From NCBI GenBank assembly GCA_016935665.1, contig JAFGQN010000119.1, positions 1 to 64,000 on the forward strand: DNA of 64,000 bases, given 5' to 3'. Shown one piece after another: positions 1 through 64,000 of this stretch. The number at the start of each line of letters is the position of its first letter. Position 1 is the first letter of the stretch. The position numbers were made by a program, and so were the translations under genes. This DNA is from Deltaproteobacteria bacterium. Lineage in GTDB: Bacteria > Myxococcota_A > Polyangia > JAAYKL01. Below the pieces are notes generated by a model, which ran no database searches, was not told the origin of the DNA, and worked only from the letters and a program-made list of their open reading frames with translations.

Positions 1-10
1 ATTTTTTCAT
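1..10 (-). CDS. Start of an off-edge gene
   Basis: A minus-strand ATG at 10-8 is followed by lysine codons and runs off the left edge. A strong GGAGG ribosome-binding site lies seven bases upstream of this ATG, which is the reason for calling a start. Met-Lys-Lys would suit a signal peptide, but only three codons are visible, so no product can be named. Confidence 0.4.
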
Positions 11-689
11 TGTCACACCTCCATTTCGGGCATGAATCTACACCATCAAAAAAATTTTCTCGCGCGCGTGTTCACAGGACGGATACTATTCTTCATATCC
101 ATAACAAATGGCCATTACATTAAGGCCAACAATCCATGGACGAAACGGCAGCGTAAAAAAAGGTTCCCACGTTCCTATGGTTCCGTAGTGGTTTCTTTAT
201 CGGCCCAGTAGATTTCCAAAACAAACCCCGTTAAAATATGCCGCCATATTCGCCAATGGGCGAAAAATCATAAACAACAATGGGCCGGAAAAATGAACGA
301 TAAAAACGAACAAGCCCCGAGACGGGTCAGGTCGCGACAATTGATAGTTTTCGCTTCCGTCGCTCAAGTTCTCTGCCAGTAGCTGCTTCTAATTTCGCAG
401 CGCTGGCGACATCTCCTGTGTCGCTGCCTATCTTCACTCTTTAAAGATTCATTGCTTCGCTGGCTTTGCCTGACTGTTTGAAATCGTGGAAATGTGCAAG
501 GGCTCCAGGGGCATTGCCACAACAGCCTTGACAGGACAAACAGGATCTCCGCGCGGAGATGACTGGTAGTGACTTGTTTTCATGTTGACGTCGCGCTTTC
601 CTTATGAGACGCCCTAAATTCAAGGCAGCCGTTGATGACTGCATCGCGCTATGCAAACAAGCCTTGCGGTTTACGTGCACCGGGTTTGC

Positions 690-967
690 GAACGTGTTAA
701 CTGCGCTGCCGGTTTGTGCAAATGAGGGAGGTGGACAGTGGTAGCCAGCAACTCAGATATGTCAACCATGGTCCCGGTTTGTTCTTTTAGGCGGAGCTGG
801 AGCTTCGCGGTCCCGGGGGAGAGCTCATGAGACACCGGGGCCTATTGCCGTGCACTCAGTGCTGTCAACATCGCAGCGAACCCATAATTCGAGGAACCGG
901 ATGCGGTAGTCCCGCACGTCCGGGTCTGTGGGAGCCGGGGGAGGGCAACTTTCCTCGGCCACCCGAT
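690..967 (+). mobile_element. 3' end of a group II intron (domains V-VI)
   Basis: The stretch at about 893-927 folds like group II intron domain V: an outer stem (AACCGG with CCGGGT), the internal TGCGG/CCGCA helix and the typical GCACGTCCGG 3' strand. A GC-rich hairpin at about 931-967 fits domain VI. Upstream bases to about 690 resemble the usual region between the maturase stop and domain V, but I see no reverse transcriptase reading frame. The third base of the expected catalytic triad strand pairs poorly (A opposite G). It is best read as a truncated or ORF-less intron tail. The 5' limit is a guess, and the rest of 11-690 holds no gene I can support. Confidence 0.55.
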
Positions 968-988
968 TGGTTGGTATATGCAGATATT

Positions 989-1024
989 AGGACACTGATC
1001 GAAATTAATTTTGGTCAGTGTCCT
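989..1024 (-). terminator. Hairpin after the hybrid kinase gene
   Basis: Two 12-base arms (AGGACACTGATC and GGTCAGTGTCCT) form a near-perfect stem with a 12-base loop. It sits 27 bases downstream of the minus-strand stop at 1051, where a terminator is expected. There is no T-tract on the minus strand, so termination is only inferred. It could instead mark the insertion context of the neighbouring intron tail. Confidence 0.35.
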
Positions 1025-1050
1025 TAGTACCGGTTGTGGTGCTACCGGCG

Positions 1051-2301
1051 TCAGGATTGAACCATGCGCGGAACTGGGGGCAATGCCTGTGACAGGGACT
1101 GCAGGTCGAATGGTTTACCAATAAAACCGACTGAACCCTGAGAGAGAATATCCTTTATGTTGTCTTCCTCTGTGAATCCGGATGCAATCAGCACAGGGAC
1201 ACTTGAACGAATTTCACGCAGTTTAAAGAAGGTTTCTCTGCCACCCATAACAGGCATGATCATGTCCAGTACAACGATGTCAATATCGTCGTACATGTGG
1301 CTGAACAGTTCGACTGCCTCGAGGCCGTTTTGCGCGCACAATACCTGGTACCCCAACTTTTCAAGGATTCGCTTTGCCGAGATTCGAAACAGGTCCTCGT
1401 CGTCAATTAACAGTATTGTCCCTGAATGCATATCTGAGAATTCAAATTTTCCATCAGATGCGCCCGGGATGGCATGCTGAAACCCGGTTGTTATGGGTAT
1501 CTGAATGACAAACGAGGTGCCCGCGAGATAGGCGTTGTCTATTTTGATGGTACCTTTATGTTTTTTTATTGTTCCATATGCCATTGCCAAACCCAGACCT
1601 GTTCCCTTTCCTTTGGGTTTAGTTGAAAAGAATGGTTCAAATACTTTTTCCTGAATATCTCTGGGAATTCCTGGACCGGTATCATTAATGCTTATTTGTA
1701 CAAAATCACATGACGTACATTCTGCCATTGGCCAGACCTCACTCGAGCTCAACGTGATATTTTTTGTTTCAATGGTAATAATTCCATGGTTCCCCATCGC
1801 ATCTACTGCATTCAGGCAAATGTTCATTAAGACCTGATTCAACTGATCCGGATCGGCATTAATGTGTTTTAAATTCTCATCGAGTTTCGTCTGAATGGAA
1901 ATACCTTTGGATATGGTTCTGGTTAATATTGTCTCCACTTCTTTGACAATATCATTCGCTTGAACGTCGGCGAAATTCACCCGGTGCCGTCTGGCAAAGC
2001 TGAGAAGTCCTCTCGTTAGTTTGCTTCCGCGTTTGCAGGCGTTCAGAATGTCTTTGACATCATCTGCATACGGATGGTCGGGTGGCATTTCCGCGTCCAT
2101 CGCCGATGCCACAGCCATGATGGATGCAAGGATATTGTTCATGTCATGTGCCATGCCCCCTGCGAGTGCACCCAGCGCCTCCATTTTTTTTGCATGCGAC
2201 TGCTCTTCTATACAAGAGTGCTGCGACTCAGGATGTTCTTTGCTGGTCATAGATGCAAATATCTCATCTGCGCTCAAGATGGTTTTGGTTATTGTCAACA
2301 T
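1051..2301 (-). CDS. Hybrid histidine kinase with C-terminal receiver, no sensor domain
   Basis: A soluble hybrid kinase. A short N-terminus leads into a HisKA-type H-box ([12 protein letters not shown]) with the phosphorylated His near residue 52. An HATPase domain follows with N box (CLNAVDAM), G1 (DTGPGIP), F box (FEPFFSTK) and G2 (GTGLGLAM). The receiver covers about the last 120 residues, with acidic pair DDED, acceptor Asp in VLDMIMP and conserved Lys in GKPFD. There is no signal peptide, membrane segment or PAS domain, so the input must come from a partner. I chose the ATG at 2301 because GGAGG lies five bases upstream; the longer ATG at 2313 has no ribosome site. It lies downstream of a REC-DUF4388 gene, about 110 bases away, and may relay phosphate within this cluster. 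Confidence 0.9.
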
Positions 2302-2412
2302 ATGCCCCTCCATGAAAGCAGGACTGTACTCCGAAAATGCAGGAACAGGAACACTGTTGATTTGTATAGTATGGGTTTGGAGTAGGCATTTATTCAGGAA
2401 ACCTGTGTATTT

Positions 2413-3294
2413 TCAACGGGGAGCAGCTTCGTGCCCTTTTTTAAATTTTATTGTTTGTGATGTGTTTACCAGGGTTAGTATGTCCACGAGGTCAAAAAGA
2501 ATGCGTCCCTGATATGTTCGTGTGCTGTCGATATACATCACTTGCGAATTGTCCCACTGCAAACATTGAGAGAAGCAGTTGGATATATAACGGTGAACAA
2601 CGGCCTTCAGCTGAGACTCCTGCATGATTTGTCTGCTGACAAGCTCGACAAAGAAATCCCTGCTGTGATGTTTGCATTCGCGTATCAGCTCAGAGAGTTG
2701 ATCTCTTTCAATGGCGCCCGCTGAGATCAATTCATCAAGGAAAGTAATCGGACTGTTTTGAATGTTCGCCCAGGCGATTTTTCCACGGTAATAGAAAATT
2801 TGTCCGATTTGATTTGAATTGTGGACAACGACCTCTCCGGTTCCCTTGGAGGATGCCGCTTCGAGGCAGGCAGTGACAAAGCAATTGGAATTGCGGCAGC
2901 TGTCTTTGGAGGACACGAGAAGCTGGACCAGCAGTTTAAAATCAAACGGTTTTTCCAGGTATACAACCGCTCCGTTTTGAAGCACGTCGCGGTATATTTC
3001 ATCAGAACCAAAAGCGGTCATGGCGAAGACAGGAATCTCCGGCAAATGGTTATCCACCCATTTTATCAGCGCAATACCGTTTTCTCCGGGCATTTGGATG
3101 TCACTGATAACAGCATCTATAGGGATGCCATCCAGCGCCAGAATCGCTTCTGCGGTGCTGTTACAGGTAATTACCGATAGCCCCGCTGTATTCAGATACC
3201 GTTTGATGCTTTGCAGCTGACTGACATCATCGTCCACCACCAGAATACGCATTCGTACGGATGCAGGGGGAATACTGTTTGATGCGGCACACAT
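2413..3294 (-). CDS. Response regulator: REC plus DUF4388-like (PATAN) output domain
   Basis: The N-terminal receiver spans roughly residues 15-130, with DDD at 21-23, acceptor D65 (VISDIQMP) and K115 (YLEKPFD). The remaining part resembles the DUF4388/PATAN output domain: a strand-rich core (GTGEVVVHNSNQIGQIFYY) followed by a helical tail. It has no DNA-binding domain, so it probably acts through protein contacts. It shares this layout with the protein at 6595-7380 and may be its paralogue. Starting at the Met in MRILVVDDD (position 3252) is equally possible, since neither start has a clear ribosome site. It is separated from the AAA+ gene upstream by about 130 bases, so it may have its own promoter. 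Confidence 0.8.
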   Translation of the reverse strand: MCAASNSIPPASVRMRILVVDDDVSQLQSIKRYLNTAGLSVITCNSTAEAILALDGIPIDAVISDIQMPGENGIALIKWVDNHLPEIPVFAMTAFGSDEIYRDVLQNGAVVYLEKPFDFKLLVQLLVSSKDSCRNSNCFVTACLEAASSKGTGEVVVHNSNQIGQIFYYRGKIAWANIQNSPITFLDELISAGAIERDQLSELIRECKHHSRDFFVELVSRQIMQESQLKAVVHRYISNCFSQCLQWDNSQVMYIDSTRTYQGRILFDLVDILTLVNTSQTIKFKKGHEAAPR

Positions 3295-3426
3295 TGTCGT
3301 ATAAATACTACCTTGGCCTTAAAAAGGCACTTTTTTAACCCAAAAAATCGCAAACCATTTGAATCGTTCGTGGCCGAAACCTTTCACAACGTCTGAACGC
3401 ACCGACTCATCATCGCCTTGCCTTGT

Positions 3427-4668
3427 CTACATAGCTGTGCAACTGAGTGCTTCGCGTATCTTTCCTGCGCGCAGATGATCAAGCGCGACTTTCAATCGAC
3501 CGATCTCCTCTGTTTCCCCCTGTGCCCTGAGTTCCTTGATTCGTTCACTCAAGGCGATTTGCAATGCCAGACATTGTTCATCTTCGTTTTGAGCGGATGC
3601 GAGCATTTCCTTGAACACGTCCGCTTTTCTCTTTTTGTCTTCTCTGGAGGTTTCGTCGTCGGCGTCGCTACCCGCGAAGACGTTGTCCAGTGCTGGTTCG
3701 AGGTCTGGTAAACTGGCGTGCAGATCTGCTTCAGTTGGCGCCACCGCTCTTGCGAGGTCGATGGTGATGGGCGTTTCTGTTTGTTGACTCAGTACGATGA
3801 TTTGTTTGATGGCGCCTGTCAAATGATGAATATTATCTTTTATATTTTCTGTCAGGTAATCCAGTACATCGGCGGGAAGCACATCAGGGCCGGCTTTTTT
3901 TTCTGCAATCACGCGCATCTGATCCGGGTCCGGGACCTGCAATTCCGCCGATACTCCGTTGGATAGCAGGGACGACAACTCCTGCACCAGGCCTGGAATC
4001 CGGGATATTTTGCGCGTGGAGCTGATAACCACTGGAATTCCCCGCATCGCTGCGCTTTTTATTATCTGTAAAATGTCTTCCTGGAGTCTTTCCTTCCCTG
4101 CGACGGATTCGAAGTCATCGAGCAAAATGGCTTTGAATTGATAAATCCAGTGGAGCAATTCCACCAGACTGCCCATTTGTTTGGCCCTCGCAAGCTCCAT
4201 CTCCAAATCAAAGACATTTGTATAGAGTGCCGTCTGCGTCATTTCATTGGCAATGGCATTTAACAGGTGTGTTTTCCCCTGACCGGAATTGCCAAAAAGA
4301 AACAGTATATCAAAAAATACCTGAGACTTTCCCTTTACAAGATTTTGTGCCAGTTTGTATGACAATTTATTGATGTCACATCCAACGTAATTTTCAAAAG
4401 TCATTTCCGGATTGGGCGTGTTGGAAAGCAACAGGGGTTTGTAAGCGGTACTTTGCGTCAGGAGCATGAACAGGTGATGCAGCGGTTCTTCTTTGGGGAG
4501 TTGCCGGATTGCTTCGATGGCATAGAGCAGCCCACTTTTTTCGGCGGTAATAATCGTGTTGACCTCTTCATGATGCTGCTTATCAATGACACCGGTTTTA
4601 ACACTTTCATCGAGAAATTGCGCCAGCCTGTCGTATGCGGCAGATCTCTCTTTGAAAATATCGTTCAT
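3427..4668 (-). CDS. DnaA-like AAA+ ATPase without a DNA-binding domain
   Basis: Residues about 90-300 follow the DnaA AAA+ core: FENYVGC lead-in, Walker A GNSGQGKT (126-133), Walker B ILLDD (181-185), a sensor I strand (VVISSTRK) and a lid segment HHLTGAI where DnaA has RELEGAL. The sensor II arginine is therefore replaced. Residues 300-413 are acidic, then helical and charged, with no HTH domain IV. N-terminal residues 1-85 are helical and unrecognised. Like Hda or other DnaA paralogues it probably remodels a protein or is itself controlled by nucleotide state. The start overlaps the upstream DUF4388-roadblock gene by four bases (ATGA), so the two are translationally coupled. A role with the MglA-like GTPase is inferred from the operon only. 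Confidence 0.75.
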   Translation of the reverse strand: MNDIFKERSAAYDRLAQFLDESVKTGVIDKQHHEEVNTIITAEKSGLLYAIEAIRQLPKEEPLHHLFMLLTQSTAYKPLLLSNTPNPEMTFENYVGCDINKLSYKLAQNLVKGKSQVFFDILFLFGNSGQGKTHLLNAIANEMTQTALYTNVFDLEMELARAKQMGSLVELLHWIYQFKAILLDDFESVAGKERLQEDILQIIKSAAMRGIPVVISSTRKISRIPGLVQELSSLLSNGVSAELQVPDPDQMRVIAEKKAGPDVLPADVLDYLTENIKDNIHHLTGAIKQIIVLSQQTETPITIDLARAVAPTEADLHASLPDLEPALDNVFAGSDADDETSREDKKRKADVFKEMLASAQNEDEQCLALQIALSERIKELRAQGETEEIGRLKVALDHLRAGKIREALSCTAM

Positions 4669-5441
4669 TCACTCGCTCCTGAGATGGCGGTACAGATTTT
4701 GGCGGCAGCAATTGAAATCACACCCAAAGAGGAGTCGTCTCCTGCAGCGAGGAATAAAAGATAATTCTCACCCACAGCAGAACCGAGACACGTTCCCAGA
4801 TTATCGGTGAGATAAACCTTTTGCAGTTCCTTTCTGGGGTGAGTGCCAAACACGTTGGCGACTCCGGAAATGATGCGATTATATACCTGCTCATCCACCG
4901 TCTCAGGTGTCCAGATGCAAATCTTTGAACCGTTTTTATGAAAGATGGCGGCGTATTCAATATAAGGAAAATGGGCCACCGCTGCAGATAATATTTCAGT
5001 CATTTGCAAATCTTCCATGGCCGGTGGCGGTTGCGTGACCCGCTCAGCAACGGGAGGTGCGGCCGGTGGATGGTGGTTCATTGCAATTTTCTGTGCTTCC
5101 TCTGCCTGCTTTCTCGCTTCTTCCCTGCGTTCATCCCGTGTTTTCAACGCCAGCATCAACGCACGGTGCAGGTCTATTTCCATCGATGCCTCGTCGCAGG
5201 TGGATCCCAGTCGAAATTCGAATTCGCCTTCTTCCCAGGAAACCAGTTCCACCAGTGCATCCAGACCGGAGTGGTCACCACACACCACATGTTTAAGGCC
5301 GCCCTGGTCGTAAAAAAGCCTGGCCTCGTCATCAAGCCCTGCGATGACAAGTTCACCGGTTTTCTTACCGGTTCCCGGGAACTGTACCAGGTCAACAATA
5401 CCCAGGTCTGATAATGTGCCACTTAGCGCCATGGTGTTCAC
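4665..5441 (-). CDS. DUF4388 (PATAN) plus roadblock/LC7 protein
   Basis: Residues about 5-105 form a DUF4388/PATAN-like domain (start GTLSDLGIVDLVQF, then KKTGELVIAG and FYDQGGLKHV), the same output fold seen in the receivers of this cluster. A Lys/Glu-rich helix and a Pro-rich linker follow. Residues about 145-258 resemble a roadblock/LC7 domain (EILSAAVAHFPYIEYAAIF), the fold that binds MglA-like GTPases. It could bridge the phosphorylated receivers and the GTPase encoded ten bases upstream (5451-6029). Cytoplasmic, with no membrane segment. Domain names are from recognition of typical strand patterns, not a profile search. Confidence 0.7.
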   Translation of the reverse strand: MNTMALSGTLSDLGIVDLVQFPGTGKKTGELVIAGLDDEARLFYDQGGLKHVVCGDHSGLDALVELVSWEEGEFEFRLGSTCDEASMEIDLHRALMLALKTRDERREEARKQAEEAQKIAMNHHPPAAPPVAERVTQPPPAMEDLQMTEILSAAVAHFPYIEYAAIFHKNGSKICIWTPETVDEQVYNRIISGVANVFGTHPRKELQKVYLTDNLGTCLGSAVGENYLLFLAAGDDSSLGVISIAAAKICTAISGASE

Positions 5442-5450
5442 CTTTGTGCT

Positions 5451-6029
5451 TTATATTTCGAACCCTTCGATAATCATTTTGCTAATTGTCCGGATAGTTT
5501 CCATCACACCTTTGCCCTCGGTTGCCACTGCGTTAATGGACGGCACATCCATGGAGATGGCCTGTTCGAGGGATCCCTTTTCTATGGCTCCTTGACAGTC
5601 GCGTTTGTTGTACTGCAAAACAATTGGAAATGCCCTGGGATCAACGCTGTAGGACGCGAGGTTATCAATCATCATTTCATATGCAGAGACATTTCGGTCA
5701 AATCGATGCGGATTCGAATCCGCAACAAAGACGACGCCATCCGCCCCCTCCAGCATCAGTTTTCGACTGGCTTCATAGTATACTTGTCCAGGGATGGTAT
5801 ATAAATTGAATTTTACAGCGTATCCGGAGATGCGCCCCAAATCCAGAGGAAAGAAATCGAAAAAGAGTGTACGCTCTTCCTCCGTATCCAGGGAAACCAT
5901 TTCCCCTCGCAGGTTTTCTGCAAGGCTCCTATGGATTTGCATGAGATTGGTTGTTTTACCACTCATACCTGGTCCGTAGTACACAATCTTAAACGAAATC
6001 TCTTTTTTGTCGTAGCTGATGTATGGCAT
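5451..6029 (-). CDS. mglA: MglA-like small Ras-family GTPase
   Basis: 192 residues, the normal size of MglA. The P-loop GPGMSGKTT is at 19-27, the G3 region reads TIPGQ (78-82) with Thr in place of the usual Asp, which is the MglA signature, and G4 NKRD is at 141-144. In gliding bacteria MglA in its GTP state marks the leading pole and is switched off by roadblock MglB. Here a roadblock protein is encoded immediately upstream (6034-6591) and another just downstream. The surrounding receivers suggest that two-component input controls the switch. The family assignment is firm; whether it governs motility, polarity or something else cannot be told. Confidence 0.9.
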   Translation of the reverse strand: MPYISYDKKEISFKIVYYGPGMSGKTTNLMQIHRSLAENLRGEMVSLDTEEERTLFFDFFPLDLGRISGYAVKFNLYTIPGQVYYEASRKLMLEGADGVVFVADSNPHRFDRNVSAYEMMIDNLASYSVDPRAFPIVLQYNKRDCQGAIEKGSLEQAISMDVPSINAVATEGKGVMETIRTISKMIIEGFEI

Positions 6030-6033
6030 TCAG

Positions 6034-6591
6034 TCATTCCTGCTGTTTGGTTACAAAAATTTGATCAATGAGATTTAATGCGTACTCTTTGAACTCGGGC
6101 GTTGATATCTTTTCGTCTTTACCTGTTGTTTCCCCGATTTTTCCCCGGGCACCGGATGACGACAGACTGCCATTTCTCGAGGTTGAATTCGCTGTACGTT
6201 CTCTTTGCTTTTCACGGTTGGCGATTTCAATGAGTTTGGTGCCGGCTCTTTTCGCCTCAACCCGTACCATTCCAATTCGCCGATAATCCTCAAAAACGAT
6301 TATCATCATCGCATCCTCAGTGACCAGTGAGATATGGATATGTCGCTTTTCTCCCTGTTGCAGGAGGATGGAGAACTGCTGCTCTCCGACCATTTTGGCA
6401 ACTTCCCGCGTTGCAGAGAACATCCCTGCGGTCAGCGCGGCCATGGCTGTGGTGTTGATGGATTGTGTATCACCGGATTCGCTGATTACTGTACCCTGTT
6501 TGGTGATCAGCATGATAGTGATCGGGTTGAGATCACGGCACAAGCTTTCAATGATGGGGTCCACTTCTTTTTTTTTGAAATAGTCTTTCAT
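6034..6591 (-). CDS. mglB: MglB-like roadblock/LC7 protein
   Basis: Residues about 10-110 read as a roadblock/LC7 domain: PITIMLITKQGTVISESG, then a helix with MAALTAGMFSA, then strands HIHISLVTEDAMMIIVF. This is the fold of MglB, the GTPase-activating partner of MglA. A basic and Ser-rich linker (about 125-160) joins a short C-terminal helix. It sits four bases from the GTPase gene downstream, the classic mglB-mglA order. The gene symbol is by analogy: longer C-terminal tail than most MglB proteins, so functional equivalence is inferred. Confidence 0.75.
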   Translation of the reverse strand: MKDYFKKKEVDPIIESLCRDLNPITIMLITKQGTVISESGDTQSINTTAMAALTAGMFSATREVAKMVGEQQFSILLQQGEKRHIHISLVTEDAMMIIVFEDYRRIGMVRVEAKRAGTKLIEIANREKQRERTANSTSRNGSLSSSGARGKIGETTGKDEKISTPEFKEYALNLIDQIFVTKQQE

Positions 6592-6594
6592 TAA

Positions 6595-7380
6595 CTAGCC
6601 CTCTTTATCTGTGGATGGGTGAATTTCCGTATCTGAAAAATGCGGAAAGCCATGTTCCGAAAAGAGCGGAGGTACCTCCGAGTGATGCAGCGTCACCTTC
6701 GAATTTTCATCCTTCAGCCTTGCTGCGTCCATGAGCAGAAAATCTCCTTTGCACTGTATCGTTCGCGCTTGAGGTTCATCGAACGGTAGTGAAACAAATG
6801 AGCCGCCTTTAAACGACAAACACTTATAAAACGCTTCTTCTCCCTGTAATTTACCACATTCTGCATGACACGCTGTTCTATTGTCAATATAGATCAATCC
6901 ATTTTCACCGTCGGTCGAAGTAATATGAAGCTTCAGTTTTCGGTTGGTCAAAAAAACCAGCTGAATGTAGTCAAACAGGGTGATGTCATTTACATTGCCA
7001 CTAAACGAGTTGTTCGCCGCAGATTCGTTGTGCAGCAGATCTATCATCACTTTAGGGTCAAACGGTTTTTCAACATAAAGTATGGGTCCCTTTTTCATGA
7101 GAACCTGCTGAACAGATGAACAACCAAACGCTGTGATGGCAATTATCTTCATGCCTGGACGGTTTTGAATGGTCCACTCGATGAGAGCCAGTCCGTTGAG
7201 CCGAGGCATCTGAATATCGGTGATCATCGCTTCAAAAGTTCTGTCTTTCAGTACTTCAATGGCTTCCGCACCGTCGGGACAACTGACAACTGAATATCCG
7301 GAACGGGTGAGGAATTTTCCGACACCCCAAAGTAAATGGGGATCGTCGTCAACCAGAAGTATTCTGGGTTTGGAACTCAT
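6595..7380 (-). CDS. Response regulator: REC plus DUF4388-like domain
   Basis: The receiver (about 1-120) has DDD at 11-13, acceptor D55 (MITDIQMP) and K105 (YVEKPFD). After it comes a DUF4388/PATAN-type region (NDITLFDYIQLVFL, then KLHITSTDGENGLIYIDN) in which ligand-free strands dominate. The tail after residue 220 is polar. It overlaps the upstream receiver gene by four bases and ends four bases before the roadblock gene. It belongs to the same operon as the GTPase and is a likely carrier of phosphorylation input to it. It is probably a paralogue of the protein at 2413-3294. Confidence 0.85.
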   Translation of the reverse strand: MSSKPRILLVDDDPHLLWGVGKFLTRSGYSVVSCPDGAEAIEVLKDRTFEAMITDIQMPRLNGLALIEWTIQNRPGMKIIAITAFGCSSVQQVLMKKGPILYVEKPFDPKVMIDLLHNESAANNSFSGNVNDITLFDYIQLVFLTNRKLKLHITSTDGENGLIYIDNRTACHAECGKLQGEEAFYKCLSFKGGSFVSLPFDEPQARTIQCKGDFLLMDAARLKDENSKVTLHHSEVPPLFSEHGFPHFSDTEIHPSTDKEG

Positions 7381-8003
7381 TGTCTGGCCTCACTTCTTCT
7401 GCCTCGTTTGATGTTGCCGGCAACGTCCTGTATCAGGTTCACTATTCGCGGGATGTACTCATCGATGAGCGCTTTTATATTGGGTGGCGCGTTTCCTTCC
7501 GCGTCAATTTCCGCTTCGAAAGCCCGGATTGCGCCCAACATTCCGGACAATTGATTCAATGCGAGATGTCGGTCGAAACCGGGTTCGATAGTTGCAGCTG
7601 GAGGCATGGTGGAACGGTAAGGCACCACTTTAATCCCCTGACCGGTGAGAACGCGTTCCACCTGCGCCACGAGCGAAGTGATTGAGAATGGCCGCACGAG
7701 AAACTCTGAAATCTGCCCCGCATCCCGCAAAGCTTCGAAACGCTGTGATGGCCGATTGCCGGTCACAATAATTGAACTCGGTGCAACAATTTCGCACAGT
7801 GCCTGATGAAGCACTATTGGATCTGTTTCGGTCAAATCCGTGTCCAGGATGGTGACATCGGGATTTCGCGCTTTGGCCAGTTCAAGAGTGCTGGTGCCGT
7901 TTGAAGAGACAACGATGTTGGTATCTGCAATAGACCGCTGAATATATCTTGCTTCAACCAGACTTACCATTCGATTGTCTTCAACTAGCAATATAACTGG
8001 CAA
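7377..8003 (-). CDS. Receiver-domain protein with helical C-terminus, first gene of the GTPase operon
   Basis: The receiver has ED at 8-9 and acceptor D54 (TILDTDL). The nearly invariant lysine is replaced by Arg (VRPF, R104), which usually weakens phosphorylation or the output switch. Residues 130-208 form helices (LALNQLSGMLGAIRAFEAEI and following), with a basic tail. They recall an HPt or dimerisation bundle, but I see no phosphorylatable His motif. It is the promoter-proximal gene of the operon down to 3427. A ribosome site is not obvious at the ATG (8003). Confidence 0.75.
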   Translation of the reverse strand: MPVILLVEDNRMVSLVEARYIQRSIADTNIVVSSNGTSTLELAKARNPDVTILDTDLTETDPIVLHQALCEIVAPSSIIVTGNRPSQRFEALRDAGQISEFLVRPFSITSLVAQVERVLTGQGIKVVPYRSTMPPAATIEPGFDRHLALNQLSGMLGAIRAFEAEIDAEGNAPPNIKALIDEYIPRIVNLIQDVAGNIKRGRRSEARQ

Positions 8004-8195
8004 TTTACGCCTCCGCTACTCATTTTGCAGTCCGATTCAGGACCATTCAATTTTTTACTTTTTTTCCATATTTAACTGGTTCATTCCGTATAACGGACGC
8101 GTATTGAATCGCTTTATAGTTTTCTGGGAAACTTTTGAAATGAGCGAGGAATCTTCGGGCAGGAATTTTAAATTGTCGCGCTTTTATTCGGATTT

Positions 8196-8930
8196 TCACC
8201 AGAAAATCAGCACGCCCCCTTCGAGACGCGTATCGGAGGTGTCGGTGTCGGCGTCAATATCGAATCGTGCGGATAGGGTCATATCCAGGTGTCGCCCCAG
8301 GTGAATGCTGAAAAGTGGGACATCGTTGAACGGCGTAACGCGAACGGAGCCAAGGGAGATGCGATGCCTTCCCGCAAAACCGGACCGGGAAAGGTTCGGC
8401 GGGGAGGGGCGATCGACAGCGAGGCGCTGATACGAAATACCAATGCACCATGTGAGATACGGCCCCATATCTACCATGAGCGCACCCGAGCCACGGAGAA
8501 ATCCCGGACTCTTGTTTCTGTTGTACTGGGCATGGGTATAGTCCAGACTGAATAGCGCCAACGCTTCATGGCTGAGTCTTGAACGGGCAGATACGACCAG
8601 TGCCGGTGTGAACAGAAAATGTTGATTTCCAGCGGGCCAGAGATCGGTAATCCCCAATGTAATTGAAACTGCTACAGGTGTGTCGTTTAAAAAGCTGACG
8701 GAGAGCGCAGCTGGAGCGGCTACTTCCAACCATTTTAACAATCCCGCTTTGAAACCGGCGTCGGCAATCCAGGTCCAATCGTGATTCAGTTTGGCCGCAC
8801 CCCCTTCTGCGAACAACTCCATATCACCAGCATCAAGGGTAATGGGCTTCTGGGTATCGGCCATTGTTGCCGAACTGAAAGCCAAAACGAAAATAACAAT
8901 AAGCGAAGAGGTGCACAAATTTAAACACAT
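8196..8930 (-). CDS. Secreted or outer-membrane protein, unrecognised
   Basis: A clear signal peptide (hydrophobic SLIVIFVLAFSS, cleavage near ATMA-DT at about residue 24) precedes about 220 residues rich in alternating hydrophobic and polar strands. Examples are FLFTPALVVSARSR and GPYLTWCIGISYQRLAV, and it ends in an aromatic (LIFW). Alternation plus a terminal Trp is typical of small outer-membrane barrels, so an outer-membrane location is plausible. I do not recognise the family. It stands alone between the signalling operon and a single receiver. Nothing shows its role. Confidence 0.65.
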   Translation of the reverse strand: MCLNLCTSSLIVIFVLAFSSATMADTQKPITLDAGDMELFAEGGAAKLNHDWTWIADAGFKAGLLKWLEVAAPAALSVSFLNDTPVAVSITLGITDLWPAGNQHFLFTPALVVSARSRLSHEALALFSLDYTHAQYNRNKSPGFLRGSGALMVDMGPYLTWCIGISYQRLAVDRPSPPNLSRSGFAGRHRISLGSVRVTPFNDVPLFSIHLGRHLDMTLSARFDIDADTDTSDTRLEGGVLIFW

Positions 8931-9098
8931 GGTCGCATCGTACCCGAAAATGGAATTCCGTCAAAGTAAAGGCAAAGTGGTTTGGACAATTCTCCTGGAA
9001 GATGCAGCAAACGTATTGGAGTTGGGGGCAAAATCCAATTCCAGTTAGCCGATATTCGGTGGTTCCAAACAAAAAGCCAGGGTGAAAGAGCTGTCTGG

Positions 9099-9485
9099 CT
9101 ACGCCTGAATTTCCATGCTGTGCAGACTGTTTTTCAGGTGGTCGAGCAATACAGTTGGGCTGTCGCTTTTGGAAATAACATCGATGCCAGGTCCCGTCCG
9201 CATATCCTCAATCGCCATCCCGGTAAATACCACTGCTTTTTCGATAGTGGGAAACATGCTGTGCCATCTGTTGACGAGTTCGATGCCAGGTGGTTGATTC
9301 GGTCCCAGATTGGCATCGCATACAAAGTGTGTGACGCGGTTGTTGTTTAAGAGAGCTTCTGCTTCATCCGGCGTGGCCGCATAAAGGATCTCTGCAAAAT
9401 CGTTTCTAAATGATCTGGTGATGAGCCTGACAATCATAGGTTCATCATCCAGGACAAGAAGTATCGAGTCCGCCGCTTTTGCCAT
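9099..9485 (-). CDS. Single-domain response regulator
   Basis: 128 residues, just a receiver: DDE at 13-15, acceptor D57 (FVCDANL), a Thr at the switch position (VFTGM) and K106 (ISKSD). Lone receivers act as phosphate sinks or by protein contact, as in CheY or DivK. A strong GGGAGG site lies six bases before the ATG. The gene is monocistronic, about 300 bases from the next gene on the same strand. The 9486-9792 stretch holds no gene I can support. Confidence 0.85.
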   Translation of the reverse strand: MAKAADSILLVLDDEPMIVRLITRSFRNDFAEILYAATPDEAEALLNNNRVTHFVCDANLGPNQPPGIELVNRWHSMFPTIEKAVVFTGMAIEDMRTGPGIDVISKSDSPTVLLDHLKNSLHSMEIQA

Positions 9486-9792
9486 GACATCCTCCCTTGA
9501 TTCTCATAAAGACGCATTCGCTCAGTCAGGCCTTCGTCGTGGTTATATAGCATTGGTTCTGAACGTGTCATTTTAGCATGATGAAATAATCAAAAGTTTT
9601 CTGCTTTATTGTTCGGGGAAAGATGATTTTCTGTTCTCCTCAACGGATTCTCGGTGGCGTCCGTCACCGTATCCCGGGCGTCATCAATGATGTGTTGACC
9701 GAACCGATGTTCAGTGCCTCCCAGGGCTCCAGGTGGCCTACTGGATGCCCGGCATAGCAATTGTTTTTTTTGAACCAATTCTGTTTGTGATT

Positions 9793-11331
9793 TTATTGTT
9801 GCGGAGATGAAGTGCACACGGAATCGGAAATGGAGGAATAATCCGGGGCGGAATAGACATCCGAGGCGGAGTAGATGGTGCCCATACTCTCAAGTGACAT
9901 GTTACCAACGTTGAAGCGAATCATATCCACCGGGGAGACAATGGAACCTGTGCCACCTTTAAAATTCACATCACCGGAAACCCCCACATAGTCAATAGTG
10001 GCGGAGGCAGATGACCGAAGCTTTTGAACACCGGTATTCCATTGCGCGGAGCCGGCATCGATGGGTTCTCCGCTGGAAAGGCGGTTCATGGCAGCGGCAA
10101 TCTGTGCACCAGTGGGATTGGGGTTGGCATCGCTGGATGCGGCTGCAATGGCGTAGGCCAACATATAGGCTGCGTCATAGAAATTGGCGGTGTAGGGCAC
10201 CGGGTCTGAACCAGTGAATTGCCCGCGATATCGGACTAGAAAAGAGTCATGGACGGACCCATCCGGAACCATCTGGGCGGTTGCCTGGATATTGCACAAC
10301 AGGGGATGCAGCGACGAATTCATTAGCGAAAATGCCAAATCGCTTGCAAACGTACTGTTCCATAATGTGTCCCCAAGGGGAATGCCTGCCGCCCCAACAA
10401 TATTTACAAAAGTAATGGCATCCTCCACGTATGTGAACGCTACCGTGACATCTGGTTGCCATGCCGCGAGGTCGGTGACTACTGCACTCAAAGAAGTGGT
10501 CAAATCACTTGTGCCGTATGACCTCAACATAAACGTGTTTTCGTTTGTGCAATCTACCCCGGCATTGTCACAGTAGGTGCTGAAAAATGAATCGTACATA
10601 CTGCTGCCCCATGTGTCTTTGCGGTGAATAACTGCCACGCGTTGATAATCGGAATGCAGGATATGTTCTGCCATTGCTCTGGCTTCCCGTGCCGCGGGAA
10701 GGGATGTGCTCCATATCAACCCGTCTGCGGAAACGTTTGAAATAATCGGTGCGTTGGCGCCGGCGCTAACGACCACAATGCCGGCTTTCTCCAGGACATC
10801 GTTGTATACGGACAGAACGATTTCACTGGAGAACGGCCCCAGCACTGCCTGTACGCCTATATCTCGCAAATGTTCCGCTGATTTTTTGGCCACCACTGGA
10901 GATGTGCCGGAATCACAGGTGATTTTAACAAACTTTCGGCCCATACTGCCATCGACGCGATTAATTTCCTCGAAAGCCATCTGTGTGACCTGGTCAAAAT
11001 GCTTGCCCGGAACACTCAGTTCACCGGTGAGAGGCAATATCGCACCAATTAGAATTGCATCAGTTGGCACTGGTTGCGCCAGATCGGAGATACCATCCAC
11101 TCTCGTGCATGTTTCACTGAGCAGCTGCTGAGCGATGATTTGTGTCGTCGGTTCCGTGTCAGACTCAACACAGAGTTTTTTAATGCATACCAGGGGAGCT
11201 TCGCAATCGTCATCGACGCTGCATTCATCATCAACAGTCATTATTGCAGAGCAGCCAGCGTATGCAAGAAATAGTGACAAGTGAAGGAATTGACGAATTT
11301 CGATTCTTTGTATGGAAAGCATGATGTTCAA
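9793..11331 (-). CDS. Leu/Ile/Val-binding-like lipoprotein (type 1 periplasmic-binding fold)
   Basis: A lipoprotein signal with lipobox LAYAGC is followed by a short Cys-rich segment (ECSVDDDCEAPLVCIKKLC), then a Peripla_BP_6 domain. Typical sections are ILIGAILPLTG, AFEEINRVDG, AVLGPFSSEI, VVSAGANAPI, VAVIHRKDTWGSSM and NFYDAAYMLAYAI. This family binds amino acids or similar small ligands for ABC importers or acts as a receptor, but no permease or ATPase gene is near, so a sensory or orphan role is possible. I chose the TTG at 11331, with GGAGG six bases upstream. The in-frame ATG at 11322 is an alternative. The Cys-rich insert after the lipobox is unusual for the family. Confidence 0.8.
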   Translation of the reverse strand: MNIMLSIQRIEIRQFLHLSLFLAYAGCSAIMTVDDECSVDDDCEAPLVCIKKLCVESDTEPTTQIIAQQLLSETCTRVDGISDLAQPVPTDAILIGAILPLTGELSVPGKHFDQVTQMAFEEINRVDGSMGRKFVKITCDSGTSPVVAKKSAEHLRDIGVQAVLGPFSSEIVLSVYNDVLEKAGIVVVSAGANAPIISNVSADGLIWSTSLPAAREARAMAEHILHSDYQRVAVIHRKDTWGSSMYDSFFSTYCDNAGVDCTNENTFMLRSYGTSDLTTSLSAVVTDLAAWQPDVTVAFTYVEDAITFVNIVGAAGIPLGDTLWNSTFASDLAFSLMNSSLHPLLCNIQATAQMVPDGSVHDSFLVRYRGQFTGSDPVPYTANFYDAAYMLAYAIAAASSDANPNPTGAQIAAAMNRLSSGEPIDAGSAQWNTGVQKLRSSASATIDYVGVSGDVNFKGGTGSIVSPVDMIRFNVGNMSLESMGTIYSASDVYSAPDYSSISDSVCTSSPQQ

Positions 11332-11681
11332 AAAAAACCTCCGGTTAAACCCATTTTGCCGGAGCAACGGCAATTACGCCTGTGCTCTTTTGGTATGGCG
11401 GGTATGTGCTCCCTTGACATTAATATAGTGGTTGCCCCCTGTTTGAGAATTGACAAACGGGGGTGAAGTTGTCTGCCAGTTGGAAACTGGCATCGCTGCC
11501 ATTTTTTTATTTACTATGCTCATAGCTGCTCACTATACCTCTCGGGCGAATTCGAGACAAGAATATCGTGTATCTTATTTTTATCTATTGACGATTTTGT
11601 TCCTCGGAGCACCGATTGGGGACATGGTGCTTCGCTCGATCCGAATCCCGGCTGCAACCTGGCGCTGGTATAATACGGTTG

Positions 11682-13517
11682 TCATTCGTCAACAACCGGA
11701 ACCCGTTTTTTTTCAGTCCCAATTTCGTCGGGAAGTGGGATTCTGCGATTCCCGTCGGGAATGGACCTGGAGTCCGTTGTGATGCTCCCTGACGCATTCT
11801 TTTCTACAGGCGCCCCCTGGGGGGAGCTATCGGCGGGGGCACTGTTGGCGGAAAGATCATTGCTGTCGTGCGATGCCGCACTGGATGACATCGTTTTTTT
11901 GGGTAGTGGACGATGAAATCGCTTTTTAAATGACACGGCTGGCCGATTTTTTTTTATGGACCCATCTTCCGTTTCCATTTCAAACTCGGAATTCGAATTC
12001 GATGTTTGCGACTCCGTTTTCACCAATGTCGCTGCGATCATTTTCGTGCCATCTGCGGGGCCGATAAATTGAATGGAGAAATTGCGATATCCCTTTTTGG
12101 AAATCACCAGGTGGTGCTCCTTGTTGGGGGCGACGTGAAATGCCAGACCTTCTGCGTTGATAACGCCCATCTCATCGTTGTCAATGGTGAGCACAGCTCC
12201 GGGGGGATTGCTGGATACAAGCACGTTGTCTCCCAGCGCCAATTCTGCAGTGGTAGTGGGAGAAGGGGTATCTTTGACCGTAACCCAATACAGAATTCCA
12301 GCAACGACTGCAATGAAAAGAAACATTGCAGCGATAATCTTATATACCAGCGCCTGTCCAATGACCACCTGAGATACCTGTGTGCCCTCCGAGGAGGTGG
12401 AGAGCACAGATTGCGCTGTACGCGTGGTACTGGTGCCATTGAATAAGGCTTTTTCTTCTTCAACGATGTGCTGCAACCCAACCTTGCGCGTATCATCAGA
12501 GTCGTGAATCGACGCCATCATCCGCGCTCCAAAAGCGCGTCGTTCATTCAAACGTTCTTCAAATTGGGATGTAAACCATTTTTTAATGTCGCCACCGGAC
12601 ATGGTTTCCACGGCGCATACTTCGTGCAGATCATTGGCAAAATCGTCTATCGTCTGATAGCGTTTGTCCCTGTCTTTTGCGATGGCTTTGAAAACGACAT
12701 CGTCCAGTCCTTTGGGCAGATCCGACTGCAATTCACTGGGAGGAGGCAGTTCCCGCGTTGTAATTTCCTGCACGATTTTTCCAAGATTCACGTTCTTTGC
12801 AAATTTAAAGGCCCTTTTTTGAGTGGCCAGCTCGTACAGACACAGCCCCATCGCATAAACATCAATGCGGTGGTCATGCTCAGACCTGGTAAAAAGTTCG
12901 GGAGCCATGTATCCCGGTGTTCCTTTTATCATGCCCGGCGATGTAAAATCACTTTGAATGCTGGATCTGGCAATACCAAAATCTATCACTTTTAAATAAC
13001 CATTGCTGTTAAGCATGAGGTTGTGCAATCCAATATCTCTATGAATGATAGTGCTTTCGTTGCCTGTTGCTGAAGTTGAGGTGTGCGCGTAGTGGATTGC
13101 ATCGCATGCATCGAGAATGAGTCTGCTGGAAATGCCAAATGGAATCCGCACCTTCTGCTTGTTGCAGTTGGAAAGCACGTATTTTAAAGTTTCACCTTCC
13201 ACATATTCCATAACGATTGAGATCGCGTCTTCTGTTACGCAAAAATCGTACACCTGAACAATATGTGGATGATTCAACGAGGCTGCCAGACGTGCTTCGT
13301 TCATGAACATTTTTATGCTGCTTGAGGATTGTTGCACTCTTTTTTCGTGAGTGCGTTTTACGACTACAAACCGCCCAAAATCCACAGCACCCCGTTGAAA
13401 AGCAAGAAATACATCGCCCATGCCCCCTTCGCCAATTTTGGACAGAAGCTTGTAGCGTTGTTCAATGGCGCCACTCTCAATTTCATGGTTTGGTGTGATA
13501 ATCCTGCTCATTTTCAT
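11682..13517 (-). CDS. Membrane Ser/Thr protein kinase with PEGA domain (copy 1)
   Basis: A eukaryotic-like kinase. Glycine loop GEGGMGDVF, ATP-binding Lys in VVVKR, catalytic loop HRDIGLHN and DFG in VIDFGIA are all visible. The loop lacks the usual KP of HRDxKPxN, having GL, so activity should be checked. The kinase domain covers about the first 320 residues. A single membrane helix follows (IIAAMFLFIAVVAGILYWV), then an extracytoplasmic PEGA-like domain (SSNPPGAVLTIDN, ISKKGYRNF) and a long Ser/Lys/Pro-rich tail. I chose the Met at 13517 by alignment with the paralogue at 15013-16899 and a weak AGGA site. It is divergent from a TPR gene and that paralogue. Confidence 0.9.
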   Translation of the reverse strand: MKMSRIITPNHEIESGAIEQRYKLLSKIGEGGMGDVFLAFQRGAVDFGRFVVVKRTHEKRVQQSSSSIKMFMNEARLAASLNHPHIVQVYDFCVTEDAISIVMEYVEGETLKYVLSNCNKQKVRIPFGISSRLILDACDAIHYAHTSTSATGNESTIIHRDIGLHNLMLNSNGYLKVIDFGIARSSIQSDFTSPGMIKGTPGYMAPELFTRSEHDHRIDVYAMGLCLYELATQKRAFKFAKNVNLGKIVQEITTRELPPPSELQSDLPKGLDDVVFKAIAKDRDKRYQTIDDFANDLHEVCAVETMSGGDIKKWFTSQFEERLNERRAFGARMMASIHDSDDTRKVGLQHIVEEEKALFNGTSTTRTAQSVLSTSSEGTQVSQVVIGQALVYKIIAAMFLFIAVVAGILYWVTVKDTPSPTTTAELALGDNVLVSSNPPGAVLTIDNDEMGVINAEGLAFHVAPNKEHHLVISKKGYRNFSIQFIGPADGTKMIAATLVKTESQTSNSNSEFEMETEDGSIKKNRPAVSFKKRFHRPLPKKTMSSSAASHDSNDLSANSAPADSSPQGAPVEKNASGSITTDSRSIPDGNRRIPLPDEIGTEKKRVPVVDE

Positions 13518-13833
13518 TTTTGCTATCCTGGCGCGCATCTGCCTGTTGTAATCGTGTTCCGCTTCAAATTGACCATTTCTCAAATTAAGTTTTACAATTC
13601 ATTTGCTGATATTGAATTGGTCTACCTGGACACCTCAACGTATGCTGGCATTTAAAATAACACATTTATCTTGGAAAATAACAGTACAAATACTATAAAA
13701 GTTCACTTTTTTAGAAATAGCTAGAACAAAATATTCGCCTGTGCCATTCTAAGGCACTGAAAAGATGGGAACCACGGCTGCGTCAATAAAACGCCGCACG
13801 TCAATTTCAATTTGTTGAACCTGAGGTAAATCA

Positions 13834-14763
13834 ATGAAGAAAAAGATTATATGTTTACTCTCCTTTTATGTGGTAGCAGGCATTCATCTCGCTGGAAATT
13901 CTGTTTTGGCAAATGAAAAAGCCGCACTTTCGGCGCAGGCGCAGGCAGAGTTCGATGATTTGACTCAAAAGGCGGTTGGCAAGTACAGCGCACGCCAGTA
14001 CGAGGAGGCAATCGCACTTTTTGAAAAAGCCTATGCCATCCAGGCGGAGCCCGAGCTTCTTTACAATATAGCCCGTTCTTATGAACGCCTTGCTCGCACC
14101 GACGAAGCCATTGAAGTGTATCAGAAATTTTTGGATACCCCTGGCAGTACCGGTGACTTGAGAGTTCGTGCATTAAACAATCTTGCCGCGCTGCAGGAGG
14201 AACGGGCTGCTCGAGAGAAAATTTCAGGCACTGGCGCCGATAGCGGCGCCGACGGTTCAACAGACGCCGGAGTTGAAGAGAAAATGGAACCCGAGCAGGA
14301 GTCCATGGATGCGACGGACACTAGTCAGATGACTGAATCGGAACCAACACTGATTCTCCAGGACAGAATTTTCAATAGAAAACAAAAGATTCTCAAAACC
14401 CTGGGCTGGACATTTCTGGGAGTGGGAATTGCGGGCATGGGAACAGGTAGTGTTTTTGGTGTGCTCGCTCTAAAATCGAAAAAGAAATACGACGATATGG
14501 ATGGCGACATAAAGAAGTTGGATTATAGGGATGACATGGATAGGAACAGTCTTCTTTTCGACATTATGTTCTTTAGTGGTACCGGCTTTGCAATCGCCGG
14601 CACATCCCTGCTTATTGCCTATGTTGTAAAGAAAAAGCGCCACGCCGCGTCGACTTCTGCATTTCGAATTCGTCAGAATGCCTCAGGGCAAGCCATCAAT
14701 CTAATGCCGTCCTTTTTCGCTGAGAACGGCGTGTGGACCGGTGGTCTGAGCGGTCAGTTTTAA
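13834..14763 (+). CDS. Secreted TPR protein with two C-terminal membrane helices
   Basis: It begins with a signal peptide (IICLLSFYVVAGIHLAGNSVLA). TPR-like helices follow at about 40-125 (KYSARQYEEAIALFEKAY, PELLYNIARSYERLARTDEA), then an acidic linker. Two hydrophobic helices come next (TLGWTFLGVGIAGMGTGSVF and FFSGTGFAIAGTSLLIAYVV), separated by a Lys/Asp-rich loop. The protein at 61983-63047 has the same plan with an added PEGA-like domain, so they are probably paralogues. It is encoded between two kinases with PEGA domains, which suggests an envelope signalling partnership, inferred from position only. The intergenic 13518-13833 is AT-rich and must hold divergent promoters, but I cannot place them. 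Confidence 0.75.
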   Translation: MKKKIICLLSFYVVAGIHLAGNSVLANEKAALSAQAQAEFDDLTQKAVGKYSARQYEEAIALFEKAYAIQAEPELLYNIARSYERLARTDEAIEVYQKFLDTPGSTGDLRVRALNNLAALQEERAAREKISGTGADSGADGSTDAGVEEKMEPEQESMDATDTSQMTESEPTLILQDRIFNRKQKILKTLGWTFLGVGIAGMGTGSVFGVLALKSKKKYDDMDGDIKKLDYRDDMDRNSLLFDIMFFSGTGFAIAGTSLLIAYVVKKKRHAASTSAFRIRQNASGQAINLMPSFFAENGVWTGGLSGQF

Positions 14764-15012
14764 ATCCATTCGTTCGTTCTCACGATTTCCAGGTCATATG
14801 TGTTGTGCGCGTTTGGCGACAAACCGATAAATATTTATTTCAGTATTTTTACATTCCAGTATTATTCTTAAGCCCTTGTGATATATTCGACCGGCACAAC
14901 GATGAAATTGTATCGTTTCATATATGTACGTTTAACCGAGACAAGCATTTTTGATAATTAATTGGGGGGGTTAAGTGAATATCAACGGAATCGAGAGATT
15001 AAAGATTTTGGA

Positions 15013-16899
15013 ATGACACTATCAAAATTTGAATTTCACAACGCAGATATTAATGAGAGATACAGGTTGCTGGCCAAGATTGGCACAGGCGGAATGGGAG
15101 ATGTTTTTTTGGCATCTCAACGGGGGGCAGTCGATTTCAATCGCCTCGTGGTGGTGAAGCGGATTCACAACAGGCATGTCCAGCATACCGAAGAAAACAC
15201 CCGCATGTTTATGAATGAGGCCAGTCTGGTGGCTTCATTGAATCACCCACATATCGTCAAAATTTTCGATTTTTATATGGCTGCCGATTCCGTTTCAATT
15301 GTGATGGAGTATGTGGAAGGTGAAACCCTTAAGTTTATAGGCTCTATTTGCAATCGAAATAAAAGACGCATTCCGTTTGGAATCACTTCTCGACTTATTC
15401 TCGATGCGTGTGATGCGCTGAATTACGCCCATCATTCAACGTCCCCTACCGGCGCCGCACGCACGGTCATCCATCGCGATATTGGGTTGCATAATCTGAT
15501 GCTGGATAGCAACGGCTATTTAAAGGTGATCGATTTTGGAATCGCCAAATCCGATATTCAGCAGGATAAAACAGTGCCCGGTCTCGTGAAAGGTACGCCG
15601 GCGTATATGGCCCCGGATTTGTTTACGAGTGCATCGCCGGATCATCGCATCGACATTTATGCACTGGGGCTGTGTCTCTATGAGTTGGCCACACAGTCGA
15701 GAGCATTCCATTTTTCCAAAAATGCCAGTCTCGCCGAGATTATGAACGAAATCACAACGCGTGAGCTGAAGGCACCATCTCTGATTCAGTCGGATTTGCC
15801 CCCGGGATTCGACGAAGTTCTTTTCAAGGCAATTGAAAAGAATCCCGATAACCGATATCAGACTGTTGAGGCTTTTGCGACCGATTTGAAAATGGTCGCA
15901 GACAGGCAGCTTTATACTGGCGCGGAAGTGAAGGGATGGTTCACCACTCTGTTTGCAAAACGAATTGATGAGCGTCGGAGTTTTGGGGCCCGACTGCTTG
16001 AAAACAGTCGAAACGCCAGACCGGGAATGCCCACATCCACCATGAACGTTCCGGACGCCGGCTTTCAAACCAGTAGTATGTCCCGCGTTACCCAGCAGGA
16101 TATGGCGCCGCAGGTGACCAACGTAACACAGGTGGTGATGGATCGCTCGCATATTTATAAGATTGTCGGGGCTATGTTTCTGTTTATTCTCGCTGCTGTG
16201 ACTGTATTGTACGTTGTTGCGTTCAGGGGGCGGGAGGTTCCGCAGGATGCCAAACAGGCACAGCTGGCGCAGGTGGTTCTTACCGATAACGTCGAAGTGC
16301 ATAGCACTCCTACTGACGCAATCCTTTCCGTTGACGGCAAGGAATTGGGAATGATTGGTGAGGCAGGTTTGGCGTTCAGAGTTGCGCCAAATGTGGAGCA
16401 TAGTCTGGTGATATCCCAAAAAGGATTTCGTGATTTTTCGTTGCGGTTTGCTGGTCCGGTTGACGGTGTGAAGCAGATTTCCGCATCTCTTGTTCCTTTG
16501 GAAGAAGACGACGATGTGGCGGCAGGTGAAACGTCTCACAGGCATAGGCGGAAAAAGCGGAATGACGACAATCTATCGGATGACGCGTCTGATGATTTGG
16601 AGAATCAGGAGCTGGACTCAGAAGAGGTCGAAGTCGAAGCGGATGAGGCTGGCAGCATGGAAAGTGCTCCCGTTCAGCACAGTTCAGGCAGGAAACCCCA
16701 GTCTGTTGGTACCTCGGTGAAACGTGCTTCGAGTGATGCTTCCGGCAATGCTTCTGTGAATAAGAACGCCGCTGGCAATACGGAGAAATCGTCGTCATCC
16801 ACCTCCATCGACGAAGGTTCTGCCTCGGATGGCGGTCGACTTATTCCGTTGCCGGACGATGAGCGTCCGATTCGACGCACGCCGGTAGTTGATGACTGA
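15013..16899 (+). CDS. Membrane Ser/Thr protein kinase with PEGA domain (copy 2)
   Basis: It is a close paralogue of the kinase at 11682-13517 on the other strand, with glycine loop GTGGMGDVF, Lys in VVVKR, HRDIGLHN, and DFG in VIDFGIAK. The kinase region is followed by a membrane helix (IVGAMFLFILAAVTVLYVV), a PEGA-like domain (HSTPTDAILSVDG, ISQKGFRDF) and a Ser/Asp/Glu-rich tail ending in LIPLPDD. Both copies share the odd HRDIGLHN loop. The TTG at 14962 gives a longer form, but the ATG at 15013 matches the paralogue's N-terminus better. The gene follows the TPR protein by about 250 bases. Substrates are unknown. Confidence 0.9.
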   Translation: MTLSKFEFHNADINERYRLLAKIGTGGMGDVFLASQRGAVDFNRLVVVKRIHNRHVQHTEENTRMFMNEASLVASLNHPHIVKIFDFYMAADSVSIVMEYVEGETLKFIGSICNRNKRRIPFGITSRLILDACDALNYAHHSTSPTGAARTVIHRDIGLHNLMLDSNGYLKVIDFGIAKSDIQQDKTVPGLVKGTPAYMAPDLFTSASPDHRIDIYALGLCLYELATQSRAFHFSKNASLAEIMNEITTRELKAPSLIQSDLPPGFDEVLFKAIEKNPDNRYQTVEAFATDLKMVADRQLYTGAEVKGWFTTLFAKRIDERRSFGARLLENSRNARPGMPTSTMNVPDAGFQTSSMSRVTQQDMAPQVTNVTQVVMDRSHIYKIVGAMFLFILAAVTVLYVVAFRGREVPQDAKQAQLAQVVLTDNVEVHSTPTDAILSVDGKELGMIGEAGLAFRVAPNVEHSLVISQKGFRDFSLRFAGPVDGVKQISASLVPLEEDDDVAAGETSHRHRRKKRNDDNLSDDASDDLENQELDSEEVEVEADEAGSMESAPVQHSSGRKPQSVGTSVKRASSDASGNASVNKNAAGNTEKSSSSTSIDEGSASDGGRLIPLPDDERPIRRTPVVDD

Positions 16900-17100
16900 A
16901 CCCAGCAGCATGGCCGCACGACATTTGAAACGGTTGTATTCCATGGTGCGGTATTTCTGGACAAACTTGGTGTGATAGATCGTTTCCTGGCCACCAAAGT
17001 GGAATCGCCCACGGGGGAGTTTCGTGACTGGGAAATGGTAACCGCATTCGCGGGGCGAATTGCCGAACATCTGCAGAAGGCGACCCCCCTGGGGTTTCAT
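16795..17100 (-). CDS. Possible second half of a small frameshifted gene
   Basis: A minus-strand frame of 101 codons begins at an ATG (17100) just after the stop of the 61-residue frame upstream. Read across a single frame change, the two join smoothly as one chain (ACRQ then GIEAIMKPQGGRLLQMFG), which suggests one gene with a frameshift. The first 70 residues are aromatic and Cys-rich; the rest overlaps the end of the kinase gene antisense and is probably not real. Plus-strand frames in this stretch also stay open, so the coding strand is uncertain. No family recognised. Confidence 0.3.
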   Translation of the reverse strand: MKPQGGRLLQMFGNSPRECGYHFPVTKLPRGRFHFGGQETIYHTKFVQKYRTMEYNRFKCRAAMLLGSVINYRRASNRTLIVRQRNKSTAIRGRTFVDGGG

Positions 17101-17108
17101 GATGGCTT

Positions 17109-17294
17109 CTATCCCTGCCTGCAGGCATTCATCACTTCCTCAATTGTTGCGTTTAATTGTGAGGTCATCTTCTGCTCTGCGTTAGTTGTGGTGGAAACAG
17201 ACACTGTGAGTATGTTCTCGAATCCGCTCAGACAAAAATCATTTGCGCTCATGACGCGAACCATGATTTCGGTGGGGTAGTCGGCCGGGGACAT
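17109..17294 (-). CDS. Small protein of 61 residues, possibly truncated by a frameshift
   Basis: The ATG at 17294 has a strong AGGGAGG site six bases upstream. The product starts MSPADYPTEIMVRVMSAND and continues through a Ser/Thr-rich strand into a helix ending NACRQG. It lies 80 bases after yjbQ on the same strand and may be its partner. The following frame (to 16795) looks like its continuation after loss or gain of one base. I do not recognise a family. Confidence 0.45.
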   Translation of the reverse strand: MSPADYPTEIMVRVMSANDFCLSGFENILTVSVSTTTNAEQKMTSQLNATIEEVMNACRQG

Positions 17295-17374
17295 TTATTT
17301 CCTCCCTGTCAGAGGTTGAACGGTGGTACGAGCATCATTCGTAGCGGAAGTTCCAGTGCAGTTGAAAGCAGACG

Positions 17375-17779
17375 TTACATCCCCTGGGCCACTTTTATGT
17401 AGATTTCCCGTTGCCTTGGGCCATCCAGTTCGCAAAGATATATTCCCTGCCATTCTCCCAGTATAATGTGTCCGTTGTCGATAATGAGTGTTTGCCCCGC
17501 GCCCAGTGTGGCCACCTTCAGGTGGGCATCCGCGTTGTTGCCCAAATGGGTGTAATCCGGATCTTTATAGGGGAAAAGCTTCGAGAGCGCATGGTTCAGG
17601 TCTTTTTTAAGATTTGGATCGGTGGCCTCCATAACGGTCACGGCAGCGGCGGTATGGGGAGAGAAAACATACACAAGCCCGTAATTGACACCAAAATCGG
17701 AGACTGCCTGAGCAACATCAGCGGTGACATCTATCATTTCCAAACGCGTTTTGGTCGTATAGGTAAATTTCTTCAGCAT
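17375..17779 (-). CDS. yjbQ: YjbQ family protein (UPF0047)
   Basis: 134 residues, the usual length for UPF0047. Family motifs visible are SPHTAAAVTVMEATDPNL, the DYTHLGNNADAHLKVA segment and the GEWQGIYLCELDGPRQR end. Members form trimers and have been linked to thiamine-phosphate synthesis in E. coli by weak secondary activity; their true role is unsettled. The His and Asp/Glu residues of the metal-binding pocket are present (HLGNNADAH). A GGGGG ribosome site precedes the ATG. Single gene, perhaps with the 61-residue ORF downstream. Confidence 0.9.
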   Translation of the reverse strand: MLKKFTYTTKTRLEMIDVTADVAQAVSDFGVNYGLVYVFSPHTAAAVTVMEATDPNLKKDLNHALSKLFPYKDPDYTHLGNNADAHLKVATLGAGQTLIIDNGHIILGEWQGIYLCELDGPRQREIYIKVAQGM

Positions 17780-17948
17780 GAAGCCCCCTTTGTCATTTAT
17801 AGTGTATCATCGAATGTAATCATTGGCCGTGTGCAATTGTCATGCGGAAAGTTTTTGAACCATGCAAAAACGGTGTTATGCTGCCTTTATGACGTAAAGG
17901 CATTTGGGTCTGGTTGCCTTCGCAACTGCTTTCGAGGAGGATTGTGAA

Positions 17949-18449
17949 ATGAAACTGTTGTATGGATTGCTGACATTGGCGTTGCTGGTTGGTTGTGGCG
18001 CGTCCAAAGAATCGGTCACTCCGGCGGACGATGCGGCCGCTGAAATGGTGGCCCCCCAGATGGCGGATGCATCCGGGGCGAATGATGTGCCCGGAAATGG
18101 CGACATCGCATTTAAGGATTTGGCATTCGGTGAACGCAAAGCGTTTATGAATGATGTGGTGATGCCTGAAATGAAGCCCCTTTTTGTGGAGGAACACCCT
18201 GATTTTTCATGCATATCCTGTCATGGAGAGAATATGACCGAGGTGAATTTTGAAATGCCCAATACGCTGGTTCCGCTGAATCCCGCCGCCATGCCCTTTG
18301 CGTCAGAAGACGAGAAGGTTCGTGCTGCGGCTACGTTCATGAAGGAAACGGTGGTGCCCAAAATGGCTGGCCTGCTGAAAGAGCCCCCTTACAATACCGA
18401 AACCAAATCCGGATTTGGATGCTTTAATTGTCACGCTACGGCACAGTAG
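17949..18449 (+). CDS. Small c-type cytochrome-like lipoprotein
   Basis: The ATG at 17949 has an AGGAGG site eight bases upstream, so the longer frame from 17904 is rejected. The lipobox LLVGCG at about residues 14-17 marks a lipoprotein, then an acidic/Ala-rich linker. Two CxxCH heme-binding motifs are visible, CISCHG in the middle and CFNCHA at the C-terminus, each with a Met-rich neighbourhood that could ligate heme (MKPL, MAGL). A di-heme electron carrier on the envelope is the likely role. It is convergent with the radical SAM gene next door. Confidence 0.8.
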   Translation: MKLLYGLLTLALLVGCGASKESVTPADDAAAEMVAPQMADASGANDVPGNGDIAFKDLAFGERKAFMNDVVMPEMKPLFVEEHPDFSCISCHGENMTEVNFEMPNTLVPLNPAAMPFASEDEKVRAAATFMKETVVPKMAGLLKEPPYNTETKSGFGCFNCHATAQ

Positions 18450-18453
18450 AAGC

Positions 18454-19965
18454 CTAATTGCGACCACTGATATTCATTAACGCCAAATGCGCCGCCCGAA
18501 ACCATTTGGGCGTTCGCAGTACCGCCTGACGAATTCGATCATCAGAAGTAAAACGATTTGTAATAAATTCTCTGGCAGCACGTCGGGGGGACTCGCTGCT
18601 GTTGGTCGTTTTGAACGGGCGATACAGCTCAATGGCGTCTGCCAGCGCATCGTATTTGTTGAGTATAATGTTGAACTCTTTAGCGCGATGAATTAAATCG
18701 CAGTGACGCGGCAGATTGAAAATGGAAAGGTTCAGGAAGTCCACAGCATCAATGGTCTCGCTGATGAGTCGCCTCGTATCCTCCCTTTCCGATACGGTCT
18801 CGCCGGGAAGTCCAAACAAAAGGTAAACATACGTTCGAATTCCAGCTTCTGCAGCGCCTGTTAAAACATTTTTGGCGTCATCCGGGTGAATGCCTTTGTT
18901 GAAGCGAGAGAGCAGGGCATCGTTCCCGCCCTCCACACCCAGCTGCAGCATGACGCAACCGCTCCTGGCCAGTTCGCGCAAAAACGAATGGTCCGCAAAT
19001 CGCTTTTCGGGTCTGGCAAATCCATAAAAATGCAGACCAAAGTGTTTCGCGATGGGCATGACGGCCCGCAGCCTGTTTTTGGGCATGGCAGAGTCCAGAA
19101 AGTGAATGACGGGACGCTGTTGCAGCACATGTTGCGGTATTGATGCCATGAATTGTTCCAATCCCGTCGTTTTCATTTGAATGTATTTCATGTCCTTATC
19201 GGGGCAAAACAGGCATCCCGACCAGTAACATCCGATGGAGAGTGTGAGGGGCAAAATGGGTCGGCCACTGAGGTACGATTGTTGGCTCAATATCTGCGGA
19301 TACGCCAGTTTGTCGAGAAAATGGCCAGCCTCAATTCCTGGAAGCAGATTGGCGCCATTGGATACATCAATGTTATGGAAAGTGCGCTCCAGAAGATTAA
19401 ATCCTTTGCCCGTAGCGTGGAGGCTGCGAAGTAAAGAACCACCCGCGATGTATTCAATTCCATGGCGTTCCAGAAAACGCGCCAGGGAGATGGCTGCTGT
19501 CAATTGTGAAAGATACGCGACCGAAATGAGAATACGACGCGGGCGATAGCGGGACAATACCGATGGAAGAGTGGCGTTCCATAATGGCAAAAACGGATCG
19601 TCCGTCAACAGCAGTCGCAATAGCCCTGACGGTTGATGAACCGGAGCCGGAGGTGTCAGATCCATTGCGGTGAGTGTCCAGCCGGGATGGGATTTGGAGT
19701 ATCCTTTAAAAGCGCGGTGTAATGTGCCGGCCGCCGACCGGTGGGTCATGGGATCATACTGGGGGGTGCCAGAAAGGTAATCCACTGAGCGCAGCACACC
19801 TGGTGTGGTGCTGTGTTGTGTTAGAATGCGATGATAGAATTCCAGAGACAAGTCCAGAAATCCGGTATCATAGCCATGTCCGCACAATGCGCTGGCGAGA
19901 ATGAATGCCCCGGAAGGTGGTTCAGATGGCGGGCAGACGGGGGGACTGAGTACGAGAAAATCCAT
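18454..19965 (-). CDS. B12-binding-type radical SAM protein
   Basis: 503 residues. The N-terminal region starts with a Rossmann-like LVLSPPVCPPSEPPSGAFIL motif typical of B12-binding radical SAM enzymes. The iron-sulfur cluster Cys motif is CYWSGCLFC, the CX4CX2C form often seen in this subgroup. After it come a GVEGGND segment, and a FGLPGET strand typical of the TIM barrel. Such enzymes modify small molecules or peptides by radical chemistry. No precursor peptide, methyltransferase or transporter lies next to it, so the substrate cannot be inferred. Confidence 0.85.
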   Translation of the reverse strand: MDFLVLSPPVCPPSEPPSGAFILASALCGHGYDTGFLDLSLEFYHRILTQHSTTPGVLRSVDYLSGTPQYDPMTHRSAAGTLHRAFKGYSKSHPGWTLTAMDLTPPAPVHQPSGLLRLLLTDDPFLPLWNATLPSVLSRYRPRRILISVAYLSQLTAAISLARFLERHGIEYIAGGSLLRSLHATGKGFNLLERTFHNIDVSNGANLLPGIEAGHFLDKLAYPQILSQQSYLSGRPILPLTLSIGCYWSGCLFCPDKDMKYIQMKTTGLEQFMASIPQHVLQQRPVIHFLDSAMPKNRLRAVMPIAKHFGLHFYGFARPEKRFADHSFLRELARSGCVMLQLGVEGGNDALLSRFNKGIHPDDAKNVLTGAAEAGIRTYVYLLFGLPGETVSEREDTRRLISETIDAVDFLNLSIFNLPRHCDLIHRAKEFNIILNKYDALADAIELYRPFKTTNSSESPRRAAREFITNRFTSDDRIRQAVLRTPKWFRAAHLALMNISGRN

Positions 19966-20159
19966 TGACGCTGTTTATTGGTTTTTTTTCAGATGTGCCA
20001 GCAGATTGTGTTTTTTTATCGTACCAGGGTTGGAATCACTTCGCCCGGCGCACCAATGAAAGACTGCAGGTTCATACGTAGACATGACGTATCCTGAACA
20101 AATACGGATTGCCGTTCTCAGCCGGTATTGGAACATTTGGTAGCAAGGTAGCCCGGTTT

Positions 20160-20501
20160 TTATATTTTCAGTTTGGTGCCTGGAAGAATTTTCTGAAAAT
20201 TCTGAAGCGTTTTCTTTTGCCAGAAGAAGTCATTCGTTCCCAATATCGTTAACTGTGTCTTATTTCGTTTTCGCAGTGAAATAAGAAACTTAAAGAAAAC
20301 GTTGATTCCAGAACTGTTTAGAAAACGTAATTTTGTAATATCCAGAGTCAAGGTTTTCGGTTCATCTTCCACTGCCTGAGTGAAAACATCTGATATTTCA
20401 TTGTAGTTTTCTGCTCCAAGCAATCGCATAGAACCGCTTACCAGGATTTCGGACCTTTCTTTAATGTATTTGATGGCGCATTGTTCCTTTTGAATTTCCA
20501 T
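20160..20501 (-). CDS. Anti-sigma-antagonist-like (STAS-related) protein
   Basis: 113 residues. The pattern of strand, helix and strand around KTLTLDITKLRFLNSSGINVFFKFL matches STAS proteins, whose phosphorylated Ser sits in the same DxxxLxxxxSSG context; here NSSG gives the candidate Ser. It resembles the small partner of cyanobacterial slr1657-1659 operons. An AGGAG site precedes the ATG by eight bases. It follows an ATPase-like and a PP2C-phosphatase gene, suggesting a partner-switch unit. Confidence 0.65.
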   Translation of the reverse strand: MEIQKEQCAIKYIKERSEILVSGSMRLLGAENYNEISDVFTQAVEDEPKTLTLDITKLRFLNSSGINVFFKFLISLRKRNKTQLTILGTNDFFWQKKTLQNFQKILPGTKLKI

Positions 20502-20518
20502 ATCGTTTCTCCTGACAC

Positions 20519-21112
20519 TTATGACACATCGCTTTTTTCGATGGGCACCCTCACCAGAGTGATCACCGTGTCCACATAGATTCCACGTTGATTGGGCGAC
20601 TCTTTTTTTTCAAATTTCCAGGCGATTTCAGCACCCAAATCCATTTTCATAATTAAAAATCCCAGACTGGATTCGTCACTGTCGCTGACGGCATTTTTTT
20701 CAACCTGTTGAAAATACAGGTCGCTCGCGTCGTTGTTTTGAATCTCAACTATGCGATCGATCAGTTTTTTTTTTGCGTCAGCACTGACACTGTTTTCCAC
20801 ATAGAAATCAAGGGTGTCCTCTGCCAGATTAAGGAATATTTTTATGGGGAAAAAGCCACTGGTGTCTGCAAATTTGACCGCATTTTCGATAAGCTCGTTC
20901 GCAGTCCAGCTGATAGTGTCTTTCATTTGAGTGTGTGCGAGCCTGGGATGAAACGCCGGACCCAAAGAACCCCAGTATGCAGCGAGAAAATCCGCCGAAA
21001 TACTATTGCCTTTCCAACGTTCCTTTACTGTCAGTCTCGATGAATCGAAACTGATGACCAGGTACTCGAAAACTTCCTCAAATTCTACGAAATCACCATA
21101 CACTTCTGCCAT
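20519..21112 (-). CDS. Anti-sigma-like ATPase of the slr1658 type
   Basis: The 197-residue product has an HATPase-like N box (WTANELIENAVKF) followed by strands (GFFPIKIFLNLAEDTLDFYV), and a late SSLGFLIMKMDLGAEIAW segment. This is how ATP-binding anti-sigma or slr1658-like proteins look. In partner switches such a protein binds and phosphorylates the STAS protein encoded 18 bases downstream, while the phosphatase encoded upstream reverses it. A GGAGAG site precedes the ATG. The family call is by motif, not by profile. Confidence 0.65.
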   Translation of the reverse strand: MAEVYGDFVEFEEVFEYLVISFDSSRLTVKERWKGNSISADFLAAYWGSLGPAFHPRLAHTQMKDTISWTANELIENAVKFADTSGFFPIKIFLNLAEDTLDFYVENSVSADAKKKLIDRIVEIQNNDASDLYFQQVEKNAVSDSDESSLGFLIMKMDLGAEIAWKFEKKESPNQRGIYVDTVITLVRVPIEKSDVS

Positions 21113-21130
21113 TTCGGTCTCTCCTTGACG

Positions 21131-22798
21131 TTACAATTGCTTTACGACCACCAGCGTGATGTCGTCAAACATCGTTTGATTCCCAACATATTTCTCAATA
21201 TCTGCCAGTACGACCTTTTCAATATCCGAGGCAGATTTGTTCCAATTGTCGCAGACGATATTCTTCAGTCGTTGGGCACCGTAGTACTCTCCGTTGATGT
21301 TTTCTGCTTCCGGAATGCCATCTGTAAACAGAACAAATCCGTCACCCTTCGCGAGATCAATGGAAGTGCTGCCCACGAAATCCCGAATATCGGGTTCCAG
21401 TGCGATGGGAAACCCCAAATCCATTGTGTTGATAAACTCGCCCTTCCCATCTTTGCGCACCAGCAGCAATTCTTCGTGTTGGCCGCTCAACACGGCTTTG
21501 CCGTTTTTGCAGTCAACAATGGACAACGTCATGTTTTTATCGGCGCCCATTCGTTGAATATTCTGGAAAAGGGTTCGGTTGACAATGTTCAACAGACGGA
21601 TGGGATCTGCCTCCCCCGCTTCCTGCAGTGTTCGAATGGACGTTTGGGCCATCAGCATCATGACACCTGCTTTGAGTCCGTGCCCCGTTACATCGCCGAT
21701 ACCGAATTTGACGCTGTCGCCACTGGCGAGCACATCGTAATAGTCTCCTCCCACTTCATCAGCGGGCCGCATGCTTCCGGCCACATCGAGACCGGCGATA
21801 GACTTCTGTTCATCTCTGGAGGGCAGTACCATTTCCTGTATCTGCTTCGCCACGTCCAACTCGGCCCCGAGACGCAGGTTTTCCTCGCTGAGCTTCGCAT
21901 TCAGACTGGCGATTTCTTCGTTCGCTTTTTGCAGTTTTGCTGTGCGGTCGAGGACCTTCTGTTCGAGATTGTCTGTCAGCCCTTTGATACTGCGCCGCAT
22001 AATGTCCACGTCAATCGCGAGACTTCCGATTTCATCGTTGGTTTCGGAATTCACCTTTTCATTATAGTTGCCATCCGTGATGATGCGGGTGGATGTCACC
22101 AGTTTTCCTATCGGTGTGACAATTTGCCCGGCCACAAGCCGTATACTCAAATAGCTGCCTATCATTGAGAGGGTTCCAAGGGCCAGGATGATCAGAATGG
22201 TGAGATTGCGATTATCCTTGCCATCTGATTTGACCTCATCAATCTGAGCCTTCATTCGGAGAGTACTGAATGCATAGCGAATAATGCCTGCAATTTCCTC
22301 ATCGATGAATACCGGGGCGGCAAATTCAATGATGGCCTGGTCTTTGACATCAAATCCGGTATGTGTGACCTTTTTTATTTTTGAGGCCCATTTCGAGAGG
22401 TTATCATCCAGCGGTTCCATGGAAATCGGTGTGCCGTCGGTGTCATTTTTGTCTGCAAAGGCCCACGGACGTCTATCAGTGCCCATGAATATCCCGTATG
22501 CGATACCGTCGTCGTTTTTTACTGTTTCCGATACAAGTCGTCTGATGTCCCCAAAGGAGTTGTCCTCCACCATGCGGGTTAGCGCAATGGCGTTGTTTCG
22601 AGCCAGTGTGGCGCCTCTGGCAATCAGTTCCGCTGCAATGGTATTCTCTGATTTTTTTAAATTTTTATTCAGTGCCCGGAAATCCTTAAAGAGCACAGCA
22701 GACAAAACCGTTAGATAGATGAGCGATATGATGATCATCACCTTGGTGATTAACTTGCGGCGTATAGAGACAAAACTTTTCAACGTTCGGCACCCCAT
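21131..22798 (-). CDS. Membrane PP2C-type (SpoIIE-like) phosphatase with HAMP domain
   Basis: The N-terminal membrane helix (MIIISLIYLTVLSAVLF) is followed by a periplasmic sensor of about 150 residues with a single Cache-like mix of strands and helices. A second helix (LTILIILALGTLSMIGSYL) leads to a HAMP region (RLVAGQIVTPIGKLV) and a coiled-coil (DRTAKLQKANEEIASLNAKL). The last 230 residues are a SpoIIE/PP2C phosphatase: GGDYYD, GDVTGHG, FTDGIPEAEN and FDDITLVVVK, all with the metal-binding Asp. It is 18 bases before the ATPase-like gene and likely dephosphorylates the STAS protein in response to an outside signal. Confidence 0.9.
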   Translation of the reverse strand: MGCRTLKSFVSIRRKLITKVMIIISLIYLTVLSAVLFKDFRALNKNLKKSENTIAAELIARGATLARNNAIALTRMVEDNSFGDIRRLVSETVKNDDGIAYGIFMGTDRRPWAFADKNDTDGTPISMEPLDDNLSKWASKIKKVTHTGFDVKDQAIIEFAAPVFIDEEIAGIIRYAFSTLRMKAQIDEVKSDGKDNRNLTILIILALGTLSMIGSYLSIRLVAGQIVTPIGKLVTSTRIITDGNYNEKVNSETNDEIGSLAIDVDIMRRSIKGLTDNLEQKVLDRTAKLQKANEEIASLNAKLSEENLRLGAELDVAKQIQEMVLPSRDEQKSIAGLDVAGSMRPADEVGGDYYDVLASGDSVKFGIGDVTGHGLKAGVMMLMAQTSIRTLQEAGEADPIRLLNIVNRTLFQNIQRMGADKNMTLSIVDCKNGKAVLSGQHEELLLVRKDGKGEFINTMDLGFPIALEPDIRDFVGSTSIDLAKGDGFVLFTDGIPEAENINGEYYGAQRLKNIVCDNWNKSASDIEKVVLADIEKYVGNQTMFDDITLVVVKQL

Positions 22799-22877
22799 GT
22801 TCGAAAAAGGACCAGTGACCTTGATACATCACAAAGAGTAGGTACGAGCAAATGCAGCTTTATTTTAGTGCCATAAT

Positions 22878-22896
22878 CCGAATGTTTTAATTCGGA
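22878..22896. promoter_or_regulatory. Perfect palindrome upstream of the phosphatase operon
   Basis: TCCGAAT and ATTCGGA are exact inverted copies around a five-base loop, 80 bases before the phosphatase start codon. A short T-run lies on the plus-strand side, so it could also be a small terminator, but no plus-strand gene precedes it. An operator role is only possible. The remaining intergenic bases from 22799 to 23086 hold nothing else I can support. Confidence 0.25.
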
Positions 22897-23086
22897 GAAC
22901 GTTTTTTGTGTGTCGCGCACTGATATTGTGTCTTAGTGCCGATGATTGGAGGGTGCAAACGCCTTGTTGCGTTGAAAAGTTTCTGGAACACGGCAATTGC
23001 ATAGCCGTGATTTTTCCAATGGTGATACTTTTATGGATGATTAAAGTGAGGCGTTCTGAGCAAAATCAAGTAGTCAGCGATTGGTC

Positions 23087-23722
23087 CTAGAGGCCCATCG
23101 CTGCAGCAATGATTTCTTCACAGTCGGTATCGAGCACGCTTCGGTCATCGTCGCAGGTAATAACGCCGTCACCGTTGAAATCAGCAATTACCTGACTGAT
23201 AATGCTCAGTTCTTCACCCAGAGTCACGTGACGGTCTACCAGCAATGCATCCAGGACGTCTACTGCGCCATCGTCGTTTACGTCACCGGGAAGACGAACA
23301 TCCAGTTCGCGGCTGGTAAGATCGAATGCAACCACGTAGTCGCCAGCGGTTTCGAATTTTATCCAGAAAGGGATGCGTGGTTTATTGTTCGGATCGCTGG
23401 AAACCGGATTTAATAGAGGCCAATTCTCTGAGTCACTGGCCAGAAGAGGGCTGTTAAATCCCAGATCTTCGCCGCCAGGTGTATAGGCGTCGTACCAACC
23501 GGGCAAGGAGGAGGACACATCCTGCAAAAACAAATCGATGTTCATCTGTACCTGCTGACCTGCCTGAACGTCGTAAAGGTCATATCTGTAACCCCAGAAT
23601 GCGGTCTGCTCGGCCGGTTCATAGTTAATGTACATTTGTTTTGGTACAGCCTGAGCCGATGCGATGGCGGAACAGAGCATGATTGCACTAATAATGATTC
23701 CGATAATTGATTTACGTTTCAT
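23087..23722 (-). CDS. Secreted protein with dockerin-like repeats
   Basis: A signal peptide (SIIGIIISAIMLCSAIASAQA) leads to a strand-rich body of about 110 residues. The end carries two calcium-binding-loop segments of the dockerin type, GDVNDDGAVDVLDALLVDR and ADFNGDGVITCDDDRSVL, each with Asp/Asn at positions 1, 3, 5 and 9 or 12. In cellulosomes dockerins bind cohesins; in other bacteria similar pairs occur as free calcium-stabilised modules. No cohesin is visible in the window. Single gene. Confidence 0.7.
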   Translation of the reverse strand: MKRKSIIGIIISAIMLCSAIASAQAVPKQMYINYEPAEQTAFWGYRYDLYDVQAGQQVQMNIDLFLQDVSSSLPGWYDAYTPGGEDLGFNSPLLASDSENWPLLNPVSSDPNNKPRIPFWIKFETAGDYVVAFDLTSRELDVRLPGDVNDDGAVDVLDALLVDRHVTLGEELSIISQVIADFNGDGVITCDDDRSVLDTDCEEIIAAAMGL

Positions 23723-24027
23723 GGCTTTTTCTCTTTTCCCCTTCTTAGTCCTTATGTCTTCAAGAAGGATGCTGATGGTTGTTTTTCAAATAAGTCCTTT
23801 TGTTGCGATTTCATTGGGCGCCTTAAAATCAACACGTCAGGAGATTGACCCTGCTTTACGCAAGCGGGATGCCAGGTGATTTGAATTGGCGTTTACGGGA
23901 GAATATCCCCTGAAAACAGTACGATGAGGTTTTGGGGTCCGAATGCGCCAGGATATGGTTGCGCACCCTGGCAGGCAGATTGGGGCATGGTTCCCTGACT
24001 GCCGCCACCTGGAGATGGCAAGGATGC

Positions 24028-24092
24028 TATGCTTTGCAGATGTGTTTCGTGAATGTGTTTCGTGAATGTGTTTTGCGGATGTGTGTGGCGGT
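24028..24092 (+). repeat. Imperfect 13-base tandem repeats
   Basis: The unit TGTGTTTCGTGAA occurs twice exactly (24041-24053, 24054-24066), flanked by degenerate copies before and after. The array is short and has no spacers, so it is not a CRISPR. It sits in a gene-poor stretch (23723-24541) whose only other candidate is a 53-codon frame. Confidence 0.6.
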
Positions 24093-24179
24093 GGAATATA
24101 GTTTGGCTATTTCCATTTACTCTTATTCCAATTTCTTTTATAAAACTGTTATACTGGTAAATTAATACTATATTTATCC

Positions 24180-24341
24180 ATGACCGCTCCTCTTCAGAAA
24201 CGCCGTGTTTCTATTATCGGTCCCGCCATGTTTGGTTTGTCGCTGTTCGCATGGATGTTGACCGGCGCCTGGCAGATTGGCGTCTCAGATATTGTCTCGA
24301 AGCTGGACAACTCGAAGCAGAATCTGTCAAAGATGCTGTGA
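24180..24341 (+). CDS. Possible 53-residue membrane peptide
   Basis: An ATG at 24180 opens a frame encoding a basic start (MTAPLQKRRVS), one hydrophobic helix (IIGPAMFGLSLFAWML) and a polar tail ending in TGA. After this stop the same frame continues open for about 200 bases, so it may be a longer gene broken by a nonsense codon. There is no ribosome site. A rival minus-strand frame overlaps. It is listed because nothing else explains this stretch. Confidence 0.25.
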   Translation: MTAPLQKRRVSIIGPAMFGLSLFAWMLTGAWQIGVSDIVSKLDNSKQNLSKML

Positions 24342-24541
24342 GCTGAAAATGCCTCCTTTAAAGTTCTTTGGCACAACACACTGGCCGTTTTATCGGCGGC
24401 AGATGCGATTGGGACTGCCAAAATAATTGCTCCAATAATCGCACCATCCGGGTGTGTATGCTATGACATGATACAATTATGCAGGAGAAACGTGTCAATC
24501 GGGATTCAACTGTTGCGTCTCCCCCACCGGGAGGACCGCAC

Positions 24542-26665
24542 ATGATTCTGCTGCACACGTTTCGACGCTGGTTGCGTCTGGTCGGGAATGTGTGGTCACG
24601 CAAAATGGAAACGCCGCTGCGTCGACTTCGTGACAACGAACACATCTTTTTGGTGATTTCCGCGATTATGCTGGGCATTTTCGCTGCGTACGGTGCCATT
24701 GCCTTCCGCTATCTTATTTTGTGGTCCACATCTTTTTTTCATCCGGCGGATGGCGGACTTCTCGGCGCAATCGGTCTCGGAAGGCACTGGGCCATGCTGC
24801 TGGTGCCGATGATTGGCGGACTGATTGTGGGGATGGTCGTATTTAAAATTGCGCCAGAGGTCAAAGGGTCCGGCATTCCGGAAGTTATGGAAGCAGTGGC
24901 CAAAAAAGGCGGCGCTATCCGTTGGCGAGTGGTGTTGACCAAGGCAATTGCGGCGGCGGTCACCATTGGCTCAGGGGGGTCTGCCGGACGTGAGGGACCT
25001 ATCGTCCATATCGGTGCGACCATTGGGTCTGTGCTGGGGCAGATCTTGCAGGCGTCTGTCAGAAATATCCGAACATTTGTGGCCTGTGGCGCCGCCGCAG
25101 CCATTGCCGCCACTTTCAATGCTCCCATCGCAGGTGCTCTGTTCGCCATCGAAGTTGTATTGGGGGATATGCGGGTGGCGAGTATGTCGCCCATTGTTAT
25201 TGCTTCTGTTGTAGCAACCGTGGTCTCCAGACATTATCTGGGAGATTTTCCCGCCTTTGAAGTTCCCGCGTTTACCCTGGTAAGTTATCGCGAGATGATA
25301 CTGTATGCCGTGGTTGGGATTGTATCCGGATTGTTTTCAGTGGCGTTCATCCGCGTTCTGTATTGGTTTTCCGAGCGTTTCGATGGGTTGAATGTTGTCC
25401 CCTGGCTGAAACCGGCCATTGGTGGACTGGCGGTGGGAGCCATTGGTTTGGTGGTTCCAAATGTGTTTGGCGTGGGCTACGAAACCATCAACAGCGCTTT
25501 GAATGGCGATAGTATCACTATTGCCAACTGGTCTGGATGGCCTGTGTTGCTCATCGTGATGTTTGCCAAGATGCTGGCAACGTCGTTTACTCTTGGATCC
25601 GGTGGTTCAGGTGGGGTCTTTGCACCATCTCTTTTTGTAGGCGCGGTATTGGGAGCCGCATTTGGCTCTGTGGTGAATATTATTTTCCCGGAGTGGACCG
25701 CACCGGCGAGCGCTTATGCTCTGGTGGGAATGGGAGCGGTAGTATCTTCTACAACCCATGCGCCAATTACGGCGATACTGATTATTTTTGAGCTGACCAA
25801 TAACTATAAAATCATTCCGCCCCTGATGCTGGCGTGTGTTATTGGAGTGTTGCTGTCCAGTTATCTGCGCGCAGATTCCATTTATACTGAAAAACTGACC
25901 CGTCGCGGCGTTAAAATGAGTCGGGGGAGGGATTTGAATCTTCTCAAAGCCATACCCGTGAGCGCTGTGATGGATACGCATATCCAAAGCGTCTCCGCTG
26001 ATACACCTGTAACCGTTTTATTTAAACTGCTCACCGGTGGTCAGAAACCGACAGCGGTAGTGGTCGATGCACAAGATCGATATGTGGGAACTGTGGAGTT
26101 GCAGGATGTACGCGAAGTGCTTCATGAGAGTGAAGAACTCGCGTTTGTGGTGGTGGCCGCAGATGTGGCGGATCGGACAACGTCTGCGGTGTATCCGGAT
26201 GAACGGCTCGATTATGTGATGCAATTGTTTGGCAATATGCATCGTGATGAGTTGCCTGTGTGCACGTCCAGGGAAGACCCGGTGGTGGTGGGAACTATTA
26301 CCCGAAAAGCTGTGATTGATGCATATAACGCCAGAATTTTTGCCGAGGATATGACAGATGGGTTGAGTAATCAGCTGAATCTCGTTCATCGGGGGCGTAT
26401 GGTGGAAATGATTCCCGGAATTTTTATCAGTGAGATTGAAGTACCTGCCCGCTGGGTGGGGAAACGACTCAAAGAACTCGATTTGCGCAAGGAAACCGAA
26501 ATCGACATTCTTCTGTTACAGCGATATTCCGAGGACGGGGCGCGCGGCGATTCAGTATCCAATTCAATGGATGAGATTCGTCCGTATGCGGAATTGGTGT
26601 TTGTCCACGGGGATCGGGTTCTGGTGATGGGCCCCAAAGAAGCGATTTTCGCTTTAATGAAATAA
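24542..26665 (+). CDS. CLC chloride channel/transporter with CBS pair and TrkA-C domain
   Basis: The ATG at 24542 follows a GGGAGG site by seven bases, so a start 21 codons earlier is rejected. The membrane part has CLC motifs GSGIPEV, GREGPIVHIG (gating Glu kept) and GSGGSGGVFAPS (selectivity loop). The second conserved Glu of bacterial exchangers (E. coli E203, in IIEEM) is Val here (FAIEVV), as in known channels, so it may leak anions instead of exchanging protons. The cytoplasmic end carries two CBS motifs (HIQSVSADTPVTVLFKLL; SAVYPDERLDYVMQLFG) and a TrkA-C-like segment (ISEIEVPARWVGKRLKELDL). No clear operon partner. Confidence 0.9.
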   Translation: MILLHTFRRWLRLVGNVWSRKMETPLRRLRDNEHIFLVISAIMLGIFAAYGAIAFRYLILWSTSFFHPADGGLLGAIGLGRHWAMLLVPMIGGLIVGMVVFKIAPEVKGSGIPEVMEAVAKKGGAIRWRVVLTKAIAAAVTIGSGGSAGREGPIVHIGATIGSVLGQILQASVRNIRTFVACGAAAAIAATFNAPIAGALFAIEVVLGDMRVASMSPIVIASVVATVVSRHYLGDFPAFEVPAFTLVSYREMILYAVVGIVSGLFSVAFIRVLYWFSERFDGLNVVPWLKPAIGGLAVGAIGLVVPNVFGVGYETINSALNGDSITIANWSGWPVLLIVMFAKMLATSFTLGSGGSGGVFAPSLFVGAVLGAAFGSVVNIIFPEWTAPASAYALVGMGAVVSSTTHAPITAILIIFELTNNYKIIPPLMLACVIGVLLSSYLRADSIYTEKLTRRGVKMSRGRDLNLLKAIPVSAVMDTHIQSVSADTPVTVLFKLLTGGQKPTAVVVDAQDRYVGTVELQDVREVLHESEELAFVVVAADVADRTTSAVYPDERLDYVMQLFGNMHRDELPVCTSREDPVVVGTITRKAVIDAYNARIFAEDMTDGLSNQLNLVHRGRMVEMIPGIFISEIEVPARWVGKRLKELDLRKETEIDILLLQRYSEDGARGDSVSNSMDEIRPYAELVFVHGDRVLVMGPKEAIFALMK

Positions 26666-26761
26666 CAACGCGATTTTGAGCATCCCGTGCCGGGCGGGTT
26701 GCCGCGTAAAATGCCACTCGTTTTTTGCACCGTCAAAATTATACGGTATTTTGAAATAGTT

Positions 26762-28306
26762 ATGATGAATATGTCTATGGAAGCCGGTCATCGGTCAGCA
26801 GCGGATAATACCGCGTTGCTGGGGATTCTTTTTGACAAGTCCCCGGACAGTATATTTATCTGCTCAAAGGACGGCAAAGTACTTCGCGCCAATGCGGTGG
26901 CGACGGAGTATCTGAATTTCGATACATATAAGCATCAATCTTTGAATGTGCATTCGCCGGAGGAACGATTGGATGGGGAATCAACGTGTCTCGGAATGGT
27001 TCCCGGTTTTTCATTTGAGCATGAGGAGGAGATGGAACGTGTCTTTTCGCGCGGTGACGGCAGACTTTGTCATGTTCATATCAGAACGCAACCGATTCTG
27101 TTTGGCGGACAGGATTGCATCCTCGTGGTGCTTCAGGATATTTCCCGATTGCGCAAGCACGAGGATCGAATACGCCAGGCCAGTAAAATGCAGTCAATTG
27201 GACAATTGGCGGGGGGGATTGCTCACGATTTCAACAACGCGCTGGGGGGAATTGTCGGATATGCCGAACTGGCCATGGAAGATGCCGAAGGAAATCTTAT
27301 TCAAAAAGAAAATCTGGAAAAGCTTCTTTTGGCCGCTGAGCGCGCCAAAAAACTGGTGCGGCAGATTCTGACGTTCAGTCGGCAGAACACCCCACGTAAA
27401 GACGAAGTTCAGCTGGCAGCCCTGCTTGAGGAATCCATAGCATTTTTACGCCACTCCATCCCGTCGACAGTGTCTATCGAAACGGCCATTGCACAGGAAG
27501 CCATTGCTGTTGCGGGGGACCCCGCGCGAATCCAGGAGATGCTGTATAATATTGTGACAAATTCAGTGTATGCCATGGCCGAAGAAGGTTTACTTCGCAT
27601 CTCACTGGAGAAAATATACACGGATACACCTGTTGAAGGAGTGGTGGGGGAGATTGCAGCGGGAGAATATGCCGTCATTCGCGTGGATGATAATGGGTGT
27701 GGCATTGAACCGTCTCTGGTGCACTTGATATTCGAACCATTTTTTTCCACGAAACATCCCGATGAGGGGATTGGAATGGGACTGTCTGTGGTTTTTGGCG
27801 TGGTCCGATCCCACGGCGGAAATATTCGCATTGAATCGAAGCCCGGCGAGGGAACAAGCGTGTGGGTGTATCTCCCCCTTGTACGCGCAAACAGCATCAG
27901 TTCCCCGGCGCCAATGCGCAGCGAAAGTGGTGTTGGGACTTTGCTGGTAGTGGATGACGAGCCGGTACTCGTGGACATTTGTCGGAAATTGCTCACATCA
28001 ATGGGATACAAAGTACTGGCGACAATGGACGTGAATGAAGCGCTGGATATTTTACAGGATGAGAATATTCAAATCGACGCATTGCTGACTGACCAGACCA
28101 TGCCTCAGATGAAAGGGGCGGAGCTGGCATCCCGGGCGATGAAGCTTCGACCCGGGCTTCCTGTGGTGCTGTGTACCGGTTTTCGCCGAAATATTGATGA
28201 AGAAGCCGCGATGAAATTAGGTATCTCCAAATTCATTCACAAACCCGTGCGCAAAAATGAATTGGCGCGTGTGGTGAAAGAAGTAATGAAGGCAAACGGG
28301 AAATAA
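26762..28306 (+). CDS. PAS hybrid histidine kinase with C-terminal receiver
   Basis: 514 residues from the ATG at 26762; no ribosome site is seen, and a frame from 26687 is possible. A PAS domain at the start (LFDKSPDSIFICSKDGKV) is followed by a HisKA H-box (GGIAHDFNNALGG), N box (IVTNSVYAMA), G1 (DDNGCGIEP), F box (FEPFFSTKH), G2 (GIGMGLS) and a receiver with DDE, acceptor Asp in LLTDQTMP and Lys in IHKPV. There is no membrane segment, so it senses a cytoplasmic cue. It precedes the CDC48-like gene by 111 bases and may control or respond to the protein-quality system downstream. Confidence 0.9.
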   Translation: MMNMSMEAGHRSAADNTALLGILFDKSPDSIFICSKDGKVLRANAVATEYLNFDTYKHQSLNVHSPEERLDGESTCLGMVPGFSFEHEEEMERVFSRGDGRLCHVHIRTQPILFGGQDCILVVLQDISRLRKHEDRIRQASKMQSIGQLAGGIAHDFNNALGGIVGYAELAMEDAEGNLIQKENLEKLLLAAERAKKLVRQILTFSRQNTPRKDEVQLAALLEESIAFLRHSIPSTVSIETAIAQEAIAVAGDPARIQEMLYNIVTNSVYAMAEEGLLRISLEKIYTDTPVEGVVGEIAAGEYAVIRVDDNGCGIEPSLVHLIFEPFFSTKHPDEGIGMGLSVVFGVVRSHGGNIRIESKPGEGTSVWVYLPLVRANSISSPAPMRSESGVGTLLVVDDEPVLVDICRKLLTSMGYKVLATMDVNEALDILQDENIQIDALLTDQTMPQMKGAELASRAMKLRPGLPVVLCTGFRRNIDEEAAMKLGISKFIHKPVRKNELARVVKEVMKANGK

Positions 28307-28417
28307 AAGTATTTTTTATGAAACAAATTCCTGTTACGCTTGTCCATGTTTTCAATCAGGTTTTAAGACAGAATCTGAGGGTGTTTTATCCACTGCAATT
28401 TAGCCAGGGAGGCAAGC

Positions 28418-30490
28418 TTGGCCGAACAAAGATTCGAATTTCCCGCCTACGGTCGGGTGGATTTGGACGGAACCCACCGCGTTATCATCGAAATAATAGA
28501 AGAAGCGTTTTCCTACCCCAAACAGGATGAGTTATTTTTACATTTGAAATTCAAAAACAGAGAATGTGGCGTTGTGGTGAAGGGAATTCGCGTAGCGGCA
28601 GAACAGAATCGGTTGTTACTTGACCGGTACAAAATGCAGCACCTGAATATCAGAGACGGTGAATCTGTTGAGGCGTTTTTTTTCAGTCCACAAAGCGCTG
28701 AAGAGTTGTCATACTGTGCATCGGCGGACTTTTCCAAACGGGATCAGGTCCGGCTCATTGGAAAACCGTTTACTGCGGGTGAAAAGTCCGCACTGTTTAC
28801 CTTCAGTGGTGAGGCGCGCCCCTATACGGCCGTCACCGCTGCACCGGAAGGAGTTGTGGTGGTATCACCGCGGACTCGACTGTCCGAGGCGCCGGCGGAT
28901 GACGACAACTTACCAGTGACCTACAGTGATATTGGTGGACTTGATGAAGAAATTCGGTTGGTAAGAGAAAGCATTGAATATCCGTTTAAACATCGCGATG
29001 TATTTGCGCATTTGGGGGTAAAACCACCCCGGGGAATTATTTTGCATGGCCCCCCTGGTACCGGAAAAACGTTGATAGCCAAGGCGCTGGCCCACGAGAT
29101 AGGGGCCAATTACTACACCATTAGCGGCCCGGAAATTTACAGCAAATGGTACGGAAACTCCGAACAGCGATTGCGCAACATATTTAACGAAGCAGTGAAA
29201 AATGCGCCTTCAATAGTGGTAATCGACGAAGTCGATTCGCTTGTGCCCAGACGGGACACCATTCACGGGGATCAGGAGCAGCGAATTGTTGCGACATTTT
29301 TAACTCAGATGGATGGGCTAAAGGCGATGAAGGATGTGGTTGTTGTCGGCACCACGAATCGCATCAATGAAATTGATCCAGCGCTTCGGCGCAGCGGTCG
29401 GTTTGAACAGGAAATTTTTGTCGGCGTTCCAGGACATCAGGGGCGATTGCAGATTCTGGGTATACATACCAAACGCATGCCGCTGGCAAAGGATGTGTCG
29501 CTGGAGAAAGTGGCCGAGATGGCGGGGGGATTTACCGGTGCGGACCTGTGCTCTCTTTGCAGGGAAGCGGCATATGTGGCATTGCGGCGTCACATTCCCG
29601 AGGAGGCATTTCAAACCGGAGAATTGGCGGCGCATCGAGAGTTGGTGGTGCAGCACGACGATTTCGTGCGCGCGTTTACCTCGGTGCGTCCCTCCGCATC
29701 CAGAGAATATGCATTGGATGTTCCGCGGACGCAATGGTGTGACATCGGTGGTTTGGCCAGGATTAAAAAGGTACTGGTGGAGAATCTGCAATATGCGGTT
29801 CGCAATCGGGACGCATTTGAGAAAGTGGGTATTCGGGCTGCAGGTGGAATTTTGCTTTATGGTCCTCCCGGAACTGGAAAAACAATGCTTGCCAGAGCAG
29901 TGGCTTGTGAGTGCGACGTGAATTTTATCGGAGTTCGCGCATCAGACATCCGCGATAAGTGGATTGGCGAATCCGAAGATAAAATACGCAATATATTTCA
30001 AAAAGCGCGTTTGCTTGCCCCTTGCGTGATTTTCTTTGATGAAATTGATTCCATTCTCATGTCGCGCGGACGAGATGTGTCTGGCGTGGGGGATGCCATT
30101 GTAAATCAGATTCTGAGCGAGATGGATGGGTTGGAGGATTTTGGGGACATCTTTATCATGGGGGCCACAAATCGCATCGGCGCCATTGATCCGGCGGTCT
30201 TGCGTCCGGGGCGATTTGACTATCTTCTGGAGGTGCCACTCCCGGACCTTTTGGGGCGAAAGGAAATATTCGAGGTTCATCTAAGGGAAAAACCGATTGA
30301 AGATGTCGACCTTGATTTTCTGGCCCTGCACACCGACGGGTTTTCCGGCGCAGCTATTGCTGAAGTATGCCGGGAGGCGGCATGGGAAGCGCTGAGGGAA
30401 GCAAACTACTGCGCCGAAACGGTGACTGTTTCCATGACCCATTTGAAAAATGGAATTGCCCATCTCAATCCTGTACGAGGTGATGTGTGA
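28418..30490 (+). CDS. CDC48/p97 (VCP)-like tandem AAA+ ATPase
   Basis: It starts at a TTG with AGGGAGG six bases upstream. Residues 1-165 form an N-terminal substrate or cofactor domain unlike the canonical one. Two AAA+ modules follow: D1 with Walker A GPPGTGKT near residue 210 and Walker B VVIDEVD, D2 with a second GPPGTGKT near 482 and Walker B IFFDEID. Second-region-of-homology ends RRSGRFE and LRPGRFD carry the arginine fingers. Such ATPases thread or segregate proteins as hexamers; they are widespread in archaea and eukaryotes and patchy in bacteria. Its stop overlaps the start of the GrpE-like membrane gene by four bases, so the two are coupled. Confidence 0.92.
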   Translation: MAEQRFEFPAYGRVDLDGTHRVIIEIIEEAFSYPKQDELFLHLKFKNRECGVVVKGIRVAAEQNRLLLDRYKMQHLNIRDGESVEAFFFSPQSAEELSYCASADFSKRDQVRLIGKPFTAGEKSALFTFSGEARPYTAVTAAPEGVVVVSPRTRLSEAPADDDNLPVTYSDIGGLDEEIRLVRESIEYPFKHRDVFAHLGVKPPRGIILHGPPGTGKTLIAKALAHEIGANYYTISGPEIYSKWYGNSEQRLRNIFNEAVKNAPSIVVIDEVDSLVPRRDTIHGDQEQRIVATFLTQMDGLKAMKDVVVVGTTNRINEIDPALRRSGRFEQEIFVGVPGHQGRLQILGIHTKRMPLAKDVSLEKVAEMAGGFTGADLCSLCREAAYVALRRHIPEEAFQTGELAAHRELVVQHDDFVRAFTSVRPSASREYALDVPRTQWCDIGGLARIKKVLVENLQYAVRNRDAFEKVGIRAAGGILLYGPPGTGKTMLARAVACECDVNFIGVRASDIRDKWIGESEDKIRNIFQKARLLAPCVIFFDEIDSILMSRGRDVSGVGDAIVNQILSEMDGLEDFGDIFIMGATNRIGAIDPAVLRPGRFDYLLEVPLPDLLGRKEIFEVHLREKPIEDVDLDFLALHTDGFSGAAIAEVCREAAWEALREANYCAETVTVSMTHLKNGIAHLNPVRGDV

Positions 30491-32046
30491 AAATTGTCGT
30501 TACTCTACTTTGTTTGTTCTGCATCTGCTTCGGTTCGGGAGGGGGGGCCGCGAAGGCGACGGACGCGGAGAACGATGGCGGTGAGACGTCTGTCGCTAAA
30601 AAGGGGCAACGCTCATCCTCTGCTCCAAATAAATCATCGGAGAAAAAAGAACCATCGCATCTGGAAGCGGGTATTCGGATGTTGCTGGTTTTTCCGGAGC
30701 CTCCCGCAAAGATGCCATTCTCTGAGGCGGAGCTGAATCTGTTTCGCAGCAGCCTTGGAAAGAGTGATCAACTGGGAATTGTTGTGACGAACAGAAAACT
30801 GCAATTACTGTCGATGACTCCGAAGGACCAGATGACGGTATCCAGCGCCGGTATTTTATCTGAATTAAAATTGGCGACAGTGGCGGACAAGGAAAAGAAT
30901 GCCGCTGCGAATGTTAAAAAGAAGCCACTGGATTTGGATGAAACGATACGCAGCGCTGTTGCACAGATGAGCGATTTGCAGGGGTTGCTCAAAGCGGTGG
31001 TGCTTGTTCCCGACAGAGACATTGACCTTTCCCGTGATATAAAAGAAGACACTCCGCTTCAGCCCGAAAACGGAACCGATTCCGGTTTTGATGACAATGA
31101 AAGTACTGAACTCTCCACGTTAAGTTCGTTGTTGGCATTGAACAATGTCATTTTGTACACTGTTTTTCCCGAGACAGTTCATAGTCCTCTGCTGGAAAAG
31201 CTGACTACTCAAAGCGGAGGAAAAAATCTGTTTCTGTCAAATCGCGTTTCTTTGAATGATGCATTATATACGGCATATGATTCCATATTGCTGCGCACCA
31301 TTCAGTTGGCACCCCAAACGGCATTGTATGACAGTGATTCAATCTGCACCCCCGCACTGGATGACACGGCGAAGATCGGAGCCACAGATGAACAACCACC
31401 AGCAGTCGCCGCCAGCAGTGACCTTGTGGTGGGAATGTTGTTTATTGGTCTGGTGCTTAGCGCAGCATTGCTGGTTCTATTGATTTTGATTTGGCGGCAA
31501 AGAGGAACGACCGCATCCCCTGCGGGAACGCCGGAAAGAAAGAATGAAACGTCCGAAGAAAAGGGGGCACCGTCTTTTTCGAAATTGACAATTGGCATTA
31601 ACCGGGTTCGCAACAGCTTTTCGGATATGGAATCCCGCCTGCATGCGCTATCGGTGGATTTGGATGAGTTCGGAAGCGACAACTGGGAAATGCAAAAGAA
31701 AATAGTGTCGGCGTATGCGGAAATTTCAAAAGAGCTGTTCCTTTTATATGACCATGTTTCCCTGGATGACGAATCGGAGCGTAGCGAGGCATCACAGCGA
31801 ATGATGCGGAAGATTGCGCAGGCGCTGGAGAATAACGGCATTGAGAAAATTGTCCCCTCTGCAGGTGAGCGGTTTCACAGCAAGTATCACAGCCACGCAG
31901 GCGAACGCCAAAGTGATCAGAAGGCGGGTACTATTCTGGAAGTGGTGCGCGATGGATATCAGCGGCAGGGATTTGTCAGTGATGAGCCGTTTGTATTGCG
32001 GCAGGCGGAAGTGATTGTTAGCACTGGAACAGACGCTGACAAATAA
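30487..32046 (+). CDS. Membrane protein with vWA-like region and GrpE-like C-terminus
   Basis: It starts at a GTG inside the ATPase stop. A signal or anchor helix (VVTLLCLFCICFGSG) precedes about 290 residues that look like a degenerate vWA fold, seen in GIRMLLVFPEPP, KAVVLVPDRDI, NNVILYTVFPE and LLEKLTTQSGGKN; the metal-binding DxSxS is absent. A membrane helix (LVVGMLFIGLVLSAALLVLLI) leads into the cytosol. There a coiled helix and the final 150 residues resemble GrpE: helices with AYAEISKELFLLYDHV, and strands GIEKIVPSAGERFHSKYH, KAGTILEVVRDGYQ and FVLRQAEVIVSTG. GrpE is the nucleotide exchange factor of DnaK, and an Hsp70 gene follows. A membrane-tied GrpE is very unusual. Confidence 0.7.
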   Translation: MKIVVTLLCLFCICFGSGGGAAKATDAENDGGETSVAKKGQRSSSAPNKSSEKKEPSHLEAGIRMLLVFPEPPAKMPFSEAELNLFRSSLGKSDQLGIVVTNRKLQLLSMTPKDQMTVSSAGILSELKLATVADKEKNAAANVKKKPLDLDETIRSAVAQMSDLQGLLKAVVLVPDRDIDLSRDIKEDTPLQPENGTDSGFDDNESTELSTLSSLLALNNVILYTVFPETVHSPLLEKLTTQSGGKNLFLSNRVSLNDALYTAYDSILLRTIQLAPQTALYDSDSICTPALDDTAKIGATDEQPPAVAASSDLVVGMLFIGLVLSAALLVLLILIWRQRGTTASPAGTPERKNETSEEKGAPSFSKLTIGINRVRNSFSDMESRLHALSVDLDEFGSDNWEMQKKIVSAYAEISKELFLLYDHVSLDDESERSEASQRMMRKIAQALENNGIEKIVPSAGERFHSKYHSHAGERQSDQKAGTILEVVRDGYQRQGFVSDEPFVLRQAEVIVSTGTDADK

Positions 32047-32139
32047 CCGGATGCCAGTTGGCAACGTTGCTATGTAACGTTATGCCGAAGAGACAGATGA
32101 CAGCAATTGAATAAATCATTCAATTTATGGAGTGATAAA

Positions 32140-34119
32140 ATGAGCAAAGCAATCGGAATAGATTTGGGAACCTATAACTCAGCAGCAGCGGTACCTGTGG
32201 GAAACGGCAAAGTGGCCATGGTGGAGAGTCGCTATGGTCGCAGTCTGTATGGGAAAAATTTTGCTTCATTTGTACTGTTCGATCATTTTGGTCAAAAACA
32301 GGTAACCGGAAAACGGGCACAGGCAGAAATGCGACTGAATCCCCGTCTTGTCGTCTGGGGCGTCAAACGACTGGTTGGATTGTCGTATCAGAATGCAAAG
32401 GCCAGCGGTGAGTTGGCGCGTTTTGCGTATGAAACCGAGGAAGGTCCTGGGGGCAGCATACTTATCAAAGTGGGACAGGAGCGGTATACGCCATCGCATA
32501 TTCTCGAGTACATACTGAGGGACATCAAGCAGGATGCCGAAGATCCTTCCGTGAATCCGCTGGTGGGACAAACCATCGACAAAGCCATTATCAGTATTCC
32601 CGCGTATTTTAAAGCCATTCGCACCAATCCAATAATTGAGGCCGCGCGAAACGCGGGATTCGAAGAGGTGGATACCATTGCCGAACCGACCGCTGCGGCC
32701 ATTGACTACTGCATGAAAATCGAGAGGGAAGCGAACCTGCTGGCGTTCGACATCGGCGCCGGGACGCTGGATGTGACGGTAATGATGGTGGTCAACGAGG
32801 ATGGTCATTTGATTCCAGGGGAACTATGTACATCTGGTCACGAGGCATTAGGGGGATTGGATATGGATGATGCACTCATGCGTCATATTGTCTCTAAATA
32901 TGATTTGCACGGTGTCCTGCAGGATGCCACTCATAAATCCATTCTGGCCGAGGAGATTGAACGGGCCAAAATTCGGTTGTCTCAAAAAAACAGCGCCACC
33001 ATCGATTTGCCCGGGGATCAAACGGTGACCATGACGCAGGGGGAATTGGAGGAAGTGCTTTCACCATTGCTGGACAAATGTCGAAAGCCCATTGGTATTG
33101 CGCTGCGTCAGGCGGGGTTGCGTGCAGCGGATCTGGACAAGGTTCTTTTCATTGGAGGCCCTTCCAATATGCCATGTATCCGGAAAGTGGTGGCTCAGGA
33201 GTTGGCCGCATTGGATGCCAGAGGCGATGTAATCGCTGATATCGATGACTATAATCTGAATGGTCTGCCGGTTGACCCAATGGAATGTGTGGCGCGAGGG
33301 GCGTCACTGAAAGCGGGGAGCGTTATCGAGCCAGTTGGAAAAGTGATTTCCGAAGGATATGGCACCGTTTTTGGCCCCGTTGAAGATGCACCCGACTATT
33401 ATGAGCCCATCATCCGTGAAAACTCCCATTATCCCATCTCGGGCAGCACCGTTTCAACGCATCAGAATCCCGATTCGCTGGAAGTCCCCATTTCGCTGGT
33501 TGCCAAAAGACCCGACGCTGAGAAATCCACTGCGGAACGAACCGTATTTAAATACGAATACCTGGGAAATTATTCGCTGGGTATTACGCCCCAGCGGGGA
33601 TTGCCGGCCATTGAAATTCGCTTGCGTGTAACGGACGATAAGCGGGTTGTTGCCACCCTGATTCACACGCAGACGCGGCAACAGGTAAAGTATGAAAGTC
33701 TGGATATGCTGAGTGGTTTTGAAGTGGTGCTTCAGGAACATACTCCGCCCAAAATGCTGGCACAGCAGGATATGGATTTGCTCAATGCAACGGTGATTGG
33801 AAAAAAGAGCGGATGGACCAAAGAGCATTTGGAAAAACATATGCACGTGGCCAGGGAAGCGCTGGCGCTGTGTGGAGATTGTCAGGACGACAAAGTTGTT
33901 TCGGCGATGGAAAAAGTGGAAGAGGCCATTTCGCGTGCCGTGGACCGCAAAATGGACAGTCCCAATGAGGACTGTCCAGCGATTTCCAACCGGACCAAGG
34001 AATTGCTCGACACATTGCTGCAGCCCGGAGTGAAACAAATATCGGTGGAGGAGTTTCGTCGCTATCTTGAACAGCTGATACATATCGCGCAGATGGTTGC
34101 CTATGATCAGGCGGACTGA
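32140..34119 (+). CDS. Divergent Hsp70 (DnaK-like) chaperone
   Basis: It starts at ATG 32140 with GGAG seven bases upstream; a frame from 32107 adds a non-homologous lead. Hsp70 ATPase motifs are clear: IGIDLGTYNSAAAV (phosphate 1), IISIPAYFK, IAEPTAAAIDY, FDIGAGTLDVTV (phosphate 2) and a FIGGPSNMP adenosine motif. The second half keeps a substrate-domain-like stretch (YSLGITPQRGLPAIEIRL) but differs strongly from DnaK, and lacks the EEVD-like end. 659 residues. Partners are probably the GrpE-like protein upstream and the J-like protein downstream. Confidence 0.9.
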   Translation: MSKAIGIDLGTYNSAAAVPVGNGKVAMVESRYGRSLYGKNFASFVLFDHFGQKQVTGKRAQAEMRLNPRLVVWGVKRLVGLSYQNAKASGELARFAYETEEGPGGSILIKVGQERYTPSHILEYILRDIKQDAEDPSVNPLVGQTIDKAIISIPAYFKAIRTNPIIEAARNAGFEEVDTIAEPTAAAIDYCMKIEREANLLAFDIGAGTLDVTVMMVVNEDGHLIPGELCTSGHEALGGLDMDDALMRHIVSKYDLHGVLQDATHKSILAEEIERAKIRLSQKNSATIDLPGDQTVTMTQGELEEVLSPLLDKCRKPIGIALRQAGLRAADLDKVLFIGGPSNMPCIRKVVAQELAALDARGDVIADIDDYNLNGLPVDPMECVARGASLKAGSVIEPVGKVISEGYGTVFGPVEDAPDYYEPIIRENSHYPISGSTVSTHQNPDSLEVPISLVAKRPDAEKSTAERTVFKYEYLGNYSLGITPQRGLPAIEIRLRVTDDKRVVATLIHTQTRQQVKYESLDMLSGFEVVLQEHTPPKMLAQQDMDLLNATVIGKKSGWTKEHLEKHMHVAREALALCGDCQDDKVVSAMEKVEEAISRAVDRKMDSPNEDCPAISNRTKELLDTLLQPGVKQISVEEFRRYLEQLIHIAQMVAYDQAD

Positions 34120-34792
34120 AGCAGAGCTGGAAAAACTGGTTTCCAAGGGCTGTTATGAAGAGGCTCTTGGGGTCTCCTTTGATGCGACACCATCTGAAGT
34201 GGCGCGCGCACACATACGACAGCTTCATTATTTTTCCAATTCAGAACGGGCCCGGGAAGCACTCAATCAGGCCCGTACAGCATTGCAGGGCGAAAATGCG
34301 GAACGAAAAAGCCAGCGACTGCTGAATGTGGATCAGTTGGAAGCTGCGCAGGTGGTCATGGAGCGAGCGCTTGGAACAAATGCCTCTGCTTATAATTACT
34401 ACATGCAGGGATATATTTTATATCGGATGGGTCGATACGTTGAGTCTGAAAAATACATGCAAAAGGCCTTTGATAGGAGTGGGTCCGCATTTCACGCTGT
34501 CTGGCTGGGATGTTCGATGGAACGGCAAGGGAAACTGAAAGAAGCTCTCGAACAATACATCTTTGCCATAGAAAAGCGGGGCAACGAAACGGAACATCGA
34601 ATGGCCGGAAATCTCTATTATCATATTGGGGACTACGTGCGCGCCTGCACGCATCTCGAAAAAGCGGTGTCCATGGGATGTCAGGATGAAGATGTGGCGG
34701 AGAAAATACTTGTAATTTATCAAAAGCAAAAATACGCCAGATTGATAACCCGAATTAAAAATGTCTTCAGACAGGGGGGGACTGCCGAGTAG
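34103..34792 (+). CDS. J-like and TPR protein, probable cochaperone
   Basis: The start overlaps the Hsp70 gene (TTG 34097 or ATG 34103, no ribosome site seen). Residues about 15-65 have the length and helical pattern of a J-domain (YEEALGVSFDATPSEVARAH, then SNSERAREALNQARTAL). The HPD loop needed to stimulate Hsp70 is absent; the corresponding stretch reads HIRQLHYF. TPR-like repeats follow (YILYRMGRYVESEKYMQKAF, GNLYYHIGDYVRACTHLEKA). A substrate-delivery cochaperone for the divergent Hsp70 is the simple guess. The protein is cytosolic. Confidence 0.65.
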   Translation: MIRRTEAELEKLVSKGCYEEALGVSFDATPSEVARAHIRQLHYFSNSERAREALNQARTALQGENAERKSQRLLNVDQLEAAQVVMERALGTNASAYNYYMQGYILYRMGRYVESEKYMQKAFDRSGSAFHAVWLGCSMERQGKLKEALEQYIFAIEKRGNETEHRMAGNLYYHIGDYVRACTHLEKAVSMGCQDEDVAEKILVIYQKQKYARLITRIKNVFRQGGTAE

Positions 34793-34928
34793 AATCAACG
34801 GGACAGTAAAATCAAAGGGACGGTGTTTCTTTTTTTCTTTTGATATTTCAATACAATCCGGGACAATTTTCCGATTGTTCTTTTCCAATTGTTTGCACCA
34901 TGCCGGTATTTGGTTTAAAATTCTATTT

Positions 34929-35936
34929 ATGTCTAGGTATGCAAGAATATATTTTCCAGGAGGCCTGTATCATCTAATCTCAAAGTGCGTTGATGATAAA
35001 CCATTGTTGCGATTGAAAAAGCAACGTGACTATTATCTGCATTTACTGGCGGAATCGGTTCAGAAAACCGATGCGAAGATACTGGCGTATTGTATTTTGC
35101 CCAAACAGGTGCACCTGGTGGTGCGCGCCGGATGGGAGCCTCTCGAACGTTTGATGAAGCCCATAAACACAGGATACGCCTGCTGGCTCAATAACCAGGA
35201 CGCCTCACGTGACGGAGCGGTGTTTGGCGGCCGGTACAAAGCCGTGTTGTTGGAAGAAAACTACATTTTCGATTTAGTGAGATATGTCCACAATGCACCG
35301 GTGCGCCTGAACAAGGTACAACGCGCGGCCGACAGCAACTGGTCCAGCCATCAGGCCTATATCGGCGAGGTGGATACACCTGAGTGGCTGGATACGTCGA
35401 CGCTGCTGCAACAGGTGAACCCAAAAATGGGATGGGCCAAACGGCAATTCGATAAATTTGTTGATGAAGCTTCATCTGAAGGACGTCGCCGAGACCTGGA
35501 AGGTTCTCGAAGCGATGCAATGAGTCGCGCATATCGCAGCGTTCTTGCCGAACATTTGAAAATCGATGGTCCCATTATTGGCAGCGAAGAGTTCGTTGAA
35601 ATGGTGTACCAGGAGGTTTACACGCGAGGATCGAAATCGAGTCGTAAAAAACCAAAGAAGTCGGTGCTGAACAAACTGATTGAAACCGTACGCGACGAAC
35701 TTGAAATAGATCCGAAAGAGTTCCAAAAATATCCCAAACGCAAGCAGAGCGCTTTTGCCCGAAAGCTAATTGTTTATATCTGGGTCGTCGAGTACGGTGG
35801 AAAACAGGCCGATGTTGCAGCCAAATTGAAAGCATCCACTGGCGCGGTCACCCGTTGGTATGGCAAAGCTGTACAGAATATTGAAAAGTACGAACCCCTC
35901 ATATTAAAAATCCAACAGCGAATGAAACAGTCCTGA
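34929..35936 (+). CDS. RAYT-like (Y1 transposase-related) protein with HTH C-terminus
   Basis: The N-terminal 180 residues match the REP-associated tyrosine transposase/Y1 fold: RYARIYFPGGLYHLISKCVD, LPKQVHLVV, the VFGGRYKAVLL segment and YIFDLVRYVHNAPVRL. The metal-binding HUH motif normally reads NHVHLLL, but the first His is Gln here (QVH). The Tyr of the RYVH helix remains, so catalysis is doubtful. The C-terminus (LIVYIWVVEYGGKQADVAAKL) resembles the DnaA-like HTH that such proteins often carry. No clear REP array lies next to it. It could be domesticated. Confidence 0.8.
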   Translation: MSRYARIYFPGGLYHLISKCVDDKPLLRLKKQRDYYLHLLAESVQKTDAKILAYCILPKQVHLVVRAGWEPLERLMKPINTGYACWLNNQDASRDGAVFGGRYKAVLLEENYIFDLVRYVHNAPVRLNKVQRAADSNWSSHQAYIGEVDTPEWLDTSTLLQQVNPKMGWAKRQFDKFVDEASSEGRRRDLEGSRSDAMSRAYRSVLAEHLKIDGPIIGSEEFVEMVYQEVYTRGSKSSRKKPKKSVLNKLIETVRDELEIDPKEFQKYPKRKQSAFARKLIVYIWVVEYGGKQADVAAKLKASTGAVTRWYGKAVQNIEKYEPLILKIQQRMKQS

Positions 35937-36143
35937 ACCGGACGACCTCCAATATCTGATTGAAAGGCCGTTTTATATCGGTTCAGTCGGTTCCTTTGCT
36001 TTTCCTGTAATTGGACCCTCTTAACGCCATCAGGAAGATAATAACATCGCGCGCGTCACGACCGGACTGTGTGGAAACATAATCATCAACGTCCCCTTTT
36101 TTTAGACGCGCCGGTTCCCGGAAGAAAATTGCGATTGGTAGAA

Positions 36144-36365
36144 CTATTGGACGGACGATGAGGCGGCGTGGTGTTCCCTCTGAATGACACCGTACGAACC
36201 GATTTTGCCTTTCTGCGGCTGCAGGGATGGAAGATTGTGATACGCAGCGTGTTTTTTCCAGCATCCGGGGTGAATGAGTTGATGGCACATTGGACAATCA
36301 TACACAAACATGCCGGTTGGGAATTTACTGTTGTGACATTGCCCGCACTCGCATTGTACAGTCAT
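36144..36365 (-). CDS. Small Cys/His-rich zinc-binding protein, possibly frameshifted
   Basis: The ATG at 36365 has GGAG eight bases upstream. The 73-residue product is rich in Cys and His (VQCECGQCHNSKF, YDCPMCHQLIHPGCWKKHA) in a treble-clef or ribbon-like order. A further charged chain (KKGDVDDYVSTQSGRDARD) continues in another frame to 35983, so a frameshift may have split the gene. I do not recognise the family. The other bases of 35937-36595 hold nothing I can support. Confidence 0.45.
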   Translation of the reverse strand: MTVQCECGQCHNSKFPTGMFVYDCPMCHQLIHPGCWKKHAAYHNLPSLQPQKGKIGSYGVIQREHHAASSSVQ

Positions 36366-36595
36366 TTGGGATTCTCCAAAGGTTTTGTTCCGCCAAAAAA
36401 AAATTAGCAGGCGAATGGTCTTTTGTCACTGCTAACGTGAAACGCTGGCGCGTGTCATGTACACATGGCCTTTACACGTCAGGGGCAAATAGCGCGAAAC
36501 TCTTTTACGTGTTGAACGCCCGTTTTTCAGATCAAAGGTCCACTGTATTTCAGATGATGGACAACTTTCGAGAAATTTGCACTGCGAGGTAGTCA

Positions 36596-38014
36596 ATGAC
36601 GACAACAAAAACGCTTACTGAATGCCTGGGGATATTTATCGTGAGTTTTTTACTCGCGCAGGGGTGCACAAAGAAGGACAGTGAAACCGGTTGGGACGGC
36701 AGCAGTGATGTCGATTCGGGTTCCGATGGTGATGGGGACAGTGATACGGATAGCGATTCCGATGGGGACAGTGATACGGATGGGGACAGCGACACGGATG
36801 GGGACAGCGATGCGGACGGAGACAGCGATTCAGACAACGACGCGTGCCCATTTTCGTGTACCATTCCCACTGCGTGTCAGGGTGGGAAAATAGAGAGTGC
36901 GTACACCTGTCAGCCGTCAAACTGGGTGTGTTGTGGCCCGGCGGGCGATGGGGATACGGACACAGACGCGGATGGAGATACCGATTCAGATACGGACACC
37001 GACGGTGACTCGGACGCAGATTCCGATAGTGACACCGATACCGGTCCGGTAACCGACGCGGTGCGCCCCTGTGATATTTACGAATCCGCCCAAACGCCTT
37101 GCGTTGCCGCCCACAGTACCATTCGCGCGCTGTACGGAAAGTACGACGGATTTTTGTACGAGGTTCGGCGTTCAGACAATCAGACAAAGGACATCGGCGT
37201 GCTAAGTCCGGGAGGCTTTGCGGACGCCCTGGCGCAGGACGAGTTCTGCAAGGGCTCCACCTGTGTCTTCACCAAAATATATGATCAGTCCGGCCACGGA
37301 AATTTTCTCGAATACCAGGGCGATGGCAGCTCCATTGGCGGACGGGTTAAACCGGCGGTGGCTACGAATGAACGCCTGACCGTGGGCGGTCATGATGTTT
37401 ACTCCCTGTACATCAAGCCCTCCTGCAGTTACTGGCGCGATGGCTCCAACTCTGGCATGCCCAAAGGATCCGAGCCGCAAGGGGTTTACATGGTTACCAG
37501 CGGCACTCACGTGAACGGCGGCTGCTGTTTCGATTACGGAAACAGTTCCACCAGTCGGATGATGGAGGGTGGCGCCACCATGGACGCCATCAACTTCAGC
37601 GTTCAATGCTGGTTTGGCGGATGTGAGGGCGGGGGTCCCTGGGTGCAGGCGGATTTGGAGGGCGGACTGTATCCCGGCGGCAGCCAGAGCTGGAATCCCA
37701 ATCAGCAGTCATTTAAGATGAAGTACGTTACTGCGATGGAGAAGAACAATGGCACCTCTGAGATGGCCCTGCGAGGCGGGGATGCCCAGTTGGGAGCTCT
37801 CGCTACCATGTACCAGGGAGCGCTGCCCAGAGGATACAGTCCCATGCGAAAACAGGGCGGCATCATTCTGGGAAGCGGTGGTGACTGCTGCGCCATCAAT
37901 ACCAACCTGAGCGAAGGAACTTTCTACGAAGGCGCCATCGTCGCCGGTTACCCCTCCAATGAAACCGATGACCTCATTCAGGAAAACATCATCGAGGCTG
38001 GTTACGGCAAATGA
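36596..38014 (+). CDS. GH54 alpha-L-arabinofuranosidase lipoprotein with Asp-rich linker
   Basis: Lipobox FLLAQGC at about residue 24 is followed by a linker built of DSDTDGD-like repeats (about 36-80 and 119-148) around a Cys-rich knot (CPFSCTIPTACQ). The catalytic domain matches arabinofuranosidase B: RPCDIYESAQTPCVAAHST, IYDQSGHGN, GGCCFDYGN. The catalytic Glu (ADLEGGLY) and Asp (GSGGDCC) of the family are kept. It ends with the catalytic domain; the usual CBM42 is missing. It likely trims arabinose side chains from plant polymers at the cell surface. Confidence 0.85.
   Translation: MTTTKTLTECLGIFIVSFLLAQGCTKKDSETGWDGSSDVDSGSDGDGDSDTDSDSDGDSDTDGDSDTDGDSDADGDSDSDNDACPFSCTIPTACQGGKIESAYTCQPSNWVCCGPAGDGDTDTDADGDTDSDTDTDGDSDADSDSDTDTGPVTDAVRPCDIYESAQTPCVAAHSTIRALYGKYDGFLYEVRRSDNQTKDIGVLSPGGFADALAQDEFCKGSTCVFTKIYDQSGHGNFLEYQGDGSSIGGRVKPAVATNERLTVGGHDVYSLYIKPSCSYWRDGSNSGMPKGSEPQGVYMVTSGTHVNGGCCFDYGNSSTSRMMEGGATMDAINFSVQCWFGGCEGGGPWVQADLEGGLYPGGSQSWNPNQQSFKMKYVTAMEKNNGTSEMALRGGDAQLGALATMYQGALPRGYSPMRKQGGIILGSGGDCCAINTNLSEGTFYEGAIVAGYPSNETDDLIQENIIEAGYGK
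36705..36840 (+). repeat. Asp/Ser/Thr-coding tandem repeats
   Basis: Imperfect copies of GATGGGGACAGCGATACGGA encode DGDSDT units inside the GH54 lipoprotein linker. A second array lies at about 36940-37050, and related arrays in the GH30 and beta-helix lipoprotein genes. The repeats keep frame and codon wobble, suggesting slippage under selection for an acidic flexible stalk. Confidence 0.75.
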
Positions 38015-38228
38015 TCTGACTCTTCTTACGCTTCCTCTCCGTTGTTTTTTCTTTTGATATACTGACCGATACTGCGGTTGTGCCGGTGTTTTGTGCCCGC
38101 GCAATCGCTCCGCGCATACACCACGATGTTGGATGGACAAATTGGTTGGTCTAAAGATTGCAAATTGTAGGTCGCAGAACCCATATCGCAAATGCCAACA
38201 GGTCGTTTGCATTTCCAACGGAGGTTTT

Positions 38229-38516
38229 ATGGCGTCAATACTGACAGGAAAACACCATCATTCGGACTATGACCAAACAGTACGTAAATGTAACGCGACT
38301 GCGAACAATACATACAGTAGTGTACCATTGCAGCATATCGTGGACGGCGTCATCAAAGACTCTTTAATGCGGAAGCGTTCCCCTCATGGCCTTGTCGACG
38401 AATCCCCGGTGTTTCATTCGGTCTTCGGCGATGCCCCTTCCACAGCGACCAACAGTACGGTGGAACTGCAGCATCTCATCCATTTCCTGAGCGATACATC
38501 GAATACGCACCACTGA
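38229..38516 (+). CDS. Possible 95-residue hypothetical protein
   Basis: The ATG at 38229 has a GGAGG site five bases upstream. The product (MASILTGKHHHSDYDQTVRK and on) is polar, His-rich and ends HH. Composition is unlike neighbouring genes. It may be chance, or part of a decayed element, since TGAGACA repeats follow. No family recognised. The rest of 38015-38627 holds only that repeat cluster. Confidence 0.25.
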   Translation: MASILTGKHHHSDYDQTVRKCNATANNTYSSVPLQHIVDGVIKDSLMRKRSPHGLVDESPVFHSVFGDAPSTATNSTVELQHLIHFLSDTSNTHH

Positions 38517-38527
38517 CACATCCGAAT

Positions 38528-38578
38528 TGAGACATCTCGTCCTTTTCAATTGAGACACTCTGTCGTTCCAATGAGACA
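38528..38578 (+). repeat. Three TGAGACA repeats spaced 21-23 bases
   Basis: TGAGACA occurs at 38528-38534, 38551-38557 and 38572-38578, with similar flanks (CAATTGAGACAC or AATTGAGACAT). Regularly spaced short repeats mark the ends of IS21-family elements, and an IS21 remnant exists elsewhere in the window. No transposase is next to it, so this is only a suspected IS end. Confidence 0.3.
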
Positions 38579-38627
38579 GAGAGACACCGCATTTGTTGAA
38601 AATCGTAAACCGCCGTGGGCAAGAGAT

Positions 38628-40382
38628 TCAGCCTCCGTTGATGGGAACAACAAACGTGGTAATCGAGTAGGCGGGGAGGGTGGTATGAAAACGCTTCCCC
38701 GAAATGGAGATGTCGGTTTGCTTTGCCAGATCTTCGGTTTTTGAGGTTCTGTAGACGCTGGCCAACGTTCCGATCCGTGTAAATGAGGAGAGGTCAAACG
38801 TGTATTCTTCCTCACGCGACGGGGCGGCGTTCAGGGCGATAATGATTAGAGATTTGCCGCTGCTGTTCACGGCGGCAACCATTGCGTTGTTCCCAATATC
38901 AATGAACACCGCGCCCGGAGTGATAAAGTTGCTGAAGTTGCGATGCATGTAAAAGCGCCTGGTAAATGTAAACGTTTCCCTGGTCTGGTTCACATGAATG
39001 GAGCCCCAGACGCCACCGTCCACCACCTGCCAGTCCAGCCAGGCCACTGGTTGCATTTCGCGCAAATCCAGGATGATGCGTTCCGCCATGTAGATGGCCA
39101 CGTCGTTGTCGTCTCAGCCAGGCCAGGAAAGGGGGCCGGACTCGCTTTGCCACAGTTTTTTATTTAGCGATTTAGCCAATTCCCGCAAGTTTGCCCGTTT
39201 GCTCCCGCTGTAAGAGTGAGTATTGATTTGAGAAAGATAAGCGAGCGCCGAGTTCGAATACATGCCCACACTTTCAATAGTGGTGTCAATGCTGTTTTCA
39301 TCGGGGGCGCTTAATGTAGTATCCAACAGCCCCTTTTCGTCCAGACTGGCGCCCACCACCTCCAGAAGTTTCGATTGGGTTTCCGACCAGAAGGTGCAGC
39401 CTTCCTGAGTATTGCCTTCGGTCCACCAGCTGGAGTTGGGTTCGTTGAGGGGATTGAGCGTGTTAAACACAATATTGTAATTGTCGCGATAGTGTTTCAC
39501 CACTTCGGTCAGGTAATCGGCAAACGCAGCGTAATTTTGCTCGGGAAGATTATTGCCGGCGCTGGATGCCCCGGACGCACATCCGCTGCGGGTCATCCAG
39601 TATGGCGGAGAATTGGAGAACGCTTCCAGGGTAATGTCACGCCCCATTTCATCGCTTCGTTCGATAATGCGCTGCAGCACCTGTCTTTGGTACCGGTCTG
39701 CATCAAAATCCCAGACGCCCTCGGAGGGCTGATATCCGGGCATATCCCGGAATTAAGTCATGTGGTTGTGCGCCGGGTTTTCACCGCCGCCGATATTGAA
39801 TCGAAATACCGTGTATCCAAGGCCGGTATCTGGATTGACCACACTTTCAACAAGGTCGTTCATATTCTCTTTGGACCATCGGCCAATCTGGTTGCCCCAC
39901 CAGCAGATACTGGTTCCCCAACCTTCAAAGGTCTGATATTCCGTGGCCGGTTCAAGGGGGACCAGGTTGCCATACATTTCCGTATCCACTTCGGTATCGT
40001 CATCGAACTCCGAATCAGAAGGGGCATCCGTCACTGTATCGCTGCCGGTATCCGGCCTGGTTGCGCCGTCGCAGCATTGCAACTCCGCCACGCAGTCGCC
40101 GTCCATTGGGGTGCCGCCCCAGGAACGACAATGGGACAGACAATCGAATGCACATTGACTATCGTTGGAATCAGTATTTGAATCCGCATCTCCATCCGCA
40201 TCCGTGTCGGTGTCGCTATCCCCGTCACTGTCGGAATCCGCGTCAGTATCACCATCTGTGTCTGTATCCGCGTCGGTGTCTGCATCGGATGAATAGCCTT
40301 CCTCGCTGCTGCTGTTTTTTCCGCACGCAACCACAAGACATATCAGCGTTACTATCCACCACAATTTGGTTTTGATTTGCAT
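38628..40382 (-). pseudogene. GH30 glycosidase lipoprotein gene with two in-frame stops
   Basis: One reading frame covers a lipoprotein start (lipobox LVVACG), an Asp-rich linker (DTDGDTDADSDSDGDSDT), a Cys-knot like that of the GH54 protein and a GH30 barrel (YQTFEGWGTSICWWG, NIGGGENPAHNHMT). The frame is broken by TAA at 39753-39755 and TGA at 39111-39113; on both sides the protein continues without a shift (FRDMPGYQPSEG; DDNDVAIYMAERI). Acid/base Glu (NPLNEPN) and nucleophile Glu (QSESGPLS) are kept, and the beta domain ends VVPINGG. It is probably recently inactivated, or the stops are sequence errors. Likely substrate: hemicellulose, with the neighbouring GH54. Confidence 0.75.
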
Positions 40383-40490
40383 ACAGGACACCTCTTTCAA
40401 ATGGCACCACTCATTCAATGTCGTCTCTTCCTGAATGCATTTCAACAAAAAAACTGCGCAGTGAAATGACAGGATTTTTAAAAATCTCAT

Positions 40491-42275
40491 ATGGAAGGTA
40501 GTCGCGATGGTGTAAAACCGGATGAAACAATTACTTTATTCGCACGCACAATGACCAATAAACCGTTTCATAAACCGCTTTCAAAACCATGGGGAATTGC
40601 CGCTCGCGTTTTCAAATTCATATTCTGGATTCTGGTCATCCTCACGCCGCTTCTGGGCGTTTGGCTTGCATCGTCGCTGGCATCCTATTTGAATGGGCCA
40701 CGAACGCTTGCGTTTGTTGCCGGGGCGCTGCTTTTTCCCGTGCTTCCTGTTTTATGGGAAATAATGGTGGCCCGGCGACGCAGCAAAAAAGGGATTGTTG
40801 ACACCCGCTATTTAACTGGATTCGATCGCATCATTTTGCGAACACTGGTCATTAATGCAGTATTTGCAGGTGTTTTGCTGATGATTCATCCTGCATCTGC
40901 GTTTACCGCTTTGAGTGCGCGAGGCGACTGGCTACTGGACGGCAATCAAAGCGCCACCGCCAATCAGATACGAAAGAAAATTTTTTGGACAGCGGATAAA
41001 CTGGAATGGTTATATCTGGCAACTCACCAAAATCCATATGAAAAGCTGGAAGAGGAACAAAACGACGAGGCGCCACAGCCAGTGCCGGCGCCGCCCCAAA
41101 CAAATGTTGGTGATGAAGAGCTGGTCCCGATTGCCGGATTGGACGCAGATACGGATTCCACCGCATATGTTGAGGTTCACTACAGTGCACACGACAGTAC
41201 GCGCGACAGTGCACACGATAGTGCACACGATAGTGCAACTGATGGCACTCGGGATAGTGCGCAACAGGCCGATGGTGACATAAATATAGGCAGTGACGAA
41301 TCGACAGAAGAATCAGCGCCACAGCCCATGCGCTCTGCCGGCGACAATGGAGCTGGCGCCAATATCGACAGCAGTACAACAGCAACCCACACAAAAAATG
41401 CGCCGATTTTGTGGCCTTTTAAAGATGAAATGCATCCGCTGGTGCGAACAATGCCGGAATCGGAAAAGCAGACCATAAAACAAATCGCAACGTATCTTTC
41501 CGGCAAAGAGCCAAATCCATTTTGGCTGGCCAAAGCCATTCACGACTATGTGGCCGACAGAGTTCATTATGATTTCGCCTCGCTGGACGCCGGTAAATAT
41601 CCCCCCTATGCGGCGTCTATTGTCAACCGCACCCAAAGCGGTGTCTGTGCCGGATATGCCAAACTGTTTGAGGCAATTGCCAAATCGGCGGGATTCAAAT
41701 GCAAATTCATTGTGGGGCGGGTTCGCAAAGAAGACGGCAATATTGACGGGGATGCCCACGCATGGAACGCCATTGAAATTGACGGACGATGGCATTTGGT
41801 GGATGTCACCTGGGATAGCGCCCATGCGCAGCGGAATCAGAAAATGACTAAATATGGGACGGACTATTTATTTACACCACCTGCCGTTTTTGCCCTGGAT
41901 CATTTTCCGGACAAATCCAAATGGCAATTGCTTGAAACACCCCTTTCCAGAGGGGACTTCATCCGACAACCCATGATGACCGCTGCGTTTCACAAACAGA
42001 AAATGTCGCTGGTATCCCCCAGACGGTCCCAGGTGACCGTTGATAACGAGTTGATAATTCAGATAGATAATCCCCGGCAATTGTATGTGATGGCCACCTT
42101 CAATATAAAAGGGCAACAAAGCGACAAAAAATGCGATGTCAGAAACCAGGGGGCCCGCGCCACATTAATTTGTGATTTTCCATCCCCCGATACCTACCAG
42201 GTAACACTATTCAGCAATGCCAGCGAATACGGCACGTATTCATCTGTGGGGCATATTGAGGCGGTGCGTCTGTGA
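40491..42275 (+). CDS. Membrane transglutaminase-like protein
   Basis: Three N-terminal hydrophobic helices (FIFWILVILTPLLGVWL, TLAFVAGALLFPVLPVLW, VINAVFAGVLLMI) precede a disordered acidic region with a short repeat (HDSARDSAHDSAHDSA type). The C-terminal half has a transglutaminase/protease core: Cys in QSGVCAGYAK near residue 386, His in GDAHAWNAI and Asp in LVDVTWD. The last 110 residues look like an Ig-like strand domain. Such proteins may cleave or cross-link wall or surface proteins in the periplasm. It is divergent from the GH30 gene by about 110 bases. Confidence 0.8.
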   Translation: MEGSRDGVKPDETITLFARTMTNKPFHKPLSKPWGIAARVFKFIFWILVILTPLLGVWLASSLASYLNGPRTLAFVAGALLFPVLPVLWEIMVARRRSKKGIVDTRYLTGFDRIILRTLVINAVFAGVLLMIHPASAFTALSARGDWLLDGNQSATANQIRKKIFWTADKLEWLYLATHQNPYEKLEEEQNDEAPQPVPAPPQTNVGDEELVPIAGLDADTDSTAYVEVHYSAHDSTRDSAHDSAHDSATDGTRDSAQQADGDINIGSDESTEESAPQPMRSAGDNGAGANIDSSTTATHTKNAPILWPFKDEMHPLVRTMPESEKQTIKQIATYLSGKEPNPFWLAKAIHDYVADRVHYDFASLDAGKYPPYAASIVNRTQSGVCAGYAKLFEAIAKSAGFKCKFIVGRVRKEDGNIDGDAHAWNAIEIDGRWHLVDVTWDSAHAQRNQKMTKYGTDYLFTPPAVFALDHFPDKSKWQLLETPLSRGDFIRQPMMTAAFHKQKMSLVSPRRSQVTVDNELIIQIDNPRQLYVMATFNIKGQQSDKKCDVRNQGARATLICDFPSPDTYQVTLFSNASEYGTYSSVGHIEAVRL

Positions 42276-42340
42276 AGGTGCAGCATGTCTGAAATTGACC
42301 AACGAACTGAAGTTAACGGAAACGGCGCGCGATTGTTCGA

Positions 42341-42757
42341 TTAATCCGCCACTTCGGTTGCGGCGGGTTGTTCGGCGCCTGTTTCGGCTTTTGTCTCTGT
42401 TGTGACAGCGGCAGGGAGGGGCTGAATCGGACGAGATTGTATTGCCTTTAGACGTTTCAGCGTTTCGGCCGACAACAGCAGCAATTCGGTTATATCTGAG
42501 TTCTTTTCGCTGCCTTTGTCATCGTTATCCACTTCGTAAGATACGGTCGAGGCGGCGTCTACTCTCCTGTCAACGCAGTGCCGAAATATGACACAGGGCT
42601 GTATTGTCCCGTAAATCAATTTCGTTGTAATAATGGTCAATGTATCCCCCGGATTTGGAGGAATTGCCCACCAGCTTGTGTATGCATGTAAACGGCGTGG
42701 AATGTTTCTGCCCCAGGGAAGGGGTGAATCCATGGTATAGATGTCCAGTGCCTGCAA
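42341..42757 (-). CDS. Uncertain fragment with coding-like C-terminus
   Basis: The last 70 residues (YEVDNDDKGSEKNSDITELL and following) have the acidic, helical look of a real C-terminus, but the first half reads poorly and no start or ribosome site is visible. The frame is probably the 3' end of a truncated gene. Frames on the plus strand at 42640-42990 also stay open across a stop (SIEYP then IPGAYWLHLSATSP), so 42300-43010 looks like joined debris. No family recognised. Confidence 0.3.
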   Translation of the reverse strand: MQALDIYTMDSPLPWGRNIPRRLHAYTSWWAIPPNPGDTLTIITTKLIYGTIQPCVIFRHCVDRRVDAASTVSYEVDNDDKGSEKNSDITELLLLSAETLKRLKAIQSRPIQPLPAAVTTETKAETGAEQPAATEVAD

Positions 42758-43013
42758 CGGAATTTACAGCCGGCAGCGTATGGCGGCTGGATGACAGAAT
42801 TCGCGGGGACAGATGGTGGATAGAATTTTCCTCCATCGAATATCCGTAAATCCCGGGTGCATATTGGCTCCACCTTTCAGCTACCAGCCCCTCAACGCCT
42901 GATACGGCTGTTTTTGAACTGAGCACCTGCTATCCGGGGATTTCAGACTCGGCCACCCTGTCACCTGTCGGGGGCGACGATGGCTGCCGGCATGGCAACT
43001 GACTCTTCGTGAT

Positions 43014-43112
43014 TCAGTTATCCAGTACGGAACTCAGTTTTGGGGCCAGTTGCTGGTTGGTGAAGGGCTTTTGAATAAACGAGATGCTTTCTTTATAAAT
43101 GTCGTGCCCGGT
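43014..43112 (-). pseudogene. C-terminal scrap of a receiver domain
   Basis: The minus strand reads STGHDIYKESISFIQKPFTN and ends QLAPKLSSVLDN followed by a stop. QKPF carries the conserved receiver Lys, and the rest is the last helix, so this is the tail of a response regulator or hybrid kinase whose upstream part is gone. The following 43113-43493 has a hydrophobic plus-strand frame (to 43459) without start or homology, which I do not trust. Confidence 0.55.
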
Positions 43113-43493
43113 TGACACATACCTGGGGCGCAAGTGTACTTGCACACGGGTATTTCACAGGTGGCGATATCTCTGCCAGAATATCCCGTGCACAGCCTGC
43201 ATTGTTCGATTTGGTATTTTCCGCAGGATTTTACGAGGTTGGCACAGGTGGCATAGTGTTTTTTCTGGATATTCCATTTTTTAGTGCTTTCCCGTTGGCT
43301 GGTGGGAGTATTTTTTGTTCGCTGGTTTACTTTGGAAGCGGTTTGCAGTCTCTTCTTCGATTCTTACCGCTTCTGAGAAAAAGTGTGCATGAGAATTGCA
43401 CATTAATAATAAAAATCAGCATTTGTGTTATCAAATTTTTCTTCGAACAAAACGCATAGGTTTAAAATGTCAAAAAAACGGAAATCTTAATTC

Positions 43494-45569
43494 ATGGGTG
43501 ATAATTTGCGTACTAATAAGTTTTCGGATTGCGATACTGCTGACGGCGCCGCGAATGGCGATGAGAAGAAATATCGAAACGGAATCGGGGGTAAAATCCG
43601 AAATGATTTGCTGATGCGTGGAATTCGTGAGGCTTCGAATTATTTTTCGAAGCTTTCGGATGTCGCGTTCGCGCTGTTTGCCTGGCTTCCGTGGACGTTG
43701 CTCCTTGGCACACTCCCTGGCCTTATCTCCTGGCAGCTCATCAATCCCGAGCAGCGGGAGAATTTCTGGACCAATCGATTTGACTCGCATCTGCCCAATT
43801 TGGAATATGGCGCGGTATCGTCTGTGCTGTTCTTCATCTGCTGTTTCGTTGCATATCACCTGTTCGTACGTGGACGAAATGTGTCGGTCGCTGCCTTCTA
43901 CCGAAAAGTCAATCGGTTCGCATCGTTGCTTTTAATTTTCCCCATTTATTTTTTTTTGGAATCGTATCAAATTACCAGTGATGCACCTTTGTTCTCGACG
44001 ACGTTGTGCGCAGGCGCAGGACTGATTGGCACTATTGCGGCATATGGTATCCCAGGGATCGGCGCCGTTTTCGACCGCAACACCAAGACAGGATACATCC
44101 TGCCGCTGCTTCTGATTGCGGGTTGCACTATTGCGTGGATTGCTTTTATCGCCAGTATGGGACTTCGTCATCACGCCAATCTGGGTACCGCCGGCTGGGA
44201 TTTCGGGTTGTATATCAACTCCATCTGGAATAGCCTCCATGGCAATCCGCTGGGATGCTCGCTGGTTTCGCAGGGGACCCACGCTTCCCGTCATTTTGAC
44301 CCCATTTTAGTTCTGATTTCGCCCATTTTGCTGGCAGCACCCGGGGCAGAACCGGAGACTTTAATTATTCTTCAGGTCACCTGGGTGGCCAGTGGTGTGG
44401 TGCCCCTCTACCTGCTGAGCATGCACCTTATTCGAAATCAATGGATGAGCGCTGTTCTGGTAATTGTCTACCTGTTGCATCCCGCTTTTCACGGTCCCTC
44501 GATTTACGACTTCCATTCGCTGGTTCTGGCGGGACCGATTATGCTGTGGTGCATCTATTTCCTTGACCGGGAAGCTCCCAGACGATTTTTCCTTTCCCTG
44601 GGGGTGCTGTTGCTTTGCCGCGAGGACATGAGTGTAATTGCATTGGCCATCGGACTGTTTGCGCTTATCAGCGGAAAGTCCCGCCTGCTGGCATTGGGAA
44701 CGATGATGATAGCCTTCATTTACGGCGGAATCGTTTATGTTGCGGTTTTCTCTGAAACGGTTTCCTATTCCCAGTATTTTTCGGATATTCAGATGCAGGC
44801 GAAGGAACAGACGGTTGCTTCGGATATTGCCCTGATCGCCTTAACCAATCCTGTATATATGCTCCAATACATGCTCGCAGAAAAAAAGATCGTTTATATC
44901 CTCCAGCTAATGGCGCCGCTACTGTTCCTGCCACTATTTGCGCGTAAATATTGGATTCTTTTTTTGTTTGGTCTCGTGATGACGCTCGTTGGTTCAAAAG
45001 ACTGTCTGTTCAGCATTTCGCGGCAGTATTCGACCTGGTGGCTGCCGTTCATGTTTGCGGCGCTGCCGGTTGCCATCGAAACGTTTACGACCGGACCATA
45101 CGCGGTACATCATAAACTGAATGCGTCGAAACTGCGTGGTGCGCTGCTTATCGGATTACTCCTGTCTGCATTCGCCATGTCCAGGGCCTACGGTATCTTC
45201 TGGCCCAATCCCTCTTTTCGCGCGGGGAACGCCAGTCTCATCCGTGAGCCGGACAATCGACGCCAGCAGACCGCGAAAACATTGAAAAAAATTAAGAAAA
45301 TGATTCCGCAACAGGCATCGGTGATGGCATCCGAACATATCATATCTCACTTTTCAACTCGTTTGTGGATTTGGAGCACGGAGAAGAAAGGATATCGCTT
45401 TCGTGACCCGGATTATGGAATTATCTGGAATCAGGACATGCGCTATAGACAGAATCGGCCCCATAAAATAAAGACTCGAAAAAAACTTGTAAAATTGCTG
45501 CATGATTCGGACAAATATAAGCGTATCCTGAAAGAAAACGGAATTTCCCTTTACGAGAGAAAGCCCTGA
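43494..45569 (+). CDS. DUF2079 multi-spanning membrane protein
   Basis: 691 residues with about 12 hydrophobic helices. The DUF2079 hallmark is present: GWDFGLYINSIWNSLHGNPL, then SRHFDPILVLISPILL, and the later IYDFHSLVLAGP and CREDMSVIALAIGLFAL. DUF2079 proteins resemble GT-C glycosyltransferases, and the DFG-type Asp in the first loop fits a lipid-linked sugar transfer role, unproven. An N-terminal cytosolic stretch of about 55 residues and a basic C-terminal region flank the membrane part. Single gene. Confidence 0.85.
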   Translation: MGDNLRTNKFSDCDTADGAANGDEKKYRNGIGGKIRNDLLMRGIREASNYFSKLSDVAFALFAWLPWTLLLGTLPGLISWQLINPEQRENFWTNRFDSHLPNLEYGAVSSVLFFICCFVAYHLFVRGRNVSVAAFYRKVNRFASLLLIFPIYFFLESYQITSDAPLFSTTLCAGAGLIGTIAAYGIPGIGAVFDRNTKTGYILPLLLIAGCTIAWIAFIASMGLRHHANLGTAGWDFGLYINSIWNSLHGNPLGCSLVSQGTHASRHFDPILVLISPILLAAPGAEPETLIILQVTWVASGVVPLYLLSMHLIRNQWMSAVLVIVYLLHPAFHGPSIYDFHSLVLAGPIMLWCIYFLDREAPRRFFLSLGVLLLCREDMSVIALAIGLFALISGKSRLLALGTMMIAFIYGGIVYVAVFSETVSYSQYFSDIQMQAKEQTVASDIALIALTNPVYMLQYMLAEKKIVYILQLMAPLLFLPLFARKYWILFLFGLVMTLVGSKDCLFSISRQYSTWWLPFMFAALPVAIETFTTGPYAVHHKLNASKLRGALLIGLLLSAFAMSRAYGIFWPNPSFRAGNASLIREPDNRRQQTAKTLKKIKKMIPQQASVMASEHIISHFSTRLWIWSTEKKGYRFRDPDYGIIWNQDMRYRQNRPHKIKTRKKLVKLLHDSDKYKRILKENGISLYERKP

Positions 45570-45628
45570 TTTGAATTATTTCCGCTGTTGGAGCGTTTCA
45601 CACTGGGCCCCCGGTAGTAAAGCGCGTG

Positions 45629-46140
45629 TCAACAATCAGCCTGGTGAATCGCAGCGCCTGCTTTCTGCAATTCGTCGAGGGCCTTCGCTTCGTCATTTGG
45701 ATTCATATTTACAGCGCGGCACAAATAGGCCAGGACAACGGTTTTGTAGCCTCGCCGCAATGCGTCCAGTGCGGTGAATTTAACACAGTAGTCTGTGGCA
45801 AGACCGCAAATGAGTACCTCTGTGACAGAAGTGTTTCGCCAGATACTCATCCATTCCAGTATTTGTTCCGTCGTCGTCAAAGAAGCCCGAATAGAAATCC
45901 GCGGCGGGATTGGCTCCTTTAATGAAGTTGGCGTTCGTGGTCAAATTCAACGACGGGTGAAACGCTGCCCCAGGCGTTTCCCTGTACGCAGTGTGTTGCC
46001 GTCGACTGACAATATATCCGCAATTACCTGCGCCTGACTGGCTGCTGAGAATCGACGCCGGGTGCCGAAGTCGGCAAATCGAACCTGGCTATCTCTAAGA
46101 CGTGAGGCTTTGTTTCGATTGTATTCCTGCTGCATTGTAG
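45629..46140 (-). pseudogene. Fused remnants of nicotinate phosphoribosyltransferase and nicotinamidase
   Basis: Reading along the minus strand, the first part (46140 to about 46010) matches PncB: YNRNKASRLRDSQVRFADFG, then TRRRFS. It then changes to PncA: THCVQGNAWG, next frame AAFHPSLNLT and KGANPAADFYSGFFDDD, third frame CGLATDYCVKFTALDALRRG, ending HQADC. At least two frame changes break PncA, and PncB is cut on both sides. The PncA catalytic Cys (DYC) region survives. A deletion must have joined the two NAD-salvage genes, and the left of the join abuts an IS66 scrap. Confidence 0.75.
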
Positions 46141-46145
46141 AATCC

Positions 46146-46446
46146 AAGTCGCGAAATCTGCTGGAAAGACTTCGTGATTATGAAGATGACATATTGCGCT
46201 TTATGACATCAGAGATAGTGCCTTTCACCAATAATCAGGGTGAAAACGATCTTCGAATGACTAAAAGTGCAGCAAAAAGTGTCTGGATGCTTTCGCTCCA
46301 TGGAAAGCGCAAAATTCTTCTGCCGAATCAGAAGCTACCTGATTACCTGCCGAAAACACGGTATCGCTCAAACAACTGCGCTTGACTTGCTTTTCCAGGG
46401 TAAACTCCCGGATTTCGACTCTTATCTGAATATTACCGCTGAATAG
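46146..46446 (+). pseudogene. IS66-family transposase C-terminal remnant
   Basis: The frame reads NLLERLRDYEDDILRFM and PFTNNQGENDLRMTK, typical of the IS66 DDE transposase end with its E (NNQGEND). After a one-base shift near 46265 the text continues VQQKVSGCFRSMESAKFFCR, then RKHGIAQTTALDLLFQGKLP and a stop. No N-terminal half, TnpA/TnpB or terminal repeat is seen. It abuts the NAD-salvage remnant directly. Confidence 0.8.
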
Positions 46447-46453
46447 TTACTAC

Positions 46454-46589
46454 GCTTTGTCTCAAAAGGGTAATTGAACCTTTCGATCTTTTGTTTTTGC
46501 CCCAGAGGGGCCCAGACAACCACCCCGACTACCCGATTGCCTGGGCCCCTTCGGGGCGGCTTATACCAAAAGAACTTTTAAGACAAAGC
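46454..46589. repeat. 136-base element with terminal inverted repeats and nested palindromes
   Basis: The ends GCTTTGTCTCAAAAG and CTTTTAAGACAAAGC are 15-base inverted copies with one mismatch. Inside, 46499-46517 and 46539-46557 are again inverted copies, each itself a small hairpin (GCCCC-AGA-GGGGC; GCCCC-TTC-GGGGC). The whole can fold as a long stem. It sits between the IS66 remnant and the beta-helix remnant. It could be a MITE-like insertion or a terminator. No coding content. Confidence 0.55.
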
Positions 46590-46715
46590 CTGGTGATTTT
46601 CATTTGGACATCGGCAGTCCCGCCATTGATGCGGGTGTTGAGCTGCTGTGGGACGTGAATGGGAGCGTCCCTGGAAATTATAACAACACTGCGTCCGATA
46701 TTGGCTGATATGAAA
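46590..46715 (+). pseudogene. C-terminal scrap of a beta-helix lipoprotein
   Basis: The frame reads GDFHLDIGSPAIDAGVELLW, then DVNGSVPGNYNNTASDIG and a stop. This is the same text, with about 70 percent match by eye, as the end of the intact beta-helix lipoprotein 1.3 kb downstream (DDFHLGIGSPAIDAGFDMGW). It is the remains of a duplicated copy or a sibling gene. Confidence 0.7.
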
Positions 46716-46754
46716 CAGCGTAGTCTCGCACTTCTTTCGTGTTTATCGCTGTAA

Positions 46755-46798
46755 GACGCATTTCAAATGTGAAGATGCGTCGTTGCATCAATGCAACG
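46755..46798. repeat. Two adjacent hairpins
   Basis: GACGCAT and ATGCGTC (46755-46761, 46775-46781) form one stem. Directly after it CGTTGCAT-CA-ATGCAACG (46781-46798) is a perfect palindrome. They follow the beta-helix scrap and could be its old terminator. The stretch 46800-47029 has nothing else I can support. Confidence 0.4.
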
Positions 46799-47029
46799 AG
46801 GAAAGGCGAGTTCTGCACGTTTCTGGCAGCATGAGGCTGCTGAACAGGTTCAGTTTTCTCATATGTCCCACATATGGCGCATTTGGAACATCTTTTTTTT
46901 CAACTGAAATATGGCACGCGCTTTGCTGAACTGATTTTGTCGCCTTAGTGGCGTGCGTATTGTCAAGGAGTCGTTGTCGCCAAAGAAGTACACAGCCCTG
47001 CCGGTGTTTTACGATGCGATGAGGGAACC

Positions 47030-48490
47030 GTGCGAAATTATCTTTCTTCCTGTTTTGTGCAAATTGTTTTTTCAGCAGTGGTTTTTGCGGGTTGTGGCCG
47101 TATATCGTTCGAACATACTTCACATGATACGGACAGCAATATCGATACTGGCGATGTCGAAGGCACGGAATCCGAAACCGGAGTTATTGAAGATTCGAAC
47201 ACTGTTTCCCCTGTCGATACCGCAACGGATAGCAGCCAAAATCCGGGTACTGACTCAGACACGGAAACGGGCACAGACACGGCGACAGGTACAGGCGCGG
47301 ATACAGACACAGATACAGATACAGATACAGCCACAGATACAGATACAGATGCCGATACCGACACAGATACGGGCACAGAAATGGATACGAGCAGTGATAC
47401 GGACACTGGTACAGACACCGGTTCGGATACGGGATCGGATACAGATACTTTCGCCGACACAGACACGGGGACTGGCACGGATACGGCCACGGATACAGGT
47501 GCAGATACCAATGTGGATACCGACACGTTTGCCGGCAGTCAAACGGTGAACGCATCGTTGTCCCTTGAGGAAGCGATTATTGCTGCCAATGCAAATCCAG
47601 GGGCAGACATTATTTTTATCGAGCCGGGCCTGGATACAATCCTGGGCAGTACCGGTCTGACCCGCATTTCGGATGCGTTGACCATTGTGGGGAGCGATTC
47701 CCTCATTAACGGCAGCGCCGTCACAGCAAATGACGGATGTCTCAGTATCGCCGCGACGGATGTGGAGATTTATGGTGTTGATATGTTTGCGTGTACCACA
47801 TACCCGTTTGTGATTGTCAATGGCGACAATATTCAGATTCACAACAATACATTGCGGGACAATAAGGCGGCCATTATGTGTTGGAACAACACCTCAAATG
47901 TGGTGATTGGCCCCGGCAATATCATCGAGAATTCGGACGATACCGCTATCTGGACACATTGCGATGGTGTGCGGATAATCCAAAACGAAATTTACCACCC
48001 GGTTTCGTTTGGAATTCAGGTAGACAACAATAACGGCGTCGTTGTGGGCAATCTTGTGGTGGGGGGCGATACCCGTAATATTTTTGTGAACAACAATGCC
48101 ACAGGATGGACCATCTGGCACAACACGTTGACCGGCGCCGGTGTGGATGCGCTGTTTGTGGCGTCCGGCGCCAGCGTAGAGTTGTGGAACAATATTTTTT
48201 ACAACGCAACGTTGTATGGTGTCTATCTGAGCGGTGGCATTGTCACAAATAACGACAACAATCTCTTTTTTGACAACGGAATTGCGGACTGGGGAGGTGG
48301 GTATGTGCCCGGTTCCAATGTGGTCACGCAAAACCCACTTTTTGTCGACGAGGCCAATGATGATTTCCATTTAGGCATTGGCAGTCCTGCCATTGATGCA
48401 GGTTTTGATATGGGATGGGATGTCAATGGCAACACACCAGAAAATTACAACAGCACCGCGCCCGATATAGGCTGCTTCGAAACCGAGTAA
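47030..48490 (+). CDS. Beta-helix lipoprotein with Asp-Thr-rich linker
   Basis: Starts at GTG 47030. The lipobox VVFAGC (about residue 22) is followed by a linker of about 110 residues made mainly of DTDTDT and DTGTDT. The rest (about 165-486) is a right-handed parallel beta-helix like those of pectate lyase/NosD proteins: NGDNIQIHNNTLRDNKAAI, then TGWTIWHNTLTGAGVDALF, and a closing GSPAIDAGFD choice-of-anchor-like motif. It is probably exported to the cell surface and may bind or cut polysaccharide; catalytic residues cannot be assigned. A truncated copy lies upstream. Confidence 0.8.
   Translation: MRNYLSSCFVQIVFSAVVFAGCGRISFEHTSHDTDSNIDTGDVEGTESETGVIEDSNTVSPVDTATDSSQNPGTDSDTETGTDTATGTGADTDTDTDTDTATDTDTDADTDTDTGTEMDTSSDTDTGTDTGSDTGSDTDTFADTDTGTGTDTATDTGADTNVDTDTFAGSQTVNASLSLEEAIIAANANPGADIIFIEPGLDTILGSTGLTRISDALTIVGSDSLINGSAVTANDGCLSIAATDVEIYGVDMFACTTYPFVIVNGDNIQIHNNTLRDNKAAIMCWNNTSNVVIGPGNIIENSDDTAIWTHCDGVRIIQNEIYHPVSFGIQVDNNNGVVVGNLVVGGDTRNIFVNNNATGWTIWHNTLTGAGVDALFVASGASVELWNNIFYNATLYGVYLSGGIVTNNDNNLFFDNGIADWGGGYVPGSNVVTQNPLFVDEANDDFHLGIGSPAIDAGFDMGWDVNGNTPENYNSTAPDIGCFETE
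47200..47530 (+). repeat. Asp-Thr-coding low-complexity repeat
   Basis: GATACAGACACA-type hexamers repeat for some 300 bases within the lipoprotein gene and code for DT repeats. Antisense frames stay open across it only because of composition (VSVS-type protein) and should not be annotated. Its length probably varies between strains. Confidence 0.8.
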
Positions 48491-48636
48491 CCCCCGCCTT
48501 TGCCTTGCCTGGAAACGGCAGGGTGTCAAACAGCGATATTGAATTCAGCGCCAGCGAAAGACGTGGGGCACAGACAATTGCGGCTGTTGCCTGATAAAAT
48601 ATTTTCTCTTTCTCACTTGACTGGAACCAATGATAT

Positions 48637-49629
48637 ATGTATTTTGATTCGATGACTATCGAATCAAAAATTATAATCCGCCAAATGTCTGCTGCAGCAC
48701 GCATTGCGATATTAAAAGCCCTTGCAGATGAAACCCGGCTAAAAATTGCCGCAGCGCTTTTGGAATCGCCCCATTGCACGGAAGAACTGGCGACCCGGTT
48801 GAAACGGACACCGGCGACGATTTCCTTTCATCTGCGTAAACTCGATGACGCGGGGCTCGTTGTAAAACGTAAAAATCAGTACTATCTGATGTACGCGTTA
48901 CGCCCCGAATTGCTGGAAACCACTCTGGCCATGCTCATCAGTCCGGATGCCGGTGTGAACACCGAGGAGCAGTCCCGGATGAATCAGTATCGTCAAAAGG
49001 TGGTGCGCACGTTCTTTAAAAATGGTCGCCTGATTCAGATGCCCAAACAGTGGCGGAAACGTCGCATCGTACTTGATGAGATATTGCCTGCGTTTGAAGT
49101 GGGACGAGACTACGATGAAACAGAGGTGGACGCGTGTATTCACGCCTTTGCGGACGACCACTGTCTTATTCGCAGAATGCTCATCGATGAAAAATTAATG
49201 ACGCGTAGCGGACGAACGTATCGCCGCGCTTTAGAGGAGAAAAAAGTGATGGCCGACGTCACCAAAAAAAAAGAGATTAAGAGAGAGTTTCTCGACGCGC
49301 CCAAAGAGGCCGGCATATTTCGCATTACCAACACAGAGAACGGGAAAGTGTTCCTGGGGTCCAGCCTGAACCTTCACGGGCCTCTGAACAAGCATCGATT
49401 TACCCTTTCGATTGGCTCGCATATTAACAAAGAGCTGCAAAAGGACTGGAAACAGTACGGCGAAAAGGCCTTTGTGTTTGAAATTGTTGAAACTGTACAA
49501 CCGTCAGACGCACCCGACTTTAACGTTGAAGATGAACTCGAACTGCTGGAGGAAATCTGGACTGAAAAAGAAAAGATTTTTACCGATGCAGCGCGTTCAT
49601 ACAATCGGCGAAAAAAAATACGAGAGTAA
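48637..49629 (+). CDS. ArsR-type regulator fused to DUF2087 and GIY-YIG-like domains
   Basis: Residues about 15-100 are an ArsR-type winged helix (LADETRLKIAAALLESPHCT, TPATISFHLRKLDDAGLV). Residues 120-195 match DUF2087 (RLIQMPKQWRKRRIVLDEIL and DHCLIRRMLIDEKLMTRSG). Residues 225-320 look like a GIY-YIG nuclease fold (AGIFRITNTENGKVFLGSS), with GIF and FLG in place of GIY and YIG, so catalysis may be lost. A DNA-binding regulator with a former nuclease module, perhaps sensing a metal or small molecule; the Cys pair needed for ArsR metal binding is absent. Start could also be at 48652 or 48685. Single gene. Confidence 0.8.
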   Translation: MYFDSMTIESKIIIRQMSAAARIAILKALADETRLKIAAALLESPHCTEELATRLKRTPATISFHLRKLDDAGLVVKRKNQYYLMYALRPELLETTLAMLISPDAGVNTEEQSRMNQYRQKVVRTFFKNGRLIQMPKQWRKRRIVLDEILPAFEVGRDYDETEVDACIHAFADDHCLIRRMLIDEKLMTRSGRTYRRALEEKKVMADVTKKKEIKREFLDAPKEAGIFRITNTENGKVFLGSSLNLHGPLNKHRFTLSIGSHINKELQKDWKQYGEKAFVFEIVETVQPSDAPDFNVEDELELLEEIWTEKEKIFTDAARSYNRRKKIRE

Positions 49630-49723
49630 TATCTGAAACGATTCTTGCGCGGTGCAATATTGGCCACTATCCCCACCTGTCAACTGCGTTCCTTCCAAAA
49701 AAAACGCGCATCATGACAGGACT

Positions 49724-52387
49724 TCATACTTCAAAAAAGTCTGAAAGGGTCTTCAATTGTTCCGCATGGCTGGAAAGGTCGACGGCAGCCTCCGACATAC
49801 TGGACGTTGAGTTCGAGTTTTGTTGCAGCACATGATCCAGTTGCTGTATTGCTTCTGTGACCTGGGCAATTCCTTGCGTCTGCTCGCTGGTAGAGGCATT
49901 GATCTCTTTGAGCAGTTCGGATGTATGTTTTATATTAGGCATCATCTGGTTGAGCAGCCTGGTGGCATCCTCGGATACAGTGACAGAGCGACCCGACAAA
50001 TCCACTATCTCCTTTGCCGCCAGCTGTGATCGTTCAGCCAATTGCCGCACTTCGGCGGCCACCACCGCAAATCCCTTCCCCTGTTCTCCGGCACGGGCGG
50101 CCTCAATTGCCGCGTTTAGCGCCAGCATGTTGGTTTGGCGCGCAATCTCCTCAACAACGGTTATTCTATCTGAGATGGTACGCATCATCGTCATTGTGGA
50201 TGAGACGGCCTTCTCGCAAGCGACAGCTTCTGTAGCGGCCAACTCCGCGATTGAACTGGTTTTTAACGCATTGTCTGCATTCTGTTTCACAGAGCTGGAC
50301 ATCTGCTCCATTGTGCTGGAAATCTCTTCGATGCTTGCCGCCTGCTGTTCAGCCCCTCCCGACATCTGTTGCGAGACGCTGGCGATGTGACTGGCACGAT
50401 CAGCGACAGTGCCGGACGAGTTTTGCACATCGACAGCAAAGCGTTTCAACTGGTCGGTAACCACTTCGATGCTATCCCGAATACGCGTAAAGTTTTTTTC
50501 GAGGTCCCTTGTATCCTCTGTGGACATCGGCAGGTTGAATAGGACGCCTAAATGTCCATTGGCTATCTGCTCGAGAACTACAATTAACTCAGAAATGCCC
50601 TCTTCCTGATACGCACCCTGCCTTTGGCTGAGATTGGCACTTCGACGAATCACTGTCTGATCGGTGATGAATGCCATGGCGCCGACCACGCGCGTATCTT
50701 TAACAATCGGAACGCCGATATATTCAACCGCCATCTGTTTGCCGCCAAGTACAATATCCGTGTGAAGAACCGTTTTTTCATTGGTCGCCATGGACAACGC
50801 GCATGCACAGTTGCGGTTTTCACAGCCATCGATGTATTTATAACTCTTTTGACCGACGACTTTTTCGAGTTCAGCATCCATTTGGCCTGTCATGTATCGA
50901 TTGACGTACAGTATAGTGTTTTCTCTGTCTACCACCATCACCCCGATAGGAATATTATCCAGATGACTGACAAATTCAGCGGCAAGCAGATTTACGCCAT
51001 CCACCAGACGGCGCCATGTTCCCCCGTACAGATCCACATCGCCCCGCTGCAAAAATTTTCCACTTCGAATCTCCAGGCTGAGCTGCTGAAGATTCGCCTG
51101 GACATTTTGCAGTACGATAACGACGTCCCGCAGTGCTGACATCATAATGCCCACTTCGTCCGTGCTGGTCTGTTCAGGAACGTCAACCAGTTCTCCTTTT
51201 GCGATAGCCCGCATCGCATCAGAGGCTGTTTTTAGCCGGCGTGAGATGGTTTGACTGACTCGGATGACCACCACCGCGCCCAGCAGCAGAGCTACAATAC
51301 TGACGCCGTATATCCAGTCCGTTACTTCTGACAGAGTATGATCCACGATGACGCCTGGTTCCGTCATCTCTTTTTCATCGGCCATGGCAACGATGGTCCA
51401 GTCCCAGGGCTCAAAATATGTCATCGCTGCGAGCCTGCCGCGTTTCGTGTTGCCCACCCCAATCTGATATCGCGTCAGAGAAATTTTGCCGGGCGCCTTA
51501 ACCACCTCTGCAAGTGTCGTTTTTACATCGGCATTCCCCTGGACGTCGTCCAGGCTGCTGAACGCGAGACCTTTCAGGCTGTGGTCCCGATGGTGTATAA
51601 TTTTTGCATTGTCGCCTGCGGACCCCTCTACAATTGCCACCGTTCCCGACTTCCCGATTTTTATCGCCTCGAGACTGGACTGAATAGCATCAACATTTTC
51701 CTGCAGCAATCCCACGTACACTGCGCCGACAACCTGACCGTATTTGTCCACAATAGGATCATAGACCGTCAGGTACCATGCGTTGACTACAAATGCCTTG
51801 CCACTGAATGTCTCGCCAGAGACCAGTGTTTTCGCGACAGGACTCGTTTCTGGAATATAGGTGCCCACTGCCCGTTGACCATCGAGTTTTCGAATGCTCG
51901 TTGCCACACGAAGAAAATGCCCCGTGTTTTTGATACGTTGAAAGATTGTACAGGTGGAGCCGGACAGCTTCTCCACGTCATCAACGAATATCGACGGGAC
52001 ACCTGGATCCGCATTGGGGAGGATAGGCGTTCCCCCCAACGTCATTACGGGTAGATTCACTTCCTGGGGTTTGCTGCTGACCTGGTTGACGGCATTCCAT
52101 TTGACCTCTGTTTGACCGAGCACCAGTCCGCCCTGATCTTTGGCCAGTTGTCTCGAAAAAAGAATATCTGCTTCCAGTTTTTTTTTGAGCAGCTGATGAC
52201 TTACGTCGAGAAGATTGGATGCGCTCTCCACTGCCTGGGTGAGTTGCACATCCACTTGCACATCCAGCGTTTTATGCAGTTTATGTTTCAGCCTGCTCTT
52301 TTGCCACTGAAACACACCAGCAATGGTGAATGCAGTAATGAGAACAAGTCCAACACTGACAAATGCGATTCGGTAGCCAATTTTCAT
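49724..52387 (-). CDS. Methyl-accepting chemotaxis protein with Cache, HAMP and PAS domains
   Basis: The ATG at 52387 has AAGGAG seven bases upstream; the longer frame is rejected. The first helix ([20 protein letters not shown]) is followed by a large periplasmic Cache_3-Cache_2-like sensor (ACCESS to ligands from outside; [20 protein letters not shown]), a second helix ([15 protein letters not shown]), HAMP, a PAS-like segment ([18 protein letters not shown]) and the signalling domain. The tip region reads [20 protein letters not shown], identical to the highly conserved hairpin. It should control motility through CheA/CheW, genes not in this window. It is the only chemoreceptor here. Confidence 0.92.
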
Positions 52388-52556
52388 GCTGAAACACTCC
52401 TTGCTAAAACAAACGCTGACCCCGTCGGAGAGCCAGGGAGCCACAACTGATTAACGAACTGTTGTTATTTAATTTAAGAGGGGTAGGAATTCAGACGTCA
52501 ATACAATCGGTTTCCTTGTGTGTCACACTGTTGTGTGGTTGTTCTTTCATCGTCCA

Positions 52557-53855
52557 TCATGGGCGCACTTGCCCTGCAGACCTTCTCATCCTGAGTTCGT
52601 GGACCATTAAAGGTCCAATGACGTCGGCCCATGCCTTCTGCCAGGCGGTACATCCAACACGGTTGGGGTGAATATGGTCCTCATCGCTGTAAAAGCTGTC
52701 GGCGTTTTGTTTAAAGAGATTGTACAGGTCTGGCCCTTTCGCCAGATTTTTCTGTTTTGTTACTTTGTCAATCACGGTGTTGAGACGCCTGGCGGCAAGA
52801 CTGCGGGATTTGGATGGTGAGTGGGGAATTGGCGCAATGATGGCCTCGTGGCCCGCAGCTTCAATTTTATCCACGATGCGCACCAGATTGGTTTGGAACG
52901 TTTTGCTGTGTCCATTTTCAGGCGATTCATTGATTCCCAACAGCACACACCAGAAGTGTACATCCGGATACATCGCAAGATACGTATCTATCCTGGAAGG
53001 CGTGCCGGTAAGGATGCCAGTGCTGTTGATGCTTACGGTTCCGGCCCCTATCTGCAGTGGATAGACCGCCGTGTAATTGCTTTGAATGACTTTTTGCAGG
53101 GACCGATGGGCGCCAAATGTGCCATGACGATCGGCGCATCGCGCGGTTATGGAATCTCCCACCCATATAAGAGAAGCGGCCATCGCTTGGGGTTCCTCTG
53201 AAACATCCCATACATCGATTTCATCAAGCACGGCTGTGGAAGGGGCGCGGACAGTCACTTTTACCCATCGTTGTCCATTAAATGGGATTCTGTGTTCCCG
53301 ATAACCAAAGGTGTTGCCAGTCACCACTGTTTGTTCATGCCACACCCCATCGGCGCCATTGGTGGAATTCGTACTGGTTGAGAGGACATAGTTTTTGAAA
53401 CCGGGCTTGCCTTCGACGTCCACGGTGCCGGTTTCGTCGGACAGCGCGATGAGGATCTCGGTGGCTTTGGTGTTATCAAGTTTCAGGGCACACCAGGCGG
53501 GCGATCGGGCTGTCCATGTGTTGTCCTTTCCCGTTCCAATTCCAAAGTAATCAACCCCGTATTCGCCATCGTTGCATTTTGTTGCATCACCTGCGGACGC
53601 AGTTGCGATGCGTCCGGGAGTTAAGCGCCGGTTCTCGTAAGTGGTTGTGGCATCCCGGATTGGATTCAACGGGATTTCGCTGCCTGTGCCCATCGCGCTG
53701 TCTGTGTTGGAAAAGGAAACGCAATTGTTTGTTGCGCCATCGGATTTCTTAATATTCGATGGACGGTTTTCGCACGCAATTGCCAGTATGCTCATGATGC
53801 ATGCCCCAACAACCGCACCCTCTTGATATGGTCTCGTCCCTGTTTTTTTTTCCAT
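52557..53855 (-). CDS. SGNH/GDSL hydrolase lipoprotein
   Basis: A lipobox (ILAIAC) near residue 28 follows a short hydrophobic start. The middle (about 60-215) resembles a carbohydrate-binding F5/8 or NPCBM-like domain (NTKATEILIALSDETG, RVKVTVRAPSTAVLDEIDVW). The SGNH hydrolase domain follows with catalytic Ser in GDSIT, Gly/Asn in LGINES, and the Asp-His pair in EDHIHP. Deacetylation of polysaccharides or ester cleavage at the cell surface is the likely activity. Single gene. Confidence 0.8.
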   Translation of the reverse strand: MEKKTGTRPYQEGAVVGACIMSILAIACENRPSNIKKSDGATNNCVSFSNTDSAMGTGSEIPLNPIRDATTTYENRRLTPGRIATASAGDATKCNDGEYGVDYFGIGTGKDNTWTARSPAWCALKLDNTKATEILIALSDETGTVDVEGKPGFKNYVLSTSTNSTNGADGVWHEQTVVTGNTFGYREHRIPFNGQRWVKVTVRAPSTAVLDEIDVWDVSEEPQAMAASLIWVGDSITARCADRHGTFGAHRSLQKVIQSNYTAVYPLQIGAGTVSINSTGILTGTPSRIDTYLAMYPDVHFWCVLLGINESPENGHSKTFQTNLVRIVDKIEAAGHEAIIAPIPHSPSKSRSLAARRLNTVIDKVTKQKNLAKGPDLYNLFKQNADSFYSDEDHIHPNRVGCTAWQKAWADVIGPLMVHELRMRRSAGQVRP

Positions 53856-54051
53856 GGATTTGAATAACTATTATTCATCACATTTTTGAAATTTCAAGAA
53901 ACAGGGACAATAGCGGCGTAAAAAAATATGGAACAGATGTACAGGAGCGTTAACTCCTGGTGATAACTATCTGGCGGCACAAATTGCGCATAACGCCGGT
54001 CTCCTTTTCCCGCATGTGCCTCTCGAGGAATGATTACCCCAGGGTTAAGGA

Positions 54052-54519
54052 TTATCGGTTAGTCGCCACTTTCACAGTGATGTGGCGCCCGTCCAATTCA
54101 TATCCGTCCAGTTCTTCGACCGCTTTGGCTCCATCATGCCGATTTTCAAATGTGACAAATGCAAAACCTCGCGACTGATTGGTATTGCGATCGGTAATGA
54201 TAACCGCCTCGGATATTTTTCCAAATTTTGAGAAGATTTCGGTCAAAACCGCCTCGGTTACCATGTCGGTCAGACTTCCGACGAACAGCTTGCAGGGGAC
54301 GGTGGCCGCTGCTTTTGGAGCGTTCGCGCGTTCTTCAATCATCCGCATTGCTTCGGCACTGGAGGGCAGGCGACCCACAATGTCTTCGGCAAACACCAGT
54401 TCAAATTCCTCAGGATCCTGATTGCGGCGCTGTGCTTTGCGCTCGGCTTTCATCCTTTTTTTTCGAGCCTTTTCAGACTCCCTCTGTCGTTTTTCTTGTG
54501 AATATGATTCTCTACTCAT
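54052..54519 (-). CDS. RRM-family RNA-binding protein
   Basis: The first 70 residues are basic then variable. The last 85 form an RNA-recognition motif: RNP2 KLFVGSL, RNP1 RGFAFVTF, with aromatic residues placed to stack on bases. Bacterial RRM proteins bind single-stranded RNA, and many are cold-shock related. Here the domain is C-terminal, behind an alkaline tail, instead of N-terminal. Divergent from the next gene. Confidence 0.85.
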   Translation of the reverse strand: MSRESYSQEKRQRESEKARKKRMKAERKAQRRNQDPEEFELVFAEDIVGRLPSSAEAMRMIEERANAPKAAATVPCKLFVGSLTDMVTEAVLTEIFSKFGKISEAVIITDRNTNQSRGFAFVTFENRHDGAKAVEELDGYELDGRHITVKVATNR

Positions 54520-54551
54520 CCGCTGGCTCTACCATAAATTCGAGATCAAAG

Positions 54552-55994
54552 ATGTCTTTATCGAAAAAAAATTTCAATCCGACACTCTTTTTATTCAATA
54601 GTGAAAGCGCAACAGCCGAACTCACTTATGCATCTTTTATGTTGGGTATGGGATGCAGTGATACCAAAGGGGCTGGCGCCAACCCTCCAGATGGGTACGT
54701 GGAGCCTGCGCACCGTCAGACCGGCCTGCCCCCAGTAGATGATTCGTGGGCCAATGTGTATTCCTGGGACGGGAGCTGGTCTCCCTCATCTGCAAAATTC
54801 CCGTTGAAGGGGATGTTTGATGAAACCCATGCCATGTTGCCCCCGGGTAAATGGGGGTGGGACGGCGCATGTGATTGTCCAGGAGATGAGGGATTGGCTG
54901 TTTATAATAACGAGTTTGTGGCAAAAGGGCTTGATTTCGAGGCGTTGGTCGATGATGCGTCTCATCAGTTCGGTTGGCGTCTCATTGGTACGAACGACGC
55001 GCCGATGACGTTGGACCATCGGGGCGATAACTACGTGGGAACTCCGTGGGTTGACATTATCGATTTGGGTGGGGTCGGTGAGTTGGCCAGTACCGGTCCA
55101 GGAGATACGTCGCCGGGAATGAACCTTTGCGACGGGCCGGATATGCTGCGCTACGGAATCGGACGGAGTGTGGACATGCGCACGGGGTCCGACACTCGGG
55201 GCGCCTTGTTTGATAACGATTTGGTCATATTGGGGACAGAACGAATTCCCGTATTAAATGAGTATGATGTCGAAGGTACCACGATTCATACCGGCCCCGG
55301 ATCGGATTTGGTGTTCGCGCGCAATTTTGGTCCGGCAGCTATCGATTTGGGCAACGGTCTTTCGGGCAGAACAGACACCACTGACACTGCGGATGGGGAT
55401 GATATTGAGGTGTTGCAGGGAAACATGCGGGACTTCAGGGTGTACGGCGGATATGGGAACGATATCATCGTGTGGTATGTGGACGAGGTGAACGATGATC
55501 GCTGGCTTGGCCCCAACTTTTTCGGCGGCGGGGGCTTTGGGGACGCCATCTGGGAATATCCAGGAAGCGACCGCCTCATTCTGGCCGTCGATTTGGCAAC
55601 GCAGGTAGTGTCCAGTCGGTCTGAGCATGATAACAATCCGGGGTCTTTTTTGGCTTTTATCTACTCGGACTATGCTGCGGCTGTGGACGCGCCAATGGCA
55701 GGTGAACCCTATGCCCAATACTATGGCACCGCACCGGTGGGGCCTGATGGTGAACACACATTGACGCTCTCCTATCGTTCGGCGGATGGAACCGTGTTTA
55801 CCCACGATTTTTACGCCACCGGTATCGAAATTATTCAGCTGGGTATCGACGATGACGCCGCGGTGTACGAGGTTGATCAGGTAGCGGGCGCACTTCAGCG
55901 AAGCAATACCATCCCGCCTTTCACCGCCATTCCCAATCGGGACGCGTTTAACCGCTTGTTCGACCGTTTTGCCCGCCCGATAACCCTGCCATAA
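54552..55994 (+). CDS. Exported protein with RTX-like Gly/Asp loops
   Basis: The start is uncertain: ATG 54552 is preferred, a later ATG (54639) sits just before the lipobox-like LGMGC. Residues about 230-330 contain Asp/Gly-rich segments resembling RTX calcium loops (HTGPGSDLVFARNFG, ADGDDIEV, YGGYGNDIIVWYV). The rest is strand-rich. It may be a calcium-binding surface protein. It diverges from the RRM gene by 33 bases, so their promoters overlap. Family not recognised. Confidence 0.6.
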   Translation: MSLSKKNFNPTLFLFNSESATAELTYASFMLGMGCSDTKGAGANPPDGYVEPAHRQTGLPPVDDSWANVYSWDGSWSPSSAKFPLKGMFDETHAMLPPGKWGWDGACDCPGDEGLAVYNNEFVAKGLDFEALVDDASHQFGWRLIGTNDAPMTLDHRGDNYVGTPWVDIIDLGGVGELASTGPGDTSPGMNLCDGPDMLRYGIGRSVDMRTGSDTRGALFDNDLVILGTERIPVLNEYDVEGTTIHTGPGSDLVFARNFGPAAIDLGNGLSGRTDTTDTADGDDIEVLQGNMRDFRVYGGYGNDIIVWYVDEVNDDRWLGPNFFGGGGFGDAIWEYPGSDRLILAVDLATQVVSSRSEHDNNPGSFLAFIYSDYAAAVDAPMAGEPYAQYYGTAPVGPDGEHTLTLSYRSADGTVFTHDFYATGIEIIQLGIDDDAAVYEVDQVAGALQRSNTIPPFTAIPNRDAFNRLFDRFARPITLP

Positions 55995-56072
55995 AAAGCG
56001 GTAACACATTTTTCATGGGCCGGTGTTCAACCAGGTGCAACACAGATTCGTTGCACAAACAAGGAGCATACC

Positions 56073-57629
56073 GTGAAAAAAATATCCTTTTTACTTGTTC
56101 TATATTTCGGTTTTATCCTGCCAATGACAGCTTTGGGGCAAGATGGTCCGTCTTCTGCTACCCCGCCGGCGAACATGCCGGCCATCGCACCCACGAACGA
56201 GGCGTCTGCAGGAAAACCGCAGTCAGAGACGCCAACCGAGGAATCGAAACCCACTGAGGCCGCAACAAACGCATCCCCGGTTGTTCAGGAAAATACCGTG
56301 GCGCAATGCGGCGACAAAAAGGACAATGACAATGATGGACACGTGGATTGTGCAGACCAGGATTGTGGTATATTCTCCATCTGTGTCAACCATTCTACCC
56401 AAAGCGAGCCCTCTCCTGCCAGGGCGTCGTCATCTGAAACAGAGGCCGCGTCTGACGAATCCTCATCCGAGGAGCTCATCGTGCGCCCTTTCAGTATTGG
56501 ATTTGTTCCCGGATTGTCTACTGACAGCGCCGCGTCCGGGGAGGTTCTCAATCACTTTTCACTCAATTTCATTGGCTGGCAGGATCATCTGCGGGGCGCG
56601 GAGTTTTCCATTCTTGGGGCGATTCGCAAAGGAAGCGTGACCGGTTTCCAGGGGAGTCATCTGTTTAATGTGGTGGCAGGCGATATGCGTGGATTTCAAG
56701 GGTCCGGTATAGTGAATGTGGCAGCGGGCGATACCGTTGGACTTCAGGCGACGGGATTGGTAAACGTCGCGGGCAAATCGTTTCGGGGCATTCAGGCCAG
56801 TGGACTGGGGAACTTCGCTGGCGGGCCGTTTGTGGGACTGCAGCTTACCGGATTGGCCAATGTGGTCACTGGCGATGGGACAGGGTTTCAGGGGTCAGGC
56901 CTGGTCAATGTGACCAGTGGCGCCATGAACGGATTTCAGGCAACCGGCCTGGTGAATGTGAGCAAAAAAGGGGGCAAAGGAGTTCAGGCGTCTGGCGTTG
57001 CGAACGTTGCAACCGGCGACTTTAAAGGGCTTCAATTGAGCCTCGTCAACGTTGGGACCCATGTCACGGGCGCGCAGGTGGGTCTGATCAATATTGCTTC
57101 CAAAAGCATGAAAGGTGCGGCTCTGGGTTTGATTAACTTCGCCGGAGACGGCATATTTGCACCAACGATATGGGTTTCGCCCGCATCCATGGTGAACCTG
57201 GGACTGAAAATGGGCACCAGAAATGTTTACAGTTTGCTTGGCGCGGGAGTGCATCCGGTAGGCGATGACAAGCGCACATCATTGGCCTTTGGCTTTGGTG
57301 TACACGGAGACGTATCGAAGCGACTGTGGCTGGAATTCGACCTGATGCATAACCGACTGCATGACCGGAAGTTTGATTTCGAATCGTGCGATGTGGACTT
57401 CATCGAACAGGCTCGGCTCAATCTCGGATTCCGTTTTGCCGATGATTTTTCGCTGTATGCCGGCCCCACTCTGGATGTGCTGGTGTCAGAGGTTCGTGAT
57501 GAGTCCGGATTCGCGACCTTTTACACCCACACCGACAAAAGTTCGGACACCAGCGTTGCCATCTCCCTGGGCCTCACCGCCGGTATTCAGTGGGAGCCCA
57601 AAATCGGCAATCTGAACAGGCGCGACTGA
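56073..57629 (+). CDS. Surface protein with GLxxxGLVNVA-type repeats (LA_2272-like)
   Basis: Starts at GTG with AAGGAG seven bases upstream; a signal peptide ends near ALGQ. An acidic/Ser/Pro linker with a Cys-loop motif (NDNDGHVDCADQDC, typical of Myxococcota surface proteins) precedes about 12 copies of a 15-residue repeat (GFQGSGIVNVAAGDT, GLQATGLVNVAGKSF). The C-terminal third looks like a small outer-membrane barrel. The repeat is that of LA_2272-type surface proteins, whose function is unknown. Follows the previous gene by about 80 bases. Confidence 0.75.
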   Translation: MKKISFLLVLYFGFILPMTALGQDGPSSATPPANMPAIAPTNEASAGKPQSETPTEESKPTEAATNASPVVQENTVAQCGDKKDNDNDGHVDCADQDCGIFSICVNHSTQSEPSPARASSSETEAASDESSSEELIVRPFSIGFVPGLSTDSAASGEVLNHFSLNFIGWQDHLRGAEFSILGAIRKGSVTGFQGSHLFNVVAGDMRGFQGSGIVNVAAGDTVGLQATGLVNVAGKSFRGIQASGLGNFAGGPFVGLQLTGLANVVTGDGTGFQGSGLVNVTSGAMNGFQATGLVNVSKKGGKGVQASGVANVATGDFKGLQLSLVNVGTHVTGAQVGLINIASKSMKGAALGLINFAGDGIFAPTIWVSPASMVNLGLKMGTRNVYSLLGAGVHPVGDDKRTSLAFGFGVHGDVSKRLWLEFDLMHNRLHDRKFDFESCDVDFIEQARLNLGFRFADDFSLYAGPTLDVLVSEVRDESGFATFYTHTDKSSDTSVAISLGLTAGIQWEPKIGNLNRRD

Positions 57630-57800
57630 TATTCGCCTCTAAGCTATTGGCGAGTCTTCGCCACACCGTTTTTAAACAAACCATAGATGATTATATAGAA
57701 GAGGACATCATGGCGCAAAAACATGATCATTTCGACAGACACAAATACGAAAGAATTCGCATTTTTTTTACGGAACTGTTATTAAATAAATCTCTCTAAA

Positions 57801-58190
57801 GTTTTCGTTGCCGTGCTGGGCGCAGGCAGGCACACATATGCAGAAGCCATTTACTCCCAAAAATCAGCGGACTGGATTCGGAGCCACCCAGGAGCATTCG
57901 AATTTTTTTAGCGGCGCAACAGAATTGGTTGTCCCCGACCAGTTGCGAAGCGGCGTAGGCAAGCCCTGCTGGTATGCGCCTGGTGTGCAGCGTACGTATG
58001 ACGAGCTGGCTGAACACTGCGATACGACTATCATTCCCGCTCGCGGCCGTCGTCCCAAAGACAAGGCAAACGTGGAGGTGGGCGTACTGGTTCGTTCCGC
58101 ATTGGTGACTCTGCCATATGAGTATCCGTTCGTTGGTTCCGGTGTCTGGCCAGATTGGCGCAAATCTTATTCGTAACTGGCAGTTTTGTG
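57801..58190 (+). pseudogene. IS21-family IstA transposase remnant
   Basis: The text reads VFVAVLGAGRHTYAEAIYSQ, then SADWIRSHPGAFEFF; after a one-base shift in a T-run it continues ATELVVPDQLRSGVGKPCWY, RTYDELAEHCDTTIIPARGR and KDKANVEVGVLV. This is the IstA core with its second Asp and Glu. Ends are missing and further shifts follow. No istB or terminal repeats. A 29-codon frame (57710-57799) with a GAGG site ends at its left edge and may be a truncated neighbour. Confidence 0.75.
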
Positions 58191-58203
58191 GACAAAATAT
58201 GCA

Positions 58204-58566
58204 CTATCGTGCGAGATGTGTCCTATCCGAAGTGGCAACAAATTGTTCATCTCCGTTGAGATCACAGGTGAGCTTATAGCCACCATCTACATTCGAGACA
58301 AATTCAAAGTACCCAATATTGAGTCCGGGTTCAATCAGCGCGCACTCCACATCCCCTGAACCCGCGTTAAAAGAGGGATCGGAGGCCCGGGGAATAATCA
58401 CGCTGTACGACGCCAAATCCGGCGGATTGAGAAAAATATCGTACGCCGGGCAATAACCGCTTGCCCCCTGTGCATCCAGACTTCGCCCGTTCGCACCCAC
58501 CAGCCCAAACTGATTGGACTGCACCGAAAATGCGACGCCATTGAAACCGTTAAGACGTATTTCCAC
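58204..58566 (-). CDS. Hypothetical protein, possibly a truncated gene
   Basis: A GTG start at 58566 is assumed; an upstream in-frame stretch (DAGAQVVEIRLNGF) looks like continuation of a longer protein, so the 5' end may be lost. The product is strand-rich with no signal (GVAFSVQSNQFGLVGANGRS, VDGGYKLTCDLNGDEQFVAT) and about half of it resembles a secreted immunoglobulin-like or lectin-like module. It lies next to an IS21 remnant, consistent with truncation. Confidence 0.5.
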   Translation of the reverse strand: MEIRLNGFNGVAFSVQSNQFGLVGANGRSLDAQGASGYCPAYDIFLNPPDLASYSVIIPRASDPSFNAGSGDVECALIEPGLNIGYFEFVSNVDGGYKLTCDLNGDEQFVATSDRTHLAR

Positions 58567-58699
58567 AACTTGAGCACCTGCATCTTTTTATATTTTACCC
58601 ACAGATTTCATGGGAGAGCTTTTTTGGTGGGACATTCCGCTGAAACGGGGAAATTTCCTTCTTGAACTGCTTTAAAAAATTATTCTTGCCGGGGGGAGG

Positions 58700-60016
58700 T
58701 TAGAGTTCTGTCCAGAGGATATCTATACGGATGTTTACGCCATTCCACGCATACATCCCCACATCCTCTGCGAGTACTTCATACCCATCTTTTTCAAATA
58801 CGTGGACTGTGACTTTCGTGCCATCGACCTCATAGTTGTAATAGAACTGTGGCCGGGGCTCCCCCGGTGTTGCCGGCCCTGGAAAATTGGTCAGAGAAAC
58901 ACTGACTATCGGTATTACTACACCTCCTCCACTCCCGAACCCGATTGGTTCACATTCGAACGGTGAGCCTAACGGAGGAACGTGGGAAAATGTGTTCGTA
59001 AACGTCTGTGCATGCAATGCGGATCTATTAACGACTTCTGTCTTAAGCAAATCCAGCTTCTCATCGTCTTGAGTTTTGGTGTAGTACCGATCATCGTGAA
59101 TATGGTCCACGCCAACGGGCACATTAATCACTGCAATGTCGCTGGTATCGGGGCTTTTTGATGCGGTAACGCCGTCACCAGTAAATTGCAGTCTTGATAC
59201 GTTAAACGGCCGCGCGGTTTCATCCTGAACCGATATGCAGCAGGTGGTGGTGCATCGCAGGGCGGATATGGTACTTTCGATTGCCTGAGGTATAATGCGG
59301 GACTCGGCAGTGAGTAGGCTTTTTCGGAATCTGGAGACCAGCAATGCGAATTCTTCTGTATATTTGGTAACCCCATATTCGAGGGCTGCTTTTACGTCAA
59401 GCCGGGACGACAGTGCATCTGCCTTGTCATCTAGAACGCTGCGAGAATCCTCATGGCACAGATCTTTAGGCGCCAGCTTGAATTTTTTGATTATATCACG
59501 AAGAATTTTTTCGCCTTCCTTTGAATCCCACGGGAGCGCTGTAAAGAGTTCTTTTAAATGAGCCTGGGGTAGCCCATTTAACGCGTTTTGAATATCGGAA
59601 AGCAGCGTGGCGCTGGCTTTCTGAATTTCTTCTTTTGACTTTTTGGTATCTTTCAGGTCCAGAACATCTTTTACCTTCCGGCAACTATTGAACAACGTGT
59701 TCAATTTGGCAGGAATCTTTATGGATGCTGTTGCCTTTGGTGTTGCTTTGGGAATAACACGTTTTTTCACTAATGTCTTTTTGGCCACTGTCTTTTTTGG
59801 AGCGGCTTTTTTAGCGGGTGCTTTCCTGGCCACTGTTTTTTTCAGGACCGTCTTTTTTACAACTGTCTTTTTTGGAGCGGCTTTTTTAGCAGGGGTTTTT
59901 TTGGCCACTTTCTTTTTAGGGACCGTCTTTTTTACAACTTTCGATTTGGCGACTTTCGTTTTAGCGATTTTTTTTTTCACAATCGTTTTTTTGCTGACTT
60001 TCTTTTTCGTGGCCAT
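58700..60016 (-). CDS. Histone H1-like Lys-rich protein with tail-fibre-like motif
   Basis: The first 95 residues are nearly all Lys, Ala, Val, Thr and Pro in H1-like repeats (KKTVAKKTPAKKAAPKK). The middle (about 100-260) is helical. Near residue 325 a DHIHDDRYYTKTQ motif appears, the signature of phage tail-fibre trimer repeats. The C-terminus is strand-rich (QFYYNYEVDGTKVTVHV). An AAGGAG site precedes the ATG by six bases. No other phage gene is near, so the motif may serve as a trimerisation unit in a DNA- or envelope-binding protein. Unusual fusion. Confidence 0.7.
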   Translation of the reverse strand: MATKKKVSKKTIVKKKIAKTKVAKSKVVKKTVPKKKVAKKTPAKKAAPKKTVVKKTVLKKTVARKAPAKKAAPKKTVAKKTLVKKRVIPKATPKATASIKIPAKLNTLFNSCRKVKDVLDLKDTKKSKEEIQKASATLLSDIQNALNGLPQAHLKELFTALPWDSKEGEKILRDIIKKFKLAPKDLCHEDSRSVLDDKADALSSRLDVKAALEYGVTKYTEEFALLVSRFRKSLLTAESRIIPQAIESTISALRCTTTCCISVQDETARPFNVSRLQFTGDGVTASKSPDTSDIAVINVPVGVDHIHDDRYYTKTQDDEKLDLLKTEVVNRSALHAQTFTNTFSHVPPLGSPFECEPIGFGSGGGVVIPIVSVSLTNFPGPATPGEPRPQFYYNYEVDGTKVTVHVFEKDGYEVLAEDVGMYAWNGVNIRIDILWTEL

Positions 60017-60031
60017 AAATGCTCCTTTAAA

Positions 60032-60250
60032 TCAATTTTGCCCCCTGGAGACGGTGGCATCGTTGGTGTCCTCAATATTCCTATTCTGTATTGCCGCCCG
60101 AAAATCATGCAGCGGTTGATTTGTGTTGTCAATAACTTTGCTCTCCTGAGTTAAAAAGGGTCGTGTGTATCTCGTCTTTTTTTTTGCAGAAAGTTCTGGT
60201 TCTATACGACTACTTTGCGAGGTTTGACGGTTTCTATTGCCATGTCTCAT
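60032..60250 (-). CDS. Possible 72-residue basic protein
   Basis: The frame (MRHGNRNRQTSQSSRIEPEL onwards) ends 15 bases before the H1-like gene start. It is polar and basic, with no ribosome site and no recognised motif, so it may be chance or an upstream leader. Confidence 0.25.
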   Translation of the reverse strand: MRHGNRNRQTSQSSRIEPELSAKKKTRYTRPFLTQESKVIDNTNQPLHDFRAAIQNRNIEDTNDATVSRGQN

Positions 60251-60316
60251 TCATCGGTTTGCGTTTAATAGGAAAGTCCCTTTGGCTGGAAGGGGAAGTG
60301 CGCTGAGGGGACAATC

Positions 60317-60814
60317 TTATTGAGCGTTCCGCACGCATAGTGCCTGCCCGCTGGCGAGAGTTTTGACATTTCCAGACACACCGCCCCTGCCCACTGTTGT
60401 GTTTTGTTCGTTAAAATACAACACATAGGCTGCCGCAGACTGTTTTCGTTTTGTGGTTGAACTCCAGAATGCATGTGTCGCTTTAAACGCGGCAAAATAG
60501 ACGGTGTTGATGGCTGGCGGCGTTTCTTTTTTTTCATCCACAATGGATAGAAGTTCATTAATTGCCGGAAGGCGCCAATCCGAGTGTCCCGCGTATGTCA
60601 GGGTTTCGCAATGCTTCATTGCGGCAGCCCAGGTAAGGGGGGGCGCTCCAGTACTGTTTTGCTGCCACATCAATTCTGTGGCGTTGTCAATGACCACGGT
60701 ATCGGTTTCCGAAATTGTCACGGTAAATCGCGGCGCTGTGGCAAATGCGAGTGGCTCACAGAAAAATACCAGCGCAGCTATCAGGAACAGATACTGAATA
60801 CGTTTTTGTTTCAT
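60317..60814 (-). CDS. Secreted DUF1566 (Lcl) protein
   Basis: The ATG at 60814 overlaps the previous stop (TGA at 60811) by four bases, so it is coupled to it. A signal peptide (YLFLIAALVFFCEPLAFA) precedes a DUF1566 domain with the WRLPAINELL and HAFWSSTTKR motifs. DUF1566 occurs in adhesin-like and lectin-like secreted proteins; its ligand is unknown. The protein is only the domain, 165 residues. Forms a pair with the lipoprotein upstream, which carries a second copy of this domain. Confidence 0.8.
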   Translation of the reverse strand: MKQKRIQYLFLIAALVFFCEPLAFATAPRFTVTISETDTVVIDNATELMWQQNSTGAPPLTWAAAMKHCETLTYAGHSDWRLPAINELLSIVDEKKETPPAINTVYFAAFKATHAFWSSTTKRKQSAAAYVLYFNEQNTTVGRGGVSGNVKTLASGQALCVRNAQ

Positions 60815-61980
60815 TTTAATTCCTCCGTCACGCACAGTGCTGCCGGTGTCATGGCGTCCCTGCTGAGTCGCGTAACCGTACCGTCTGAAAAATTAATTAC
60901 CCAGACGGTGGCAGTAAAATCTCCTGCCAGTGGCGTACTGCTCCAGAAAACCTCTGTGTTGTCGGGAATCGCAAACATGTCACTCACGCCCCCTGCTGCT
61001 GCCGGGCTGTAGTTTTGGAGTGACAGCAGCTCAGTTCGCGTTGGGAGACGCCAGTTGACTCGCCCATCCACCTGCTGCTGCTGACACCACATCTGCGCAC
61101 CGTCATAGTCCATCGGTAAAGAAGGAGTGGACATCCAAACGAGGCCGGTCACTGTGTCGGTGATAACATTACCTGACAGAGTAAACTGTTTATCGCCTTG
61201 CGCATAATGACCTGTTTGACCAAATAAATCCTGATTGCTGGAAATGACAGAGCAGTCAACAACTTCATTGGCAACGTTCCAGCATTCTTTTTGTCCCGTG
61301 GCGGGCAATTGAACCAATGTGTATACGCAGGTGCGGCTGTTGTCCGTGGCGCATCCCGCAAACAACTCGGGGCAGTCGTCATTAGAGGCACAGCACAATC
61401 CGGCATGTTCGCAGCATGCCTCTGAAACGCATTCACCAGACATACAATCGGAGTTCTCATCACACTGACCACTTTGCAGATCAACAATGCACGCCCCCGC
61501 ATCGCAATGAAATCCATCGACGCACAGGCCGTCAATGTCGGAACCTGCGGACAGCGCACAGGACTCCGCGCAGGTAAATGAAGTGTAATTGCAAAGCAGG
61601 TGTTTTGCACAGGGGAAAGACGGGTTGCAACACATCCCCGCGGCGCAGCAAACATTGTTGCTGCAGTGACCGCTGAGGCAGTCGCTGTCCTCGCTGCATT
61701 GATACCCGTTATTCGCAGACACTGTGCCAGTATCCAGGCTGGAATCCGATCCCGGCGATGTATCCAGCAGAGTATCTGAATCGGTCGATGTTTCCGTCGT
61801 GGAAGCTGAATCGGTGGCGTTTTCAAAGCTGTCGGTTGGCACAACTTTGTCTATGGAGGTGTCTACTTCTGTACTCCTGGGCTCCAGTTCAAGGTCAGGA
61901 AGGACAGCATTGCAGGAAAGCAACCAAATGGAAATGGAGAAGACGCTTAATGCGGTTGAAGAAACACATGCTCGGCCCAT
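60811..61980 (-). CDS. Cys-rich DUF1566 lipoprotein
   Basis: Lipobox WLLSC at residue 23, a Ser/Thr/Asp-rich stalk (to about 95), then a Cys-rich knot region (about 95-215: CSEDSDCLSGHCSNNVCCAA, CDENSDCMSGECVSEACCEH) with the disulfide layout of Myxococcota surface proteins. The C-terminal third is a DUF1566 domain with WRLPTRTELL and EVFWSSTPL. It is the first gene of a translationally coupled pair (four-base overlap). It lies two bases downstream of the TPR/PEGA protein, so all three probably form one operon. Confidence 0.8.
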   Translation of the reverse strand: MGRACVSSTALSVFSISIWLLSCNAVLPDLELEPRSTEVDTSIDKVVPTDSFENATDSASTTETSTDSDTLLDTSPGSDSSLDTGTVSANNGYQCSEDSDCLSGHCSNNVCCAAGMCCNPSFPCAKHLLCNYTSFTCAESCALSAGSDIDGLCVDGFHCDAGACIVDLQSGQCDENSDCMSGECVSEACCEHAGLCCASNDDCPELFAGCATDNSRTCVYTLVQLPATGQKECWNVANEVVDCSVISSNQDLFGQTGHYAQGDKQFTLSGNVITDTVTGLVWMSTPSLPMDYDGAQMWCQQQQVDGRVNWRLPTRTELLSLQNYSPAAAGGVSDMFAIPDNTEVFWSSTPLAGDFTATVWVINFSDGTVTRLSRDAMTPAALCVTEELK

Positions 61981-61982
61981 AG

Positions 61983-63047
61983 TTAAAAGCTCCCCTCAAT
62001 CATAATACCGGTTGCGAACGGATCAACCATCACCACTGGCCTGGCAGCGGCAATCTGTTCTTTTTTACGGACCGAAACAAGAAGCAGCACGGTTCCCGCC
62101 GCGGCCAGGACCCCACCACCGATAAACAGTGCGGTCGATGTTGTCGCCAGTCGGTTCATGTCATCGAAGGCGCGTTTTTCCGAATAGGGCACACTGCTGC
62201 CAAAATCATCCTCCAGCTTTTTACCTTTCGAAAGTGCAAGGGCGCCAACAACGCCACCCGATGCCAGAGAAAGTGCACCAGCGCCAAGGGAAATCCAGCC
62301 GGCGACTTGAAGCGTTTTGATTTTCTGAGCATTGGGATTGGCAGCCGTTGCCGGAGGAGTGGTCTTTTGCTTTTCCGTCGAGTCCGGTTTCTTTGGCGTG
62401 GCGCTTTGGGAAGGCTCCGTCGCAGTGGCACTGGCGTGCGGGTTGGCCATACCATCTGCCGGCTCGTTGATGCGGTTACTGGCCTCGTTTGCGTCCGATT
62501 GTCCGCTTACCTGCAATGAGACAGTCTGTTGTCCCGGCAAACGCACCACGCGCTCCATAACGGTCTGGCCATCTGCCACAATCGTTACTGTCAGCGATAC
62601 GCCTGCGGCAACTGTCACCGGCCCGGAGAGGGGCAGGGTGTCTCGTTCCGTGTTGTCCACAAATACTGCTGCGCCTTCCGGCCCGTCGATGGCCAGGTAT
62701 CCAACCATATCTCGAAGGCGCCGGATTTCCTCCATCACTTCCTCGCGACGATCTATCAGGACGTCATCGCCCCCTCTCGCCAGATACTCCTCAAATGTCT
62801 CCAGTGCCAGTCCGTGATGCTTTGCGGCCGCTTCACATTGCGCAATATTGTAAAGGAGACGCCAATTGAACTTGATTTGGTTGGCCTGTCTGAATTTGTG
62901 AGCGGCATCGTTGAATTCCCCATTTGTGAATAACTCAACGCCTTCCTTAAAGTAGGCAGTGGCTTCCGTGACACCATCATCTGCTGTTCCCACGCCACAG
63001 TGCAGAAGAACGATGATTGAAAAAACCAGGTGCAGTTTTGGTTTCAT
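61983..63047 (-). CDS. Secreted TPR protein with PEGA-like domain and two membrane helices
   Basis: The ATG at 63047 follows GAGGAG by eight bases; the longer frame is rejected. A signal peptide (LVFSIIVLLHCGVGTA) leads to TPR-like helices (ATAYFKEGVELFTNGEFNDA, LLYNIAQCEAAAKHHGLALE), a PEGA-like strand domain (GYLAIDGPEGAAVFVDN), a Pro/Thr linker and two hydrophobic helices (VAGWISLGAGALSLASGGVV, ALFIGGGVLAAAGTVLLL). Same design as the protein at 13834-14763. It is first in an operon with the DUF1566 lipoproteins, suggesting an envelope complex. Confidence 0.8.
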   Translation of the reverse strand: MKPKLHLVFSIIVLLHCGVGTADDGVTEATAYFKEGVELFTNGEFNDAAHKFRQANQIKFNWRLLYNIAQCEAAAKHHGLALETFEEYLARGGDDVLIDRREEVMEEIRRLRDMVGYLAIDGPEGAAVFVDNTERDTLPLSGPVTVAAGVSLTVTIVADGQTVMERVVRLPGQQTVSLQVSGQSDANEASNRINEPADGMANPHASATATEPSQSATPKKPDSTEKQKTTPPATAANPNAQKIKTLQVAGWISLGAGALSLASGGVVGALALSKGKKLEDDFGSSVPYSEKRAFDDMNRLATTSTALFIGGGVLAAAGTVLLLVSVRKKEQIAAARPVVMVDPFATGIMIEGSF

Positions 63048-63194
63048 AGATGTTGCTCCTCTTATAAGTGTACGAAAATCTATCACAATTCGATATCGAA
63101 TACAATATGACAATCTTCGTTGGTGCGAAGTTGTTGGTCGCTTCGCTTTTTGTACATTCAGATGAACGCTCCAAAATAAGATGATTAATTACGA

Positions 63195-63240
63195 GACAAA
63201 AAAAACCCCGAAGGTGTATTTAACACTCCGGGGGTTTGGT
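63195..63240 (-). terminator. Terminator after the MsrB-MsrA gene
   Basis: AAACCCCGAAGGTGT and AACACTCCGGGGGTTT form a stem with one bulge and a short loop, and on the minus strand it is followed by eight Ts. It lies 33 bases after the stop of the sulfoxide reductase gene, so it is a standard rho-independent terminator. Confidence 0.85.
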
Positions 63241-63272
63241 TGTCGTTTTGGATTTTTGGTTGTTTTTTTTGG

Positions 63273-64000
63273 TTATTGAAACCTGTCTACCTTCGTGTGG
63301 CAGTAAGGTTCCTGTTTTTTCTTCTCATAATAGTTTTGATGGTATGATTCCGCATCCCAGAATGTGGATGCCGGAATCAGCTCGGTTACTACACTGAAGC
63401 CTTTTTTCTTCAATTGTTTTATTAGCTTTATGGCCACCTCCTTCTGTTTGTCATCTTCGTAGAAAATGGCGCTTTTATACTGTTCTCCCACATCCGGTCC
63501 CTGACGATTCAGTTGGGTGGGATCGTGTATTTCGAAAAACAGTTTCGCCAGGTTCTCAAATGACGTCTGTGACGTATCGAATACGACCTTCACAGCCTCC
63601 ACATGACCAGTGCCTTTTGAACACACCTCCTCATATGTTGGCGCCTTCGTTTTTCCGCCAATGTAGCCAACGGATGTTGAAATTATGCCTTTGGCATGGT
63701 CCAGGTGGTATTGCACCCCCCAGAAACATCCTCCTGCAAAAATGGCGGTTTCCTGGTTTGATGTATCATTTACCTCCTTTGGCTCAAAATTGAGACTTAT
63801 TGAATTTACACAATGTCTCGTACTTTTGTCAGTAAAGCCCTCTCCAAAGAACACGTGACCGAGATGCGCGCCACAATTGGCGCAAACAATCTCTGTGCGC
63901 ATGCCATCCGGGTCGGGTACCTGCTTTACGGCGTCGGGAATCGCATCGTCAAAACTGGGCCATCCGGTGCGTGAATCGAACTTGGCATCGGACTTGAATA
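63273..64000 (-). CDS. msrBA: Methionine sulfoxide reductase MsrB-MsrA fusion (5' end outside)
   Basis: The gene enters from the right edge. The MsrB part has DSRTGWPSFDD, zinc Cys in ANCGAHLGHVF and catalytic Cys in RHCVNSISL. A short linker precedes MsrA with GGCFWGVQYHLDH (catalytic Cys), the GHVEAVKVVFD segment and a long Lys-rich end. This B-then-A order is one known fusion. Repairs methionine R- and S-sulfoxides with thioredoxin. A terminator follows. The N-terminus, and any signal peptide, lies beyond 64000. Confidence 0.92.
   Translation of the reverse strand, partial: FKSDAKFDSRTGWPSFDDAIPDAVKQVPDPDGMRTEIVCANCGAHLGHVFFGEGFTDKSTRHCVNSISLNFEPKEVNDTSNQETAIFAGGCFWGVQYHLDHAKGIISTSVGYIGGKTKAPTYEEVCSKGTGHVEAVKVVFDTSQTSFENLAKLFFEIHDPTQLNRQGPDVGEQYKSAIFYEDDKQKEVAIKLIKQLKKKGFSVVTELIPASTFWDAESYHQNYYEKKKQEPYCHTKVDRFQ

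Follow-up and report, generated by a model that had tools for sequence, protein, structure and literature searches.

A DnaA-derived AAA+ protein encoded with an MglA-type GTPase module in some Myxococcota

In the window (the whole stretch of 64,000 nucleotides that was analyzed), an operon on the minus strand (8003-3427) combines an MglA-type small GTPase, roadblock proteins and receivers with a protein derived from domain III of DnaA, called DnaAL here. A DnaA-derived ATPase without the DNA-binding part is always found with this Ras-like switch in some Myxococcota, which suggests that a replication protein was recycled for signaling. Sequence comparison establishes the composition and order of the module, its overlapping genes, their exact co-occurrence and the loss of DnaA's DNA-binding parts. 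We consider it fairly probable that the module is a discrete, mainly vertically inherited unit of the MglA family, paralogous to the canonical polarity switch, with a repurposed DnaA core as its sixth subunit. We rate at even chances the reading that a DnaA-derived AAA+ ATPase left replication and now serves a bacterial Ras-like GTPase switch as its obligate effector or adaptor, which would possibly make it the first case of a DnaA core used in this way. MglA/MglB switches are, to our knowledge, the main model of bacterial Ras-like control, and few effectors are known. With its GTPase, adaptor and DnaA-core ATPase inherited as a block, the module offers a small, testable system for a Ras-like switch driving an AAA+ protein, and it is a case of DnaA-core evolution away from replication, some lineages having lost the catalytic arginines.

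Gene organization and signaling proteins of the operon

The six co-directional genes follow the order receiver, receiver-DUF4388, MglB-type roadblock, MglA-type GTPase, DUF4388 (PATAN)-roadblock and DnaAL (Table 1), and every junction is either an overlap or a gap of no more than 9 bases. The two receiver genes overlap by 4 bases; the next three junctions, ending at the DUF4388-roadblock gene, are gaps of 3, 4, and 9 bases in that order; and the DUF4388-roadblock and DnaAL genes share 4 bases (ATGA). The start codon of the first gene is TTG, preceded by GGAGG. The preliminary description of this DNA had proposed a six-gene unit with junctions overlapping or within 10 bases, joining MglA/MglB with receivers, DUF4388 domains and a DnaA-like ATPase; the open reading frames and junctions were as described, and the Pfam and PDB matches agreed with the domain content. 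Scans for promoters and terminators yielded matches at chance level only, and no motility genes adjoined the operon.

In the window genus, the operon probably runs on into a second receiver-DUF4388 gene and a hybrid histidine kinase gene, in an order that is identical in two congeners of the window genome. The former is kept as the next gene in the genus (synteny in L032, L033 and L035), and a homologue also lies downstream in genome G004; the kinase gene is syntenic in L032 and L033, in the genus only, where it is the likely phosphoryl input.

Table 1. Genes of the operon and the two genes downstream of it, with the matches that identify their products
Product	Length (aa)	Position in window	Strand	Evidence
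Receiver protein: REC and C-terminal helical region	208	7377..8003	minus	Pfam Response_reg 1.5e-8
Receiver-DUF4388 (PATAN) protein	261	6595..7380	minus	Pfam Response_reg 1.3e-22, DUF4388 2.5e-11
MglB-type roadblock protein	185	6034..6591	minus	Pfam Robl_LC7 2e-9
MglA-type small GTPase	192	5451..6029	minus	PDB MglA 3e-60
DUF4388 (PATAN)-roadblock protein	258	4665..5441	minus	DUF4388 2.5e-13 and predicted fold of C-half
DnaAL, DnaA-domain-III-derived AAA+ protein	413	3427..4668	minus	Bac_DnaA 1.2e-18
Second receiver-DUF4388 protein	293	2413..3294	minus	Response_reg 5e-23, DUF4388 3e-6
Hybrid histidine kinase-receiver	420	1051..2313	minus	HisKA, HATPase_c, Response_reg

The phospho-acceptor Asp of the first receiver protein is kept in all orthologs, and the receiver Lys is changed to Arg in the window genus. 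Its C-terminal part, which matched no Pfam family, carries the motif H146-x3-N150-x-L152, and H146, N150, L152 and R160 are invariant in seven orthologs. These helices are possibly a phosphotransfer (DHp-like) hairpin; the H-x3-N motif gave no Pfam match to HisKA at E up to 5. In the receiver-DUF4388 protein of the operon the receiver residues are intact, and orthologs were present in 11/11 loci.

DUF4388, which we take to be the PATAN domain following its InterPro entry, scored above the gathering threshold (all >25 bits) in both receiver-DUF4388 proteins and in the DUF4388-roadblock protein. Pfam found no roadblock domain in the C-half of the latter. In its AF2 model (pLDDT 81), this half is ordered alpha-beta-beta-alpha-beta-beta-beta-alpha and Foldseek matched it to structures of roadblock proteins, M. 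xanthus MglB (6izw) among them; as modeled, it has a roadblock fold. Paralogs of this protein elsewhere (G000:C126 and C169 in the genus, and G076:C148) had neither MglA nor DnaAL beside them.

Distribution of the module and its MglA/MglB pair

Among 318 genomes of the window genome's class, the module MglA clade, the PATAN-roadblock protein and DnaAL were each detected in the same 10 genomes, at one locus in all 10 (Fisher p = 4e-19 for co-occurrence, uncorrected for shared ancestry); the module genomes are mostly drafts or MAGs. An 11th module, divided between two contigs, was found in another class. All 11 modules, which come from two classes and several families, include DnaAL; its gene invariably comes right after the PATAN-roadblock gene, and the two overlap in most loci. 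Because the arrangement recurs in 11 genomes, it is not due to chance. The preliminary description had made its reading depend on a DnaA-like gene being conserved near mglA in relatives, and in the neighborhood check this linkage held in all loci. A contig scan yielded, among the matches listed, at least two true DnaAL orthologs followed by DnaA from other phyla; the restriction to Myxococcota refers to the matches listed, and other phyla may hold the module.

By sequence, the window GTPase is a member of the MglA small GTPase family. It keeps the P-loop GPGxSGKTT, R53, T78 (Gly to Thr) and Q82, and in the alignment with its orthologs (57-86% identity to the window protein) the catalytic residues are invariant and the P-loop differs by conservative changes alone. 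The roadblock protein encoded before it is of the MglB type as judged by its roadblock domain, its similarity to MglB (1.4e-19 against M. xanthus MglB structures in the PDB; 1.8e-15 with the NCBIfam MglB model, under the cut-off of that model) and the conserved C-terminal helix FKEYALNLIDQIF with which it ends in the ortholog alignment; a GAP role is predicted. The module MglA forms its own clade (support 95/98) separate from canonical MglA, and was not found to be orthologous to the canonical MglA encoded in the module genomes. Since the window genome has a canonical M. xanthus-type MglA/MglB pair on another contig (G000:C21), the module represents a second, paralogous MglA system, and the term "polarity-type GTPase" used in the preliminary description is too strong. 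A plasmid search with MglA gave one Deinococcus match and nothing else.

Domains, residues and possible roles of DnaAL

DnaAL has an AAA+ domain III of the DnaA type, as indicated by the Bac_DnaA match and by Foldseek, in which the best matches were DnaA domain III (8bv3/2z4r, TM(target) 0.88). DnaA_N (domain I) and Bac_DnaA_C (domain IV HTH) were absent from the window protein and nine orthologs, whereas the genome's own DnaA, the positive control, scored on both. In the tree, DnaAL formed a single clade apart from DnaA (support 100/100). DnaAL is not DnaA.

The invariant Walker A (GxxGxGKTH) and Walker B (DD) motifs of DnaAL make it probable that the protein still binds nucleotide. In the window protein the box VII Arg (arginine finger) is replaced by Leu and the sensor-II Arg is also lost, and both are likewise gone in L032; the RLxSRL box and the sensor-II Arg are retained in most of the distant orthologs, L153 and L157 being among the loci whose DnaAL has the arginine finger. 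Loss of these residues makes classical AAA+ work unlikely in the window lineage, where DnaAL resembles a switch or adaptor that binds ATP rather than a canonical AAA+ motor or an initiator of replication. The best-conserved region is the C-terminal helical tail (about 344-411), with 74% in the genus versus 53% for the AAA+ domain; Pfam gave no nameable domain for it, the matches to DUF1090 being weak and below cut-off. The N-terminal helices were considered as MshEN/GspE_N of pilus ATPases, and this was rejected, because Pfam searches of nine orthologs with E up to 1 gave no supporting match.

DnaAL could instead be an Hda-like replication regulator that touches DnaA through AAA+ surfaces and links initiation to the GTPase and two-component signal, as its fold and sequence are closest to DnaA domain III and next to Hda, domain IV is absent as in Hda, and the RLxSRL box and sensor-II Arg needed for AAA+-AAA+ contact are kept in most of the distant orthologs. 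We regard this as unlikely, because both arginines are missing in the window protein and L032, with Leu in the window DnaAL at the place of an Hda-type arginine finger able to act on DnaA-ATP; the NCBIfam Hda model (TIGR03420) scored 91.2 bits, far under its cut-off of 194.8; DnaAL occurs only together with the MglA module; and no replication genes lie near the locus.

Bacterial polarity systems commonly include ATP-driven positioning partners, and genes for ParA-type ATPases lie near the module in G203 (L152) and G193 (L154), as would suit a nucleoid or membrane anchor with some DNA binding or ParA-like positioning that fixes where in the cell the GTPase module sits. Such a role for DnaAL seems less likely again, given that ParA was noticed near only two of the 11 loci, that DnaAL has no HTH domain, and that the basic residues of the ssDNA-binding helices of DnaA are mostly lost in it. 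We place lower yet the proposal that the operon governs gene expression or development in place of polarity or pili and that DnaAL regulates a transcription factor in the manner of a chaperone: receivers without a DNA-binding output suggest a switch working by protein contacts, and actinobacterial conservons are MglA-family modules able to act outside motility (PMC4316618), but the conserved neighbors seen at the locus included no sigma factor or transcription regulator. It is very improbable that DnaAL is a passenger held by operon linkage with no GTPase partner; within the operon it evolves fastest (61% identity with the nearest relative vs 86% for MglA, with dS saturated), but its fixed place in all 11 modules, its invariant Walker motifs and its strongly conserved tail argue against this.

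Proposed mechanism and comparison with known systems

For DnaAL as an effector or adaptor of the GTPase, we propose that the receivers, fed in the window genus by the downstream kinase, would set the nucleotide state of the module MglA through the module's own roadblock regulators, with MglB as the putative GAP/GEF. The PATAN-roadblock protein may serve as the adaptor, sensing MglA or MglB and binding DnaAL, whose conserved tail is the likely contact. DnaAL would act as an ATP-dependent conformational switch or oligomerizing effector where MglA-GTP accumulates, and in the window lineage ATP is probably bound but not hydrolyzed between subunits in the canonical way. The preliminary description saw phospho-signaling feeding a GTPase switch with an ATPase as output; a module of phospho-signaling and a Ras-like GTPase with a DnaA-like ATPase as a fixed member stands, whereas we only infer the output position, and the sequence fits DnaAL downstream or upstream of MglA.

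The type IV pilus machinery is a plausible candidate target, because PATAN response regulators act on the pilus machinery in cyanobacteria, where PATAN-type regulators act on PilB (PMC7690835). Pilus-type ATPases are encoded in 11/11 module genomes, and PilB-type and PilT-type genes are adjacent in the window genome; the module is rare (10/318), and hence is not required for pilus function in general.

Makarova et al. reportedly described mglA/mglB loci with PATAN (DUF4388) neighbors in 2006. PATAN genes near MglA/MglB homologs have been published (Wuichet and Sogaard-Andersen 2014, PMC4316618), so that the surprise of this locus lies in the DnaA-derived part alone. Compared with those published loci, the arrangement here is fixed and has an extra ATPase; the text of PMC4316618 names no DnaA-like component, and we found no literature description of a DnaA-derived subunit in such a module.

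The module shares with the MglA/MglB/RomR system of M. xanthus an MglA-type GTPase with R53, T78 and Q82, an MglB-type roadblock protein and receivers, and its second roadblock protein may be compared with RomY as co-GAP. It differs in the separate clade of its MglA, with the canonical pair elsewhere in the window genome, and in its PATAN proteins and DnaA-derived AAA+ protein; no RomR-type gene was recognized. With DnaA (domain III) and Hda, DnaAL shares the DnaA-type AAA+ core and both Walker motifs, and it differs from them in lacking DnaA_N and Bac_DnaA_C, in its extra helical tail, in its own clade, in the arginines lost in the window lineage and in an Hda score below cut-off. The combination of PATAN and receiver domains is shared with the cyanobacterial response regulators PixE, PixG and LsiR, whereas the module connects PATAN with a Ras-like GTPase and a DnaA-core ATPase, and pilus action is a candidate only. 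Actinobacterial conservons (CvnA-D) likewise join a histidine kinase, a roadblock protein and an MglA-family GTPase in one operon; in contrast, no CvnC was recognized, and the present operon has receivers, PATAN domains and an AAA+ protein.

Gene order and conservation of the module

The six genes claimed in the preliminary description were present at 8003-3427 on the minus strand, and the junctions were as tight as claimed (-4, +3, +4, +9, and -4 bases). According to Pfam and NCBIfam, they encode, in order, a receiver, a receiver-DUF4388 protein, an MglB-type roadblock protein, an MglA-type GTPase, a DUF4388 (PATAN) protein, and a DnaA-type AAA+ protein (DnaAL). Downstream of the DnaAL gene, beyond a 132-base gap, lie another receiver-DUF4388 gene and then one for a hybrid histidine kinase; 2/2 congeners show this order too. 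Other genes observed in the window and in related sequences are listed in the table.

The host genome is an 8.16-Mb Myxococcota draft. A DnaAL profile was run against 318 genomes of the class, mostly drafts or MAGs, with profile cut-offs placed at clear score gaps. Genuine DnaA was recovered in nearly all of them, while matches reaching into the C-terminal tail of DnaAL were found in nine genomes plus one partial case, complete once read (G000, G001, G002, G004, G028, G071, G074, G193, G203, and G238). The same ten led the PATAN-roadblock profile (E < 1e-84; next were paralogs, at 1e-61) and the module-MglA profile (E < 1e-80, all ~1e-100 or better; canonical MglA copies scored ~1e-75). Receiver-DUF4388, MglB, MglA, PATAN-roadblock, and DnaAL genes occurred together in 10/10 loci. 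In an eleventh case, genome G415 of another class, the module was divided between two contigs: DnaAL opens one, and the receiver, receiver-DUF4388, MglB, MglA, and first half of the PATAN-roadblock gene close the other, the break lying inside a low-complexity coiled-coil stretch found at both contig ends. With this split locus and the ten complete loci, the proximity of the DnaA-like gene to mglA, which the preliminary description had left to be checked in relatives, held in 11/11 cases. Fisher's test on co-occurrence gave p = 4e-19, a statistic that ignores shared ancestry.

The order deviated in G203 (MglB-MglA-receiver-receiver/DUF4388-PATAN-roadblock-DnaAL), with the last two genes still joined; these two overlap in most loci. 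Sequence comparison demonstrated the composition, order, overlapping genes, and obligate co-occurrence of the module in the examined genomes. The module MglA tree grouped by family where resolved, a pattern consistent with vertical descent accompanied by numerous losses.

Features observed in the window (genome G000) and related sequences
Feature	Sequence	Coordinates	Remarks
Probable exported protein	window	8196-8930	244 aa, upstream of operon; no Pfam family
Its conserved counterpart	L032 (nearest congener)	3898-4626
Ser/Thr kinases (two, closely related)	window	11682-13583, 14962-16899	both with transmembrane segment and similar C-terminal domain
TPR-like protein	window	13834-14763	between the kinases
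CDC48/VAT-like double AAA+, membrane, DnaK-like, and TPR proteins	window	28418-34792	consecutive, by eye; possible chaperone cluster
REP-associated tyrosine transposase-like protein	window	34761-35936	RAYT type, by eye
Probable lipoproteins	window	36596-38014, 39753-40490, 47030-48490	long Asp/Ser/Thr/Gly-rich repeat linkers (SDTDGDSD type)
PATAN-roadblock paralog	G000:C169 (L174)	6173-6853
PATAN-roadblock paralog	G000:C126 (L173)	45430-46122
ParA/MinD-type ATPase	L152 (G203)	752-1558	near module; distant genome
ParA/MinD-type ATPase	L154 (G193)	10989-11804	near module; distant genome

DnaAL and the PATAN-roadblock protein

AF2 models were built on 10-11 sequences. In Foldseek, the DnaAL model matched DnaA domain III (8bv3, 2z4r) with a TM-score by target of 0.88 and 26-28% identity. 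DnaA_N and Bac_DnaA_C were absent from the window DnaAL and nine orthologs; the genome's own DnaA, the positive control, scored on both. Because a 100/100 branch in the AAA+ core tree separated 11 DnaAL from 18 DnaA (same phylum, Bacteroidota, and Acidobacteriota), DnaAL did not, judged by this tree, arise recently by duplication of the genome's own dnaA.

The Walker A and Walker B aspartates were invariant. Box VII (RLxSRL) was retained in most of the distant orthologs; it reads ELSSLL in the window protein, and L032, L033, and L155 have lost it as well. In place of the sensor-II Arg, the window protein and L032 carry His. The roles of box VII, as arginine finger, and of the sensor-II Arg are assumed from established knowledge of DnaA. 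Basic residues of the ssDNA-binding helices of DnaA were mostly unconserved. DnaAL has, by its sequence, retained the nucleotide-binding motifs and lost the DNA-binding domains. Its best-conserved region was the C-terminal tail (~344-411, four predicted helices): identity within the genus was 74% there and 53% in the AAA+ part, and identity to distant orthologs was 40% and 29%, respectively.

The roadblock half of the PATAN protein, undetected by Pfam, showed roadblock topology in the AF2 model (pLDDT 81), and the model's Foldseek matches were nearly all roadblock proteins, including M. xanthus MglB. Neither PATAN-roadblock paralog in the genome has MglA or DnaAL alongside. Next to the C169 paralog are a member of a 153-aa family (MKRAVDSRAVQGVLYGVYKAL...) and a small protein resembling roadblock proteins. 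Relatives of the 153-aa protein also occur near the module in G203 and, with no Pfam match, 3' of DnaAL in G028.

GTPase, roadblock, and receiver proteins

Four MglA-family genes were found in the genome, including the module copy; the one on C21, with mglB upstream, is nearly identical to M. xanthus MglA. Module and canonical MglA were apart in the tree (95/98), and all module orthologs kept R53, T78, Q82, and the standard P-loop. Module MglB has a variable linker followed by a conserved C-terminal helix. The receiver-DUF4388 protein kept the acidic pair, phospho-acceptor Asp, and Lys; the first receiver kept the Asp, with Lys replaced by Arg in the window's genus. Its C-terminal region, with H146, N150, L152, and R160 invariant in seven orthologs, is reminiscent of a histidine-kinase H-box, for which Pfam gave no support.

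Possible function and relation to known systems

PATAN genes near mglA/mglB were reported previously (PMC4316618, citing Makarova et al. 2006); DnaA is unmentioned in that text, and a full-text search of the open-access literature for MglA or roadblock with DnaA returned nothing relevant. We propose that the receivers would regulate the roadblock/GTPase switch, that the PATAN-roadblock protein may be an adaptor linking MglA/MglB with DnaAL, and that DnaAL could act as an ATP-binding switch or effector. Pilus-type ATPases were present in 11/11 module genomes, with a PilB-type gene adjoining a PilT-type gene on C88 of the host genome. Since these ATPases accompany the module throughout and PATAN regulators in cyanobacteria act on PilB (PMC7690835), pili are the first candidate target, and not more than a candidate.

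Follow-up and report, generated by a model that had tools for sequence, protein, structure and literature searches.

What might a CDC48-like ATPase be doing in one gene block with altered forms of each partner of the DnaK cycle? The locus that raises this question lies in a 64,000-nucleotide stretch of a Myxococcota genome (hereafter the window), where the initial annotation described five packed genes on one strand, encoding a PAS kinase-receiver, a tandem-AAA CDC48-like ATPase, a vWA/GrpE membrane protein, a divergent Hsp70 and a J-like/TPR protein. All five are present as described (Table 1), the conserved unit, however, consists of the last four, and the histidine kinase (HK) is a neighbour at genus level.

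Table 1. Positions of the module genes, their domains and the adjoining kinase in the window
Feature	Position	Strand	Length	Basis or remark
PAS histidine kinase-receiver hybrid	26762..28306	+		Pfam PAS-HisKA-HATPase-receiver; outside the conserved unit
CDC48-like tandem AAA+ ATPase	28418..30490	+	690 aa	Pfam AAA 1.4e-87
CDC48 D1 ring	~28916-29602	+		Walker A/B, aromatic pore loop
CDC48 D2 ring	~29720-30406	+		Walker A/B, aromatic pore loop
vWA-TM-GrpE membrane protein	30487..32046	+		Pfam GrpE 2.1e-10
Predicted extracytoplasmic vWA domain	~30670-31311	+		MIDAS degenerate in the window
TM helix of vWA-GrpE	31435-31491	+		Hydropathy scan
Predicted cytoplasmic part: long helix with head and wing of GrpE	~31573-32025	+		Pfam GrpE
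Divergent Hsp70	32140..34119	+	659 aa	Pfam HSP70 5e-62
J-domain HPD receptor position (DnaK R167)	32671..32673	+		Codon 178 = Asp
Interdomain linker position	33340..33360	+		KVISEGY, replacing DVLLLDV
J-like/TPR protein	34103..34792	+	229 aa	Pfam TPR 2e-12
J-like helices I-III without HPD	34103-34300	+		AF2, hhalign
TPRs of J-like/TPR protein	~34322-34687	+		Pfam TPR

Extent and inheritance of the four-gene module

The four genes (28418-34792) share one strand and mostly overlap or lie no more than 4 bp apart, with the conserved start of the Hsp70 at the ATG at 32140, which is preceded by GGAG, and not at the TTG at 32107, and that of the J-like/TPR protein at the ATG at 34103. Across eight genomes the intergenic gaps run from -23 to +4 bp, with two exceptions, both 5′ of the Hsp70 gene (93 bp in the window, 32 bp in G004), and with uncertain gene starts at the CDC48-GrpE gap of G050. 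A scan for promoters and terminators was uninformative, with 16 promoter-like sites against 10.5 expected and terminators at chance level, and Rfam and tRNA scans of the window gave no matches.

A search of 59 relatives with the CDC48-like protein returned full-length close matches in seven further genomes, and in all seven it is directly followed by the vWA-GrpE, Hsp70 and J-TPR homologues, collinear and equally oriented. Instead of being scattered among relatives, the four genes keep their order and strand in eight Myxococcota genomes (four genera, two families), which are fragmented assemblies and include at least two MAGs. The Hsp70 subfamily is found in 8 of 318 class genomes (E ≤ 1e-150) and, in a 379-genome sample of the phylum, only in the three module genomes sampled (E ≤ 1e-85). 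The CDC48 N domain occurs in the same eight of 308 class genomes, with no other match at E ≤ 0.001, and the J-like domain at E < 1e-28 in these eight of 308 only, with one weak extra match (7.5e-5) in G125. Among 13 genomes examined, membrane-form GrpE-domain matches (32-45 bits) are confined to the eight module genomes, and housekeeping GrpEs score >100 bits (G001, whose assembly is fragmented, yielded none); housekeeping DnaK, GrpE and DnaJ are encoded by separate genes in the module genomes. A scan of genome contigs with one Hsp70 gave two MAG contigs of the same genus and one unrelated match, and a plasmid search gave, among the matches listed, only generic DnaK-level matches (<28% identity). 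Other CDC48s of the class (G006, G014, G021) are without the three module neighbours in the stretches read. Kinase-like neighbours were seen at the G006 and G014 CDC48 genes, and at loci L029 and L031 class CDC48 genes stand beside several histidine-kinase-like genes, a separate association.

The four gene trees share their deep topology, g1 / g2 / (G004, G050), as expected for co-inheritance, with ultrafast bootstrap values for (G004, G050) of 99, 84, 99 and 54. Where dS was measurable (several pairs were saturated) dN/dS of the module genes lay at 0.02-0.37, indicating purifying selection, Hsp70 and CDC48 giving 0.02-0.13, GrpE and J-TPR 0.16-0.37. These comparisons support the view that the four genes form one co-inherited unit, more than chance would give.

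The kinase adjoins the module only in the window's genus (G000, G001, G002) and is absent beside it in the five other genomes. As the adjacency is limited to one genus, the conserved unit comprises four genes and not five, and the five-gene operon with the kinase as a member was rejected. That the module regulates the neighbouring PAS histidine kinase, governing its folding or turnover, would fit the position of the kinase ~40-155 bp upstream throughout the three genomes of this genus, but is largely refuted by the five in which the kinase is not beside the module, and is very improbable.

The flanks differ by genus (BamB-like; V-type ATPase/methyltransferase; patatin/DUF4388; CLC channel/HK), and among the flanking open-reading frames read or scanned, part of which were scanned, no conserved effector, secretion or surface-structure gene recurs beside the module. 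An effector-loading role, as first suggested, thus finds no counterpart in the gene neighbourhood. No protease or client gene is encoded nearby. In genus g2, the only one with a BamB-like neighbour, the module follows, at a distance of ~110 bp, a gene for a BamB-like beta-propeller protein and one for a TM-TPR protein (L026:10424-11623, L025:1149-2348). An IS200/Y1-type transposase-like (RAYT-like) gene lies directly downstream of the module in the window (34926-35936) and holds this position across the three genomes of its genus. Further on are two genes whose secreted, lipoprotein-like products carry long D/S/T/G repeats (DSDTDSDGD; 36596-38014 and 39114-40490); such genes recur near the module in several genomes and are probably just common there.

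The neighbourhood also bears on whether the module is a chaperone devoted to assembling a single surface structure or secretion apparatus (a pilus, or polysaccharide export) with CDC48 as its remodelling motor, a role comparable to that of SglK/StkA in Myxococcus or of the cyanobacterial type IV pili DnaK system. Specialised Hsp70s serve myxobacterial surface functions (PMC4319316; SglK, PMC8265645) and a DnaK system acts in cyanobacterial type IV pili (PMC9239167), and both the predicted membrane location and a narrow distribution, as of a lineage-specific client, would fit. Yet no surface-structure genes recur beside the module, and the absence of the Hsp70 subfamily from the other phylum genomes sampled makes orthology with SglK/StkA unlikely, so that we consider this reading rather unlikely overall.

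Altered partners of the DnaK cycle

The module Hsp70s are 60-92% identical to one another, and the window member scores 210.1 bits against the NCBIfam prok_dnaK equivalog, below the cut-off of 822.55. Compared with 20 housekeeping Hsp70s, and numbered as in E. coli DnaK, all eight keep the ATPase residues D8, G10, T11, K70, E171, D194, T199 and D201. All eight are changed at R151T, R167D, N170A, D148A, D326Q and Q378K and further at D388K, L391A/S, L392E, D393G and K414E (the alignment around R167 is free of gaps; residues in the weakly aligned substrate-binding half are assigned less certainly), residues kept in 19-20 of the 20 housekeeping proteins bar the conservative exchanges D388E and K414R. 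R167, L392 and D393 are found in none of the eight and in all 20 housekeeping Hsp70s; the R167 position is Asp throughout the module set. The linker reads KVI[SA]EGY in 8/8 and VLLLDV in 0/8, and the initial assignment as a divergent Hsp70 is supported. By alignment, the J-contact and interdomain-clamp residues of the module Hsp70 have been replaced, with its ATPase residues intact.

Divergent Hsp70s such as Hsp110 show a similar loss of linker and J-contact with ATP-binding residues retained. The module Hsp70 might, like these, mainly serve the housekeeping DnaK as its holdase or exchange factor, CDC48 then being a separate matter, and the pattern of lost and retained residues would suit such a protein, but the gene block carries its own GrpE in all eight genomes, something for which an exchange factor has no evident use, and we hold this alternative to be improbable. 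As an observation apart, G000 encodes a 987-aa Hsp70 (C44, L146:3712-6675) with ~470 low-complexity Pro/Asp-rich residues between its ATPase and substrate-binding halves, overlapped by the gene of a small HPD-bearing J protein (L146:6617-7186), and several relatives have similar two-part Hsp70 matches with an adjoining J-domain match.

In the contact between DnaK and the HPD motif, D35 bonds R167 and Q378, and H33 touches the L391 backbone (PMC8215388). The other side of this contact is altered in the module as well, the HPD motif being absent from all eight J-like domains in the alignment. The AF2 model of the J-like/TPR protein (pLDDT 93.8) has a short helix, helices matching J-domain I, II and III, and then TPRs; Foldseek results for this model were dominated by the TPRs and uninformative on the J-like part. 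A Pfam DnaJ scan matched none of the eight members, and hhalign of the domain against true J domains taken from these genomes scored 27.2, with a maximum of 17.9 over 273 decoys (150 column shuffles, maximum 17.5, and 123 windows from other alignments, maximum 17.9). Its invariant residues include Y18, R35, H37, L41 and N55. With a profile relation to J domains but no HPD in 8/8, 'J-like', as initially annotated, is a fair label on present sequence grounds, and 'J-domain protein' is not. The homologue in genus g2 also carries a C-terminal, tail-anchor-like TM. Both sides of the J-Hsp70 contact have been lost together in the module.

The G125 match noted above is the C-terminus of a DUF4388 protein (C1279, L137:1396-3054), which ends in a J-like domain without HPD and, scanned alone, matches Pfam DnaJ at 6e-4. 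HPD-less J domains hence exist elsewhere in the class, and a domain lacking HPD yet matching DnaJ provides a link between the J-like and J-domain families.

The third partner, GrpE, is part of the membrane protein, in which Pfam GrpE matches all eight members above its cut-off of 25.8 bits; as the best score against the NCBIfam GrpE equivalog is 27.9 bits, below the cut-off of 194, it is a GrpE-domain protein and not an orthologous GrpE. The vWA assignment holds through Pfam matches in individual members (VWA, 2.5e-12, in one; VWA_2 in two) and through Foldseek of the model, which is low-confidence (pLDDT 59.7) and returned vWA structures and the GrpE of 1dkg/4ani/9bls; the vWA-GrpE profile, run against PDB sequences, found no more than a weak vWA match. 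The MIDAS motif DxSxS is intact in the G050 member only (DTSES) and degenerate in the other seven. A single strong TM is predicted around residue 317, and most members have a signal-like hydrophobic N-terminus; in this topology, predicted from hydropathy alone, placing the GrpE half in the cytoplasm with the Hsp70 would put the vWA half outside. The vWA domains share a mean pairwise identity of 31% and the GrpE heads one of 52%, as would be expected if an external domain evolved fast on a constrained internal one. Relative to housekeeping GrpEs, the wing hairpin has 6-23 extra residues, and the module Hsp70 has a 5-residue insert beside the loop around DnaK G32, which reportedly contacts GrpE in 1dkg. 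The wing and the Hsp70 loop that it would face are both lengthened. The earlier statement that each partner of the DnaK cycle is present but altered is thereby borne out (a membrane-fused GrpE, an HPD-less J-like protein, an R167D Hsp70), with profile similarity found for both the GrpE and the J-like parts.

A fast-evolving vWA half would also be at home in a biological-conflict (immunity) device, with chaperones that set its threshold, a scheme put forward for MoxR-vWA and GAP1-N2 GTPase systems, which unite vWA, HSP70, GrpE, DnaJ or TPR parts (PMC7159879), and the patchy, all-or-none presence of the module within its family points the same way. However, no DO-GTPase, GAP1, FNIII, MoxR or effector was seen among the flanking genes read or scanned, the Hsp70 is extremely conserved, the gene trees fit vertical inheritance, and in PADLOC the CDC48 drew only generic partial AAA matches, with GrpE, Hsp70 and J-TPR left unmatched; an immunity device is accordingly a poor prospect. 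IetAS and other PADLOC defence systems were set aside as giving only partial AAA matches.

The CDC48-like motor and a proposed machine

The ATPase has two AAA domains with lids, Walker motifs and arginine fingers in both rings (eight-row alignment), and W in the pore loops of both (KWYG; KW or RW), which are of the threading type. Its best NCBIfam match, TIGR01243 CDC48 (662.9 bits, 6e-199), falls below the cut-off of 802.65, and with the two AAA matches agrees with the CDC48-like assignment first given. The N domain has a weak match to designed double-psi barrels (DPBB; E 0.012). A MoxR-type AAA was rejected, PF00004 AAA and CDC48 being best and bpMoxR below its cut-off. An HbYX C-terminus is absent from the eight-row alignment, and no 20S proteasome was recognised in the module genomes with the PF00227 profile, which gives one clear match per module genome, of the score and kind that it gives in E. 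coli, and which also matches in B. subtilis (in both of these bacteria, HslV).

We infer, with a probability of about 0.45, that the four genes encode one membrane-anchored chaperone-unfoldase machine that passes clients to CDC48, its likeliest task being the disassembly or quality control of envelope proteins. The fixed order in eight genomes and the TM are consistent with the initial idea of a single machine, probably at the membrane, for which a membrane quality-control function is plausible. Because R167 substitutions in DnaK somewhat raise basal ATPase and leave DnaJ stimulation ineffective (PMC7289447, PMC8215388), the module Hsp70 may work without classical J activation, and the HPD-less J-like/TPR subunit would then be a recruiting adaptor and not an ATPase trigger. 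The membrane GrpE would reset the Hsp70 at the membrane, possibly gated by a ligand of the vWA, and the released client, most likely an envelope protein, would go to CDC48 to be unfolded or pulled from a complex or from the membrane. More tentatively, and with some doubt, the module may be a ubiquitin-free bacterial analogue of membrane-linked Hsp70-Cdc48 extraction, combining a J-independent Hsp70, a membrane exchange factor that would drive its cycle and be gated by the vWA from the extracytoplasmic side, and direct hand-over of clients to CDC48.

The coupling of the J-domain HPD to the Hsp70 Arg is treated as near-universal in Hsp70 biology, and the module lacks both sides of it while its Hsp70 ATPase is under strong purifying selection. 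It offers a natural setting in which to ask how an Hsp70 manages without classical J activation, whether gating of its cycle across a membrane is possible, and how a bacterial CDC48 works without ubiquitin or, apparently, a 20S proteasome.

Relation to known systems

As initially supposed, no described system of this composition was found in the open-licence PMC literature, a scope within which novelty means 'not found' and not proven; term searches of two papers on myxobacterial Hsp70s (PMC8265645, PMC11019930) turned up no combination with GrpE/AAA or CDC48/vWA. Cpa of actinobacteria (PMC6017811) and archaeal VAT/Cdc48 share with the module a tandem AAA+ Cdc48 with an N domain, whereas the module adds chaperone partners and has neither an HbYX C-terminus nor a recognised 20S proteasome; Cpa is linked to psd-pssA co-transcription and proteasome interaction (PMC6017811). 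Eukaryotic ERAD/Cdc48 membrane extraction likewise brings Hsp70 and Cdc48 to membrane clients, by analogy only, with no ubiquitin, Ufd1/Npl4 or retrotranslocon seen for the module. MoxR-vWA / Bat (aerotolerance) systems share an AAA+ ATPase, a membrane vWA and a TPR protein, but the module has a classic AAA/CDC48 ATPase in place of MoxR, and to our knowledge GrpE and Hsp70 are not components of those systems. With the DnaK-DnaJ-GrpE machine the module has in common the three partner types, in its own block, and a homologous ATPase and GrpE wing, and differs in the missing HPD, the replaced R167 and VLLLDV, the fusion of GrpE to a membrane vWA and the coupling to CDC48. The closest relatives found in composition are the GAP1-N2 GTPase systems (Kaur et al. 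2020, PMC7159879), which likewise bring a dedicated HSP70, a GrpE and a J- or TPR-bearing protein into one cluster and whose related members also have membrane and vWA parts. Those systems are built on a DO-GTPase and GAP1 with FNIII repeats, and CDC48 goes unmentioned in their description (PMC7159879), whereas the motor of the module is a CDC48-like ATPase.
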